64,000 bases of DNA. Source: Anaeramoeba flamelloides. Its lineage: Eukaryota > Metamonada > Anaeramoebidae. Position 1 is the first letter of the stretch. Each line of letters starts with the position of its first letter. The stretch spans positions 3,287,501 through 3,351,500 of the forward strand of contig JANTQA010000076.1 in assembly GCA_027625915.1 (NCBI GenBank). The letters are read 5' to 3'. The notes beneath the pieces were generated by a model. That model was given only the letters and a program-made list of their open reading frames with translations. It had not been told where the DNA came from and made no database searches. Positions 1-64,000 of the stretch are shown piece by piece. A program made the translations under genes and the position numbers.

Positions 1-441
1 CCAAGTTGATGTAAAGTTTACTATTAATTCTGAAAATGATAATTTTTAAACTTGCTTTAGATTATAAGAGCTAAGGTTCTGAAAAAGTAGAATTACATTA
101 ATTGTTATTCCGATAAGTTGATTATTGTTATTTTCTTTAGTTATTTCACAAACGAAAGAAATTAAAAATCATTTTCAGTAATGTTCCCAATTAAAATTGG
201 TGTCCAACTATTTTTCTCTGTTCAACATTTTTCCCTCAACAGTTAAGGTAGAATTACTAATCTCATTTTAGGGTTTAGTAATCCATATTTGTTTTTTTTT
301 TCCCAAAGGTAATAGGGTAATTATTTTTTGCAAAGATTCAATTAAACTGGATAAAGAAACTTATTTTTGAACTTTAAAACCATAATTTCTACATTTTAAT
401 AAGTATTCCTTTTTTGAAAATTTAATATTGTAAATAGATTC
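1..441. other. Non-coding AT-rich DNA with the right-end fragment of a terminal-inverted-repeat element
   Basis: No reading frame is supported here. Bases about 160-243 resemble the right terminal repeat of the element at 442-879: both run from a TTTTCAGTAAT segment through CCCAATTAAAA to a ...CAACAGT end. This looks like a second, diverged copy whose left part is lost or lies before the window. Confidence 0.45.
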
Positions 442-879
442 ACTGTTGTGGAAAAAAAGTGAAACTGGAAAAAAAGTGAAACTGGAAAAAAAGTGAAACA
501 CAGTTTTTATTTGGGAACATTACTGAAAATGAAAAGTAAAATCAATGAAAAAAAGAAGAAACTAATTAACTTCAAATAATAGCTCATTATATTATTTTCA
601 ATCAACCCAACAAATACAATTTAAATCTACTTGATTTATCGAAGTTGTTGTTGTGGTTTTGGAGATCTCAAAAATAGTCAATTTTTTGAAAAAATTTTTA
701 ATAATTGATCAATCAAAGAAAAACCCATACTAAAAGATAGTATCAAAAAAACTGTTATTGTGGCGAATACTTCATTTTGTCTCTATTTTTTTATTTATTC
801 TTTTTTTCATTGATCTTACTTCGAATTTTCAGTAATTTTCCCAATTAAAAACTATGTTTCACTTTTTTTCCACAACAGT
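442..879. mobile_element. 438-bp non-autonomous element with ~85-bp terminal inverted repeats
   Basis: The left end ACTGTTGTGGAAAAAAAGTG is mirrored by CACTTTTTTTCCACAACAGT at the right end. The match continues inward through the AGTTTTTATTTGGGAA / TTCCCAATTAAAAACT and ATTACTGAAAAT / ATTTTCAGTAAT blocks. The left arm holds three tandem copies of a ~15-bp GAAAAAAAGTGAAACTG unit. There is no coding capacity and no clear target-site duplication. It is a MITE-type insertion; its superfamily is not identified. Confidence 0.7.
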
Positions 880-1131
880 CAATCCTTTTTGTTTATATTT
901 TTTTTTTTTGAAAAATAATTATAAAAAAAATCTTTTTTATTTTTAAGAAAATATCACTTTTTAGCAATTTCTGAGTAATTTAATAGGACAGATAACCTTG
1001 AAACTTTAATCTAATTTTAAAAAAAAAAAACAAAAAATTAATCAAATATTTAATAATGTTTTCTTAGATCCTAAAAAAAATTGTTATTGGTTTTATAATA
1101 ATCTGCTATATTTCTTGAAAATGAAATGATT

Positions 1132-1684
1132 ATAAACTCTTTTTCATTCCAAGGGGTCCAGTTTTATTGAAGAAATAGAACGCATTCTATGAATTTAATT
1201 CATTATTCTTCTCAAACTAAATTTTCACTATTTAAATCAAAATCATTTTTTCTTATTTTATAAATTTTTTTTTTGTATTTTGCTTTTTGCTTTTTTTTTT
1301 TTTTTATTTTTTTTTAAAAATTAAATTTGAAAAAAAAAAATTCATGAAACTCCAAATTAACATTATGAAAAGTTAGAATTGGTATTTTTTTTTAAAATTC
1401 ATACATTTATAGGTAAAAAATCTAATCGTCAATAATTTTAATTTTCTAAAGAAATATAGAATTTTGCACGAGACATTCCAATGAATGTGGGATCAAAAAA
1501 TTTTCTACCATTTTTTATTTTTTGAAATTTATGGTTTGTTCAGGGTTTTCTTTTATGACTATCGACTCTTATATAAAGTTTATTATTTTTCATTGTTCTA
1601 AAAAATCTAAGTTTGATTGATTCTTTAAAATAAAGTGACTTTTTCATTTTTGGCTGGGCCACTTTGAGTGAAATGGAGTTTACA
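1132..1684. mobile_element. Copy of dispersed repeat family H (CAGTCAAAGGGGYCCA-type ends)
   Basis: The left end (TAAACTCTTTTTCATTCCAA then GGGGTCCAG) is inverted at the right end (CTGGGCCACTTTGAGTGAAA then TGGAGTTTA). Read on the minus strand, the right half aligns with 28930-29110 in TMEM181-like intron 3: shared blocks are CAGCCAAAAATGAAAAA, TTAGATT, and ACAAACCATAAATTTC. It is therefore a ~555-bp repeat present in at least two full copies of opposite orientation, with no coding potential. The related element at 36933-37640 shares only its termini. Confidence 0.6.
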
Positions 1685-3655
1685 ATAATTTTTCCTCAAA
1701 TATTAAGTGTTTAAAAAGTGACCTTGTTATTATTTGAAAATCTGTTTTTTTTTAAAATATTTCTTATTTTTTTTATAAAAGTTTTAGTATTTAGTTATTG
1801 TTTTAATTTGTTTGAAAATACTTCAAAAAAAAGTCAAATATATTCGTACTTTTACTATTTCGATTATTAACGAAAAAAATAAAATAATGAAAAGGGTTAT
1901 TAAAATGTGAGTAAAATATCAAATTAAAAAAGTTTTTCATTTGATTATATATTGACTTTTACAGTTTTTTATAGGTTAAAAAATTATTTGGGGTGAATTT
2001 TAAATTTAATTATTTGTTTTTTTTTCTGGTATTGTTTAGGAAAATATAATAAAAATTGTTTTGTATTGCTCTTTGGATTAATAAATTATATTTAAAATTC
2101 AAGTCAAATAACTTTAAATTTTTTTCAAGTTAAAAAGAATTATTTTAATTATTTTTGAAATTTATATATATTCTTTATACTGTTTTATTTCAAAACTTTG
2201 ATTGATTTTCTTTTTCTAGACTATTTTTTCACAGTGCATTTTTTCAAAAATATAAGATTTCTTTCTTCTTTTCAATAAAGTATTTTTTTTGTAATAATTG
2301 GGAAATATATTAGAAATTTGAACTTTTCAAAAATGAGAAAAATGGATTGTACTTTTTTTAAAAAATGTTCATTTTTGAAATTAATAGTTAAAAAATAAGT
2401 CATAAATTGATTTAGTAATTTTATTTTAAGATGAAATCCCAAGATATGATTTATAAAAAAAAATGAAGAAATTCTAAAAAAATAGATTCGAAGATTTTGT
2501 TTATAACTAGTCATTTAAGCAATTTCGATTTATTAAATTAAATTGTAGTTTCAAAAAAATAATTGCATTGATATATTATTTTTTAAGGTATTATACGATT
2601 AGAAAATCATGGCTTATATGATTATTAATCAAGGGGATTTACTCCAATTATTTATAATGATTAATAAATTGTTACCTTTTATAATTATAAAAAAAAATTA
2701 AGTCAGAATAACTGTTAAAAAAGATTTTTTTGATTGTATAGATTATTTAAAACTTTGAAATTAAATTATAATTTATTACTGTATTATTGAAAAGAACACA
2801 AAAAAAAATTACAATTCTGTTGAATCTTATTTTTTTTTATTTTTTTAACACTTTTTTTGATTAAATTTTTGGGTTTTATTTAATTATGCTTTAAATCTTG
2901 AAATTTTTTTTATATTTTTTTGGAAATTAATCAGAAAATAAATTCAAAAAATAGCGATGAAATGGTATTCATTTTAAACAAAGCTTTACTTTTGGAAAAA
3001 AAAAAATAAACAATAAAGATTGAGTTTTCAACATACTTTGTGAATCCAATATTAAAATAACTTGAGGCCAAAGTATATTTAAGTAACTTTTTTTTTTCTT
3101 TATCTTCTTAGTTTGTATCAATTCAAACCTTTTTTATCTTGGATTTCACCACCCCATTAACTATTTATTATTATTTTAAGTAACTCTTTTTTACAATTTT
3201 TTTTTTAAATATTTTTTTACAAAATATGGTTATTCAACAAAAATTACCAAAATTAAAAAATACATCTTCAAAGATTAAAAGGAAAAGAGCTGAATTATTT
3301 ATATTCAAAAATAGTAAAAAAAAATCTAACTAAGGGAAAAGAAAATATTCAAAAAATTCAAATTCAGATTCAGAATTATTTTTATTTCTCATTTTAATGG
3401 AAAATAAATAATAATAATATTGAAACTAATTTGTCCGATAAACCTTTATTTCTCAATAAAAAATAAAAAAAAATATCCTATTTTCAATATCTAAAGATCT
3501 AAATTCAATGAAATAAATCAAAGATGATTTAAAAATTCATTATGGATAAATTCTTGTGAAATAACAAGTAATACCTGACTTTGAATATTTTTTCCCATAG
3601 AAATTCTAACATTTGGAAATAAAAATAAAACCAATTTAAGAAAAAGTAATTATAG
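1685..3655. other. AT-rich non-coding stretch, nothing recognised
   Basis: Only A/T homopolymers and short chance frames are visible. A possible 80-codon frame on the minus strand (2514-2272) is composed of AT-driven codons (I, F, K, N, L) and has no recognisable domain, so it is not called as a gene. Confidence 0.6.
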
Positions 3656-4202
3656 TAGTGAAAAAAATACCTGATATGAAAATAATCCCGGACAAGATTT
3701 TTAATTGTGAATATTAGTAAAATTAATGTATAATTTCATTTATTTAGGATCAAATCGTTTTTTTGAGAATCAAATTTTTAAAATTACAACTCATCCACTT
3801 ATTAGAATGATGTGTAATAAAACCACACTTGTTCAAAACACCATCCAATCAATCAAAAAAAAAAAAAAAAGGGAATAAAAATTATCATTATACATAACTC
3901 TAGTAAACCTCTATAAAATTCCATTGTTTTTAAACATTAGTTGGTTTATTTATGCTATCAAACAATTAAATTGTGTATTCTAGAGAAACCATACTTTAAT
4001 GAACTTTGGGTTGGTTTATTATTTGTTTCATAAAAAAAATTGTTTTTTTTTTTTTTTTTTTTTTTTTTTATTTTGAAAAAAAAATTGGTTTTATATAAAA
4101 AGTATTTGATTCAAAATAAATAAAATTACAGATCATTTTTACTAATACTAACAATTAAAAGTCTTGTCCGGGATTATTTTCATGTCAGGTATTTTTTCCC
4201 TG
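3656..4202. mobile_element. MITE family P, copy 1 (547 bp, TIR with AATCCCGGACAAGA)
   Basis: Terminal inverted repeats of roughly 60-70 bp: the left end reads GTGAAAAAAATACCTGATAT then GAAAATAATCCCGGACAAGA, and the right end is its reverse complement, finishing in ATTTTTTCCCTG. The same element occurs at 32312-32802 with the same internal order (CTCTAGTAAACCTCTATAAA, TATTCTAGAGA, GATGAACTTTGGG). No coding capacity. The outermost bases resemble CAGKGAAAAAAT, but I could not fix a target-site duplication. Confidence 0.8.
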
Positions 4203-4309
4203 CTTTATATCAAATGTAACAGATATGATCGAGAAATTAAGTTTTTTTTTTATCTTTATCAATTTTTTTAATTTTTTGATTTCCATTTTTTAATGCGAAG
4301 ATAAAAATA

Positions 4310-4506
4310 CAGTCAGTTTCATTTTTAAGGCACAAACTTTCAACGAAATATAAGGCACAAAAAAAATCTCAAATAAAAGCACAAAATTCGAATTCTAGTA
4401 AAAAGAAATTGTAAAAAAAAAATTCCAAATTTTGTGCCTTAATTTGAGATTTTTATTGTGCCTTAAATTTCGTTGAAAGTTTGTGCCTTAAAAATGAAAC
4501 TGACTG
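4310..4506. mobile_element. 197-bp mariner-like MITE with TA target duplication
   Basis: The element starts CAGTCAGTTTCATTTTTAAG and ends with its exact reverse complement. The arms pair for more than 40 bp (through GGCACAAACTTTCAACGAAA). A TA lies directly outside each end (4308-4309 and 4507-4508), the signature of Tc1/mariner-type target sites. Further GGCACAA/TTGTGCC blocks inside make the whole element able to fold into one hairpin. The near-perfect arms suggest a fairly recent insertion. A decayed relative lies at 50659-50862. Confidence 0.85.
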
Positions 4507-5929
4507 TATTATCCTTGGAATATATTTCCTTCCCCTATTTGTCAAAATATTCATATATTTGGTTAAAGAAATTATTTGAGTGATTTTGATTTCGAATAAT
4601 CTGTGGCACTCAATAAAAGATAAAACAATTCACCCTGATTAAAATAATTTTTTTCTATTACATCTATATAACAATTTAATAACAAAATTTCCTTACACCA
4701 TGATGATTTTTTTCAATATTTTTTTAAAAAAATATTCTTAGAGCATGCTTTTACCAGTTACCAATTTTATAAAACATAGATATAACAGACATAACTGTTA
4801 TAAAAGTTGTAATTATAAATTGTTATAACATTTTAAAAGTTTATAAAAGCTTTACAACAAGTATATAACATGTTATAAAAAAAATTTTTTTATTAGGATT
4901 ACTCCAAGAAATAAGATCAATTAAAGAAAACAAGTTATGAAGATCAATTAGGAGCAATTGGTTAAAAATCAAAAAAAAAAAAAAAAACAATCCTTTCTTA
5001 AATTAATAACATCCCAAAATTAAAGCACAATACTTTGAATTAATTGAGTTAAGTTTGGTGAATGAACATAAATGTTCATTTCGGGATCATTGACTCTGTT
5101 ATAATTTCGTTTTTTTTTTTTGATCTTAGTGCTTTAAACCTTATATATTTTTCCCTTTATCGTTGTTGTTTTTCTTTTCAAGTTTATCATACTTTCGTGT
5201 TTTAGTATCTTAGTATTAACGTGTCACAACTTGATATTTTCCCTTTGTAACTCTTCTCACCAATGAATAGATAGTTTAGAAAGGTGAAAATCAAAAAAAT
5301 AAAAAAATGGTTTCCAATTATTCTGTTATACAAAATAATAATTACAACACTTAATTTGTTTTTTTTTTAAAAATCACTTTCTTTATTAATTCGTAATATC
5401 TTTTCTAGGTCTAAACTCTCTTCTAAGAGTAATTATAATTTGTAATTTAAAATAATTTCATGATTTTTGAGATAACAATTGTCGATTTTTTATGTTTAAT
5501 AATAATCAAAAGGGTTGCTCTAAAACAATTTCATTAGTTAAGGATATAGAATATTTCCTTTTTATTCCTGAAAAAACAAAAAATGAGAAAAGATTTTTCA
5601 TTTTCAGAAAAGGTAAATATTTCAAGAATTGTTTTAAATGTAAAAAAGAAAAAAAAGGAAAAAATGTTTAAAGTTTAATTAAAAAAATAAATAGTGTATT
5701 CAGCAAAAAAATACTATCTTTAAGACCCCAAAGAATAATTTATATATCGAAAAAACAAAGAAGAGAGTGAAAAGTCGAGAAAAAAATATTCAAAGTTATG
5801 ATCACAAAAAAAAAGGATTTCATTGCTGATGTAATTTTAATAATTTTCATTTACCGAATACTTAAATAGTTAGTGCCCGAATAAGACATTATTACTTCTT
5901 TTTTGTTTCTCCAATTTCACTCTAAAATA
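4507..5929. other. AT-rich non-coding stretch with clustered small palindromes
   Basis: No gene is supported. Bases 4770-4885 repeat TTATAAC/GTTATAA motifs several times in both orientations. A/T homopolymers dominate the rest. Confidence 0.5.
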
Positions 5930-6132
5930 TTAAGGGTGACTACAACAGTTAAGTAATTGTGTTGTTTGAATGGTTATTTTTTCTTTTTTGTTTTTGTTGT
6001 CCCAGATTTCTTTTTCTTTCTCTTTTTATGCTTCTTTTTCTTTATCTTTTGTAAATTTTGGTTACAGTTCTTTTGTTCTTTCATTTTCTTATTCTTTTTT
6101 TTTTCTTTTTCTTCTTCTTTTTTCTTCGTTTT

Positions 6133-6163
<31 letters not shown>

Positions 6164-6375
6164 CCTCTTGATCAGTTGGAACTGAGTCATCAAAGTCTGT
6201 AAAAAAGTCAGTTTTGGAATTGTTTGTTTCTTTCTTTTCTAACTCATATTCATCAGTAGTAAATTCATCAGAATTATTTGAATCTTCTGATTCATTTCTT
6301 GAGCTGGTGGAAACACCATTATCATCACTATTATTACTAACTCGTTCGTATTTAATTGTTATTCTAATTTCCGTT

Positions 6376-6560
6376 TCTTTTTATTTTTCTTTTTCTTTTT
6401 CTTTTTCTTTTTCTTTTTCTTTTTCTTTTTCTTTTTCTTTTTCTTTTTCCTTTTCTTTTTCTTTTTCTTTTTCTTTTCCTTTCTCCTTTTCCTTTTGCGT
6501 TTTTTTTTTATTTTCATTTTCCTTTTCTTTTTCTTTTTCTTTTTCTTTTTCTTTTTGTTC
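6376..6560. repeat. (CTTTTT)n hexanucleotide microsatellite
   Basis: Near-perfect CTTTTT repeats with a few interruptions, at and beyond the 3' end of the minus-strand frame that ends at 6514. Apparent Phe-Ser or Lys-Glu reading frames on either strand are products of this repeat. Confidence 0.9.
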
Positions 6561-6715
6561 TTTTATCAATTATTTTTTGGTTATCTTCTATTTTTTCTGT
6601 GATTTGATTTCCATTTTCGTTTTCCTTGTCATTTTTTTCAAGTTCATTTTCATTTGCATCTTCCTTCTCTTTTTTTTCAGTTTCATTTTCATCTTCATTT
6701 TTGAACCAAATTCCT

Positions 6716-6735
6716 TTTCCTTTTTCTTTTTCTTT

Positions 6736-6767
<32 letters not shown>

Positions 6768-6783
6768 TTTCTTTTTCTTTGTT
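6716..6783. repeat. (CTTTTT)n microsatellite, second block
   Basis: A second hexanucleotide tract, read as Lys-Glu repeats in the minus-strand frame that ends at 6514. It is separated from the first by about 155 bp of non-repetitive acidic/Asn-rich coding-like sequence. Confidence 0.85.
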
Positions 6784-6848
6784 TATCAGATGATCGGAAC
6801 TTAAAGATACACCATCGAGAAAATCTATTGGGCGAGTGAAATCATAAA

Positions 6849-6935
6849 TGGAATCGTAAGTGGATTCGTAAGTGGAATCGTAAGTGGAATCGTAAGTGGA
6901 TTCGTAAGTGGAATCAAAAGTGAAATCGTAAGTGG
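6849..6935. repeat. Tandem 12-bp repeat encoding a TYDS/TYES tract
   Basis: About seven copies of GTAAGTGGAWTC in tandem. On the minus strand each unit gives Asp/Glu-Ser-Thr-Tyr. Variation among copies is mostly a single base that swaps Asp and Glu. Typical slippage-grown protein repeat. Confidence 0.85.
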
Positions 6936-9513
6936 AATCACTAAAATCGTTATTGTCACTCTCTTCACTATCTTTACTTTCTGTTTCATTTTGCCAAGGT
7001 TTTGTAAATCTATAATCTTCATTATATAGTTGATTAGATTCTTTAAAAGGTTGACTTATTTTACACTTAAAATGATAACTTTCATCGAGATTTTCCGACA
7101 ATTTTTGTATGAATTTCAGTATTTTAAATTGTTCATTTTTCATTTGATCTAATAGATCTTCTGCTGCGCTGTAATTTGAATTATTACATATGGCATTGTA
7201 AAGGTCTATTACTTCATACCAAATTAACCCATTTTCAAGGTTTCCCCTTTTAATTTTTGATATTTGTGTTTGTATAGCATCATTATGTGAATGAATGTAA
7301 CCCTTCTTTATTTCTTTATACTCGTGATCGATTATTAAATCGATAATTTTTTCTGACATAGCTGTTCCTAATTTTTCCCCAATTTTCCCAACTAAAATAT
7401 TTACTCCCGTGGTAACATAAAACACGTTTTGAGATTTCTTTAAGATCTTGTAAACATCTTTTTGAAATGGCAAATATTTTTTAAATTTCATAAATTTAAA
7501 ACTTTTTAATTTTTTAAATCTTCGAGTAATGGTATTGGAATGTTTATCAAGAAATCCTTTTCTTTTTAAATAGGTAATAATTTCCTTGAAATTTATTTTT
7601 TTCGCCTGGTGTCTATGAATTAATTATTTTTCTAAATAAAAGCTATCTATATAAACTTTATTTGAATAGATTATACCAATGTCATCATCCTTTTTCACCC
7701 ATTTGATCATCGTATTATCCTTTTTCCATTTTAATTTTTTTATAATTTCCTTGAATTTGTTTTCCCAGAGCTCAGAGCCTATAACATTCGATTTGTGGAT
7801 ATAACAATGTTCAAAATTATTGTTATTAACTGATAAAATGAAACTAGTTTTTTTTTTCTTTTTTTTTTCATGTTCTTTTTGTTTGCTGAAATATTCTTGT
7901 GAAATTGTTTTAAGAAAGATTGGTGTTTTGTATTTTTTAAATGTTGTTTTAAAATTAAATAATAAACAAAAAATCCAGTTAAGGATGAGAAATTGTTGTC
8001 ACTTTCGCTATCTTCATGTCTTTTAACTTTATTGAAATATATTTTATTCTTTTCTGTTTTTTTTCTTTTTTCTTTACAATTGGGTAATGAAAAGTTTTTG
8101 GGTATATTAACTGATGATTTTTATCAAAGAATCTCAAAATTTTATTTTCAAATTTGAGTTTGCTATTTTTTTTACTATTTTCAGCTATAATATAATTACC
8201 ATTATTTAAAAGAACTTTAAAATATACTAATTCATTTTAATCATTGAATATAACTGACACAGTTAGAGTTAATTCGCATTTTTCATTATAGTGCTTTGTT
8301 TTGATGAATTGGATAAATTTATTATTATTTTTATCATATTTTTTATATTTATACCAAATTTCTTTTCTAATATCACATTGATTTTTAAAATAATATTTTT
8401 CATATTTTAATTCATAACGATTATTTAATAATATTTTTTTGAATTTTCTTTCTTGATTATTGTAAAAATTGACTAAATAATTCTCCTTTGTTTGGTATTT
8501 GTAATGGGGTTTAAAGGTTTTTCTTTGAAGGTGATTATTAATATATTGGCAAAAATATTTATTTACAATCATTGCATTATTATCTTTTTTTTTTTTGTTA
8601 TCAGAAATATGTTTGTATTGATATTCATGATACCAATTAATTGGGAGTTTATTGTCAAATAAAGAAAACCATATTATCCTTTTTTGTTTAATAAAAAAGT
8701 CCTTTTTTCTAATGATTAATTCTAAAATAATTTCATCCTTTATTTGATTGTTTTTTTATGAAATCCTTCTTATTTTGGGTATTTGGATAAAATTTTACTA
8801 ACATTGATTTTTTATCTTGGCAAATTATGTTTTGAATTGTATATAACCATTTTTTAATTTTTGGAAACTTTGTATTTAACTCAGATTGGATGCTAATGTT
8901 ATTAATACTACTTTCTTTTATTTTGTTTAATTGGTTTTGAATATATAATTCTTCTCGGATGATTTTTTTATTTTTATCAATGTATTGTATATATTTTATT
9001 TCATTAGAAATATTTTGAACGGTTTTTATATATTTTGATTCATTAAATATTAAATAGTTAAAATAATAGTCTTGCAATTCTTTTATGTTTAAATAATATT
9101 GTTTTTCAATCTGTTTGTTAGCTCGATATTCCAGGTTAACCATTTCTTTATATTGAAGTTTTTACAAGTAATTTCTTGTATATTTTGCTTTAAATTGTGA
9201 TTTCTCTGAAAGTGTTTTGTGCAATTTCGAAGAATTCGTTTCATGTAATAAATCATAAAAATTGATTGCATGAATTCTTTCATTTTTATCGAAAATATTT
9301 TCTGATTCTTCTGGTAATTGTTTATATACGGCTAATAATAATTCTTTTTTTTTTTTTAAATTTTGATTTTATAGAAAATCAGTGAAAATAATATTATAAA
9401 TATAAAATTAATGATTGTAATTTAGAAAAAAAATGTGATTTTTTTTTAATTATTCAAAAAAAAAATAAATAAATTTAGATATTATTGTGGTGTGTTGTCG
9501 TCTTGCTAATCCC

Positions 9514-11415
9514 TTAAAAAATTAAGTTTTTTTACAAATTGAAATTTGATCTGTTTCTCAAATTAATTTATGAAAAATGTTCCAAATTGATAATTTGTTT
9601 ATTTCAAATTTATATCTTCATTTTTCAATTTTCTTGAATATTATTGTTTGTAAAACCATTTGTCTACTTTAAATTAAACCCTAAAAAATGAATCAGAAAA
9701 AAATCCAATTTCTGTACTTAAATGTTGATCTTTCTTTTCTTATATTTAAATTTTAAAAAAAAAAAATAATGAATTTCAAATTATCTTGAAAAAAAAAATA
9801 GCTTCAAATAGCATATGGCTTGACTAATTATGGTTTTTTGACAAATTGGTAATTTCAAAAAAAAAAAAATTAAAAAAATGAATTCATAAAGCACAACCCT
9901 ATGAATATCAAAAACTCAAAAAAAAAAAAAAATTAATTAAAAGTTTGTGGAATTGAATTCTCAAACTTTTATCCTGTTCTATTTCTCAAAGAACAGTTCT
10001 GAAAGAGATTTATTTGTGAATTAAAATTATTCAAATGTTTTTGTGTTGATCTTTAGCTTGGCACATGACAAACAGGGGTAATATTAAAATAATTAATATA
10101 TAAGGGTCGAGTCTTTTACAGTGGATTTGCTCCATTGCCAAAGAGGGACTTGATACTAAAAAGGGTATTGTGAAAGTTTGCTCCTTTTGATTGTCAAAAT
10201 TCAATTAAAAAAAAAATCCATAGTATCATCAATAACAAAAATTCAGGTTGAAAAAAAAAAGTTTAAAAAGCATTCATTAATTTCAAAAAATGTAGAAGTT
10301 CAAAATAAAATTAAATGGTTTCTGATTTTTTATTTCCAAAGAGTGAAATTTCTTCAATTTAAAACAAATTGCTTTCTTTCAGTATAAATTTAATTTATTT
10401 CGATTTAATCTAATTTGTGGTTATTTTATAACACTCTAAATTTGATAAAGTAAGGATTTTGTAACATTCTTGAAATAAAAATAACTATTGTTATTGGAGA
10501 AAAGATGAAAAAAATTATCCAAATATATTTTTCTTAATGAGCATTTTAATATTACCCATCAAGAAAAATATATTGAATAATTTTAAATTCTGAAATCAGA
10601 GAACATGAGTTATGGCATGTTTGGAATTAAGTTACTACAGTTAACAAAAATATTAAAATTCGAAAATTAAAAAAAAAAATTCTTTTGAGGTTTTTTTATT
10701 TTTAATCTTTATTCACAAGACGAATTTCGATTTTTGAAAGAATATTGTTGAAATTTGCTAACTCAAATATTAAAAATCGAAACTTTAAAGATTAAAATAC
10801 ATTTCCAAAGTTGTTTTTTTTTTTTCCCTCTCGCTATCCATAATAGTTGAGTTACGTTAATAAAAACACCTTTAGAATCGTATTTTTGAAAAAGAAAAAT
10901 ATAATAAGTTATTAAAAATCAAGACGAAACTTCTATTTTTTTTAAATTCTTTTTCTCATCCATTTTTGAAAATTAGTGGCTTTTTCAGACAACTAAAATG
11001 GTTATCGTAATAAATTTAAAAAAAAAATTAAAAATTCCACGATTACTCTAAATTATAAGATTCTAGACTCACAAAGATCTTTGATCAAGAAATAACCAAT
11101 ATAATTGTGTAGGAAAAAAATGAAAAAAAAAAAATCCTTGAGAACTCAAAAATTGTTAAAGAGATATACTTCGAAACTGACTGAATTATATTCCGAATTA
11201 TAAATCAACAATAATTCAAATTGGAAATTGTGTGTCGCCCTTTGGCTCTTTTTTAAAAAAATATACTCGTTTTTCTGATTGTTGATATTTTGAGATTGAG
11301 AGTGTTTCATATGTTGGATGGTTTTTAATTGGTATTATTTACTTATAACAATTGTAAAAAATATTTTTTTTTCATTTCCAAAAAATATTTTTCATTGTAA
11401 GGGCTCTACTCTTAA
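9514..11415. other. AT-rich non-coding stretch, nothing recognised
   Basis: No supported gene. A 69-codon plus-strand frame at 10178-10387 is Lys/Ile/Phe-rich with no recognisable motif, so it is not called. Confidence 0.55.
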
Positions 11416-12179
11416 GGGATTAGCTTTTGCCAGAGAGAAGTCTAAAATTATAGTTTATTGTTATTGGATGTAAATGGCATTAGTGCTCCATGGTTCAAAT
11501 GTCTTAAAAAAATCGATTAGTAAAGTAGTACTATATGTTGATCCCATCAATTAAAAAGGATCCACTGTATTGGTAAAAAAACTTTCAAGAATTTCAGAAA
11601 AAAGTCTGCATTTCGACAGAAATTTAAAGTTTAAATTATTAATCTTAAAACTCCAAAGTTGCAAAATATCTTTCAAAAATTGTAGCGAAATGTAGATTAG
11701 TTGCTAAAAAATTCAATTGTTTTTTTAACAAACCAAATAATTAGCCAAAGAGATTCGTTTCAGGAATTGTTTCAACATATTGGAAATATATTAGATGTTT
11801 CAATTAGCTTAATAAAAGGGATGCAAAACAAATCATTCTCTGGGTTTTTAATGTTGATGATTATAGGAATTAATCCTTGAAATTAAAAAATTATAAAAAT
11901 AGTTGCTTTTGGAAGTTCTAAATATGAATTATTAAATACCAGAATACTATTATTTTGAGTTTCCATTTTTAGACTTTTGAAAAGGAATTCACTAAAAAAA
12001 TTTCCAAAATGAAAATTTTTTATTATTGTGATCATTAGTAAAAAATGTAATAATTTATTGTGCAATAAGATTTTTTATAGATTTATTACAGTCACAGAAA
12101 ACATGTATAACAAATATCATTTACATCCAATTTCAATGTGTTTTGATTTTATAGACGAATCTATGGTGAAACTACTCCC
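11416..12179. mobile_element. TTAA-flanked MITE family D, copy 1 (764 bp)
   Basis: TTAA then GGGATTAG at the left (TTAA at 11412-11415) and CTACTCCC then TTAA at the right (12180-12183). Subterminal inverted repeats include TATTGGATGTAAATGGCATT / AATATCATTTACATCCAATT. The whole element aligns in reverse orientation with 39616-40535 (shared TTAGATGTTTCAATT, GGAAGTTCTAAATATGAATT, ATCCATGG-type blocks). No coding capacity; a 60-codon minus frame inside is spurious. TTAA targets and G/C-triplet ends are typical of piggyBac-type transposition. Confidence 0.75.
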
Positions 12180-12549
12180 TTAAATTGATTTTGTTTGATC
12201 CTGTGTTTATTCGTTCATAAAATTCTTCAAATAATAATAAAAAGGCAACAAAAGAAAAAAGCAATAATACAAACCTTCAATCACCTTGTCCGTGTCCATG
12301 TATCTGATTATTTCCTTTTTACTCTAAGTAATGTTAGAAATCAGATTGTCTTTATCACGAAATCCTCCCCTTCTTATAATACTTTCGAGCACTAAAAAAT
12401 AAAGATTTTTAATTTTGGATAAAAAAGAGATTATTGTCCATTCGTGGGTTGTTAATAAAAAGAATATTTTGAAGAAATGAAGATAATCATTGAAATTGTA
12501 AAAGCCACAAGAATTGGGTAAGAAAAAATTTCACAATGAGCAAAAAGAC

Positions 12550-12885
12550 AACAAAAAAAAAAGAGTTACTTTCACGCAAATTAAAATGAAAGCTAAAACC
12601 AAAGCCATAATATTTAAACCAACAACTCTTGTAATATTTTTCAACTTTACTTTCACATTTAGAACAGAAGTGGACTCCACACTTTCGACAATAGGTTTTT
12701 GCTGGTCTTTTTCTACAATTTTGACAAAAGCATATTAGTTTTTCGAGATACCTAGAAGTATCGTAATATTTGTATTTTTTTTAAGGTCCATTTTGTACGA
12801 ACGTTTTTGTCTTTTCTTATTTCTATTCTTTTGATTTTGTGTTTGTTTTTTTATTTGTTTTTCTGACATCTTCCGAATTGGTTAA
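12550..12885 (-). pseudogene. Broken zinc-ribbon coding fragment, transposase-like
   Basis: On the minus strand (about 12760-12600) one frame reads CFCQNCRKRPAKTYCRKCGV then HFCSKC, giving three CxxC pairs. This resembles the Cys-rich tail of piggyBac-type transposases. The preceding Lys/Gln/Asn-rich stretch, from an ATG at 12879, is in another frame, so the unit is broken or has an intron at the A-run between. Further coding-like sequence extends to about 12230. Nearby elements with TTAA targets fit the piggyBac idea, but the catalytic domain is not seen. Confidence 0.4.
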
Positions 12886-13559
12886 TAATAAATTAGTTTT
12901 ACTTATTATTAATCCAATTAAAAAGAGGGCTAGTAATGAAAAAAAATGTTTTGAATTTGTGTTTTTTCTGTTTGTTAGAAGAGAACTTGTACTTTACTTT
13001 GAAAAAAACAGGTAAAGAGATCAAATATTATTTTGGTTTTTTTAATAAAAATTTTCCTCACTTATTTCATTAATACTTTTGACGATTAACAAAATTACAA
13101 ATCGAGATATGTTCTAAAAACCAAAAGAAATACCCTTGTTGTAACGGAAAAATTGATTTATCAAATCGCCGAACCACATAAATTCCCTTCAGAATCCTAA
13201 AAATAGGTATTCAGAAAGGAAAAGCTCTTCTTGTTTTCCCTCATTCAAAAATTTTGCGTTAAATAAATAACTTGTGTTTTTTATTTTAATCCATTACTAA
13301 AATTTAACTTATGCAAAAAATATCGGCTGACTGTGGAAATAAAAGAAACAAATCAATGGGATGACAACAATATATAAACAAAAAATTGGGTACTTTAAAT
13401 AAATTTTAAAAAAGAATTATGAAGATACAGAAAGATTCAAAGGTAATTTTTTGACAATTAACAATGAGAAAAATTTCCTTTTATGAATTTTTCTAATCAA
13501 ATCATTTAATCTTAGAAATTTTGTAAATATGACGAAATATTGGAAACAAAAGAATTTAA
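12886..13559. other. AT-rich non-coding stretch, nothing recognised
   Basis: No gene or repeat recognised between the zinc-ribbon fragment and the TTAA element that begins at 13560. Confidence 0.5.
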
Positions 13560-14064
13560 CGACGACCTTTGCAATTGAAATTGTAAGTGTCAGTGTATTT
13601 TGAAGAGGGTTTGTTGGTTTGTAAATCTCACAAATTTTTATTCAGTGAGATCTGAGAAGGAAAAAATGTATGAATTTTTTAGACTCGTATCTCAAAATGA
13701 CAAAGAAGGTTGCGAAAAATCGACTTTTTGAAAAAATGACCTTCTATGTCATTTTTTAAAACCCTTACACATTGTTGACCATTTAAATAGTTTATTTTTC
13801 TGATTCTGAGATAAGCTGAGAAGGTTTTAAAAAATGACAAAGAGCGTCAATAAGGAGAAAAGTGAAAAATTTTGGATGAAAAAGTCTGTTGTTTTACAAG
13901 AAAGACATTTTTTGAATAGTGTGTAGGATAAAGTGTTTGGAGTTGGATTAAATCCACTAAAATCCTCATTTCCCAAAATTGAAAGATCATTTTTTCTCAA
14001 CCGAAACAATATTTTTTTTTAAAAATAAAAAAAACTGACTAATTTTTGCAATTATTAAATCCAA

Positions 14065-14280
14065 ATGATCCCAACATTAAAAATTCTTCAAAACCTTTCC
14101 CACACAACCTCAACCCAATTTCTCTTGATACAACCAATTGGTTTTGAGAGAAAGGATCCAAACAAAAAAAATTTTATCAAAAAAGCATTAAAAAATGTGA
14201 AGTACGTTTGGCATGGATCGTTTTGTTCCACAAACAATCAGAAGAAACACTCCCCTCTTAGTAATGGCTGGGAGATTTAA
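14065..14280 (+). other. Coding-like segment conserved between elements A and B
   Basis: A 71-codon open frame whose second half (around KNVKYVWHGSFCST and SPLSNGWEI) is also found in element B on its minus strand (38486-38208, around KNVKCVWHGSYCST and SPLSHGGEI). Upstream of the WHGS motif both copies share GFERKDPNKK-type sequence, but in B part of that lies in another frame, so at least one copy is broken. I do not recognise the family. It may be a captured host fragment or a leftover of the element's own gene. Confidence 0.4.
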
Positions 14281-14907
14281 TTCAAGGAAAAACAAAAAGA
14301 ACAAAAGCCAAATAAACAAAAAGTAAAATAATACATAATCACACCGCTTTGTTAGTTAATACAGCTTGTTCCAGCACTACCGTGAAAATTTATAAGACCT
14401 TGAAATTTATTTTCTATTCTGAAATTTTATTTTGTAGAACAACCCGTAAAAGGGTTATTAAAGCTCATCATAAACTATAAAATTTAAAATAGAAGATTAA
14501 AAACAAGTTATCCATTTTTTGTTTTGGGAAATTGACAAATAAATTCTAAAAAATACTCATCATTAACGTGGATCTTCAATTTCCAAAATTGTTAAAATCT
14601 CAGCTTTAAACAATTGAAAAACAAAGATCGAAAAATACTTTCAAGTTTCCATGGCTTCTGTGATTTCAATTCTTGAGATTTCTGTGATTTTTGTGATTTT
14701 TTTTCTTTTGAGAAAATTTAATTTTTGTTTTGGTTTTTACAAAAAAAATAACTCTAATGAAGTAAGAGAAGTTGCAAATTTTGATCTTAAAGCACCTCTA
14801 TAATTATATTAGGTGGTGTGGACATACCGTTTTTCATTTTTTTTTCATTTACTCAAAAAAAAAATTTTTTTTTTTTTATTTTTGCTTTTTATTTTTTAAA
14901 AAAAACA

Positions 14908-15020
14908 CTAAAACCAAAACCAAACAACAAAACCAAAACCAAAACCAAAACCAAAACCAAAACCAAAACCAAAACCAAGAACAAAACCAAGAACAAAAAC
15001 AAAACAAAAACAAAAACAGT
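14908..15020. repeat. (AAAACC)n microsatellite
   Basis: About 12-15 AAAACC units degrading to AAAACAAG and AAAAAC at the right. It lies just inside the left arm of the Mutator-like element, so it is more likely a slippage product than a telomere remnant. Confidence 0.85.
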
Positions 15021-15116
15021 GGATCAATAATTAAAATAAAAAAATTCTCCTTTTTATGATCAAAGCACACAGCAATTCCTATTACCAAATCACCCAACCA
15101 AAGCAACTGACCTAAA

Positions 15117-16919
15117 TTAAAAATTTTCTTTCTTATCTCCATTCTCATTCCAATTCTCATTATGATCCTGCCTGTCTATCATCAAAGGATCTTTTTTATT
15201 TTTGTTAAAATAGGGATGATATTGTTCGAAAGAGTTGAGTACCTGTGACTGTATTTGTTTTGAGAGCTGCTTGTTTATCATAAATTGCTTGGAGTTTTGA
15301 CAAGAAATTAATTGGTAGTTCCAGTGTAATGCTGTCATATAAGTACGAGCTTCATAGACATCTTTTTTGAAGTGTTTGTATTTCGGACACCAAAGATTTA
15401 AAGTGCTATTAAAAGTCTCAACAATTGAAGTTTGCCTTGTCGTTAGAAAATGATCTAAATTTTGAAAAATAATTTGTTGATAAATGTTTTGGAGAAGATT
15501 GAGGCATTTAGTATAATCTGAGTGATTTTTTAGTAAAGGTTTTTTTCCTTTCTCTTCTTTCTTCTTTTTTTTTTTTGATTTTTTTCTAAACAATTACTAT
15601 GACATAAATCGAAACAATTTTCATGATTTCCAAAATGATGATCAGCGAAGTTGAACCAAATTTTGAGAAATTCATCAGCATCCTTCGCTAAACAACAACA
15701 AACTTTAAAGTGTGCTTCTACCTTCGTTGAAAAAAATTACTAGATGTTTATAAGTGTAAGAATATTTTGGTCTTTTTCTTGTTTCTCCCTTTTTGGTTAA
15801 TTGGTTTGGTTCTAGAATTCTTTCTGTTGTGCATTTTTTTTTCCAAAGAGATTTGATTTTATTTCCTTTGTGTCCAATACACAAAGAAATTTCCACAGGT
15901 AAGTTTGTTTCTTTAATTCTTTTTATTAGACTTTTTATTTTCATCAGAAATTATTTCATCGATCTCAAGTTCTTTGATCGGTGAAGTGGTCAAAATTTGA
16001 ATTAAACATTGTGCTTCTTCATTTCCCATTCCCTCTTTCTTATCATTTTTACTTAAAGTATCTATTGCTAGTACAAACTGGGTTTTTGCATCAATAAGTA
16101 CTTCCGACAAATATTCTGCTGTTCCTTTTTTTCTCTGAGGCCGAGACCATCTACCATCAACATACACTTGGAGTGGCTGTTCGATTCTTTGTTGTATTCT
16201 TTTTTTGATGCTCGTTCCAGATTTTTTTTGATAGTTGGAATTATGTAAGATCTTTGAAGTGCATAAAATGTGTTTGTACACATTAAAGACTTCGATTCAA
16301 AGAGGTTTGAAAAAATTCGAAGATAATCAGAAAAACCAAAACCAGCAATGAAGATCAATAAAACCATTTTCAAGTTCAACTTCGAAACACAATTATTGAA
16401 CATTGTGTTTGTTGGGTTATAAACAACTTTTTGATTTTTTTCTTTATTTATTATTTCGATTTGGCAACTATGATTAACATCGATGTTGTTTGTGCTAATT
16501 TTTTTATTATTCGCTATCTGAATCAATTCAAGTGGAAATAAAACAAACTTTGTGTTTTCATCAATTTTGATTTCTTTTCTTTTGATCTTTTTTGTATTTT
16601 TCTTTTTGTTTTTCTTTTTAATAAATTTTGTTCATAAATATCAAGGAGTGATTCAAGAAATTGAGTGTTTGATTGGTTAATTTTATTTCTTAAAGTTTGA
16701 AAACGATCTCTTGTTTTTTGTTTCGAACGAGATACGTGGGTGATTACTATTAAATTTTTTTTGACTTTTTTTCTGTTGCGTATCTTTTTTTTTCTTTTTT
16801 TTTCCTTTTTTTTTTTCACATTCGAATCTCTGCAGAAGTTCTTCTTGTTCTTCTTGCTGACAAATCTTGTCTCTTAATATCTGTGTTTCGTCAGACTCGA
16901 ACACAATCTCTGCTTTCAA
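15117..16919 (-). pseudogene. Mutator-like (MULE) transposase, frameshifted
   Basis: Transposase pieces run from 16919 to 15117 on the minus strand in at least four frame changes. In order: a Lys/Glu-rich N-terminal coiled region (16919-16523); a middle piece with TFYALQRSYIIPTIKK; YVDGRWSRPQRKKGTAEYLS with the likely first catalytic Asp (16161-16147 encodes VDGRW); IDEIISDEN with the likely second Asp (about 15970); KVEAHFKVCCCLAKD with the likely Glu (about 15715); then FETFNSTLNLWCPK-like and EARTYMTALHWNY tail sequence. The order D...D...E and the tail resemble the MULE-type transposase domain found in many eukaryotes. The frameshifts make it inactive. Family placement is from recalled motifs, not a search. 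Confidence 0.65.
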
Positions 16920-17977
16920 TTTTTTCTTTAGTAGACATAAAACAAAAAATTAAAAATTTTACAATTCGAATAACTAGAAAATTAGACGTTTGATCTAAAA
17001 TTGAATCATTTTAAAAAATTACTCGAAATAGACTCAATATACCACAACTGAACATCTCACAACTTATCTCCATTTCCCCATTACAAAAAATTTAGAATAA
17101 AAACATAAAGAACATTTTTTTTGAGTAAATGACCAGTAAATGAAAAACGGTATGTTCATACCCACCTTTTATACTTATAGAGGTGCTTTAAGATCGAAAT
17201 TGAATTTGATATTCCAAAAAACACACTTTTATAATAGACAACCAATTTAGTTGTCTTATAATTTTTTTCTGGAGGGTTGGAACGGGTTAGTTGTTTGTGG
17301 AGGCAATGTAACAATTCAAAGTAACTCAATGATCAAAAATCTTTGACAACACTATCATTTAGATTTAAAGTTGTTTATTCAGAAGTATTTTTTTGTGTAA
17401 GAAACTCGTGGTTATTTTTCTTTTTCATTTTCACGTTCCTTAATAAGGTGTTCGAGTTCACGTATCTCAAAATTTCTTTTTCATTTTTCATCAAAAAAAT
17501 GACACAAAATGATTTTTTGATCCAAATTGGAGAATATTTTAGAGATCATTCAATCATAATATAAATGAGATTGGAACATATCGGGTTGAAAAAAATTGTT
17601 GAATTGCAAACGTAGTCCTTAATATAATTGAGCCCATTTCGATTAATCAAAGATCGAACCTATGAAGTCAATTTAAATCCGAACCAGGAATATTCGTGTA
17701 ACTGGTCTACTTTTCCTCCTTTTAATAACCAAGTCTGAAAAAAAACACGAGTTAAATTTTAGTAATGGGTTAAAGGTTGTCAATACTGTTTTTTTAACAC
17801 CCCCATACTGTTGTCAAAATAAAACTTATAGAAAAGTTTAATCCATTTTTCAAAACAAAAAGCTTGTTTCTTTTTTATAGAATACCTATACATCAAACGA
17901 TCAAATAAACCAACAAGAAACCATAATTAAATATGGCTTTGGTTTCTTAAAGTCCTAATATTCAAAAAGAAATTATA

Positions 17978-19951
17978 CAGTTGTTTCAATAATCCGTGTT
18001 GACGTTTTTGTTTGTGTTTTTCAAAATTATTTGTGTTGTTTTTGTAAATAACTATTGTTTTTTTTTTTTTTAATGAGTTTTCAATTTTTCTTTAACTGTG
18101 ATTTTATGATATTTTGTGTTCAACAAAAAAATACATTTTAAGCTTAACTATACTTTCAAATCAACCAATATGTACAATAGATCATATGGTCATCGTGTTT
18201 TTCTTCAACCTTCAAGACCAATCTCCTGATAAAAGAGATCTAAGTCAGCAAAATTTAAACAAACCAACACCAAAATTCACAATCAACAAATCTATCAATT
18301 ATTTGAATAAATACAAAAAAAAACAATAAAAAGGTTTAAAAGAAAAAGAGTTTCTTAAAAACTTTTTTGATGGTACCTCCACATAAGCAAAAAATGAGAT
18401 ATTAATTTTGCATTGTTTTTTTGAAATTGAATTAAAAAAAAATTCATTTCAATTTCCTTTTTAGATTTAGTCAATCGTCTTCAAACCATATCTTGTAATT
18501 GGACGAATTTTTTTGATTTGATTCTTTTTTTGTGTCTCTATTGGATGAGATAAGAATTCTCAGTGAAGAAATATTTCATATTGAATCTAAAGTTAATTAG
18601 CCGATATATTTTTTCTGGTTAATAGTTGACAAGAACATGCTTAATTGACCAAATTATTTGACAATCAATTCTTTTTCAGCCATTTACATAATGAGAGCAG
18701 ATTAAATCTCTTATAAGATCAATTTTCATTTATATTAACAAGATCTTTCAATTTATTAAAAGAAAAAATGTTATAAGGATCTTTGAAAAAAATTTCAATT
18801 ATTACTCCGAGAATGAAAATAGTATTCCTAGTGTATACTTCCCTTTTCAAAATAAATACACTCTTGAAAATTTAATTATTTCAACAACAATTAGAAACTG
18901 AAAACAATTCCTAAAATTTTCTTAAGGGACTAATCTATGATAATTTTTTTTTTGACCAATAACTAAATAAGGAATCCTTATCTTGAAATATGTTTAGAAT
19001 TGAAAATAGACAGGTTTTTTCAATGCTAAAAATTTTAGTTCTTGTTTTTTTAAAATTTTACAATTCTGCCAAAAAAAGTGACTTTTAAACTTTTTTTTAA
19101 AAAAAAGTTCTTTAAGGGATGAGAATTTTTTGATTAATTTTGGATTTAATTATTTTCTCAAAAATAATATTTATTCTCATTTTTAAAAACGAAAAAATAA
19201 TTTAAAACTGGTGAATATTTTCCCCTTCACTTCTGTTCATCCAACTTGACTCTATAAAGAACTCAATTTGTTTTATCAATAATTACTTTTTAAAAAAATA
19301 GTTCTTTTTCTTTTCTTTGATTTTTATTTACTCTGTCAAAAACTTTTGGAATGATAATTTGGGAACACTTAAAAAAACTTCAAATTCAACAAAAACAAAA
19401 GAGTGTAAACTGAAAAAGTAGATTCATGAAAAAAAAGAATGGTACAATATAAAAAAAGAAAATCTTTTATTAAGAGTAAAGCATATATTGTATATTTTTT
19501 TCGAATCAAACTATGTTTTCATTCAAATCCAAAAAAAACATTTCAGGTATATTTTTCAAACTATTTTTTGTACTTCTTCCACAAACATAACAAAGTTTTG
19601 CTTTCTTGTTCATATTTTTTTTTATTTTTTGTATTTTTGCTAAAAGTTGAAAAAAAGCAACTTTCAAAAAAGTGAAAAAATGCAAAAATTTTTTATTTCT
19701 ATAAAAACAATAACTAAATTTAATGAATGTCATTTAACAAGATTTCATTCCTATACTAAGAAGTTTTTCACTTTGATTTCAAATCTAAGTAATTGGCAAA
19801 AAAAATTCTAAATCTCTATTAAATTTACCTAAAAAAAATTTAATATAAACTAGTCCCTTAACAACAGTTAAAAACACAAAATTTGGAAAACGACAGTTAA
19901 AATCCAAAAAAAAATATTTATTGAAGTCAACACGGGTTATTAAAACAACTG
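17978..19951. mobile_element. TA-flanked element K (1974 bp), nested with a TTAA element
   Basis: Left end CAGTTGTTTCAATAATCCGT then GTTGA; right end TCAACACGGGTTATTAAAAC then AACTG. A TA lies outside both ends (17976-17977 and 19952-19953). The inverted repeat is only about 27 bp with a few mismatches. The interior has two weak frames (18114-18329 plus, 19733-19506 minus, the latter with a CYVC motif), neither recognisable. About half of its length is the nested element at 18926-19857. Confidence 0.55.
18926..19857. mobile_element. TTAA-flanked element N (932 bp) inside element K
   Basis: TTAA (18922-18925) is followed by GGGACTAATCTATG, and TAGTCCC is followed by TTAA (19858-19861). The GGGACTA termini resemble the GGGATTAG ends of family D, but the interior does not align with it by eye. 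No coding capacity recognised. Confidence 0.45.
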
Positions 19952-20149
19952 TAAAAATGAAGGATCAAATTGATAAAATTTTCGAGAAAAATAGAGTTAC
20001 AAGATTATTTGTTAAGGGTTAGATGAAACTTCATCGAATCTAGTAATGAGAGAATAACGAAGTGACTAAATTTGAGACTTCCAATTCAAAGAACGTCTTG
20101 AAGACACAGTTATTCGAAATAATTTAAAACTTAATTTAGTTTTCGAAAA

Positions 20150-20990
20150 CTAAAAAGAGTAAAAAATGAAGAAGTGGGTGAAAAATGACTGAAAAAAAAA
20201 AGAATGAGTGGAAAAAATAAAGAGGTTTGAAATAATTGTTGTGTGAAACCTGAAGTAATCGGTTTCAAATGAGTGAAGTGTTATGTGTTGGTGATTACTA
20301 TTTTTTTGGATTTGAGCTCCTTCTTTTCCTAAATGGTGTCTTACTATATTGGTCAAAAAGTACTCAATGGTAAAGTCATAGATTTCTTTTGTGTTGATTT
20401 TTCTTATTAATTCATCTGTGTCTTCTTTGGCTATGATGTTGTTATAGCCAAAATTTAAGATTTTTTTGAAAAGTAATTTTTTTGAGTGTGTTCAGGTTCT
20501 CTTATTTCTTACGGTCCCAAATAAAGTGGTTTATACCAGCACTTTTTTGAACAAAATTTGCACATTTGAGAGTTTGTCACCTTTTTATCATCTACCCTTA
20601 TATCTATTTAATCCCTTTGAAAAGGATTTTAGTTTGAATAGTGTTGTTAATTATATCCTGTTTAAATATGGCTGTTTTTCACTAATAATAGGTGGGAAAC
20701 TTGCTAATTTTTACAGGTATATCTTTTCAATTTCCAATTTTATTCTCCTTTGGAAGAATAGACTTTATCTTGCCTTTTATTGATTTAATACCGGCTTTAG
20801 GAAGTTTTTTTTCTTAATCTTATCCTTCTCGCTGTTTCTAGAAATTAATGTCTTTTATATCGTATCTTTTCAAGTTCTCAGTGAAATAATCTCATGATAA
20901 AAGTCTTAATTTTTTACCAAAGTTGGCTTTCTTTTCAAGAATCATATGTTGTGTGGACTTAGTCCTGGTTTGCCATTGGGAATACCCGCG
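20150..20990 (-). pseudogene. Degenerate coding-like region, unknown family
   Basis: On the minus strand a clear coding-like stretch lies at about 20460-20220 (for example EIYDFTIEYFLTNIVRHHLG). It is preceded, in other frames, by a CKFC..KC cysteine motif near 20560 and by a Pro/Gly-rich piece (IPAGIPNGKPGLSP) near 20980. GC is locally higher than in the flanks, including a CCCGCGGGG run at 20985-20993. Several frame breaks are present. It may be a transposase or reverse-transcriptase remnant; the evidence does not decide. A 105-codon plus-strand frame over the same DNA (20466-20783) looks like its antisense shadow. Confidence 0.3.
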
Positions 20991-22562
20991 GGGATCTTAA
21001 TTGTATTTTAATTATTTTTCTGAGTTTACGTTTAAATAAGTATCCATATCTTTGTTATTTTTTTATATTGAAAATAGGGAAAAAAATATGAAAAATGTTG
21101 CTATATTTTTCAGATCAGCATCACGAAATATATGTAATAAATTTTCAGAGAAGTTATTACATTCGATCAAACATTTGTTTTTTGTAAAGAATAAAATTAT
21201 CTAAATATTTTTAATTTTTTTTAGAGATAAATTTGAAAGAAAAAAATAATGCTACGATCAATTAGAATTGGTTTATTGAAACCATTTTGAGGAACTTAAA
21301 TTGAAATTTAAAAACTTGAAAAATCTTTTAGCCCAAAATACCTGATCAAGAGTTAAAGTAAAACTTGATTGTTTTTAAAACTGTATTTTGAATTGTACTG
21401 TTAATCAGTTCATTTTGAAAACTTGTAAGAATTGTATTTTTTTTTTAACAGAATTTTTTCCTATGGTTATTAAGACAGTGACTGTTTAAGGCTAGTAGAT
21501 GGGTATTAAAAGATCCTATTATCAAGTAATTTTTTTTTTCGAAATTCAAAAATAAAAAAAAAAATATTATTATATCTTTTTTTCTTTTTGAAGTTACTTT
21601 TTTTGTGTATGTTTTTAAATGTATAATATTATGTATAGGTTTTATGATATTAAGAAATTAAAGGATACAAATGATTTTCCAGATGGGGTGCCATTATTGA
21701 ATGATAGTAAGTAACACGTTTTTTAAGAAACAGTTAATTTAGGGGAAATAATCAGTAAAATGGTTGGGATCAAATTAATCAAAAGAATGATCTATACAAA
21801 ATTCTCCTAACATCTTAAAAAACAAGAAAAGAAACAGAAAAAAAATAATATCAAAAGAATATTATTAAATTTTCTTTATTTTTATTCATTTATTTGTTTT
21901 GTTCTTCTTTTTTTCTGAAAACTGCACCACAAACACAAAAAAGAAAAAAGAAAAAAAAAAAAGAAAAATAAAAGGACTTTTTTAATTTTCTTTTTCTTTT
22001 TTGTTATTTCATCAAAAAATACCAATATTTATTGATATTTTTGTTTTTTAGAGACCAAGATATATTTTTTTTCGAAGCGATATACTACTTCACAAAAAAA
22101 TATATGCGATATTTTGAAAAAAAAAAATCTATAACACCTGATAAATAGAAGAAAATCCAGAAAATTATTGGTTTAATTTCGATTTATATAAATCCTAGAC
22201 CCCCCCTAGAAATCAATTTAATTAAAAGGAATATTTTGATGATCAAATAATTTTAAAAAAGGGAATATACCAAAATTGCTATTATTTCTGATGATATTAT
22301 TTCCGAGAAAAATAATAATTTTTTAATATGTAGCTGGAATCGTGTCTAAACTTACAAAATGCTGACATACGTGTTTATAGTTTGTAGTTTTAATCAAAAA
22401 ATAATGTTATTTCTCAAAGTTTTGGCTTATTATAATTACAAATGAAAAACCGAACAATGGTTTTGAACCCTTTCTTTTGAATTTAAAAAGGTTTATAGTA
22501 AAATAATCTTAAAATTAAAAAAGAAAATTGATTAAGTCACTCGAAAAAATTTTTAAATTGAA
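20991..22562. other. AT-rich non-coding stretch, nothing recognised
   Basis: Homopolymer-rich DNA without supported frames or repeats that I could place. Confidence 0.5.
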
Positions 22563-23214
22563 GTGAAAAATTATTTTACAAAATTATTTTATTGGTAATT
22601 TTCAAATTTAAGGTTTACAATCCCTGAAACTGGAAAAAAGATTATCTTGTATTGGATGTGTCAACTTGTTATTTTGGTTCTTAGCTGATCGATCCACAAC
22701 TGGGTTTGGATCGTATAGGTGGTTGAAAAATGCTATTTTTGTGATTTTGTTTTTTTTTTTTCCGAAATCCGAATTGATGAGTCTAAGATAAATTAATTGG
22801 AAGGTTTTGAATTGAAAGTGTTAATTTTTGGGTTGTCAATTGAAATTATCATTTTCCTTTTACAGAGTTAAGAGTAAATAAAAAAAAATTTTTTTTACAA
22901 GCATCAAATAATACAAAGCGTAAATAAAAATTTCAACATTGAAAACAAAAAACTCAATCACTAATTAAATATCTTCCAATTAATTTATCTTAGACTCATC
23001 AATTCGGATTTCGGGAAAAAAAAAAAACAAAATCACAAAAATAGCATTTTTCAACCACCTATACGATCCAAACTTAGTTGTGGATCGATCAGCTAAGAAC
23101 CAAAATAACAAGTTGACACACCCAATACAAGATAATCTTTTTTCCAGTTTCAGGGATTGTAAACCTTAAATTTGAAAATTACCAATAAAATAATTTTTTA
23201 AAATAATTTTTCAG
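22563..23214. mobile_element. Foldback element with ~240-bp near-perfect inverted repeats
   Basis: Arms 22563-22802 and 22974-23214 are reverse complements with only about five or six mismatches and an A/T-run length change over ~240 bp. Matching blocks include TCAATTCGGATTTCGG, CCACCTATACGATCCAAAC, GTGGATCGATCAGCTAAGAA and CCAGTTTCAGGGATTGTAAA. The ~170-bp centre is AT-rich and non-coding. No target duplication is evident. The high arm identity means recent insertion or ongoing conversion between arms. Confidence 0.85.
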
Positions 23215-25405
23215 TTACTTTTGTATTATACTAACCCCTTTCATGTTTTACTCAATTAAATCAAAGATAAAATACAATCATTAACATCAATAATAAATTT
23301 AATGATTATTTATTAAATTAGTCTTTAATATAAAACTGTTATCAATTTAGATTTTTTCCCGAGGTTAACTGAAAAAAAAAATATTAAACATCAATCTTTA
23401 GAGTTGATTTTAAAGATCTTTATTGTTTTTTTTTTTTTTTTTTTTTTTTTTTTCTAAATCTAAAAAGTAAATAAAGAGGGGTGTTAATGAGTATTATGGT
23501 TTAAAATTCATTAAGGATTATCAACAATATTTGAATTTTGATAAATTAGAAAGTAATTTATTTTCCCATTATAATTTAGATTATCATTAATTAGTGTTTT
23601 ATTGATTATAATCATGAAACGATTCTGATAATAGTAAAAACTTGTAATAATAGGTAAATTCATAATAAGTAAAAAAAAAAAAAAATTATAATAAATTGAG
23701 AAAAATTTTTAGTTATAATTTATTCTTAAAAAAATAACTTCATGGAGTAGCAACCCCGCAAAATTCCCTCAAATTGAAATATATAATAGTTTATTAATAT
23801 TTATATTGGTACTCTTAAGTTCTAGATTCCCAAAAAATTAAAAAAAAAAACGAAAACTTATATTTTTGCTAATATTAATAATTAATATTTAAGAGAATAG
23901 ATAAAATATTAAAAAAAAAAATTCAAGAAATTTAATTTTTTTCTGGAGATTTTTTTTTGAGATATAAGACTAAACCTTTTCATTTTGCTGTTTAGATTAT
24001 AATAATATAATACCTGGTAATTATTTAATTAAAGCCAGATCGGTAAATATTCCCCTAATCTAAATATTGTGGAGATCTAAAAAAATAATTATTATAATTA
24101 TTTGTTTTTCAAAATTCTAATTTTAGAACAGACAATTTTAGGTTTTATTGGTATTTCTAATCTAAATTTTTATTTACTAGTTATAATCTTTTCAAAAACA
24201 ATTCTCATTATTTGGTAATATTGTTTTAGTATTATTAAACAATTTTATGTAAATTGCTTAACCTCTTTTTTTTTTATTTATATTACTTGAAATGTTTTAG
24301 TAACTTATTTATTATTAAAAAAATATTAAACTATCTAATTTTTTTATCTTTTAGAAGTACCAAAATATTTTCTACGTGATTCTTTTGAATTTTAATAAAT
24401 ATTAATATATCCTAATTTGAGAAGTATTAATCTAGTATTTATATAAATTTTTTTTTTACACTATTTACCCAACTTCAACTGTAAAATTAACAAAATATAT
24501 CAGAAAAATAAAATCAAATAAAAAAAATTCTTCTATTACCTTTCCAATCTTTAAAATTCGTTATTTTGTACATTTTAAAAAATATTTTGAATTCATAATG
24601 ATTATTAATTTCAAAGTACATAAGATTATAATATAGTATTTTTATATCAATTCCTAATCAGTTTTAGTAAAATGAGTAATTAATTGGAATTGTGAGATTC
24701 TATTTTATACGAGTAAATTGCTAATCATGATATTTGCCTTCATAGCAGTGTTAAAAAATTAATTCAAATTTCTAACTTTAATAATTTTCAAGTAATGTAA
24801 ACATATTATAGAATTTAGAAAAATAATAATTTTAAATTATACAAAGATCATCAGAGAAACTAACAATTTAGAAAAATAACCTAAAATAAACAAATTAAGC
24901 AAGCGATCAAATCAAAAGATATTTTTTTTTGTGTGGTTTTATCCCTGGTTGGTGGGTTGATTAAAAATTTACATCGACGATACCTTATATTTTTGGAATA
25001 ATCCCTGAATACCAACTTATTATTATATAATTATAATAACAAGAAAAATACCCAGAATAATCGACAATCATTAAATTTATTCTATATTTTTAAATTCCAT
25101 TGAGTTTAAATAATCGCTTGACACAATCATTTTTTAAAAACTGTTATTTAAATTCAAAATATTTTACAAAAAGGTTTTAAGATAAAATGCACGATCTTAA
25201 GATTGTTTACCATTTCTTTTTTTTTCTTTTTTTTTTTTTTTTTATTAATCAAAGTAAATAATGTTCCTTTTAAATTTAGAGTAAGTTCAATTAAAATAAG
25301 ATTCTTAGACCAAAAGTCTACAATTTAACTTTTTTTTTTTAATTTACAATTAGATCTGATAAACTGTCTTGATAATTTAGTGGTGGTTTTATTTGATTTT
25401 GAGTA
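23215..25405. other. AT-rich non-coding stretch, nothing recognised
   Basis: Very low GC with long T and A runs; no frame above background and no inverted repeat that I could confirm. Confidence 0.5.
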
Positions 25406-25615
25406 TTTAAAGTTCTTTGTTTAAAAACAATATATTAGATTTTTTTCCAACATAAAATAAAATTCCACAATAGAATGTTGAGAGAAGAATAAAAGTTAAA
25501 CCATTTAACATTTCCCTAAAGTAGATCAAATAAATAAACTTGACATTTTATTGTGGAATTTTATTTTATGTTGGAAAAAAATCTAATAAATAGTTTTTAA
25601 ACAAAGAACTTTAAA
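25406..25615. mobile_element. 210-bp MITE with ~70-bp inverted repeats and TA flanks
   Basis: The left arm TTTAAAGTTCTTTGTTTAAA continues through TTTTTTCCAACATAAAATAA and AATTCCACAAT. The right arm is its reverse complement, ending GAACTTTAAA at 25615. TA lies outside at 25404-25405 and 25616-25617. Non-coding. It sits about 0.6 kb beyond the stop codon of the TMEM181-like gene. Confidence 0.8.
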
Positions 25616-26213
25616 TATGTAAAAACAAACGAGGAATATCCAAAAGTTAAAAAAAGTTATTTTCTGATCTTCTTTCAAAATATTAAAAAGTGAAAATTTT
25701 GACTTTATAGGGGTTACTCCCTTAAAATGTTAATAAATATTAGTAAAATTATTGTAAAAATAATGTAACTGGTACTTTATTATTTAAATTTTTTATAACA
25801 GAATATAATTATCTCTTAAATTTTAGAGTTGGAAAAGTTATTTTTTCAATATTTTCTTATTTTTAGAAATAATTTTATTGTTTTTTTTTTCCATTTTTTG
25901 CTTACTGAAGGTAATTGGTCTATAAGATTTTCAATTAAAGATCAAAAAAAAAAAAAAATCAAAAAAGGAAAATATAATTTTGTATAATTAAAGTTATCTC
26001 AAACTATTATTTTTTATTATTTTTTAAAAAAAAAAAAATGTGAATGATTTAAAACTAAAATTTGAAAATTATACCCCCAATTTAGGAGTTAACAGTTTTA
26101 AATTAACACTTTTATAATTAATCTTAATTTAGATTTTGATATATTATCCTTTTTTAATGATTTGTTTATTTGATTTTGTTTTGATTTATTTTAAATATAA
26201 AAAAACGATCGAA

Positions 26214-26843
26214 TTAATCAGTTTCATTTGAACTTGAACTTGAATTTGAATATTTTTCAGAACTTTTTTCAGATTCTTCTTCACTTTTCATATAATTATG
26301 GGTATGTAACGCAACTCCATCACTATTTTCTGATTCTTTGTTTATTGATTCTTCAAGATCTGTTGTATCCTCATCCAATTCTGTGTGTGAAAATTTATCA
26401 GTTGGTTTAGATGCAGGGAGTAGAGCAACTGAGTAAGATAACAAATAAGAATTATAAATAACATAGGTTGCTAAAAATTCCAATGAAGTGTTTCTCAAGG
26501 AATTAACAAAGCCACCAGAAACAACTAAAATTGTCAAAATAAATGTAATTGCAGAAATGATAAAAAAGGTATAAAATCTTTTTTTTTGATCTGGCTTTTC
26601 TTTGATTTCAATGAAAACCCGAATACAAGCATAGATTACCCATAAAATATAAAATAGAAAGATCAAAAACATGATAATTTCTAATGTGATAAAACCTGGA
26701 ATATCGTTGGTTGTTTCATATTGACTATCGTTTTTTTCATGCATTTGGCCCCAGATATATATAATAAAGAAGAATAGCCAAAGTAAAAACAATGGAATAA
26801 ACTTTGGTAAATAGAATTTCTTAATTGTTCTTTCTTCTGGTCG
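26214..26843 (-). CDS. TMEM181-like exon 4 (C-terminal TM bundle and tail)
   Basis: Open from the acceptor ...CATAACAG (AG at 26845-26844) to the stop at 26214, 209 residues. It begins RPEERTIKKFYLPKF, a conserved cytosolic-loop/TM entry of the family. It has hydrophobic segments around 26790-26740, 26700-26620, 26570-26500 and 26480-26420. The last ~60 residues are Glu/Ser/Asp-rich and look cytosolic. An AATAAA-like element (about 26191) lies just after the stop. Confidence 0.8.
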   Translation of the reverse strand, partial: RPEERTIKKFYLPKFIPLFLLWLFFFIIYIWGQMHEKNDSQYETTNDIPGFITLEIIMFLIFLFYILWVIYACIRVFIEIKEKPDQKKRFYTFFIISAITFILTILVVSGGFVNSLRNTSLEFLATYVIYNSYLLSYSVALLPASKPTDKFSHTELDEDTTDLEESINKESENSDGVALHTHNYMKSEEESEKSSEKYSNSSSSSNETD

Positions 26844-28813
26844 CTGTTATGTGAGATAATAATGTTAAAAGATAAGAATATTTTGTATTTAATAAATCAG
26901 TATATTATATTTTTTTCTTTTAGTTAATCAAAGATGTTTCCAAATAAAGTAGGTAATTTTCCTTTTGACATTGCAAATAATATTCTCTTTGCAAGTATTT
27001 TTATTTTTAAAATGATAAGATTAAATTTAGAGGGGTATTATTACTTGTTTAAAACCAGCACCCGCTCAATATATTTCAAAATATGTTTCATCAAAATATT
27101 GACAAAAAAACAACGATAAAAAATATTGGTACTTTATTTTGTGAAAAATAGGTTACGATCAATTCCTATAATAAATAGGAAAAATGAGAAAAGACTAATT
27201 TCAACAAAAAATGGGTAACATGTTAAGAATATAAAAGATTTTTTGTACAATTAAATAAACAAAAAAATGTTTTTATAGATTTTTCTTTCTATTGATGAAT
27301 TTTTATCAATATTAAACCTCTTTGGAAAAAATTTTAGTATAATCAAAATGAAAAAAAATACCACTAATTTTACCACCTTAAAAATATCATCTAGAATTGT
27401 GATCAAAAACTTTGATATCTATGATTATAGTAATTTCTTAGAATTCAAAAAAATTCGATTTTTTTTTTTTTTAGTATTGAAGAAGAAGTGTAATTTACAT
27501 TAAGTGAACGTCCTTATAATTAAATTCTCTTCTGAAAATTTAAGTATAAAATCCTAGATTTCACGATTATTGATTAATGAAAATAATTCCAAACTTTCAC
27601 AGTTTAAAATTATTTCATTAAAGTTTAAATCTTATAATTTGTTTAGAAATATTAATCTATTATTATCATAGGAAGGAAATAACCATAGAAAATGATCAAT
27701 ATTTTCTATTATTTCCTTTTGTTTATATTTTAAACATAAAGGACAAAATTTATTTATATATTTTTTTATTTTGTAATAATAATATATATTTAGGCAGTTC
27801 GTAAACGTCCTAAATTTTAAAAATCGTTGAACTTGAAGGATAACTTTTATATTTTTGGGTTACAAATAAAGAATTTTAAAAAAAGTGTAGACTGTTATCA
27901 AGTAACATAGAGTACCTTAAAGTGCCGCAAGGTGCTATAGAGTGCATTTTTTCTTGTGTTTTTCTGTTTTATCTGTAAAATCTATTGATTTTACTAATAA
28001 ATAGAAAACTTTTGAAAAACTAACGGTACTTTTTTATTATTATTCTTTTTGGTTAGAAAATCGATATAATTTCTAAACAAAAACAAAAATTAAAATATAA
28101 CGACGGTTTTCTTGTAGTTTTCTGTTTTATTCGTAAAGTTTTCTAGGTTTTTTTGAGGTTTTCTATTTTATTTTGTGGTATTCTAGGGTTTTTTTTTACT
28201 TTTTGAAATAAACAGAAAATTTTAATAAATTTTCTGTTTATAATGAAAAGTAAAAAAAAACCTAACAAAAATCTATTGATTTTCTAAATAAATAGAAAAA
28301 TCAAAAAAACCTAACGAAAATCTATTGATTCTTGAAATAAACAGAAAACTCAAGAAAGCCTAATGGATTTTTTTTAATTTATGAAATAAAGAGAAAATTT
28401 TTGAAATTTTCTTTTAAATTGTAGAAAACCTAACGGTGTTTTTTTTTAATTTTTACAATAAAAAGATAAATGAAGAAATTTTCTTTTTATTTCCAAAATT
28501 AAAAAAATGCTAAAGGATTTTTTCTGGGATTCAAAAGAATTAAGTAAAATCGGATATTTTACTCAATTCTTTTAAATTTCAGAAAGACTAACAACACTTC
28601 CAACTGGTTGAATTCAACAACTCATTATAATTGTAATTATAAATTTCTTTTTTAAGAATCTTTAAGTTTTTTAAATTCCAATTAATTTGATTTTTGATTC
28701 ATTGAATTTTAATAATTTTTCAAGATAAGGCAGAGATAAATTTTTTGGTTTATTTTGAAATTTAAAAAATCAATTTATTTAATGAAATTATCATATTTTC
28801 GAATTTAAATTTG

Positions 28814-28846
<33 letters not shown>

Positions 28847-31800
28847 AACATGTTTATTTCTGTTTATTTTGCATATTTACGTAATACATTAATTTATCAA
28901 AGAATTCAAATAATTTAAAGTTGCTATTTTAAACTCATTTTCACTCAAATACTCAGCCAAAAATGAAAAATTCAGTTTTTTTTTAAGAATCGGAAAACTA
29001 AGATTGTTTAGAAATTAGGAAAATAATCAACTTTGGATTAGAGTTGGTATTCATAAAAGAATTACCTGATCAAATCATAAATTTCAAAAAAAAAAAAAAA
29101 TGTAAAAAAAATTTTGGTCAAATTTCATTTAAATGTATCAAGCAAAATTTACTTAATTTCTTTGGAAAATTAAAATTGTTTACAATAAGAATTTTTAATA
29201 GTAATTGTATTCATTTTAAAAGAAATTACAAAGTCTCACTTTTCTTAAAGTCAATTTGAAGTTTTAAAACATTTTTTTTTCAAATTAAATTTGTTTAAAA
29301 AAAAAATAAAAAAAAATGAATAAGAAAAGAAGAAAATTAAAAAAAAAAGAAAAAATGACAAAATTAGAAAAAATAATCAGATTTAAAAATTGAAAAGTTA
29401 TTTTGAGAAGAATAATGAATTAAACTTATAGAATATGTTCTTTTTCTTCAATAAAACTGGGCCAGTTTGACTGAAAAAGAGTCTATAATTATATATTTCT
29501 AATCCATATGTTAATTGTCTTAATATAAAAGATTTTTATAATCTGATTTTCAAATTATTGATGAATAAGAATTACTTTTAAATAATTGTTTAGAATTGTA
29601 ATAAGTTTCTTTTGCCTTTTTAGAATTATATACTAAATGTGAAATTTTTTTACAAGTAAATACCTCAATATTTGTTCATTGATAAATCTTATGAAATTTC
29701 AAAAAATTGGATTGTTATAAATAATCAATTAATAATGATTTTGTAATATTGAAATAGTTGAATTAGGCTTGAGTTTGAATAAAGATATTTTAAAATAAAT
29801 TTACCCTGCTTTTTTTAGAATTATCTAATCATTAAAAAGAAGAAGGGGAAGAAGAAGAAGAAAAGAAATCCAAAATATTGTCTTACATATCGATACCCAT
29901 CAATTAGACAGAGCCAGAACCCCCAAATTCCTAAAAAGAATATTGTTGTTACAAATGCATCGAGAAAAACTACAAATCCGCTGGATGAAAGTAAAAGAAT
30001 TGGCCATAAAGGATTATTAAATAATAATAATAATAAGAGTAAACATGCAACCCATTTTTGTTCAAAATCAAATGTTCTAAAACCATATCCACGAACTCTT
30101 TTTACGAAATAGGTGAAACATATGATATTTAACATGACAAAAACATAGCGGAAAAATAGTTCGAACATTGTCATTCCTCTACGTACAAAAAAAACCTATT
30201 AATCATAATTTTTTAGAATAAAGTGGGAATTATTTTTTAAAAAATAATTTAAATGGATAAGTAATTATAGACTAATTTCTTTATATATATATATATATAT
30301 ATATCCAATGCTAGAAATTTTCATCTCCTGTTGTTTTAAAAAAGTGTGACTTGAAAATTTTCCAAGGTATCCATAAATTGATTGGTAAACTTAAACACGA
30401 TTATTATTGCCTTTTAGAAAAAAAAAATTTTGTTCACATCTTTTCGAAAATAACTTTAGATCTAATGTAAATTTTTTGGGAATAAATCTCAGAATGTATA
30501 CCTAATAATTTCCTTTTTGGAATAAATATTGTTTTTTAATCTATTAAGAAATTATGAATAGCCAAAATTAATTAAATTGTTTATTATTCAATCACAAATA
30601 AAATCAAAGGAAATTGAAAAAATCGGGAATTTTGGAAAAGAAAAAGGGTCTCAGTAGGTGTATATCACAGTTTTTTTTTTTTTTTTTTAAGAATCAACCA
30701 AACTAAGATTGTTTAGAAATACGAGAAATAATAAACTTCAGATTAGAGTTGGGATTCAAAAAAAAAAATACCTGAACAAACCATAAATTTCAAAAAAAAA
30801 AAAAAATTGAAAATATATTTTAAATGCAAATATCAATAATGATATTAAAAATCACTTCTGATGAACAATTCTCAAATATAATGAATTATTTTGAAAACAT
30901 CAGAAGACATCATAAGTGGGTTTTTTTATTAAGTTGGTAAGTACATTTTTCATTTTTTGAGTGCCACCATTTATGTGAAACTGAATTATTCAAATCATTT
31001 CTTTTGCCAAATACATTGATATTTTCATAAATACTAGAGTGGAATATATTCTAGTAATAGATATTTTCATATCAACAAAAAAACGCAAATCAAAAAAATG
31101 AAAAAATTGATCAAAAAAAAAAAATAAATAAAAATCATTTATTACTTGATCTTATCTATAAAATTTTACACAATTACTTATTCTTTATTTGGTTTTATTT
31201 TTAATTCTTTATGAAAAAAATTTTATTTGGAAAATTTTTGATAAACAAATTACTTTTTATTTCGAAAGAATTTCCAAAATGAATTTAAAAATCCTATTTT
31301 CATTTATGTCATCTAATTCTGGTTTGGGTTCAGAAAATCAGAGATTTTTTTAATTCTTCTTGAGAATAAGGGTTTATTGGACAAATTCGTTTGATTTGAT
31401 AATTATTTATTTTCCGATTAAAATGAGAACTCAAAAAAAGACTGAATCTGATTGAAATTTGTTATTGAATTTCTGAATTATTTTGATTTGAATCTTTTGT
31501 AACTGTTTTTTGATTCCAAGAATTCAACTCCTTTATTTTAATTTTTGAAATAGTATTCCTTGTTTTGGCTTTGTTCGAGAAAAATATTTTAAAAAAGAAT
31601 TTTGAAAGCAAATTTGTCACAAAAGGTTTTTTAAAATAATAATAAATAGTAATGGGGCGAGAAATTCAAGCAAAAAAATAGTTTGTATTCAAGCAAAATA
31701 AGAAGATAAAGAAAACCAATCTTCGAAAATAGGCTTTTATCGATTTTTTTTTTTTTCATTCTTGATTTCAACAAATTTATTTGGAATGGTGATCTTTCGT

Positions 31801-34800
31801 GTTTGGTCTTCTAAAAGAAAATATTTTTTTCAAATGCACACCCTTTTGGGTATATTTTGTTGGTTTACTGTTTGGTTAATTTCGATCATTTGTATAAACA
31901 CATTTCTAGATCCAAAACTTTATTTAATAAAACCAAAAATTTAATCAAAAAAAATGTTCAAAAAATTAAAAAAATTAAGATTCAACTCTGAATTACTTTG
32001 ATTCCATTCACAAATAGACTAGTGGATGGTGTTTTAGTTCCAAAGTTTCAATATCTGGTGGCACTCAAAAAATATTTTTTCAGTAATTTTAACACAATTA
32101 AAACTTTTCAAAATGGTAAAATGTACTTACTTCCTCAAAAGATAAAGAATTAAATTAAATATCTAATAATTACTTGTAAAGAAAATGGAAAAAATAGATA
32201 TTTTGTGTATTTAAGACTTTTTAAAACTCTCTCTCTCTCTCGCTTTTTTAATTTCATAAAAAATAATTACTTTTATTTTATTTTTTTTAGTTTAATAAAA
32301 TGTAATTAAAGTAGTGAAAAAAATCCCGGACATGAAAAAAATCCCGGACAAGATTTTTAATTGTGAATATGAGTAAAATTTTTGTGTAATTTCATTTATT
32401 TACAATCAAATCCTTTTTTTAAGAATCAAACTTTTTAAATTATAACTCACCCACTTATTAGAATGATGATTAAAGAAATTACACTTGTTCAAAACACTAT
32501 CCAATCAATCAAAAAACAATATTAAAAATTATTATCATTTTCCAAACTCTAGTAAACCTCTATAAAACTTGATTGTGTTTCAAAAAGTTGATCTACTTAG
32601 ACTATCAAACAATTACTCGAGTATTCTAGAGACACCTTACTTTGATGAACTTTGGGTAGGTTTATTACTAATCTCATAAAAAAATTGGTTATTTATAATA
32701 AGGATTTGATTGTAAATAAATGAAATTACACAAAAATTTTACTAATATTCACAATTAAAAATCTTGTCAGGGATTTTTTTCATGTCCGGTATTTTTTTAC
32801 CTGAATACTTTTATTTGATTTTTTTTAGAAAAAATATTGTTTTTTTATTCTTCAAAAAAATATTATTCAATCATTGAGAGCACACCAAAAATACATAATC
32901 TAATCATTATTAAAAATAATTATCCTTTTTGCAAATTTTTGTTTCGCTTTCATTTGCAGGTTTCATATATTCCCTTTTTTCAGTTATACTTTCTTCAATA
33001 CAATTTTAATTACAGGTGTAATAATATTTTTAAAAGATATCATTTATTAATTATGGTTTTTTCTCGTTAAAAAATTTGTACTATCAAAAAAATGAAACAA
33101 AAAACTTGTTGTGCCTTAATATACAGAGATAATGCATTTTAATGAAAATTTTGTTTTAATGAATATAAAATACCTAAATTCAATTAAAAAACTTTTTGAT
33201 TCAACTCTTTGTTTGCCATTTTGGCTCAACAAACATCCAAGAGTCTTTTGCTGAAATTTGAAAAAAATAAAAATATTTTCAACCATTTAATTATTTTTTA
33301 GAGTTTCTAAAATCAAAATAATTGAAAGAATAGTCAAAGGAAGGGTGTAATTTAACTTTTTTTTTCATGGGATGTGTAACAAATATAGAAAATAATTTTC
33401 TTTTTTTAAAACAATAAATTTGGGAAAATTATTCTTTTTCAAATTTGGCCTAATTTCAAAATTGGTCAAATTCTTATTTTTTTCAAAATAGTCTATCAAT
33501 TGAGTTATATTGACTGTGGGTATTTGAATCCCCCTTTATGGGCAGGTTAAGGTATGTTAGAGTAGGTTAGAGTATGTTAGAGTATGTTAGAGTATGTTTG
33601 GAGAGAATTCTAATCAGGATTTTGTAAAAAAAAAAAGAATTAAGGGGCCAATTAGACTTTTGTAACTTGTTTTAAATTGACAAAAAAATTCCACTTAACT
33701 TAGGTGTTTATAGTTGGGTTTTACGAACAAATTTTTAAAAATATTCAGTATTGATGATTTCAATATTTTGGATTTTATACAATTTAAGTAATGAAATACC
33801 ACTAATCACAAAATAACCTTTTTGATTTTTCCTTCTACAAGCCTTAAAAACAACAAAAATTTTCACACCGATTATAATAATCAAGAAACTCTTCAATTAT
33901 ATAAAAAAAATCAATTTGACAAATTTGGAAATTTGGTCAATTTTGAAATTTAATAATATACCCATAAATTTATTTGCGTCTCTTTACTGAAAAAAAATAC
34001 AACTCCTTTTTTTCAATGTGGTAAGTCTAACAAACACCAAAATAAAACAATTTTAAAACCTAAATAAAAATTATACAAATCTTTCTGATGAGTATGAATT
34101 TTATTTTTACTTTCTTGTTTACTTTATTAAACCAAAAAAAAAAGATAAATTCTAACTACTACCAAATATCCAAGTTATATTTAGTCTTATTCTTAAGAGT
34201 ATATTTATAAATTTTTTGAATTCGCTTGTTACATAAATAATCTCAAAAAGTAAATCACATTGGCAAAAAGGGGTACCAAATCCCCGATGTCTATTAAAGA
34301 TTTACTTTTTTCAAGAAAATTTCGCTTCAAAGGGGGGTAATTAAATTCTTTTTTCCAGTCTCTCACTCTAAAATAAAAAAATGATGAGAGTATTGATAAC
34401 TTTTAGTTGGTTTGAATTTTTGGATTTTAATATAATTAATACAAAATATTAATCGATAAAAATAATTAAAATATAATAATAAGGTTGGTTGGCATGTAAA
34501 ATACGAAAAATATGTATTAAAAATTCGATTTTAAAAATAAAACTTTAAAATATTATAATAGATTGATGTTAAAAAAAAAAAGCAAAATAAAGAATAAAGG
34601 CAAATACAAGAAAAGAAAAAGAAAATCAAACATCGATATAAATGTTAGTAATGAATTCTCTTGTTGTCTTTGGATCTACTTGTAAATCTAAACGGTAGTT
34701 TTGATAATTTAAATATGGTTCATAAACTAAGGTATGTCTTGAACAATTTGATTTTTTCTATTTCAAATATTATATAAATAGGAATAAAATAAAAAAAATT

Positions 34801-37800
34801 AAAGTAAGAAAATGTTATCAAATTAAATTTATGAATTAATGTTGGCAAACTTTGAAAAAAGAAGATTTTTTTTTATAATAGTAGTTTTTCTGCTATGTTT
34901 GTCAAAATAATTAACATTAGATGTCCTCGGTGGAGGTAAAATCAATAGTTATTGGAGAGATCATTGTTATTGAAAATAACCTTAGAAATCACATAGCGAG
35001 TGTAAAAAGTGATATTCGGTTTTTTTATTTTTGTAAAGATTTAGTGTAATGTGAGGTTATTGGGGCAAATAATGTTGAATAAGGTATGTTGTTTGTCGAG
35101 GTTCAATCTAATTGTTAAAAAAAAATGAAAAATAACGAAAAAGAAAATCATGATCAATGCTAACAAAAAAAATATATGATCAATTGTTTATTTTTCTTCT
35201 TCTGTGGATTCTCTACATCTTTAAAAAAAAAAAACATTGATGGATTTTTAATATATTTTTTCATGTTGAACTTGTTTCTTAATTTCCAAAGTTCCTTCTG
35301 ATGAGAAATTTAACTCATTTATATTTCTTCTATTTAGCAAATAATTCTTATTTTGTTCTTTATATTTCAAAAGATCTTTTTTTTTCTGAGCTTTACTTTT
35401 TTTTTTGAAATTTTGAAATTAAAGGTTTGGTAATTTTTGGAATGATAAAAATGTTTACTAAAGTAAAGTTGGTTCACTTTTTGTTTATTGTTTTCACTTT
35501 TGGAAGGCTACTCTAAAATAATAGAAATAATAAAAATGGGCATGCGCTCATTAATGGTATTTGAATTTTAAATGAGCAAAAATTTTCTTTTGAATTTTTG
35601 TTTTTCCATTAGTTTAATAGAAATCCCTAATCAAAGAAATCAAATCAACCTTTATTTAGCTAATATTAATTTCGTAATTTCTTGTAAAGTGTTTAATACA
35701 TATTTATTTTCTTTTTTTTTTTTTTTTTAGTTGGAATGTTAGCTGTTCAACAAAAACTAAGAAAAAAAAAAAGATCAGATGAAAATATTTTATCATCTAA
35801 TCTAAGAACTAGCATAATTTTATCTTCTGTGGAAATTGAAATGAGATGCCTTAATCTATGGTGATAATGTTTTTTTAAAAAAAAGAACTTGTTTTAATGG
35901 ATATACGCATCTAAGTTTGTTTATAATATTGTTAAACCCAACTATTGGTTCGCTAGTTTGATTCAACAAACCCCATAATCTTTTGCTAAAAACAATAAAA
36001 AATTAAAAAGATTTTCAAACCTTTAATGATTTTTTAGAGATACTAAAATCAAAATAATTTAAAGGTTAGTCAAAGAGGGTGAATTTGCTTGTTTTTCTTA
36101 GGAATTTGATTAAATAAAGAAAACAATTTTATTTTTTTGTAAAAATTGAAATTTCATTTAAAATTTTTTTCTTTAAAAAATACAAATCCTTTTTTTCTTT
36201 TCCCAGTTGAATACACATCGCCAAAACAAAACGATTTTTAAACCAAAATTCAAATTAAACTATTCTTTCTATTAGTTGAGAAAATAAATTTCACTTTTTT
36301 GTTATTTTCTTCAATCAAAAAAAGATAAAATATAATTACTATTAATCATTCAAGTTACAAATGGTTTTATTTCCAATGTATATTTGTAATTTTTCAAGCC
36401 CACTGGTAATAAATAATCTCAAAAAGTAAATCTCATTAATGAAAATGAGTACCAAATCCCCGATGTTTATTAAAGATTTAATTTTTTTTTATCGAAATTT
36501 AACTTCTAAAAAAAGCAATTAAAGACTGTTTCACAGTCTTACTCTCAACTAAATAAAGTTTATTTTTTTTAAAATTTCAAATTGTAAGGGATTATTTTTA
36601 AAAAAAAATATTCCCAAAAAAAAAATAAATATCTTCTTATGTTTTCAAAATATTATCGTATTTCAATGTATTTTGTCCTTCCATGCAAATATATTGTGAA
36701 TAAATCTCTAATGATCAAAAAGCTGAGTATACTTGTATTTTTTAACCTTTTTAAATTCAAATTTCAATAAATAATCTTTATTCAATTCCAAATTAATGGA
36801 TTTTTAATTATGTGTTTTCACAATAAGCCAAAAATTGTTTCAGTTTATTATCTTTGGTATTTTTTTTTCTTTATTAGTTTATTGATCTACAATTCCCATT
36901 CAATTTTTAATATTCACACGAGAGTTAATAATTAAACTCTGTTTCAGTCAAAGGGGTCCAACGTTTTTTTCAAATAACAATTATTTTATATAATTGACCT
37001 TTGAAGAACAAATAAGAAATAAAGAGAATAATACACCTCAAAGAAATGTTGATACATGTCTGAAAGAAAACTAATTAATCAATAGATTTTCTTAAAAATT
37101 GAAAAACTCAAATTCTTAGGGCCCTATTGAGAAAAACAAGGATGTTCGTTTTGAACTTTTACTGGTATTTGAATAATAAATATGAAACAATTTTTCACTT
37201 CATTTTCCATACTTTTCTTTTAGAAATTAAGCCCCCAAACAAAGTTTGTTGGTATTTGTGGTCTCTATTTGAAAAAGGAAATGAAAATGAAGTGAAAATT
37301 TTTCACATTTATTAAACAAATATCAAGATCAAAGATCGAATTGAATTGCAATAGAAATCAATAGATTTCTCAACAATCTTTACATGGCTTCAATAGCAAT
37401 AGAATAACACGTTTTTACCAAGTGACTATTGATCTTGCAATAAAAAAATTTTTTGCAAATGAATGAGGTTTTTAAAAAAAAAATCAAAAAAAAAAAAACA
37501 AAAATGTTGAAATGTGAAAAAATGATTTCAATTTTGAAAATTTCGAAAACAAAATTTTTCTTCTAATATCTATGCAAACCCTTTAAACACGTGTATTATA
37601 CTCATTACAACTGGGCCCCTTTGACTAAAAAATAGTTTATTTTGGGTATAGATTACTGAAAATTATAAAAAATAAAAAATATCGAAATTTTTATGAAAGG
37701 CATAGATATATATTAGTCAATAATTATGATTTAAAAGTTAGTGAATTAAAAGAGATGTCAAAAAATTGCATATTTTAGGATTTTTGAGGTTTGGTTTTGA

Positions 37801-40800
37801 ATGGAATAATTTTTTGATCAAAAAATTTTTTAATTTCACAAGTCTAAAAAATGATAATATAATTTTAACGACTACGCTTGCAATTCAACAATTTGTCTCA
37901 AACCAATATACTCCAATCTCTTTTACATTATGAAAGCATGATCTTTAAAATATTCTCCAATTTGGTTCAAAAAATCATTTTAAGTCATTTTTTTAATGAA
38001 AAATCAAAAAGAAATTTTGAGATACGTGAACTCGAACACCTTGTTAATGAACGTGAAAATGAAAAAGAAAAATCACCACTAGTTTCTTGCACGAAAAATT
38101 GAAGATCTTGAAAAAACACTTCTCAATAAACAACTGTAACTTTCGAAGATTACATTGTTAGGATTTTTGAATGTTGGGTTCCTTGAATTGTTCTTGTAAT
38201 TCGTAAATCAGATTAATTCACGACAAAGGGGCTGAGGGTTTCTCTTGTTTTTTGTTTGGTTCTTGTTGTTTTTCCTTGAATAAATCTCCCCACCATGACT
38301 AAGAGGAGAGTATCCCCCAGAATTGGTTGTGGAACAATATGATCCATGCCAAACGCACTTCACATTTTTTTGGTGCTTTTTTGATAAAATTTTTTTTATT
38401 TGGATCCTTTCTCTCAAAACCCAATTTGTTGTGCCAATATAAATTCGGTTGAGGTTGTGTGGGAAAAGTTTTGAAGATTTTTGCATTGAAAGGATCTTTT
38501 CGAAATAATATTTGCCAAAATTAGTCAGTTTTTTTTATTAAAAAAAAAAATATTGAGTCAGTAGAGAAAAAATGATCTTTCAATTTTTTGAAATGTGGAT
38601 TTTGGTGGATTTGATCCAATACCAATACAATTATCCAAGACATTAGTCAAAAAATGTCATAATTGTGAAACAACATCCTTTTTCTTCCAAAATTTTTCTC
38701 TTTTCTAATTTTTGACCTTCTATGTCATTTTTTAAAACCTTCTCATCTTAACCCACAAATCAAAAAAAAGCAATAGAAAGCCCACACTAATTTGTAAGGG
38801 TTTTAAAAAATGACATAAAAACTTATTTTCTCAAAAATTCGATTTTTGCCAACCTTCTTTGTCATTTTGAGATACGACAAAAAAAAATTCAGACATTTTT
38901 TGTAAAAATTTGTCAAGTTTTACTTCTTAGATCTTTCTGGAAAAAACTTTGAGAGATTTACCAACAACCAAACCAGGATAAAAACACATAAATCTTTGAA
39001 TTTGAATTGCAAACGTCGTCATTAAAAGTTTTTTTGATAAATTTGTGTTTTTTTTATTTATCTTTTAAACTTTGTTTTTTGGTTCAAATGAAAATTTTAT
39101 CCCTTTAAGTTTAAAAATATGCTTTATTTATTTTATCTTTAAGGAAGAAATAGAAAGTTTTGTTCTCTTAAAATAAAAGCAATCAATCATTTTTTTCTTA
39201 ATTTTTTATTTTTGTGCTTGCTTTTGGTATTTTTATTTTTTATTTATTTTTTGTTAATTTTTATTTTTACTTTTTCAATACAGCTTTTGAAAACTACGAA
39301 TGAAAGCGTAGTAAAAATCTGCGAAAAGGACAATTATTTTTAAAAATAATTGTTTGATGTACTTCAAAGATTGTAAACATATGTTTATTCCAGTGTGAAA
39401 CAAACAATGTATATACCAAATTATTTGTCACATCAGTAATCAAGTGAAAAAATAAAACCAATTTTAGTCGTTTTTTTTCCCATTTTTGTAAAAAAAAAAA
39501 TTGCAAAAAATTGCAAAAAATTGTGAAATGTTAACCTTGGTTTGACATTTGAGTTTACATCTATGTTGAATTACTATGAAAATTTTGCTAATAATTAAAT
39601 TTTTTTGAATTATAAGGGATTAGTGTCACCATAGATTTCTCTATAATCAAAATATGTTGTAATTGGGTGTAAATGATATTAGTGCTGAATTGTTTATGTG
39701 GCTCCTAAAAAGTCTATTCTAAATATTATTGCACAATAAATTATTGGATTTTTTTTTAAGGATCACAATTATGATTTTTCATTTTTGAAATTATTTTAGT
39801 GAATTCCTTTCCCAAATCTAAAAATAGAAACTCAAAAATAACAATATTCTGGTATTCAAATAATTCATATTTAGAACTTCCAAAAGTAACTATTTTTATA
39901 AATTTTTAATTTCAAAGATTAATTCAATAATCATCAACATTAAAAACCCAAATAATGATTTGTTTTGTTTCTTTTTTATAAATCGAATTGAAACATCTAA
40001 TATATTTTCAATATTTCTAAATAATTTGTCATAGGAATTTCTGAGTACATTATTTGGTTTTTGTAAAATAATAAAATTTTTTTGGCAACTAATCTACATT
40101 TCAAGACAAATTTTAGAATGAGATTTTCTACTTTGGGGTCTGAAAATTGATCATTCAACTTTTAAATTTGTGGTGAAATACACATTTTTTTCTGAAATTG
40201 TTGGGTTTTTTACTACTGGGATTTGAATTAAAAACATGAAAAAATTTTCACTCGATTTTCAATTTCCCTTTACAAATAGATCCCAAATTACAACACACTT
40301 CTGAGAAAACTCCTTTTCTTGAAGGTAAATATGGAAAATGAAGTGAAAATTTTGTCCCATTTAGAATTCAAATATCAGTAATACAATGATCCCCTATAAT
40401 TGATGGGATCAACAAATAGTACTACTTTACTTATCGAATTTTTTAAGGCATTTGATCCATGGGGTACTGAATGCGATTTACACCGAATAACAACATACTT
40501 TAATCCTAGACTTCTCATTGATAGACACTAATTCCTTAACATTTTATTTTTTGGTGTTAACATTTTCAGAAGTTGTGTTAACATTTCAAAGATGTTAACA
40601 TATCAAGATGGAAATGTTGTCATTACAAGAATGTTACTACTACTAATTCTAACTTATATATCTCAACATGAATTCAATCAAACCTACTCCCGCTTGTCTA
40701 CCCAAACTAGGCTACACCTATACCCTAAGAAACATACCCATACCCCTGCCATACAGAGTCTAATCTACTCTAATCCATCTAAACATACCTACCATAACCG

Positions 40801-43800
40801 AACCTACTTTACCCCCAAACACATCTATTAAAAAGTCAACACTATGTTAACATTTTCGGCATGCCCAAAGAAACGCCAACGGTGCCAACACAATGTTAAC
40901 AATTTGAGTATGTCAACAGAATTTAAAATGGTTTGCAGTTTTTCGTAAATTTTTTTTTCCTTGATTATTTGGGAAAAAAAAACACCTAAAATTGATATTG
41001 TTTTTTCACTTGATTACTGAGGTGACAAATAATTTGGTATATACATTGTTTGTTTCACACTGGAATAAACATATGTTTACAATCTTTGAAGTACATCAAA
41101 CAATTATTTTTAAAAATAATTTTCCTTTTTGTAGATTTTCGCTTTGCTTTCATCCGTAGTTTTCATATATTCCCTTTCGTCAACTACTGTTAATTGCAAA
41201 ATAAAAATATCAAAATTTTTATTTAGCTTTCCAAAAGAGCCACATCTCAATAATGTAAAATAAATCAGAAAAGACCCCAATTCTAAAAGAAGGGACTGAA
41301 TAATTTAAGATTTGTATACAGAATTAAAATTTTGGAATGGTACATGATTTATTAGAATCTTTATTTTTTTAGAAAGCTGAATGAAAATTTTGTTTCCTTT
41401 ATTTTGCAACAAATAAACTAAAATTCAAAATTTTCCACACAGCTAAAACGTAACAAACAATCACAATAATACAATTTCATTGAAATTGGAGATAATTTTG
41501 ATTTTTGTAAAAAATGAAAATCATTTTTTCATCTTTTGGTTTTTGTTTTTATTTCATTGTTTGAATTACGTAATTTGCTTCGTTCGATCAAAAATTTTTT
41601 TCAAAGATTGATATTAAGTTAAAGCCAAGTTGTTCCAAATAGAAGAACTCAAATAAAATTAGTTGGTAGTATCTAACCATTTGATCGATCAATATTCCTA
41701 ATAGAATTTAAACAAATTTACTAATGTATTTTTTTGTTTTGCTCTCTCCAAAATTTTTAACACACCCATGATTTATTTGTATTGATAATTATTTATTTAT
41801 TGTTTTGTGAGTATTGTAATTTATAAACAAGTGTTAACATTTCAATTAGTGAATGGTTCTAATTTGGTAAATCTTCTTGAATTGATTAAATAAGGTTTTT
41901 TTTCACAAATCGAATTTTGGTGTGTTAAAAATTTTGAATTGGGGTTTAGTATAAAAATATTTTCTTTCTTTTTTTTTCGTCTTCTCTATTTGTCCTTTCC
42001 AATTATTTAAAGAAACGCTATCCTTTTATTTTTTTTAATACTTGTTAGGGTATAATGTGTATAAAAATCACTAGATAGAGTTTAGTGGTTCTTGCAAACA
42101 GGGAGTTTCTATCTTTGGATATTACGTCTGTTCTATCCAATAATAAAAAAATAAAAATTAAAATCATGTTTTTTTTTCATTAATGGGGATACTCTTCACC
42201 TGTCTGTGCAAGGTGGGCTTGCCAGTATATTTGATGTTTTTTAAATGACAACAAATTCCATTTAATAAACCATATATAGGTGTTTGGGTTTTTTTTATTG
42301 GTTTTGGAAATTATATTTCCAATTTTCCTATTTCTGTTTCTACTTCAAACTACTTCCTTTCTGTTTTGAATGCAATAAAATGTTACTAAATACACTAAAT
42401 ATACAGGAAATCTAACTTTCTCGAGTGTAGGAAGACTAGAAAAGTACCGCCATTAATGAAAAAAAATATAAATTTATCAAAAAAACTTGTGATTATTTAG
42501 ATATCATTTTTTAAACTTCTGTAGTTGCCCCTACTTTTGATGGAAAAAAAAATTCAATTTGTACTTTTATTTTTTCAATCTTATTAAGGTCTATATATAT
42601 CTTATTATCTGAGAGGGTTGTAATGTAATATCATAGTAAAGAAAAATGATTTAAAAGTTTGTGAATTAAAGAAAAGTCAAAATATTGCAAATTTTTAGTT
42701 TTTTTGAGGTTGGATTTTGAATGGAAACATTTATTGATCAAAAAATTTAATGAATTTCCGAACAAAAAAAGGGAAATTATAAAATTTAAAATCGATTTTT
42801 TTTACCCTTTATCAAAAGTTTTTTCCAATTTCCTTTCGAGTATATTGATCCACTTTCCCTAAACACTATAATCTTTTGTAAGGGTGAGGTGGACTTTTCA
42901 TCATGAAATTTTGATTTTCAACCTTTTAAAGGTAAATTTTAGGTTTTTGGAAATCAGAAAAGGTTTTATCCAAAGCACAAGATTGTGATTTTGTTTTTTT
43001 TTCCGAGATTTTAAATTCAAATAATATTGATTGTCTCAATCTTCTTTAAAATCAATATTATGTTGTTAGAGCATAAAAGTACTATTTGTTCTAAAATAAA
43101 TTGAACAAAATTTTCATTCAGCTTTCCAAAAATGTGGTTTTATATTCATGTATCATTTCAAATTTTTAATTCTTAAAATCAGCTTAAATTATTAATTTAC
43201 CTTTTTTTCAGAATTGGGGACTTTGACGATTTATTTTAATTGATGATATGTGATTTTTTAAGGAAAGCTTGACTGAAAATTTTGATCTTTTTATTTTACA
43301 ATTAACAGCAATCTGAAGGTGTTAAAAAATTCTGTTGGTTCTTAAAGATACAAGCAAGAAGAATATTTCAACAAAATAGAAAATTGTAATATGGTTGTGT
43401 AAATTCTTTTTCGTCAGTTTGTTCAGACTCAAAAGAAAATGTACATTGCCATTTTTTTTTTAAGAAGAAGAACTTTTTTGAATTTTTTTTTTTCAAAAGG
43501 CTTTCTTTTAGATCTTCAAAACGGGTCTTTTTGACTTTGTTTTTTGGGAACCCAAATTACCTTCAATTTTGGAACAAAAAGACACTTGAAAAAGAAAAGA
43601 AAAAAATGGTTGTGTGTGAAAAATTTACCTCGCATGTAACTGTCCGTGTATGAGTTGATGAAGAAAGTTCCGTCCACTTATTTTTGGGCAGATCATAATC
43701 GTTTGTCGCGGTTAATTTAAGAATGAAATCTACTTCTGTTTTGACATCTACACTCAACAATGAGGAAAAATGCACGTCAATGTATAAGAATTCGTTCAGT

Positions 43801-43985
43801 CGGTTTAAGTCATGTACAGTTGCATAATACTCTGTATCATCGCGCCAATTAAAAACCATCTCCTTTTTTTTATAAACATCAGGACCAAAGGATCCGAACA
43901 AGAAACCTAACCCACAAAGCAGACAAAATTGAAAAATAAAAAAAGCTATTTGTTTGTTTGACCAATTGTCTAGAAATATTTTCAT
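26214..43985 (-). CDS. TMEM181/Wntless-like seven-transmembrane protein, four-exon model (473 aa)
   Basis: Spliced model on the minus strand: 43985-43629, 34757-34632, 30195-29887, 26843-26214. All junctions are phase 0 with donors GTAAAT, GTTTGA, GTAAGA and acceptors AATAG, AATAG, ACAG. Exon 1 gives a signal-anchor/first TM (IAFFIFQFCLLCGLGFLFG) and the start of a lumenal GOLD-like domain ending HTRTVTCE. Exon 2 adds its Cys-containing second half. Exon 3 starts the TM bundle with the family motif FEQKWVACLLLLLLLFNNPL and FWLCLIDGYRY. Exon 4 continues KKFYLPKFIPLFLLWLFF, four further TMs and an acidic/Ser-rich cytosolic tail. The family (Wntless/TMEM181) comprises Golgi/endosome membrane proteins that carry or sort cargo; its role in this organism is not known. 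The exceptional feature is 16.3 kb of intron, mostly transposons. An alternative is that exon 1 belongs to a different paralogue, but exon order, phase and domain continuity argue for one gene. Confidence 0.7.
27890..28610. repeat. Palindrome array, copy 1, in TMEM181-like intron 3
   Basis: A run of distinct imperfect palindromes of ~60-75 bp. One is centred near 28228 (arms TTTTTTACTTTTTGAAATAA / TTAT..TGAAAAGTAAAAAA), followed by CCTAAC. Others are at about 28368-28435 and 28440-28515, and one near 28520-28590 has arms ATTCAAAAGAATTAAGTAAA / TTTTACTCAATTCTTTTAAA. Linkers carry CTATTGATTTTC, AAATAAAYAGAAAA and CCTAACG. The array starts next to a GTGCCGCAAGGTGC-like hairpin at about 27920. 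The same modules recur at 49.2, 49.7 and 62.0 kb. Confidence 0.65.
28816..28844. repeat. (TA)n microsatellite
   Basis: About 14 uninterrupted TA dinucleotides in intron 3 of the TMEM181-like gene. Similar short TA tracts occur at 30281-30304, 49474-49498, 51511-51528 and 53300-53320. Confidence 0.9.
28930..29486. mobile_element. Repeat family H, copy 2, in TMEM181-like intron 3
   Basis: Starts TTAAACTCATTTTCACTCAA and ends GGGCCAGTTTGACTGAAAAA then GAGTCTATA. It aligns with the reverse complement of 1132-1684. A shorter fragment of the same family is at about 30682-30807 (shared AACTAAGATTGTTTAGAAAT). The 71-codon plus-strand frame inside is not a gene. Confidence 0.6.
29887..30195 (-). CDS. 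TMEM181-like exon 3 (start of the transmembrane bundle)
   Basis: 103 codons in phase 0, acceptor ...ATTAATAG at 30197-30196, donor GTAAGA at 29886. It begins VFFVRRGMTMFELFFRYVFV, the end of the lumenal domain and next TM. It carries FDFEQKWVACLLLLLLLFNN, the most diagnostic motif of the Wntless/TMEM181 fold, and ends FWLCLIDGYRY. Without the upstream intron the frame could be read from an internal ATG at 30174, but the family pattern continues upstream to 30195. Confidence 0.8.
30926..32128. mobile_element. Possible inverted-repeat element O in TMEM181-like intron 2
   Basis: AAGTACATTTTTCATTTTTT then GAGTGCCACCA at 30930-30965 is inverted near 32060-32125 (TGGTGGCACTCAAAAAATAT and GGTAAAATGTACTTACTTCC). 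The right arm carries about 45 extra bases between the two matching blocks. Non-coding; boundaries approximate. Confidence 0.4.
32312..32802. mobile_element. MITE family P, copy 2 (491 bp), in TMEM181-like intron 2
   Basis: Same ends and internal order as 3656-4202. Here the left arm has a duplicated AAAAAAATCCCGGACAWGA unit. The right arm has TTGTCAGGGATTTTTTTCAT then GTCCGGTATTTTTTT. Shared interior CTCTAGTAAACCTCTATAAA and GATGAACTTTGGG support true homology. Confidence 0.8.
32890..32985. repeat. Fragment of the terminal repeat of element C
   Basis: TAAAAATAATTATCCTTTTT through CGCTTTCATTTGCAGGTTTC then ATATATTCCC aligns with the right end and flank of element C (41105-41175). It appears as a solo arm; no partner was found nearby. 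Confidence 0.5.
33413..33977. mobile_element. Insertion J (~565 bp) inside repeat I, with imperfect inverted ends
   Basis: Left CAATAAATTTGGGAAAATTA ... AATTTCAAAATTGGTCAAAT; right ATTTGGTCAATTTTGAAATT ... ACCCATAAATTTATTTG. It is absent from the second copy of repeat I (35840-36570), which supports insertion. Inside is a short tandem array of GTTAGAGTAT units (33543-33600). Confidence 0.5.
33543..33600. repeat. Short tandem repeat of GGTTAGAGTAT-type units
   Basis: About five copies of a 10-11-bp unit (GTATGTTAGA / GTAGGTTAGA), G+T-biased on the plus strand, within insertion J. The C+A-rich tract at 40677-40835 carries related CATACC/CTAACC-like words on the opposite strand. Confidence 0.7.
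34632..34757 (-). CDS. TMEM181-like exon 2 (second half of lumenal domain)
   Basis: 42 codons, phase 0 at both ends. Acceptor GAAATAG (AG at 34759-34758), donor GTTTGA at 34631. It encodes KKSNCSRHTLVYEPYLNYQN then YRLDLQV...NIYID. With exon 1 it gives the Cys-x-n-Cys, hydrophobic strand, Tyr-x-x-Tyr pattern expected before the TM bundle, and it joins VFFVRRGMTMFELFFRY of exon 3. The surrounding DNA is non-coding, so this is an isolated short exon recovered by family expectation. Confidence 0.65.
34758..35839. other. Start of TMEM181-like intron 1 in window coordinates, nothing else recognised
   Basis: Non-coding AT-rich DNA upstream of the exon 2 acceptor. No inverted repeat or frame could be supported. 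Confidence 0.5.
35840..36570. repeat. Dispersed repeat family I, copy 2, in TMEM181-like intron 1
   Basis: Aligns in direct orientation with 33095-34390 but lacks insertion J, so it shows the uninterrupted ~730-bp state of the repeat. Confidence 0.55.
36933..37640. mobile_element. Element with family-H-type ends, interrupted by MITE E
   Basis: Left end TAAACTCTGTTTCAGTCAAA then GGGGTCCAACG; right end GGGCCCCTTTGACTAAAAAA then TAGTTTA. The termini match family H (1132-1684 and 28930-29486) but the interior does not. MITE E copy 1 (37162-37325) is nested inside. Non-coding. Confidence 0.55.
37162..37325. mobile_element. MITE family E, copy 1
   Basis: Starts CTGGTATTTGAATAATAAAT after TA. It carries the inverted TTTTTCACTTCATTTTCCAT / AATGAAGTGAAAATTTTTCA arms. 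The right end is worn (AAATATCAAG). A 62-codon frame spanning it is spurious: the same amino-acid pattern appears at 45001-45165 because both are copies of this MITE. Confidence 0.7.
37869..39021. mobile_element. TTAA-flanked element B (1153 bp)
   Basis: TTAA (37865-37868) then CGACTACGCTTGCAATTCAA; right end TTGAATTGCAAACGTCGTCA then TTAA (39022-39025). It is the reverse-oriented homologue of element A (13560-17618) and shows the state without the Mutator-like insertion. It carries the coding-like WHGS segment on its minus strand and a 74-codon frame at 37878-38102 (FEIRELEHLVNERENEKEK) whose DNA is also conserved in A. No transposase. Lies in TMEM181-like intron 1. Confidence 0.8.
38208..38486 (-). 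other. Coding-like segment of element B (WHGS family)
   Basis: A 92-codon open frame ending ...NPQPLCRELI, homologous in its middle to 14065-14280 of element A (KNVKCVWHGSYCST, SPLSHGGEI). Nucleotide conservation extends outside the open frame, so selection on the protein is not shown. Function unknown. Confidence 0.35.
39616..40535. mobile_element. TTAA MITE family D, copy 2 (D'), nested in element C
   Basis: Reverse-oriented homologue of 11416-12179. Left GGGATTAGTGTCACCATAGA, preceded by TATAA (TTAA with one change). Right end ...CTAATTCC then TTAA (40536-40539). Relative to the first copy it is longer only by the nested MITE E (40216-40378), so the pair defines that insertion exactly. 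Confidence 0.8.
40216..40378. mobile_element. MITE family E, copy 2, nested in D'
   Basis: TA (40214-40215) then CTGGGATTTGAATT, and ATTCAAATATCAG then TA (40379-40380). Inner arms AATTTTCACTCGATTTTCAA / ATGAAGTGAAAATTTTG. It is absent from the homologous family-D element at 11416-12179, so it is a genuine later insertion. Confidence 0.8.
40677..40835. repeat. Strand-asymmetric C/A/T-rich tract
   Basis: About 150 bp almost without G on the plus strand, rich in CATACC, CCTACC, ACCCC and CTAATC words. It is flanked by clustered GTTAAC palindromes at 40557-40600 and 40850-40905. The 79-codon frame across it (Thr/His/Tyr/Pro-rich) reflects this composition and is not a gene. Confidence 0.5.
41195..41409. 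mobile_element. MITE family M, copy 1
   Basis: Left AATTGCAAAATAAAAATATC ... TTTAGCTTTCCAAAA; right AGAAAGCTGAATGAAAATTT ... CTTTATTTTGCAA. About 45-bp inverted ends, ~210 bp total. Related copies at 43098-43311 and 63234-63445, and a left end at 63978-64000 cut by the window. Confidence 0.65.
41410..43097. other. TMEM181-like intron 1, nothing recognised
   Basis: AT-rich non-coding DNA. A small hairpin-prone segment with GATAGAGTTTAGTGGTTCTT and GGGAGTTTCTATC lies at 42074-42114. Its role is unknown. Confidence 0.45.
43098..43311. mobile_element. MITE family M, copy 2, in TMEM181-like intron 1
   Basis: Left CTAAAATAAATTGAACAAAA then TTTTCATTCAGCTTTCCAAA; right AAGGAAAGCTTGACTGAAAA then TTTTGATC...TATTTTAC. 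Same size and layout as 41195-41409, more diverged. Confidence 0.55.
43629..43985 (-). CDS. TMEM181-like exon 1 (signal-anchor and first half of lumenal domain)
   Basis: ATG at 43985 opens a 119-codon exon ending at donor GAG|GTAAAT (43628). After MKIFLDNWSNKQ comes a hydrophobic helix (about residues 13-31), then a soluble domain with WRDDTEYYATVHDLNRLNEF and a final HTRTVTCE strand. This layout matches the N-terminus of TMEM181-type proteins (TM, then GOLD-like domain). The open frame runs on past the donor to 43563 by chance; the added residues (FFFSFSS) are low complexity. Confidence 0.7.
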
Positions 43986-45000
43986 TTTGAGATTTAAACG
44001 TAAAGTTATTAAAGAGAAAAAAATGAGAAATGTTTCGATAAAAACTTGAGTTTCGGTATTTTTTTATGAATATCCGTGAGTTTATTGGAAAACAAATTAG
44101 TTTTTGATATGTTTTTAAACACTTTAAGAGTGTTATGTATCTTTTTCAAGAATATTGAGTTTTGCTAAATTTAATTGTTAAAAGAAACACAACAATCTGT
44201 TAAAGAGAGAATTTCGAACTTTTAATTTTACACCTTCGATCTAACGAATGTCAAAACTTGGTTTCTTGAAACATTCAATTGAAGAATTTTTAAACTTTAT
44301 TTAACTCTTTTACTATTCCAAAGTTTTTTCTTATTTTTTTGTCACTTCTCACATTATGAAGTTCTTTACTGTTTTTCTTTGTATATGGCCCGGTTCGGTT
44401 CGAAATTTTGATTTTGAGTGTTATTCTGATTTGTAATAGTAATTATTTAAGAAAAACAAAAAATTCTTGCTAATAAAAAAAAGTATTGTACTAAAATAAT
44501 ATTTTGCAAAATTTTCATCATATTTACTCCTTTTTAAACCAAAAGATTTCTTGGTTTGGGTAGTTTGTATGTAAAAGATTTATTTTTGATCTAAATAATA
44601 AAAAGGAATTGCTCAACGAAAATTAAAATACAGTTGAACTCTTTGTTATGTAAATATTTTTGAATATTCCTTAAAAAAAAGAGTATTTACCAGTAAAAAA
44701 AAGTGACACAAAGTCTTCAATATAGTTACTTTGGTTTTTGAAAAGAGATCTGAAAAAATATTTGCAAGATGTTACCCAAACGGTTTAATCCTTGAAATCA
44801 ATTATTTTGAACAACGATTTTCAAAACTATTTTTCTTGACTTTTCGAACTGATCTCGAATTGTTCTCATGGAAAAATCAAAAATCGTCTTGTAGTGGAAT
44901 TGAATAAAAAATTGTTATGGTAAAGTTCAAAGTCATCAGTTGTTATTCCTTTCTTATTCAAAAAGGGATTTTACTCAAATTTTTAATGTACATTTGTCTA
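43986..45000. other. Upstream region of the TMEM181-like gene, nothing else recognised
   Basis: Presumed promoter side of the minus-strand gene. No motif can be assigned with confidence. Confidence 0.4.
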
Positions 45001-45165
45001 CTGGTATTTGAATTATAAACTGTAAAAATTTTCACTTCATTTTCAATTTCCTTTTTCAACGAGAAAGACCACAAATTATATCTAACTTCTTTGGGAAGTA
45101 TATTTAAAAAAGAAAAATATGAAAAAGGAAGTGTATATTTTTCCCGTTTATAATTCAAATACCAG
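45001..45165. mobile_element. MITE family E, copy 3 (165 bp, intact TA flanks)
   Basis: TA (44999-45000) then CTGGTATTTGAATTATAAAC; right end GTTTATAATTCAAATACCAG then TA (45166-45167). The terminal 20 bp pair exactly, followed by TTTTCACTTCATTTTCAATT / GAAGTGTATATTTTTCCC. Best-preserved copy. The 94-codon minus frame over it is spurious. Confidence 0.85.
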
Positions 45166-45625
45166 TATCTGTTTTTTTTTTTAATGGTTGTTAAATAATA
45201 CAACTCTCTAAAATATCTATTGGTTTTTCTTTTTGGATCCATAATATGTTGTACAGGGTAAGAAATTGAAATTAATCTTCTATTTTAGTTCTTGGAATAC
45301 AAAATTTTTTTTAAAGAGTTTTGAATGAGATCTGGGGAAAAATTTCACTTGGAGTTTTTCTTTTGCAAATTCCTAAGAGATAGAGTCTAAATTCGAGATT
45401 TTAATTGGTTTGTTTGTAACTTTATGATTTGATTAGGTGAACTTAGAATGCCTTATCAAAGTTCTTTTTCAGTCTTCCAAATAGAACACTTATTCACATT
45501 TTTACCATATTAAATTCCATACAAATATGAGCAATAAAATATTTTGGATTTGACAAAAAGTATCTTAAACAATAGTTTTAGGAATTGAAAAGGGTGCATG
45601 ATCTGAAATTTTCGGATAACTAATT

Positions 45626-45725
45626 TTCAAATATTACCCAATTTAAAAAAAGACGCAAAAAGTAGTAAAAAATTTGATAACATTTTCTTGTTTGATCCCT
45701 AATAACACTCAATTAGTGGTCTTTG
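45626..45725 (+). pseudogene. Fragment of the deoxynucleoside kinase coding sequence
   Basis: Bases 45628-45712 match 47158-47243 of the kinase gene in the same orientation: AAAGTAGTAAAAAATTTGAT then AACATTTTCTT is identical, with about ten differences over ~85 bp. The copy corresponds to the region around KSSKKFDNIFLFDPEEL and has an in-frame stop, so it cannot be a functional exon. No adjacent kinase sequence is present. It lies about 0.7 kb upstream of the kinase start codon. Confidence 0.75.
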
Positions 45726-46428
45726 TGTTTCTATTTTAAAAATCACAATAAACTTTTTATTATGTTCTTTTTGTATTAAATTGTTTCCAAGATCAAAAAA
45801 CACTTTTTAAAGCAAAAAGTAAAAATTTTATACAAGAAAGTTCTTTATTTTCAATACTCTAAATAATCGAGAAATCCCGATTTTTGTAATTTATTACTAG
45901 AACACAGATTCTTTGTGTCTTTAAAATCGTTTTCCAAAAATATTGTCATTTTAAAAGTCCTGAGAGATATTTTTAATAAATTCCTATATTTTAATGATAA
46001 AGAAAACAATTGAAAGAATGAAAACAATTTCATTATTTTGTATTTTACAATTGAAAAGAGTTTATATTTTTTAACCAAAACACTTTATCTTGAAAATTTA
46101 TCCGAATTCAATAATTAAGTCTCTTAAAAATTAATTTCAAACAAAAAGTGATCACCGAAAAACACAGCTCAATGTTGTAGAGCTGGAGTATTTTCAATGA
46201 AATTATTTCTTTTTTTTAAAAATTCTAAAAAAAATTAACGTGAAACTTTTAAATTTTTATAGTTTTATCTCTTTTCAAACAGATTTAAGAGATTTAAACA
46301 CTATTATTAAACACGATTATATTTTTGGAGTAACCGTTTTGAAAACAAAAAAAGAGCATTTTTTGATGAATTTTGAGCATTTTTTTTTAAAACAATAATT
46401 TTAAAGAAATAACTAAATTATTTTAAAA
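45726..46428. other. Upstream region of the deoxynucleoside kinase gene
   Basis: Non-coding. A 75-codon minus frame (46078-45851) is AT-biased, without motifs. The last 120 bp before the ATG are A/T-rich, as expected for a promoter/5' UTR in such genomes, but no defined element is recognised. Confidence 0.4.
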
Positions 46429-47675
46429 ATGTCATTTATCATTATCGAAGGAAACATTTCTGCAGGAAAAACAACACTATGCCGTGAACTTGGGAAACTC
46501 TTAGACTATGAAGTCTTTTATGAACCAACAGCAAAAAATCCATATTTAGAGTTATACTATGCTGATCCGAAAAAATGGGGATTACCAATGCAATTGTACT
46601 TACTAAGGCAAAGATTCATGACTTATTTACATTGCTTACAAAAATTAGAGTCAGGCAAAATTAAAGGAGTAATTCTTGATCGTTCAATTTACTCTGACTG
46701 GGTCTTTGCAAAAAAAAATTTTGATGACAAGAACATTGATGAAGAAGGTACTTGTTTATAATTTTAATTTTTTTTTCTCCAATTTTTAAATTTGTTTTCT
46801 TTGCCTACTAAAAACTTTTATATAAATATAAATATTATTATATTTTAACCTCCCAAATAACAATGGTAAAATTAAAAGGATATAAGCTATATTCTTCGAT
46901 AAGAAAAGAAATGTTAAATATTGTCCCTTATCCACAAATCTGTCTGTACTTGTCCGTCAAACCAGAAATATGTTATGATCGAATCCATAAATTAAGAGGA
47001 AGAAAATGTGAATCATCAATCCCATTAGAATACTTGTCTGGTTTGAATGAATGCTATGAATTATTAAACACAGAACTCGGGGAATCAACAACACACGTTG
47101 CAAGGATCAATTGGAACAATTTTGGATATGCAAGTGAAGTACTGAATCAAATCATCTTCCAAATATGCCCCAATTTAAAAAAAGAAGCAAAAAGTAGTAA
47201 AAAATTTGATAACATTTTCTTATTTGATCCTGAAGAACTCTCAAATTACTGGGAAAAAGTCTGTAAAAAATTGGGAAATGCTTTCAATTTCCCCGGTTAC
47301 AGTGAATATCAGAAAATGATTAGCAACAATGATAAATTAAGACAAGTTATGAGATTAACACAAAAAGAAAATTTGTCTTCTTATCTCGTTACTGATCAAG
47401 AAGAAGATCTTCTGAAAGAAAGTTCTACAATCCCTTCAAGCGAAATTGAAGAAACATCAGACAACGAAACAGAGGAAAATAGCTTTAAGACAACAATTGA
47501 AACCAGATTAAATTCAAATTGGAATAAGTTTGAAAATTCTACACAAACTCTTAACCAACCAATTAAAAGACAATCTGAGACCACACTCTTAAAAATCAAT
47601 AACCAGATAACTCAAAATACATCAGTTAAAAAAGCTAGGAAAATACCCTTATCACAAAACAATGGATTATTTTAA
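46429..47675 (+). CDS. Deoxynucleoside kinase (dCK/dGK/dNK family), two exons, 371 aa
   Basis: Exons 46429-46747 and 46879-47675 with a 131-bp intron: donor GAAG|GTACTTG, acceptor TTAAAAG|GA, splitting a Gly codon. The protein transfers a phosphate to deoxynucleosides in the salvage pathway. Seen: P-loop GNISAGKT (residues 8-15); substrate-site block YEPTAKNPYLELYYADPKKW (31-50); the family DRS motif in LDRSIYSDWVF (84-86); the lid LRGRKCESSIPLEYL (145-159). The core resembles the usual ~200-240-residue enzyme. About 130 extra C-terminal residues follow, starting near NIFLFDPEELSNYW and becoming Ser/Thr/Asn/Glu-rich, ending KKARKIPLSQNNGLF, possibly a nuclear-localisation or regulatory tail. 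Which base is preferred cannot be read from sequence alone. No mitochondrial presequence is evident. Confidence 0.88.
46748..46878 (+). other. Intron of the deoxynucleoside kinase gene
   Basis: 131 bp, GT...AG, 5' GTACTTG, 3' AAATTAAAAG with no polypyrimidine tract. In-frame stops occur right after the donor, so it must be removed. Joining restores the family sequence IDEEGYKLYSSIRKEM across the junction. Confidence 0.85.
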
Positions 47676-48009
47676 ATCTAATATAGTAATTTTATATTTT
47701 TATTATATTATTTTTGTTTTATTTGTTTGAAAATAATAATTTTAATAGTGTTTAAATTTTAATTTATTTGTGAATTTTTTATTTTTTTATGGTTATTTAT
47801 TATGAAGTGAGCAATATTAACAATCAAATTTCAAAAATTTGATTTCAAAACGTCTTAAAGTTCATCTATTTTTTGATCAATAAGAAATATAAGTAAAAAT
47901 TGGAAACTTTAAATCTAATTTTACAGATAAATATAAAAATTATATATTATCATTGATCATGCTAATTCTGATGTTGATTATATTTTCTAACCCCCCCCCT
48001 TTTTAATTA
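47676..48009. other. Downstream region of the deoxynucleoside kinase gene
   Basis: AT-rich 3' flank; nothing recognised except a C8 run at 47992-47999, unusual in this composition. Confidence 0.4.
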
Positions 48010-49170
48010 TAAGCTAATCTCAATTGACAACACTTTCTCTAGATTCTTTTTAAAACCAATTTATAAAGGAATAGTATACTCTTGGAATCTAGATTCTGAT
48101 TCCTGATATGGAATTTTTAAAAACAATTGGATATAAGTATTGCAGTTTCAAATTTATTGTTTGAAGTTGAAAAAATCAAAAAGAAATATAAAAATAGAGA
48201 ATTTATAAGTGTTACAACCGATATAAAAAAATTCTTTGACACAATTAATCAAATTTTAGTTCAGTATACTCTCAATAAATCTATTAAAAATCAAAATATC
48301 AAAATTTGGCTACAAAAAGATGATAAAAAAGTAGGGATAGGAGTTTATCAAGGAGAACCTCTCACCTCTTTAATTTTTGGATTTATCAGTAACTTTTTAA
48401 TTAATAAAATAAAAGATTTACTTCAACATGTATAAATGTTTGTAGATGGCTTGGAATTAATAAGGAACCGAATCATTCCAGAAATTCACAAAAAGTTAAT
48501 AATATTTTCTAAAAATATTCAAGAATTTGGAATCAATCCAAATATTGATAAAACCTTAAAATCAAACCAATAATTAAAAAATAAAATATTTGGGAATTTG
48601 GTTTGATAAAGAGAAACATCAACAAAATTTTTTTAAAAAAGTCAAAGACCATTAAAAAAAAAATCAAAATGATTTTTAACCAACAAAAAAATTAGTTAAT
48701 GGTGTAAAATTACAAATGTTTAAATCGATATGTACTAGTCAACTATTTTATAGTTTTGGTATTTTCAATCCAACCCAAAAATAGTTCAACATGATAGATA
48801 TTTGGATAAATAAAAAAATCACAAAATTTTTAATCAATCAATCAAACATTCTCCTCGAACAATTTATAAAAAGAAAGCAAAAAAAAAAACAATTCAGAAT
48901 TCCAATCTCTAAAAACGAAGATTTAAACTCAACAATAAATTAGTAAATCTTGGGTTTGGAAAAATATTAAAAAGTTTAATGTTTTCAAAAAAAGATAATA
49001 AAAATATAAACTGGAAAGTACAAAATATAATATTATTAGAGGTAAATCTTAACTAATTTATATAAAAAAGATTTATACAATGTACTAGGCGAAAAGGCAA
49101 CGAATATTTAAAAATCATTAGATATAATAATAATATAAATAAACAGCTGTGCTATCAAAGTACACAGATT
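48010..49170 (+). mobile_element. LINE (non-LTR) reverse-transcriptase remnant
   Basis: Broken RT domain, several frame breaks. In order: fingers motif resembling the LINE block that follows the WRPISL-type start (LISIDNTFSRFF, about 48015-48060); the A motif TTDIKKFFDTIN (about 48215); the B motif VYQGEPLTSLIF (about 48342-48378); a degenerate C motif FVDG in place of YADD (about 48437); the D motif FGINPNIDKT; and a tail-like ...IWINKKITKFLINQSNIL. The only sizeable open piece is 48127-48435, beginning at a non-ATG codon. No endonuclease and no 5' part are seen. It is dead, and its 3' end merges into palindrome modules at 49190. Confidence 0.7.
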
Positions 49171-49189
49171 ACACAGCTTTCCAATAATT

Positions 49190-49345
49190 CAAAAGAATGG
49201 AAAAAAAGCAAAGATTTTAATCAATTCCTTTTAATTCTGGAAAATCTAACAACGTTTTTTTTTTTTTTTTTTTAATTTGAGAAATCAAAAGAAAATTTTT
49301 TAAATTTTATTTTGATTTTACAAATTAAAAAAAAAAACCTAAACG
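49190..49345. repeat. Palindrome modules following the LINE remnant (array copy 2)
   Basis: One palindrome has arms AATTCAAAAGAATGGAAAAA / TTCCTTTTAATTCTGGAAAA, then ATCTAACAACG. Next is a TTTTTTAATTTGAGAAATCA / TTGATTTTACAAATTAAAAA palindrome, then AAACCTAAACG. Both modules and linkers match those at 28.4-28.6 and 62.3-62.7 kb. Confidence 0.6.
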
Positions 49346-49724
49346 ATAAAAAATATTTATTATGGAAATGCTCTACTTTCATCTAAAAACTAAGAAAACC
49401 AATGAATTATTAAATAGATATTATTCAGTTCATGGTAAGAATAAAACAAAAACAAAATTTCTAATTTATGTAAATATATATATATATATATATATATAAA
49501 CCTAAAAATAGATGAAGATATCGATCTTTTTTGAGGACCTTACCATTCTTTAAAATAAATCTAACAATTTTAGATTAAAGAATTAATTTAAATTAATATA
49601 AATAATTTCTTTTATATTATTTAAAATAATGAATAATTCCTAATTTTACCATTGTCTAATAGCGAAGATAAGAATAATTAGATTCTTTATTAAAATTTCT
49701 TATCAAAAATTTAGAAATTAGGGT
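49346..49724. other. AT-rich non-coding stretch with a (TA)n tract
   Basis: Nothing coding. TA dinucleotide tract at 49474-49498. Confidence 0.5.
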
Positions 49725-49990
49725 AGTGTCGCCAAGTTCCAAGGAGACCTTGTGGTTTTCTGTATTTATAAATTCTTTTTATTTCACAAATAAACATGAA
49801 AACTAAAAAAAAAATATAGAAACTTTTTATTTAATTAGATAAATTCAAAAAAACAATTGATATTCTAATCTTAACAAAAATTAAAAAAAAATTTAAACGG
49901 GAACTTTGAAAAAGTCTAAAGAATTGAGTTAATATTATTATTTTAACTCTATTCTTTTTAATTCCAGAAAACCCAACTGTAGTAATAGGG
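49725..49990. repeat. Palindrome array, copy 3 (decayed)
   Basis: Begins with a GCCAAGTTCCAAGGAGACCTTG segment near GTGTCG, then TTTTCTGTATTTATAA-type linker sequence. A worn centre follows, then the AAAGAATTGAGTTAATATTA / TTAACTCTATTCTTTTTAAT palindrome with a TTCCAGAAAACCC edge (cf. 62.28-62.35 kb). Confidence 0.5.
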
Positions 49991-52900
49991 AATCAATCCA
50001 CCCTCTTCAAAAAAAAAAAAAAATCCGAAATAGATAACATTTTCTACCTTTTATAAATATAGAAATGAAAAAAATATTAAATATTCAAAATTAAAAAAAT
50101 TTCCAGTCCATATGGAATAGTTCGAAAGAGCGAATTAATTGTATTTAAAGAGTTTGAATTGATATTCGAAGAAAATATTATTTTTTTTTTATTTCAAAAT
50201 TGAAATCATTTATAACATTTATGTTCGATTTATATTTTTTTTTTGTTTTTTTTTACAAACCATAATTCATTTAGAAAATTATTTTTTCTTACAAGATCCC
50301 GAGTCACTCGATAAAAAAAGGTAATTCAAATGTCACAAAAATAGTAAAAATGCTTCTAAAAAAAGATATTTATTTCTATTGAAATTTTATTCAAATGCCA
50401 GTTGAAGATCAAAATGAATAATGTTGTTTTCAATAGGGAACTTAAGAGTTTTATTTTTTCAAATTTACAAGAAAATATATGAGATCTTAAGTTTTATTTC
50501 ACATTCGGATATCAAATATTCTTGAATGTACATTATTCTACTTATTAATTATTTTTTTTTCAAAAGCCAATTATAAAAAAAAATATAATTTGAAAAAATA
50601 CTTAATACCTTGACTGAAAAAAGTTTATATACATATGTACACATACAAACACATTATCGGTTCCACTTTTAATACACAAACTTTCAACAAAAATTAAGTC
50701 CAAAATAAAATACAAACCAAGTTTCATTTTTTATAGTCTCTGAAAATAAGAATAGTTATAAAAATTCTAAAAAATTATCATTAGCCAAAAAATGTCCAAT
50801 AATTGGCAATTTTTTAACCTTAAATTTTGTTGAAAGTTTGTACCTTAAAAGTGAAGCCAACCATAATAAAATTAACCAAACCAATTAAAATTTTCATTTA
50901 AAGTCATTTAGCATTAATAAAAACTTTAGATCATTTTCACAGATTAATGACTTGTAAACTTTTATTGATAATCTAATAAAATAATTACAGATCTATCAAA
51001 TATTCTAAAAAATACTCTAAAATTGAAAATACTCCAAATTTTTTTTCATACTAAAAACACCTTTTAAATAACTCCTAAGAAAATCTTGTCCCAGCTCATC
51101 CGATTTAATGGTAAAATTGGAATTATATTTTTAACCATATTTTTTTTTTTTTTGGCTAATATAAACAAAATATGAAAAATTGTAAATTTTTAGGGAATAT
51201 AATAAAACCCATTTTTTGTTGAAGTAATTGATACCTTAGACGCCTGTAACATTTTCTAACCATCTCTAAATGAATTAACCCAATGAGAGAATATTTCTTT
51301 GTAATGAAAATTTCCGAATGTGTTTCATTACCCCCAATTTTGTAATCTTGAATTCAATACAAAAATAACCGAGTGAGATCTAATGTTACATATACATACC
51401 ATATCATACCCATGGTTACCCAACTAAATCTGATCAATTCCCACCCTGGAAGATTAATTGTATTTAATCTACCCTTAACACAACTAATGCAAAACCCAAA
51501 CATACACAGATATATATATATATATATACCCAAATATACTCAAAATACACTCATAAAAACACTTTTCAGAAAGTTTAAAAAAGAAAATTATAAAAAAAAT
51601 TATTTTATTATTTGAAAAATTGTTATTGTAACATGATTATTTATTTCTGAAAACTTGAATTGTTAATTTTTTTTCCAAAAGTATTATTAAAGATGTAAAA
51701 AAATTTCAATTATTTTTGATTTTTCGGTATTTTCAAGAATATTTCAAACAACCTTCCCTTTACGACACTCAAGTTGAAAAATACTTTTAATTTATTTTTT
51801 TTTTTCATTGAAAAAATACAAGATGCCCCTCTTTTAAAATACAACTAATCTACTTGATAACACCCAGATCATCATATTTCAACTCAAGATAAACAAAAAA
51901 GAAGTATTTTATAATAAATTGAACTTTAAAAATCTTTTTGATAATTTTTATAAAACTTTACTTTATTTTTTAGTATATTTTTTCTTCTTAAAACCCATCC
52001 AGCTTATTATTAATCTATTAAGTCTTTGAATAAATAGTTCTTTCCAAAATAATTACAATAACAACCAAAATAAGAAAAAAAAATAAAAAAATAAAAGCTC
52101 TTTCTATTCCAGAATGTTTTAAATAAAAAAATCTATTTATTTCTTGAAAAACAATATCTAAATCCAAAAATGAATTTTTTTCTCATTCGAAAACAAATAA
52201 CTCTTATTTTTAAAAAAAAAATATCATCTAATCATATTTTTTTAAAAAAAAATAAAAGAGATCATCCAAAGAAGAATTTCAAAAAGTAAAAAAAAAAAAT
52301 TACATATTTTATATAAAAAAAAAAAAACATCCATTTTTTTTTACCATATAAAATAAAGTAAAATTTTAAGCAATTGTTCAAAATCAGTATTTATGAATTA
52401 CACTCAATATTCACTGGATTTTATCGATTTTTTTTTTTTTTTTGGACATTTCTTAACAAGTATGAAATAAAAGGGGAGTTTTACTCACTCATTGAAAAGT
52501 CGGATTCTCTAGTTTGTATCTGTGTGAAATTTAAACGAAGTTTTATCACCAATTGAACCAATTTAGCATTTCAACTGTAATACGTTCAATAATTTAATTG
52601 CAAAAAAGATCCTTTGGAGTGCAAATACTCAAAGCAACATTAAAAAAAAACACCAAATTAGTTTTCATCTTGTATTTTTATTTGTATATTTTTTTTATTA
52701 TATAAAGTTAGATCCCGTGTTCCAAAAATAAACATAATCTCATAGTATTTCATTTGTTCAACAATCACCTAGTTATAATTCCCTATTTTGGTTCTCCTTC
52801 CTGACTCAAAATACTAATCTTGTTCTAGAACTATTATGATATTAACCATTGTTCTTCGAACTCGACATTATCATCTTTTTACTGCTTCAAACAATATCAT

Positions 52901-53464
52901 ACTTGCCGTTCTTCCAGAACAAACTTCGAAAACAACAAAGATAAAACTCCCAAATGAAAGGATTACAAACCAATATTAACGATTATTTCAAATAAACCAA
53001 GAAAAGAACATCAAAAATAAAAAAATTCTAAAAGAAAATAGCTATTTTATTACAAATCTATTCTAATTGATATTATATTCTTGTAATATAATACATATAA
53101 CAGAAATAAATAACAATTTCATTATCATTAAAAACTTGATTTCCCATTAATAAAAATATTTCTTAGGCCTAAATATACTGAAAGGCAACTGTTAAAATAG
53201 TAAATCAAAAAACAATTACAATAAAGAAAAAAAAAAAAAAAAATCTAAAATTCACAGAAAAAAATTTATTTCTATTAAAAGAATTGTTATTATGAATAAT
53301 ATATATATATATATATATTTATATAAATATATTAACAATATTTATTCTAATTTTAATAACTTTTCCTTTATTAATTTTCTTTTCTAATTCAATAAATTTT
53401 TTTTATAAAAAAACAATAAAAAAAACATGAAAAAGAAGTAGAAAATAGAAAGGAAGAAAAAATC

Positions 53465-53495
<31 letters not shown>

Positions 53496-53510
53496 TTCTA
53501 TCAGGATTAT
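49991..53510. other. Intergenic region between palindrome arrays and TOR 3' end
   Basis: No gene supported. It contains the decayed MITE at 50659-50862, a C/A-rich stretch at 51380-51510 and long A/T runs. A locally less AT-rich stretch at 52780-52930 carries several TTCnnGAA-like words. Just before TOR there is a poly-A tract (53468-53495) on the plus strand, i.e. poly-T after the TOR stop codon on its own strand. Confidence 0.45.
50659..50862. mobile_element. Decayed copy of the mariner-like MITE of 4310-4506
   Basis: GGTTCCACTTTTAATACACA then AACTTTCAACAAAAATTA at the left is inverted as TAAATTTTGTTGAAAGTTTG then TACCTTAAAAGTGAAGCC at the right. It keeps the AAACTTTCAACRAAAWT core of the young copy but with many substitutions. 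It is therefore older. Confidence 0.65.
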
Positions 53511-56500
53511 TTACCAAAAAGGACACCAACCGATATAGCATTGTGACAAATTTTCATTTGAAGTAGCGAGTTCTATTAATCTCAAAACCTGTGACGAAAC
53601 ATTTAAAGTTTTATTTGGGTCAAAGTCTCTGCCCGTCAGTTTGTTATTTATTCTTTTGATTACCTTCAAAGCCTTTCTATTAATATCTTCTGTCACTATT
53701 AACTCATCGAATGTAGTTACGGTTTCCTCAATATTCCAGGAAATGACCTCGCCTCTTTTGTTTTTATTGGGCTTTGACACGCGTGAAATGCTTTTCCTCC
53801 GTGCGCGTTTTTTGCTTGTGGACTTTGTTGCAATGAATTCGGTTTCGTCTTGCTGCAGCCGCCAATTGATGAGCGGGTCGTATACGAATGCCTCTAGCAT
53901 TGCCATTACGGAATCCTTGTTTTCTCTGAGCAGTTTCATGACATTTTTGCAGGTGTATCGAAAGTTGCCCTCCGTTCCCGAGACTTCCATCGCCTTGATC
54001 AGCATTCTTGTCAGGCGGAAGGGTATCGTCTCCGGGAATTTTTCTCTGTGTATGGCCACCTCGAAGCAATCGCCAAAGTCAATGTGCAGAATCTTTCCTG
54101 AGATGCGATTCATCATCAGGTTACTGGGATGTCTGTCGCCCAGGCCTAAAATGTAACCCACCATCGACATCACGGCCAAGCTCGTGGTATAATTGGTTCT
54201 TCTGTCGAGCCATGATTCGGAGTTCGAAGATTTGAGCCACAGAATTCTTTCCATTTCTTGGCCGTCGGTGCTTTTCAATACGTGGAGAAAGAGCTCCAAC
54301 TTTTGCATTTTGGTGAGCTTCTCCAAATTTTTGGATTCGTCGATCATGATTTTGTGCTCCAAATTGGGCCTTATTTTCCTGGACTTCCTGTATTGCAAGA
54401 TGAGATCATGCAGCGTGTCTGAGTTCGGGACCCACCCCAAGAGCCCGTTATTTGGCGACAGCGGGACCACGGGGTATCTTTGGATGCTCTGGTTACTTTT
54501 GTTCGTCAGGGGCGAATTTAACAGCAGCGTGTTCACCAGGCCAAACAGCTGCATCACCCTCTCGTCCTGCCGTATGTCCTCATGCCCCTTCAACAGGAAT
54601 TGGTAAACCAAGCCGTTGTTCCCAAAGATTTTAACCTTCCGCGGCCTTTGCTTGGAGGGGATGATTTCAAACCGTTTGGAAAATTTCGAGATCCTGACGA
54701 TCTCTTTGTTCGCCACATACGTGCCCGGCAGCGCCAATTCGAAATTGTTTGCCTGATCCAATTTGGGGCTTACATGATCCAAATCTAAATAAGTAATTTG
54801 TGGAATTTCATGCTTCATTTTTTTAAATAGGGGATAGTAAATGGACCATGCCTGTTCTAGATGCTTTTTATTTTTACTTTTCAGAAATTTAATACAGCAA
54901 TCCCATGCCTCATTTAGCTTTTTGCCATAATTTTGGAAAAAGATCTGCTCGTTTTGAGTTTTGGGTCTATTTTGAAGATCATCGTGCAAGGGCTTCAAAA
55001 TGGCAAGCATCGACTGAGAATCCTTTTCACCAAAATAGATTCTCAGGCAATCATCTAAGGCCTCGTGCCATTTTTCTTCTAAGAGGATTGCCACCCGAAT
55101 TAGTTCTTGACTTACTAATTCTGCCTCTTCGACTAAAACTGGTGAACGGATTTTCATTTTTGTTAGAATTTTTTCGGCCTCACTTTCTTGGGATGATGTT
55201 GTTGTTGTTGTTGCTGTTGATGTTGATGATGATGCCGATGATGATGATGATGTTGTTACTTTGCTTTTTAGCTTTTTGTTTTTATTGCCTGTGATGCACT
55301 CGTCACAACCATGGCCATTGCATTCCTTACAACCCTTAATATACTTTCTTTGGTGCCGATCTGATTGTGATTGCACTGCCACGGTTAGCGGATAAATCAA
55401 CGCCTGTGGGTGTATTTTGCCGATTTCATCTAATAAAATATGCAGCAATTTCCTAACAGGGATGATCGTAGTATGGATTCTAGCGATCAGCTGTGGAATG
55501 ACTCTTAGCCAGGTGTTAATTGAAATCGTTTTAAATTCTTCTGTTAAGGCATTGGTCACTTCAATGTGTGTTCCGTATCTAAACCACAGAGTTAATAATC
55601 TTAAGGTGTCTTGAATGGATTTACCAGGTGGGCTTAATGAGATGGATCGGAAAAAGCCCTTAATAGCTGAACTGAGATAATTTTTTTTTTTTTTTGAAAT
55701 AATTCCAAATTCCTTTTCTAAATTATTTACAGTTAAAAAGTTCATTAATGCCCAACTATGCCATGCCTTATACCATTTATTATCATATCTTATCGCCGTA
55801 TAAAACGAATTTAGGATTGCTTTGATAATATTATGATTAAATCCCGATTGAATTGCTAAATTCCATTCACCTAATTTTAAATGAAATCTTGCCTGTAATC
55901 CTGAAGTCCATAATTTATGATTATTTTTTCTTCCAGTTTTATTTCTTATTATAAAATTGACCTTCTCATCACCACCTTTTCTATTATTGCCAGAATATTC
56001 AGAATCATCATCATCAGAATCAGAATCATCATCATCATCATCATCATCATAATCATCCTCATAATCATCGTCTTCGTCATCGTCTATTTCAGAATCATTA
56101 TTATCAAATTCATTTAAATTTTCTTTGCTGCTATTTATAGAATTAGTTGGCATTTCTTTGATAGCAAATTTTAGACCATAAATTGCTTTTTCTTTTTTTT
56201 CAATTTTCCATAAATGTTTTAAATAGGCATAAATTACCTTAGGGTTTGAAGTTTTAAAATTAATTTTTGATTCTTGTTCAAATTCTTTTTTATATTTGAG
56301 AATTATGTTTTGTTCAATTTTATTTTTATTATTATCATAATCATCATCATCATCATCATCATCATAATTATTATTATTATTATTATTATTGCTATCTAGA
56401 AGAAATTTATTTAAATTATTGTTAATGTTTATATTTTTAAAATTATTATTAATTTTATTAAAAGTAATTTTTTGATTAAATGCATTTTTATTATTAGTAT

Positions 56501-57169
56501 TTTTTAATAAACGAAAAATAAATTTTTCAGATAATTTTTTATTACCAGAAATTCTAGCTATTTTACTAAATCTTAACCAAATATCGATATTATTTTTAGG
56601 AGGGATGACTATGGAATGGATTGACAAAATATCTTGCCAAACTGTCATATCTTGTTGACAACCCAATAATCTTTTTATCCAATTCTTTTTAATAGTTTTT
56701 TGTCTTTTAGGATTGATCCCTTTCATTTTTTTATATTCAATAACTTCTTCCAACTCTATTAATTGTTGATATCCTACAAAATCAAGATAAGCTCTGGAAT
56801 AAGATTCATTAATTAAATTTAAAGTTTGTTCATTCAATAATTTTCTAGTTTGCTCTATTTCCTGTAAGGCTTTATTATATTTTTCTTGATGGATATTCAA
56901 TACTGCTTTCAAAAAGCACCCTTCAATATTGTTATCTAGCATTACAGAAACATATTTTGACATTAATTTCCAATTACCTAAATTCCAAGCCGCCTTAGCA
57001 GCATATTCAGCCATTTGAATTTTTTGTTTGGAATTGGCGATTTCCCAAATATTTTTACATAGGATAATCAATTTATCCCATTCACCTAAAGCTCGTAAAC
57101 ATCTCATTTTACCTAATTGATAATTAAAAGAAACATGATTTATTTTTTGGTTTTCATTTTCTCCTTTTA

Positions 57170-57200
<31 letters not shown>

Positions 57201-60200
57201 TTTATTTTTATTTTTATTTTCATTATTATTAATATTATTGTTGCTGTTAATATGATTCAAATAATTTTTTTCATTTGATTCATATGCTTCTAAGGCATCT
57301 TCCCATCTTTTCAATTCTTCAAACCAAGTTTCCTTTAATTCAATATTAAAAAATTTCTGTGCATATGTTAATATTCCCATTGCAGATTTTGCTTGTTGAA
57401 TTTGATTATTAATGGAAATTAATGAGCGTAATATTTCTTCAGAAGGGTTTTGTTTAAATTCAATTTCTAAATAATGTAAAGCCTGTGCATAATTATGCCC
57501 CCTTTCTGCTATTAAACCTAATTCTTTATAAGGTATTGGTAAAGGGCGATCGCAATGCTCCATAAATTCGCATAAATTCAAGAGTGTTTGTAAGATTTTT
57601 ATTGGTATTGTTTTTGAATTTAATGCAATTTCTAAATTATAAATTAAATCTTGTTTATAATTTTCATCTAATTCATTCCAACAACTTAAAAACACTACAT
57701 TAAATAACTGTTTAGCAAACGCATTATATAAATGTGCCAAAGCACTGCAACTTCTTAATACTGGGCTTGGAGATTCTTGGAAAAAAATTAAACATAATTT
57801 TTGAAACCAAACATTCCATTTTTCTTCACTATTAATTACATTATTATTATTAATATTATTATTATTATTATTATTTGGATCATTATTCTCATTATTTGTC
57901 ATTCTCTTATTGGATTTTTCTTCCCCTCCTTCCCCTTTTTCATTTTCATTATCATTATCATCATCATCATCATCATCATTATTATTATTTTTTCCATCAT
58001 TTTTAATTTTTTGTTTATCATCATCACCTTTATTTTCATTTTTTTCATCACCATCACCACCACCATCATTATTTCCATCATTTTCATTTTCATCATTTTT
58101 AATTTTTTGTTTATCATCATCACCTTTATTAAGACCACTACCGCTACCGCTACCACTTCCACTGTCACTTTCACCAGCCCCATCATGATCATCATCATTC
58201 CCATGTAAAAAATTAATATCAAAAGTATTATTTAAAGAGGTGTTTTTAATATTAATTTTCCAATTTGATTGTAAAGTTTCTTGGGAAATAGACAGCTTTT
58301 TAATATTTTCTAAATTATCGATTTCATTTTGAGGGTCCTCTTCAATTTCATTAAAATCAAATTCATATTCTAAAAACTTTTCAGAATCAATAAAAGTTTG
58401 AGAATTATTTGTATAATAATTTTCTAAAAATTCTTCAAAATGCTCGTTTTTAATCTTTAATGATGTCAAAGTTTTTTTAATTATTGGCAAGAATATTTCA
58501 AAGTTTGAATTAAAATGAACCAATAGCAAGCAAATCAAGGAAATGATTTTTTCTCTTAATTTCTCGTTATTGACTTTTAAACAAATTAATAACGATCTAA
58601 TGATAATTGTTAAATATTCCGATAGGTCCATTTGCTTAGATAGCCTTGTCAAGGTTTGTATAATTTGCAAATTAAGATCTTGGCTATTGCTATTTAGCAA
58701 TTCAATTAATATCGGGATGATTAAATGCAAATAGGCTTCCAAATGAATGCCAATGACCGCGAAGCAATGCAGAACGGCGATTGTGGCCTTTTTATTTATG
58801 GTATTATCAAATTGCAAAATTTCAATCATTTTATAAATTAACGACGGCAACTTTGATTGGAAATTTTTTTCAAAGGTCTTTGATAGGATTTCAATTAAGG
58901 AAACTATTTCGACATACAGGCTTTGGTCCCAGAACTGCTCGATTAGAAATAAAATGTCATTTAAATAAGGCTTGATGTTATGCTTTACAATCTTGACCAA
59001 GTCCTTTAATTGTCGAAACATTACCTTTTGTAGTTTTAAATCACAACTATTGAAGATGTTTAAAAATGTGGGCACAATTGTTGGTAAAAATGGGACACAG
59101 CCGATACCCAAATTCGAAATAATAATTTTTAGGGCATCAAGAGTTTCCTTCAAATAAATTGTCTTTTTGGGATTATTTAATACCCTAGCCAAGGAAATAA
59201 TTGCAATTTTTGGATAGTAATCGTCTTCTAAGGATTTGCCAAATTTGGGTAAAATTTGTGAAATGTCTTTTGAATTTTGGGATTCTTGCTCTTCATCATC
59301 TAAACCGATCACAATATTTTCAGCAAAATCAAACGGATCATTTTCAAATTTGATTAATAAATTGTTGGTTTGGTATAATAAATTTTGCTTTTGTATTGAT
59401 CGGTTTTGAAGTTCTCGTTGTTGTTGTTGCTGGTTTTGCCTTTGTTGCTGTCTTTTTAATATTGGCTGACAGTTATTTAATAATTTATTATTTAATAATG
59501 GGGTTGGGAAATTTTTGTAACCTAAAAAGTTATTATTTAAGAAGGGCCTTTCGTTATTAATGTTGTTACCATTGCCTATTTTATTATTAATACCATTGTC
59601 AACGTTGCTGTTATTATTATTTAAATTTATGCTATCATTATTTTGGAGATTATTATTATCCTTCAAATTCTTGATATTGCTAAGCTTGTTGCCATTGTTG
59701 TTATTGTTGTTACCATTATTTAAAGAATTTTGCTTCTTTGGGTAACTTTTCCTTAAACTCGAAATATTTGAATTTAAAAAAGATAACTTTCTTTTATTTT
59801 TATTGGCTCTACCCGAGGCATTTGTTTTGATTAAATTTAAATTCCGTTTATAAATATATGGATCTAAGGCGCCAATGATTCCAATGACATTTAAGATTGG
59901 TCTTTGGATGGACCAATTTTTTTCACTTTTATATATATTTAATAAAGTTGGCAGTAGGTTTAATATTAAATTATAAGGCTCAACGACAAACCCAGTGCTT
60001 TGTATTAATTGTCCCAAGGTTTTTAACGAGGTTTGTCTTCTAATAGGAAAAGAAGAATCTTGGAAAATTTCAATTAAAATGGGTAATATCCTATAAACAT
60101 AAATCTTCATATCCTCCCCTCCTATTTTACACAATTCACCTATTGATTTCAAAATAGAAGTTGTCACCATCGCTTCTTCGATGGAATTGTCTTCATTAAA

Positions 60201-61634
60201 GGATAATTTTGTAATCAATTTTTCCATAAGCGTAATGGAATACGGGAAAATCACTAATTGCGAGGATTCAATTAAATGCGCTAACAATTGGCAACTTTCC
60301 AATATGATGTGTGAAAAGCCTGGATGTTCAATTTTTAATAATAGTTGAATTAATTGCTTCCTTAAATAAGGAATAATACACCCAGGATTTCTTTTTGTTA
60401 ATCTTCCAATAATAGTGATCGCTTCGTACTTGACCTCATAAATATTGTCAGAAAGCGCAATGTTTAAAATTTTTAAATTTTCATTCTGTGATAAATATGG
60501 ATCAAAAATTGGATTCAAATTTTTTAAAACCATCAACCGTAAATTTGAATCATAATCAGTAATGGATACACTTAATAATTTTGATAAAATTTCACTAATA
60601 ATAATTTCAAAATAACCCCCATATCCACTATATGATTCATATTTCTCATATTCTTCATACAATGATGATGATGATGACGACGACGACGTCAATGAAGATG
60701 ACGTTGTTGTTGAATTATTATTTTGATTCATAAAGTTATGAAATTTATTATTTGATATTTGCTTTTCAATTATTTTTAAACAAGTTAATACAGTTTCATA
60801 TCTAATGTTTGAATTTTCATGGTCCAAATATTTTAATAATTGTTCTCTAACGATTTCAAGTAAATCAAAACCTTCAAAATTAAAAATTCTAAATGTTTTT
60901 AATGCTAAAAATAATTTATCAATAGAATTTTCTTGAATTGTATTATTTTTATTATTAGCACTAACTAGGCCCAATTCAAATAACGCAGAAATCATTTCTG
61001 GTTCGTTAGTAGGCTTTTCATAGATTGAAATTAACAAAATTTGAAATAATTTATTTTGAATGTCAAATAATAATTTCGGTGTATTTTCACTAATAGTTAT
61101 TAACACATCAATTAATCCATTGCAAAGTGGTATTTCAAACAATAAATCAAATATTTCTTCTTCATATAATATATCTAAAAATTGGTCTTTAAAAATTTTT
61201 GATAATTCTCCAATACATAGCAATGAAGAATTACAATATATTTTCTTTTTATTGACACATAAACTTTTTTTAATGATATTAAAGATCTTTGGTAAATCCT
61301 TTTGAATTAAAAACCCCAGACTTTGAATTAACTCCGCTAAACTTTCAAAAATTAATGGTCGGTATTGGATATCCTTTTTAATGCTATTAATAATTAAATT
61401 TAATGTCTTTTTTTGATATTTTTTTGAAAATTCTTGTTTATTATATTTTGCTATTTTGGGCAAACCAGAAATAATGATATGTCTTAATGATTTATCTTTG
61501 AAATATTTACTTCCAAAGATTAATTTGCAACTTTCTTCAAATTTACTTTTTATAAATTCGCCACCATTTTCAAATAATTTTGAGAGAATATATATTGAAG
61601 AAGTAACAAATAATAATGTATTTTCTTCAAATCC
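53511..61634 (-). CDS. TOR: Target of rapamycin kinase (TOR), 5' end missing, at least 2707 aa
   Basis: PIKK-family Ser/Thr kinase, core of the TORC growth-control complexes. The frame is open from the likely acceptor AAAAAAG|GGATTTG (61634, phase 0) to the stop at 53511; the upstream stop is at 61650-61652. No in-frame ATG precedes about 61000 on this strand, and the first residues (LLFVTSSIYILSKLFENGGE) already match the HEAT region near residue ~270 of other TORs, so 5' exon(s) lie beyond the window. Order: HEAT repeats (to ~1270) with N/Q-rich and D/E/N-rich insertions; FAT (~1340-2060) with N and D loops; a CKECNGHGCDEC insertion (2102-2113) and Ser/Thr tract; FRB (~2165-2270); kinase domain with GHEDIRQDE (~2349), GLGDRHPSN (~2498) and HIDFGD (~2517), all catalytic motifs intact; FATC ending CYIGWCPFW. 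The whole 8.1 kb is uninterrupted by introns. Human Ser2035 corresponds to Leu here (codon 55046-55044). GC is strongly raised over the kinase part. Confidence 0.95.
55296..55331 (-). other. CxxCxGxG-CxxC insertion within TOR, before FRB
   Basis: Codons give CKECNGHGCDEC. CxxCxGxG is the repeat of the DnaJ-type zinc finger, here followed at once by CxxC, so four Cys could bind one Zn. It lies in the loop between the FAT end and FRB, followed by Lys-rich sequence and a Ser/Thr run. I know of no such motif at this site in animal, fungal or plant TORs. Confidence 0.75.
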
Positions 61635-61994
61635 CTTTTTTTTATTTATTTAGTTTGTTATTTATTTTTTTTTTTAATTTAAGATCGAAAAAATTAAATA
61701 TAATTGTAAAAAGTATTAATGAATTTGTATTAATTAAAATAAAAATGATGATAATCATTATATATATGTATGTGGATATATTTAATTCAAATTATTATTA
61801 TGTTATTAAAATCTCAAAATGTTTAAATTTTCTTTCATTTGGAATATTTTTATAATCAATAGACTAGGATTCTTGTTTTAAATATTTTATAATATTTGCA
61901 AAATGTTAACAGTCAAATTAAATATTTTTTTTTTTTTTGAAAATTGATAAAAATGGAAAAAATGATTTTTTCTTTTTTTTTTTTTTACCGTTAA
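61635..61994. other. Presumed TOR intron, 3' part, on the minus strand
   Basis: Non-coding, AT-rich. If the TOR acceptor is at 61634, this and everything to 64000 is intronic and the intron exceeds 2.3 kb. Confidence 0.4.
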
Positions 61995-62877
61995 GGAGTG
62001 AGTACTAAAAATTCACCTGTTTTGAGCGAGTTTTTTTTTTTTTAATTTTTGAAATAAATTGAAATTTTCAATTAATTTCAAAAATTAAAAAAAAAACGCT
62101 GTTAAATTTTCTTGAGTTTTATGTTTATTTGGAAAATCAATAGATTTTTGTTAGGTTTTTTGGAGTTTTCTATTTATTTGAAAAATCAATAGATTTTCTT
62201 TAGGTTTTTTTTACCTTTCGAAATAAACCGAAAATTTATAAAATTTTCTGATTAAACAAAAAAAAACCTAAATAAAATGACTTTATGTTTTCCAGAATTT
62301 AAATGAAAAGAGTAAAATCTTTAATTTTACTCCATTCTTTTGGATTCTGGAAAAGTGTCGTTAGATTTTTTTTAATTTTTGAAATTAATTGAAAATTTCA
62401 ATTTATTTCAAAAATTAAAAAAAAACGCTGTTAGATTTTCTTGAGTTTTCTGTTTATTTGTGAAGTGTTCTAGGTTTTTTTTACTTTAGAAATAAACAGA
62501 AAAATCATTAAAATTTTCGGTTTATTTCTAAAGTAAAAAAAACCTAACAAAAATCAATACAGTTTATAGATAAAACAGAAAACCGCAAGAAAATTACTGT
62601 TAGCTTTTCCAGAATTTAAAAGAATTAAGCAAAATCTTTGATTTTTCTATATTCTTTTAAATTTTGAAAAAGTTTCTTTAGTTTTTTTTTTAATTTTAGA
62701 AATTAATTGAAAATTTTAATCAATTCTTTTATATTTCAAAAATTAAAAAAAAAAAAAAAAAGAGGCACCCTAAGGCACTCCAAATACTCCCCAATTCCTT
62801 AATTTGAATAAGAGATATTGTTGAATCGAGTGGATGAGCGAATCTGGCCAATTCTCTCAAGAATTTGGATACACTCC
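61995..62877. mobile_element. TTAA-bounded palindrome array (copy 4, best preserved)
   Basis: TTAA (61991-61994) then GGAGTGAGTAC at the left; GGATACACTCC then TTAA (62878-62881) at the right, so the ends are inverted GGAGTG. Inside, three palindrome types alternate. Type 1: TTTTTAATTTTTGAAATWAA / TTATTTCAAAAATTAAAAA (62038-62095, 62367-62425, 62680-62755). Type 2: TTTTTTTACYTTWGAAATAA / TTATTTCTAAAGTAAAAAAA (62200-62270, 62478-62545). Type 3: TTTTCCAGAATTTAAA / TTTAAATTTTGAAAA-like (62288-62355, 62605-62675). Linkers contain CGCTGTTAGATTTTCTTGAG, GTTAGGTTTTTT and CCTAAC. An inner GGCACCCTAAGGCACTCC lies at 62764-62781. No coding capacity. Confidence 0.6.
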
Positions 62878-64000
62878 TTAAATTGAGAGGTATTTTGTTT
62901 CAATCCCAGGTTCGGGATTGATTTTTATAAAAGTCAAAAAATGATTTTTTTACTAAAATTTTAAATTTTAACCGAGTTCATGATTTTTTATCTCAAAAAT
63001 GTTCTAAATCTAAAAATATTCATCTAAAAAAATTTATATTGGAGAAAACTGTAAGCAAATGATTTCATAAGATGCTTTGAGATTTAAAAACTTTTAATTT
63101 TTCAAAATTGAAGATTGTGGGATTTAATTTTAAAAAATTCAAGAAATATCATATTTTTTTTTAAAGATTTTTATAAAAAATTTTGAAACTGTAAACCAAC
63201 ACACTTGATTAGTAAATTTAAGTAATACTATTTGTTACAAAATAAAGGAATATAAAAATTTCATTAATCTTTTCCCAAAAAAATGTTTTAAAAGAGCAAA
63301 GTCAAATTTAAATTGTTTAATTCTGTAAATCGGTTTTTCCTTCTAGAATTGTGTCTTTAATTATTTATTTTAATTCTTCTACTTCTTTCTTTCTTTCTTT
63401 TTTTTTGGAAAGCTGAATAAAAAGTGTGTTTCTTTTATGTTGCAATTCTCAGTAATGTGCACAGTGGTTCCACTAAGTCCTAATCAGACAGCCTTTAAAA
63501 TACCACTAAAATTTAGCTCTTGTTTTTTTTTTTTTTTTCAGGATTGGGTATTGGAAGATTGAAAAACACAAATACAAACTTGGTTCAGATTCAAATTGAT
63601 TTTTGATGTTCGATCTTTGTTTAATGTAAATGGTTCAAAAAAATTCTATACTTTATGTTTCAAAAATTTCGTCATAATTACTAAAATTTGTGAGATAAAT
63701 ATATTTTTTTGTTAAAATTCAAAAAAAGTAGATTTTTTTTTGAATTTTTTTTTAGCAAAATTACAGTTTAATCTTTCTGTATCTTCATACTTTTTTTTTA
63801 AAAGAACCCTATTTCTTTTTTAGGTGTTGTTGTCAAAATATTGGTATGTTTCGTTTTTCTCAATAGAAAACCTATATTTTGAGCATAAATTAAATTTTTG
63901 TAATTGGTTAAAATTTGAATCATATAAGTTAGTTTCACTACTGTAGTTTTAGACAAATCACATACTACTTTTTTTTCAAAATAAAGGGATCAAAATTTTC
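62878..64000. other. AT-rich non-coding end of the window
   Basis: No TOR exon could be found on the minus strand here. It contains MITE family M copy 3 (63234-63445), a (TTTC)n tract near 63380-63405, and the first ~23 bp of a further family-M copy at 63978-64000. Confidence 0.45.
63234..63445. mobile_element. MITE family M, copy 3
   Basis: Left GTTACAAAATAAAGGAATAT then AAAAATTTCATTAATCTTTT; right TTGGAAAGCTGAATAAAAAG then ...CTTTTATGTTGCAA. Same length and terminal layout as 41195-41409. Lies in the presumed first TOR intron. Confidence 0.55.

What the first reader, a model, noticed from the sequence alone, without database searches (positions are those of the whole stretch)
26214..43985. 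A 473-aa membrane protein gene inflated to 17.8 kb by transposon-filled introns
Four exons join in phase 0 and rebuild a continuous TMEM181/Wntless-like protein, including an isolated 42-codon exon (34757-34632) that only family expectation reveals. The three introns total about 16.3 kb (92% of the gene) and hold at least ten identifiable elements: families I, J, P, H, E, M, TTAA elements B and D', element C and a palindrome array. The kinase gene's only intron is 131 bp and TOR has 8.1 kb with none, so the inflation is very uneven.
Basis: partly seen in the sequence, partly recalled or inferred. Interest (0 to 1): 0.75.

Follow-up and report, generated by a model that had tools for sequence, protein, structure and literature searches.

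The report
Membrane-protein gene with transposon-packed introns
This is a real four-exon gene for a Wntless-like membrane protein whose introns are stuffed with mobile-DNA debris; its sister genes mostly have a long intron at the same place, although the contents of those introns have been largely replaced.

Summary
The gene is real. Four exons join in phase 0 through GT-AG introns of 8,871, 4,436 and 3,043 bp into 473 codons. WLS-like_TM scores 151.6 bits, cut-off 28.3. The 42-codon exon 2 recurs in all 16 paralogues whose fetched stretch covers it. About three quarters of the intron sequence matches repeats, with nested insertions and empty sites.

Calling it one oddly inflated gene is only partly right. 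In 17 of 17 genes with introns 1 and 2 resolved (this gene and 16 paralogues), an intron of 2.4-8.9 kb lies upstream of exon 3; it is intron 2 in 15. The contents are not shared: a 91%-identical pair keeps its short introns aligned but little of its ~5 kb intron. Adaptin and chaperonin genes also show position-specific long and short gaps. Best reading: long intron is an inherited positional state whose content turns over. This gene has the largest intron total of the 18 measured (16.35 kb; next 10.9 kb). A lead: GTTTG donors concentrate in long introns.

The parts
43629..43985 (-). exon 1 (119 codons): ATG, hydrophobic N-terminus, start of GOLD-like domain
   Evidence: exon dN/dS 0.21 against C1
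34758..43628 (-). intron 1, 8,871 bp, GTAAAT...ATAG; longest of 51 family introns measured
   Evidence: 69% covered by repeats
34632..34757 (-). exon 2 (42 codons), present in all 16 paralogues whose stretch covers it
   Evidence: dN/dS 0.23 over 42 codons
30196..34631 (-). intron 2, 4,436 bp, GTTTGA...ATAG; the position that is long in 15 of 17 genes
   Evidence: 78% covered by repeats
29887..30195 (-). exon 3 (103 codons), first half of WLS-like transmembrane domain
   Evidence: Pfam 71.9 bits alone; dN/dS 0.075
26844..29886 (-). intron 3, 3,043 bp (144 bp in nearest paralogue C1)
   Evidence: 95% covered by repeats
26214..26843 (-). exon 4 (209 codons + stop), second half of TM domain and acidic/serine-rich tail
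   Evidence: Pfam 73.5 bits alone
41413..41949 (.). 537-bp repeat element; 3,631 candidate places in the genome at first look, 40 scored
   Evidence: 40 of 40 scored places are near full length at 96% identity or more, self included
33422..33963 (.). 542-bp element with 8-bp direct repeats ATAAATTT and GGG-starting terminal inverted repeats, inserted into another repeat
   Evidence: three contiguous empty-site matches at 71-74%
40213..40381 (.). ~169-bp MITE-like element (CTGGGATTTGAA / CTGATATTTGAA ends, probable TA duplication) nested in the 39608-40539 repeat
   Evidence: two empty-site matches at 80%
37160..37332 (.). copy of the same MITE-like family, nested in the 36924-37642 repeat
   Evidence: five empty-site matches
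28925..29492 (.). ~568-bp element nested in a repeat spanning 28476-29696
   Evidence: three empty-site matches
30923..32151 (.). 1.2-kb repeat, 93% identical to a copy in paralogue C22
32279..32855 (.). element with ~158-bp inverted ends (85%)
35836..36930 (.). 1.1-kb repeat; a second, interrupted copy lies at 33098-34381
28031..28596 (.). 49-bp-unit tandem / palindromic array, related to 62062-62254

Best explanation
An intact gene of a large Wntless-like (PF06664) family whose introns have filled with DNA-transposon derivatives. In this genome an intron position tends to be either short (about 0.1-0.5 kb) or long (about 1.8-9 kb). The state passes to gene copies at duplication and sometimes switches, while the sequence inside a long intron is replaced by new insertions and deletions. 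The most likely mechanism, which is inferred, is a threshold process: an insertion into a short intron usually harms splicing and is lost, whereas an intron already past the threshold tolerates more until insertion and deletion balance. This gene's introns 1 and 3 probably grew after it split from its nearest paralogue. Shown: exon structure, family conservation, repeats, nested insertions, position-specific lengths in three families, content turnover in the WLS-like family. Inferred: tolerance as the cause, splicing as the constraint, and that long introns of the other families hold transposons too (their content was not examined).
For: Gene model. Same three intron positions in the family; of 17 introns at each position, 161 is 1.76 kb or longer in 15, 119 in 4, 264 in 7. 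17 of 17 genes with introns 1-2 resolved have a long one there. C70 and C64b, with intron 1 long and intron 2 short, form a clade (97/96), consistent with one switch. C64a/C72a (91% aa): introns 1 and 3 align at 82-84%, intron 2 (5.4/4.8 kb) in 0.7-0.8 kb; C9/C17 keep about 2.35 kb of intron 2 collinear. Adaptin: near q185 and q400, 17 of 17 gaps are 1.27-4.05 kb; near q109 and q157-161, 12 of 12 are 0.1-0.5 kb. TCP1: near q215 and q227, 9 of 9 are 2.1-6.4 kb. 51 WLS introns + 47 adaptin gaps fit two modes, 222 bp and 3.2 kb (BIC 141 against 195 for one; 43 at most 490 bp, 5 between, 50 at least 1,760). C1 introns 1 and 3 are 1,896 and 144 bp. Purifying selection, dN/dS 0.18.
Against: TCP1 lengths fill the gap more: 7 of 46 clean gaps (14 of 62 counting those with missing residues) lie between 490 and 1,760 bp, and two genes have 0.5-0.9 kb gaps at q221, close to the long q215 and q227 positions. 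WLS intron 3 is mixed (8 short, 2 middle, 7 long), as are adaptin q256-264 and TCP1 q133 and q365. Kinesin (1 of 10 at 1.8 kb or more) and myosin (0 of 12) have few long gaps. Gaps outside the WLS-like family come from domain-match coordinates, not spliced models; some kinesin gaps of about 1 kb carry one frame length on both sides and may be coding inserts. Rank tests (p 8e-4 WLS, 2.5e-4 adaptin) ignore relatedness. The W-C1 comparison is near saturation (dS 0.84). No transcript data.
Confidence: 0.72

Rival explanations
1. The long intron before the transmembrane exons is kept by selection because it carries something useful (regulatory element, transcription delay, alternative product). Length is conserved because the function needs it.
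For: 17 of 17 genes of this subfamily with resolved introns 1-2 have it. The three fetched genes of a second WLS-like subfamily each have one intron, 2.5-3.6 kb, at a different position, q221 phase 1.
Against: No shared element seen: the commonest 10-, 12- or 14-mer with at least three G/C and all four letters occurs in at most 6 of 20 long introns (exact words only). No convincing alternative exon copies. Content not conserved between close pairs. Similar lengths occur in adaptin and chaperonin genes.
Confidence: 0.13
2. One reading: this one gene was peculiarly inflated, for example by relaxed selection or an insertion hot spot.
For: Largest intron total of 18 family members; introns 1 and 3 far longer than in C1.
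Against: Purifying selection (dN/dS 0.18); long introns are usual in the family and common in two other families examined.
Confidence: 0.1
3. The four exons are not one transcript: exon 1 (or exons 1-2) and exons 3-4 belong to different transcripts.
For: Exon 1 lies 8.9 kb from exon 2, and no RNA evidence is available.
Against: Exon order and phases repeat in 16 paralogues on many contigs; in 13 of the 17 genes intron 1 is only 114-441 bp.
Confidence: 0.03

Closest known systems
Bimodal intron lengths in teleost fish (Jakt et al. 2022, PMC9438311; abstract and outline seen)
   Same: Introns fall into a long and a short class, and introns long in one lineage are long again in distant relatives.
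   Different: There, long introns are more likely to contain conserved sequences and sit in regulatory genes, and short ones come from shrinkage; here, long introns hold turned-over repeats and the comparison is between gene copies within one unnamed eukaryote genome.
WLS-like transmembrane family, Pfam PF06664 (Wntless, TMEM181)
   Same: TM domain scores 151.6 bits (cut-off 28.3); the genome has 109 exon-level matches, 106 marked over the cut-off.
   Different: Neither GOLD domain (WLS 20.5, TMEM181 18.7 bits) reaches its cut-off of 27.9/27.5, so the subfamily is open.
MITEs and other non-autonomous DNA transposons
   Same: Short, multi-copy, terminal inverted repeats, direct repeats at ends, nested. 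The one stop-to-stop frame of 100 aa or more lying wholly in the introns (38208-38534) has no Pfam match.
   Different: Families not assigned to a transposase; piggyBac-type DDE_Tnp_1_7 matches exist in the genome (68) but were not linked to these elements.

Membership tests
PF06664 WLS-like_TM | profile score above the curated cut-off over the TM domain | tested here: met
   151.6 bits against 28.3, residues 169-407, profile 4-245 of 247
TMEM181 proper | TMEM181_GOLD domain PF21885 above its cut-off | tested here: not met
   18.7 bits, cut-off 27.5; so only 'WLS-like' is claimed
Wntless proper | WLS_GOLD domain PF21883 above its cut-off | tested here: not met
   20.5 bits, cut-off 27.9
Wntless proper | carries lipid-modified Wnt ligands (recalled) | not testable with these tools
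   functional assay needed
spliceosomal introns | GT-AG ends at conserved positions and phases among paralogues | tested here: met
   (the aligner used allows only GT-AG introns)
spliceosomal introns | removed from mRNA | not testable with these tools
   no RNA data
non-autonomous DNA transposon (element 33422-33963) | terminal inverted repeats, target duplication, empty site in a related copy | tested here: met
   8-bp duplication and 10 of 14 matching end bases; three contiguous empty-site alignments at 71-74%
non-autonomous DNA transposon (element 41413-41949) | high copy number with uniform ends | tested here: met
   3,631 first-look candidates; 40 of 40 scored near full length at 96% or more, self included

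The most novel reading that the evidence does not exclude
Long introns in this genome form a distinct, inherited class that the splicing machinery handles differently. They are enriched for a GUUUG 5' splice site rather than GUAAG/GUAUG (19 of 62 long against 1 of 46 short), and this class tolerates transposon filling. The donor signal would then help decide where transposons can live inside genes.
Probability: 0.15. Interest if true: 0.65.

Novelty: new member of a known kind. Interest (0 to 1): 0.42.

Why it matters
Transposon-filled introns are well known. What is useful here is a natural series: many gene copies in one genome in which an intron position tends to keep its long or short state while the sequence inside is replaced. 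That allows a test of whether intron length is set by a splicing threshold or by selection on length, in a large AT-rich genome. It also warns that gene finders with intron limits of a few kilobases would split genes like this one and lose exon 2.

Tried and rejected
Alternative or nested family exons in the long introns: only weak tblastn matches outside the known exons (E from 4e-6 in one flank, about 5e-4 to 0.05 in introns, many to exon 4). I read them as chance and did not align them one by one. A shared functional motif: no exact word in more than 6 of 20 long introns. Rfam (gathering threshold) and tRNA genes in the window: none. The 42-75 bp 'introns' inside exon 1 of C9, C17, C57a, C57b and C72b and the 45-bp one in C70 have lengths divisible by three; I treated them as in-frame insertions and dropped them from counts. 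Solved structures by sequence: one match, E 0.68, not meaningful. Organism: Anaeramoeba was considered (PMC11550330, passages and section 10 read); nothing identified the genome. Kinesin and myosin gaps: 1 of 10 and 0 of 12 at or above 1.8 kb, so long introns are not uniform across families. Paper searches: TMEM181/Wntless/amoeba and WLS/TMEM181/gene family/unicellular, 0 papers each; two returned two each, not opened.
Full report
WHAT WAS CHECKED. The window is G000:C76:3287501-3351500 of an unnamed 254-Mb genome in 76 contigs. They join in phase 0 through GT...AG introns of 8,871, 4,436 and 3,043 bp and give 473 residues with no stop. A spliced protein-to-DNA aligner written here returns the same junctions. 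Introns are 16,350 of 17,772 bp.

WHAT THE PROTEIN IS. Pfam WLS-like_TM covers residues 169-407 with 151.6 bits (cut-off 28.3). WLS_GOLD (20.5) and TMEM181_GOLD (18.7) fall below their cut-offs of 27.9 and 27.5. I therefore call it WLS-like and not TMEM181. The genome holds a large family: a protein search lists 100 exon-level matches, with 90 of 187 candidates scored, and the Pfam profile gives 109, of which 106 are marked over the cut-off. These are exon matches, not gene counts.

THE FAMILY. I fetched 17 paralogue loci and aligned the window protein to each. 16 gave exons 1-4 (in C70 exons 3 and 4 are fused); C24b gave only exons 3-4 because the stretch ended. Intron positions after residues 119, 161 and 264, all phase 0, recur. 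Exon 3 is 309 nt in all 17 loci. Exon 2 is found in all 16 loci that cover it, with one strong copy each. Against the nearest paralogue C1 (76% aa), dN/dS is 0.18 overall and 0.23 for exon 2, which is only 42 codons. The isolated exon therefore behaves as coding sequence.

LONG INTRONS ARE A FAMILY STATE. Counting the window gene and introns of at least 1.76 kb: position 161 is long in 15 of 17, position 119 in 4 of 17, position 264 in 7 of 17. Each of the 17 genes with introns 1 and 2 resolved has at least one long intron before exon 3 (2.4-8.9 kb for the longer of the two). The two exceptions at position 161 (C70, C64b) have the long intron at 119 and form a clade with 97/96 support. Three genes of a second subfamily have a single intron of 2.5, 3.6 and 2.9 kb at another position, after residue 221, phase 1.

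THE CONTENT TURNS OVER. In C64a/C72a (91% aa, dS 0.36) introns 1 and 3 align at 82-84% over most or all of their length, but intron 2 (5.4 and 4.8 kb) aligns in only 0.7-0.8 kb. In C9/C17 (dS 0.29) about 2.35 kb of intron 2 stays collinear. In W/C1 (dS 0.84) and C13a/C76b (dS 0.57) only short pieces do. Repeats fill the window introns: 95, 78 and 69% of introns 3, 2 and 1 match DNA elsewhere in the window or the paralogue loci. Intergenic stretches are covered 12-67%, two ORF-bearing stretches and TOR 0%, dNK 8%. The library leans towards introns of this family. With the window left out of it, window introns are covered 61% by paralogue introns and 43% by paralogue flanks; window intergenic DNA 36% and 31% (99.5 kb and 59.7 kb of library). 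Four nested insertions have contiguous empty sites in related copies. One element has an 8-bp target duplication. The 537-bp element at 41413-41949 has 3,631 candidate places in the first look; the 40 scored are near full length and at least 96% identical, self included. That points to a recently active, very abundant family.

OTHER GENES. Adaptin_N: 47 gaps between exon matches, 23 of at least 1.8 kb, with the state tied to position. Near q185, 7 of 7 are 1.76-4.05 kb; near q400, 10 of 10 are 1.27-3.99 kb (nine at q398-401, plus C22, whose second match starts earlier). Near q109, 5 of 5, and q157-161, 7 of 7, are below 0.5 kb. At q256-264 both states occur. TCP1 chaperonins: 46 clean gaps (at most 6 residues missing), 17 of at least 1.76 kb, 22 of at most 490 bp, 7 between; all 62 gaps give 26, 22 and 14. 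q215 and q227 are long in 9 of 9, q133 and q365 are mixed, and two genes have 0.5-0.9 kb at q221. Kinesin: 1 of 10 gaps at or above 1.8 kb; myosin: 0 of 12. 17 ABC transporter genes have both matched domains in one open frame. Pooled WLS and adaptin lengths prefer two modes (222 bp and 3.2 kb; BIC 141 against 195 for one), but TCP1 fills the gap more, so the bimodality is not absolute. None of these tests corrects for shared ancestry, and the content of long introns outside the WLS-like family was not examined.

MECHANISM. The state (long or short) tends to be inherited with the position while the content is not. A threshold model fits: short introns reject insertions; long ones absorb them and are pruned by deletion. 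A selected function for the long intron is possible, but no shared exact word was found, and unrelated gene families show similar lengths.

A LEAD. After seeing the family introns I noticed that 10 of 26 long but 1 of 23 short ones begin GTTTG (p 0.006; two middle-length introns left out). I then tested it on adaptin and TCP1: 60 of the 109 gaps, chosen by position group, donors read by eye without checking acceptors. GTTTG occurs in 9 of 36 long and 0 of 23 short (p 0.009); the one middle-length junction (about 0.8 kb) also has it and is outside the count. Combined: 19 of 62 against 1 of 46. Counted by position: 7 of 11 against 1 of 9 (p 0.03); adaptin and TCP1 alone 4 of 8 against 0 of 6 (p 0.08). 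The three second-subfamily long introns begin GTAAG. GTTTGT is the 5' consensus of confirmed introns in Entamoeba invadens and histolytica (PMC4053983, one passage read). This is suggestive, not established.

LITERATURE. Two intron size classes, with long introns persisting across species, are described for teleosts (PMC9438311 and PMC11600626, abstracts and outlines seen). The two searches made on this gene family in unicellular organisms returned 0 papers in the held library; subscription papers are mostly not held.

VERDICT. Observation confirmed; interpretation partly supported; a known kind of thing in an extreme member, with a wider pattern worth a genome-wide test. On re-checking, the confidence of the main explanation was lowered from 0.75 to 0.72 because intron content outside the family was not examined, and that of the selected-function rival raised from 0.12 to 0.13.

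Noticed in passing
window 54001-56000: GC rises to 40% in a window of 24% GC, inside the 3' part of the intronless TOR gene.
   Followed up: no
G000:C51:1649199-1649996(-) and 1661972-1662769(+); C70:4300452(-) and 4315326(+): Chaperonin gene pairs in opposite orientation about 12-14 kb apart on two contigs, with equal scores on C51: look like inverted duplicates.
   Followed up: no
genome-wide: Kinesin, myosin, adaptin and chaperonin matches appear in sets of about 2-6 similar copies on different contigs, which suggests whole-genome or large segmental duplications.
   Followed up: no
WLS introns, adaptin/TCP1 junctions L044-L103: GTTTG donors are concentrated in long introns at several positions.
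   Followed up: partly
L041-L043: A second WLS-like subfamily with one intron at another position (after residue 221, phase 1), again 2.5-3.6 kb.
   Followed up: partly
window 6514-9161 and 15117-16873: Minus-strand ORF clusters with no repeat matches (0% covered) and no Pfam match in the parts tested; possibly lineage-specific genes.
   Followed up: no
window 62062-62254 and 28209-28400: A 49-bp tandem array shared in inverted orientation between the flank of TOR and intron 3.
   Followed up: no
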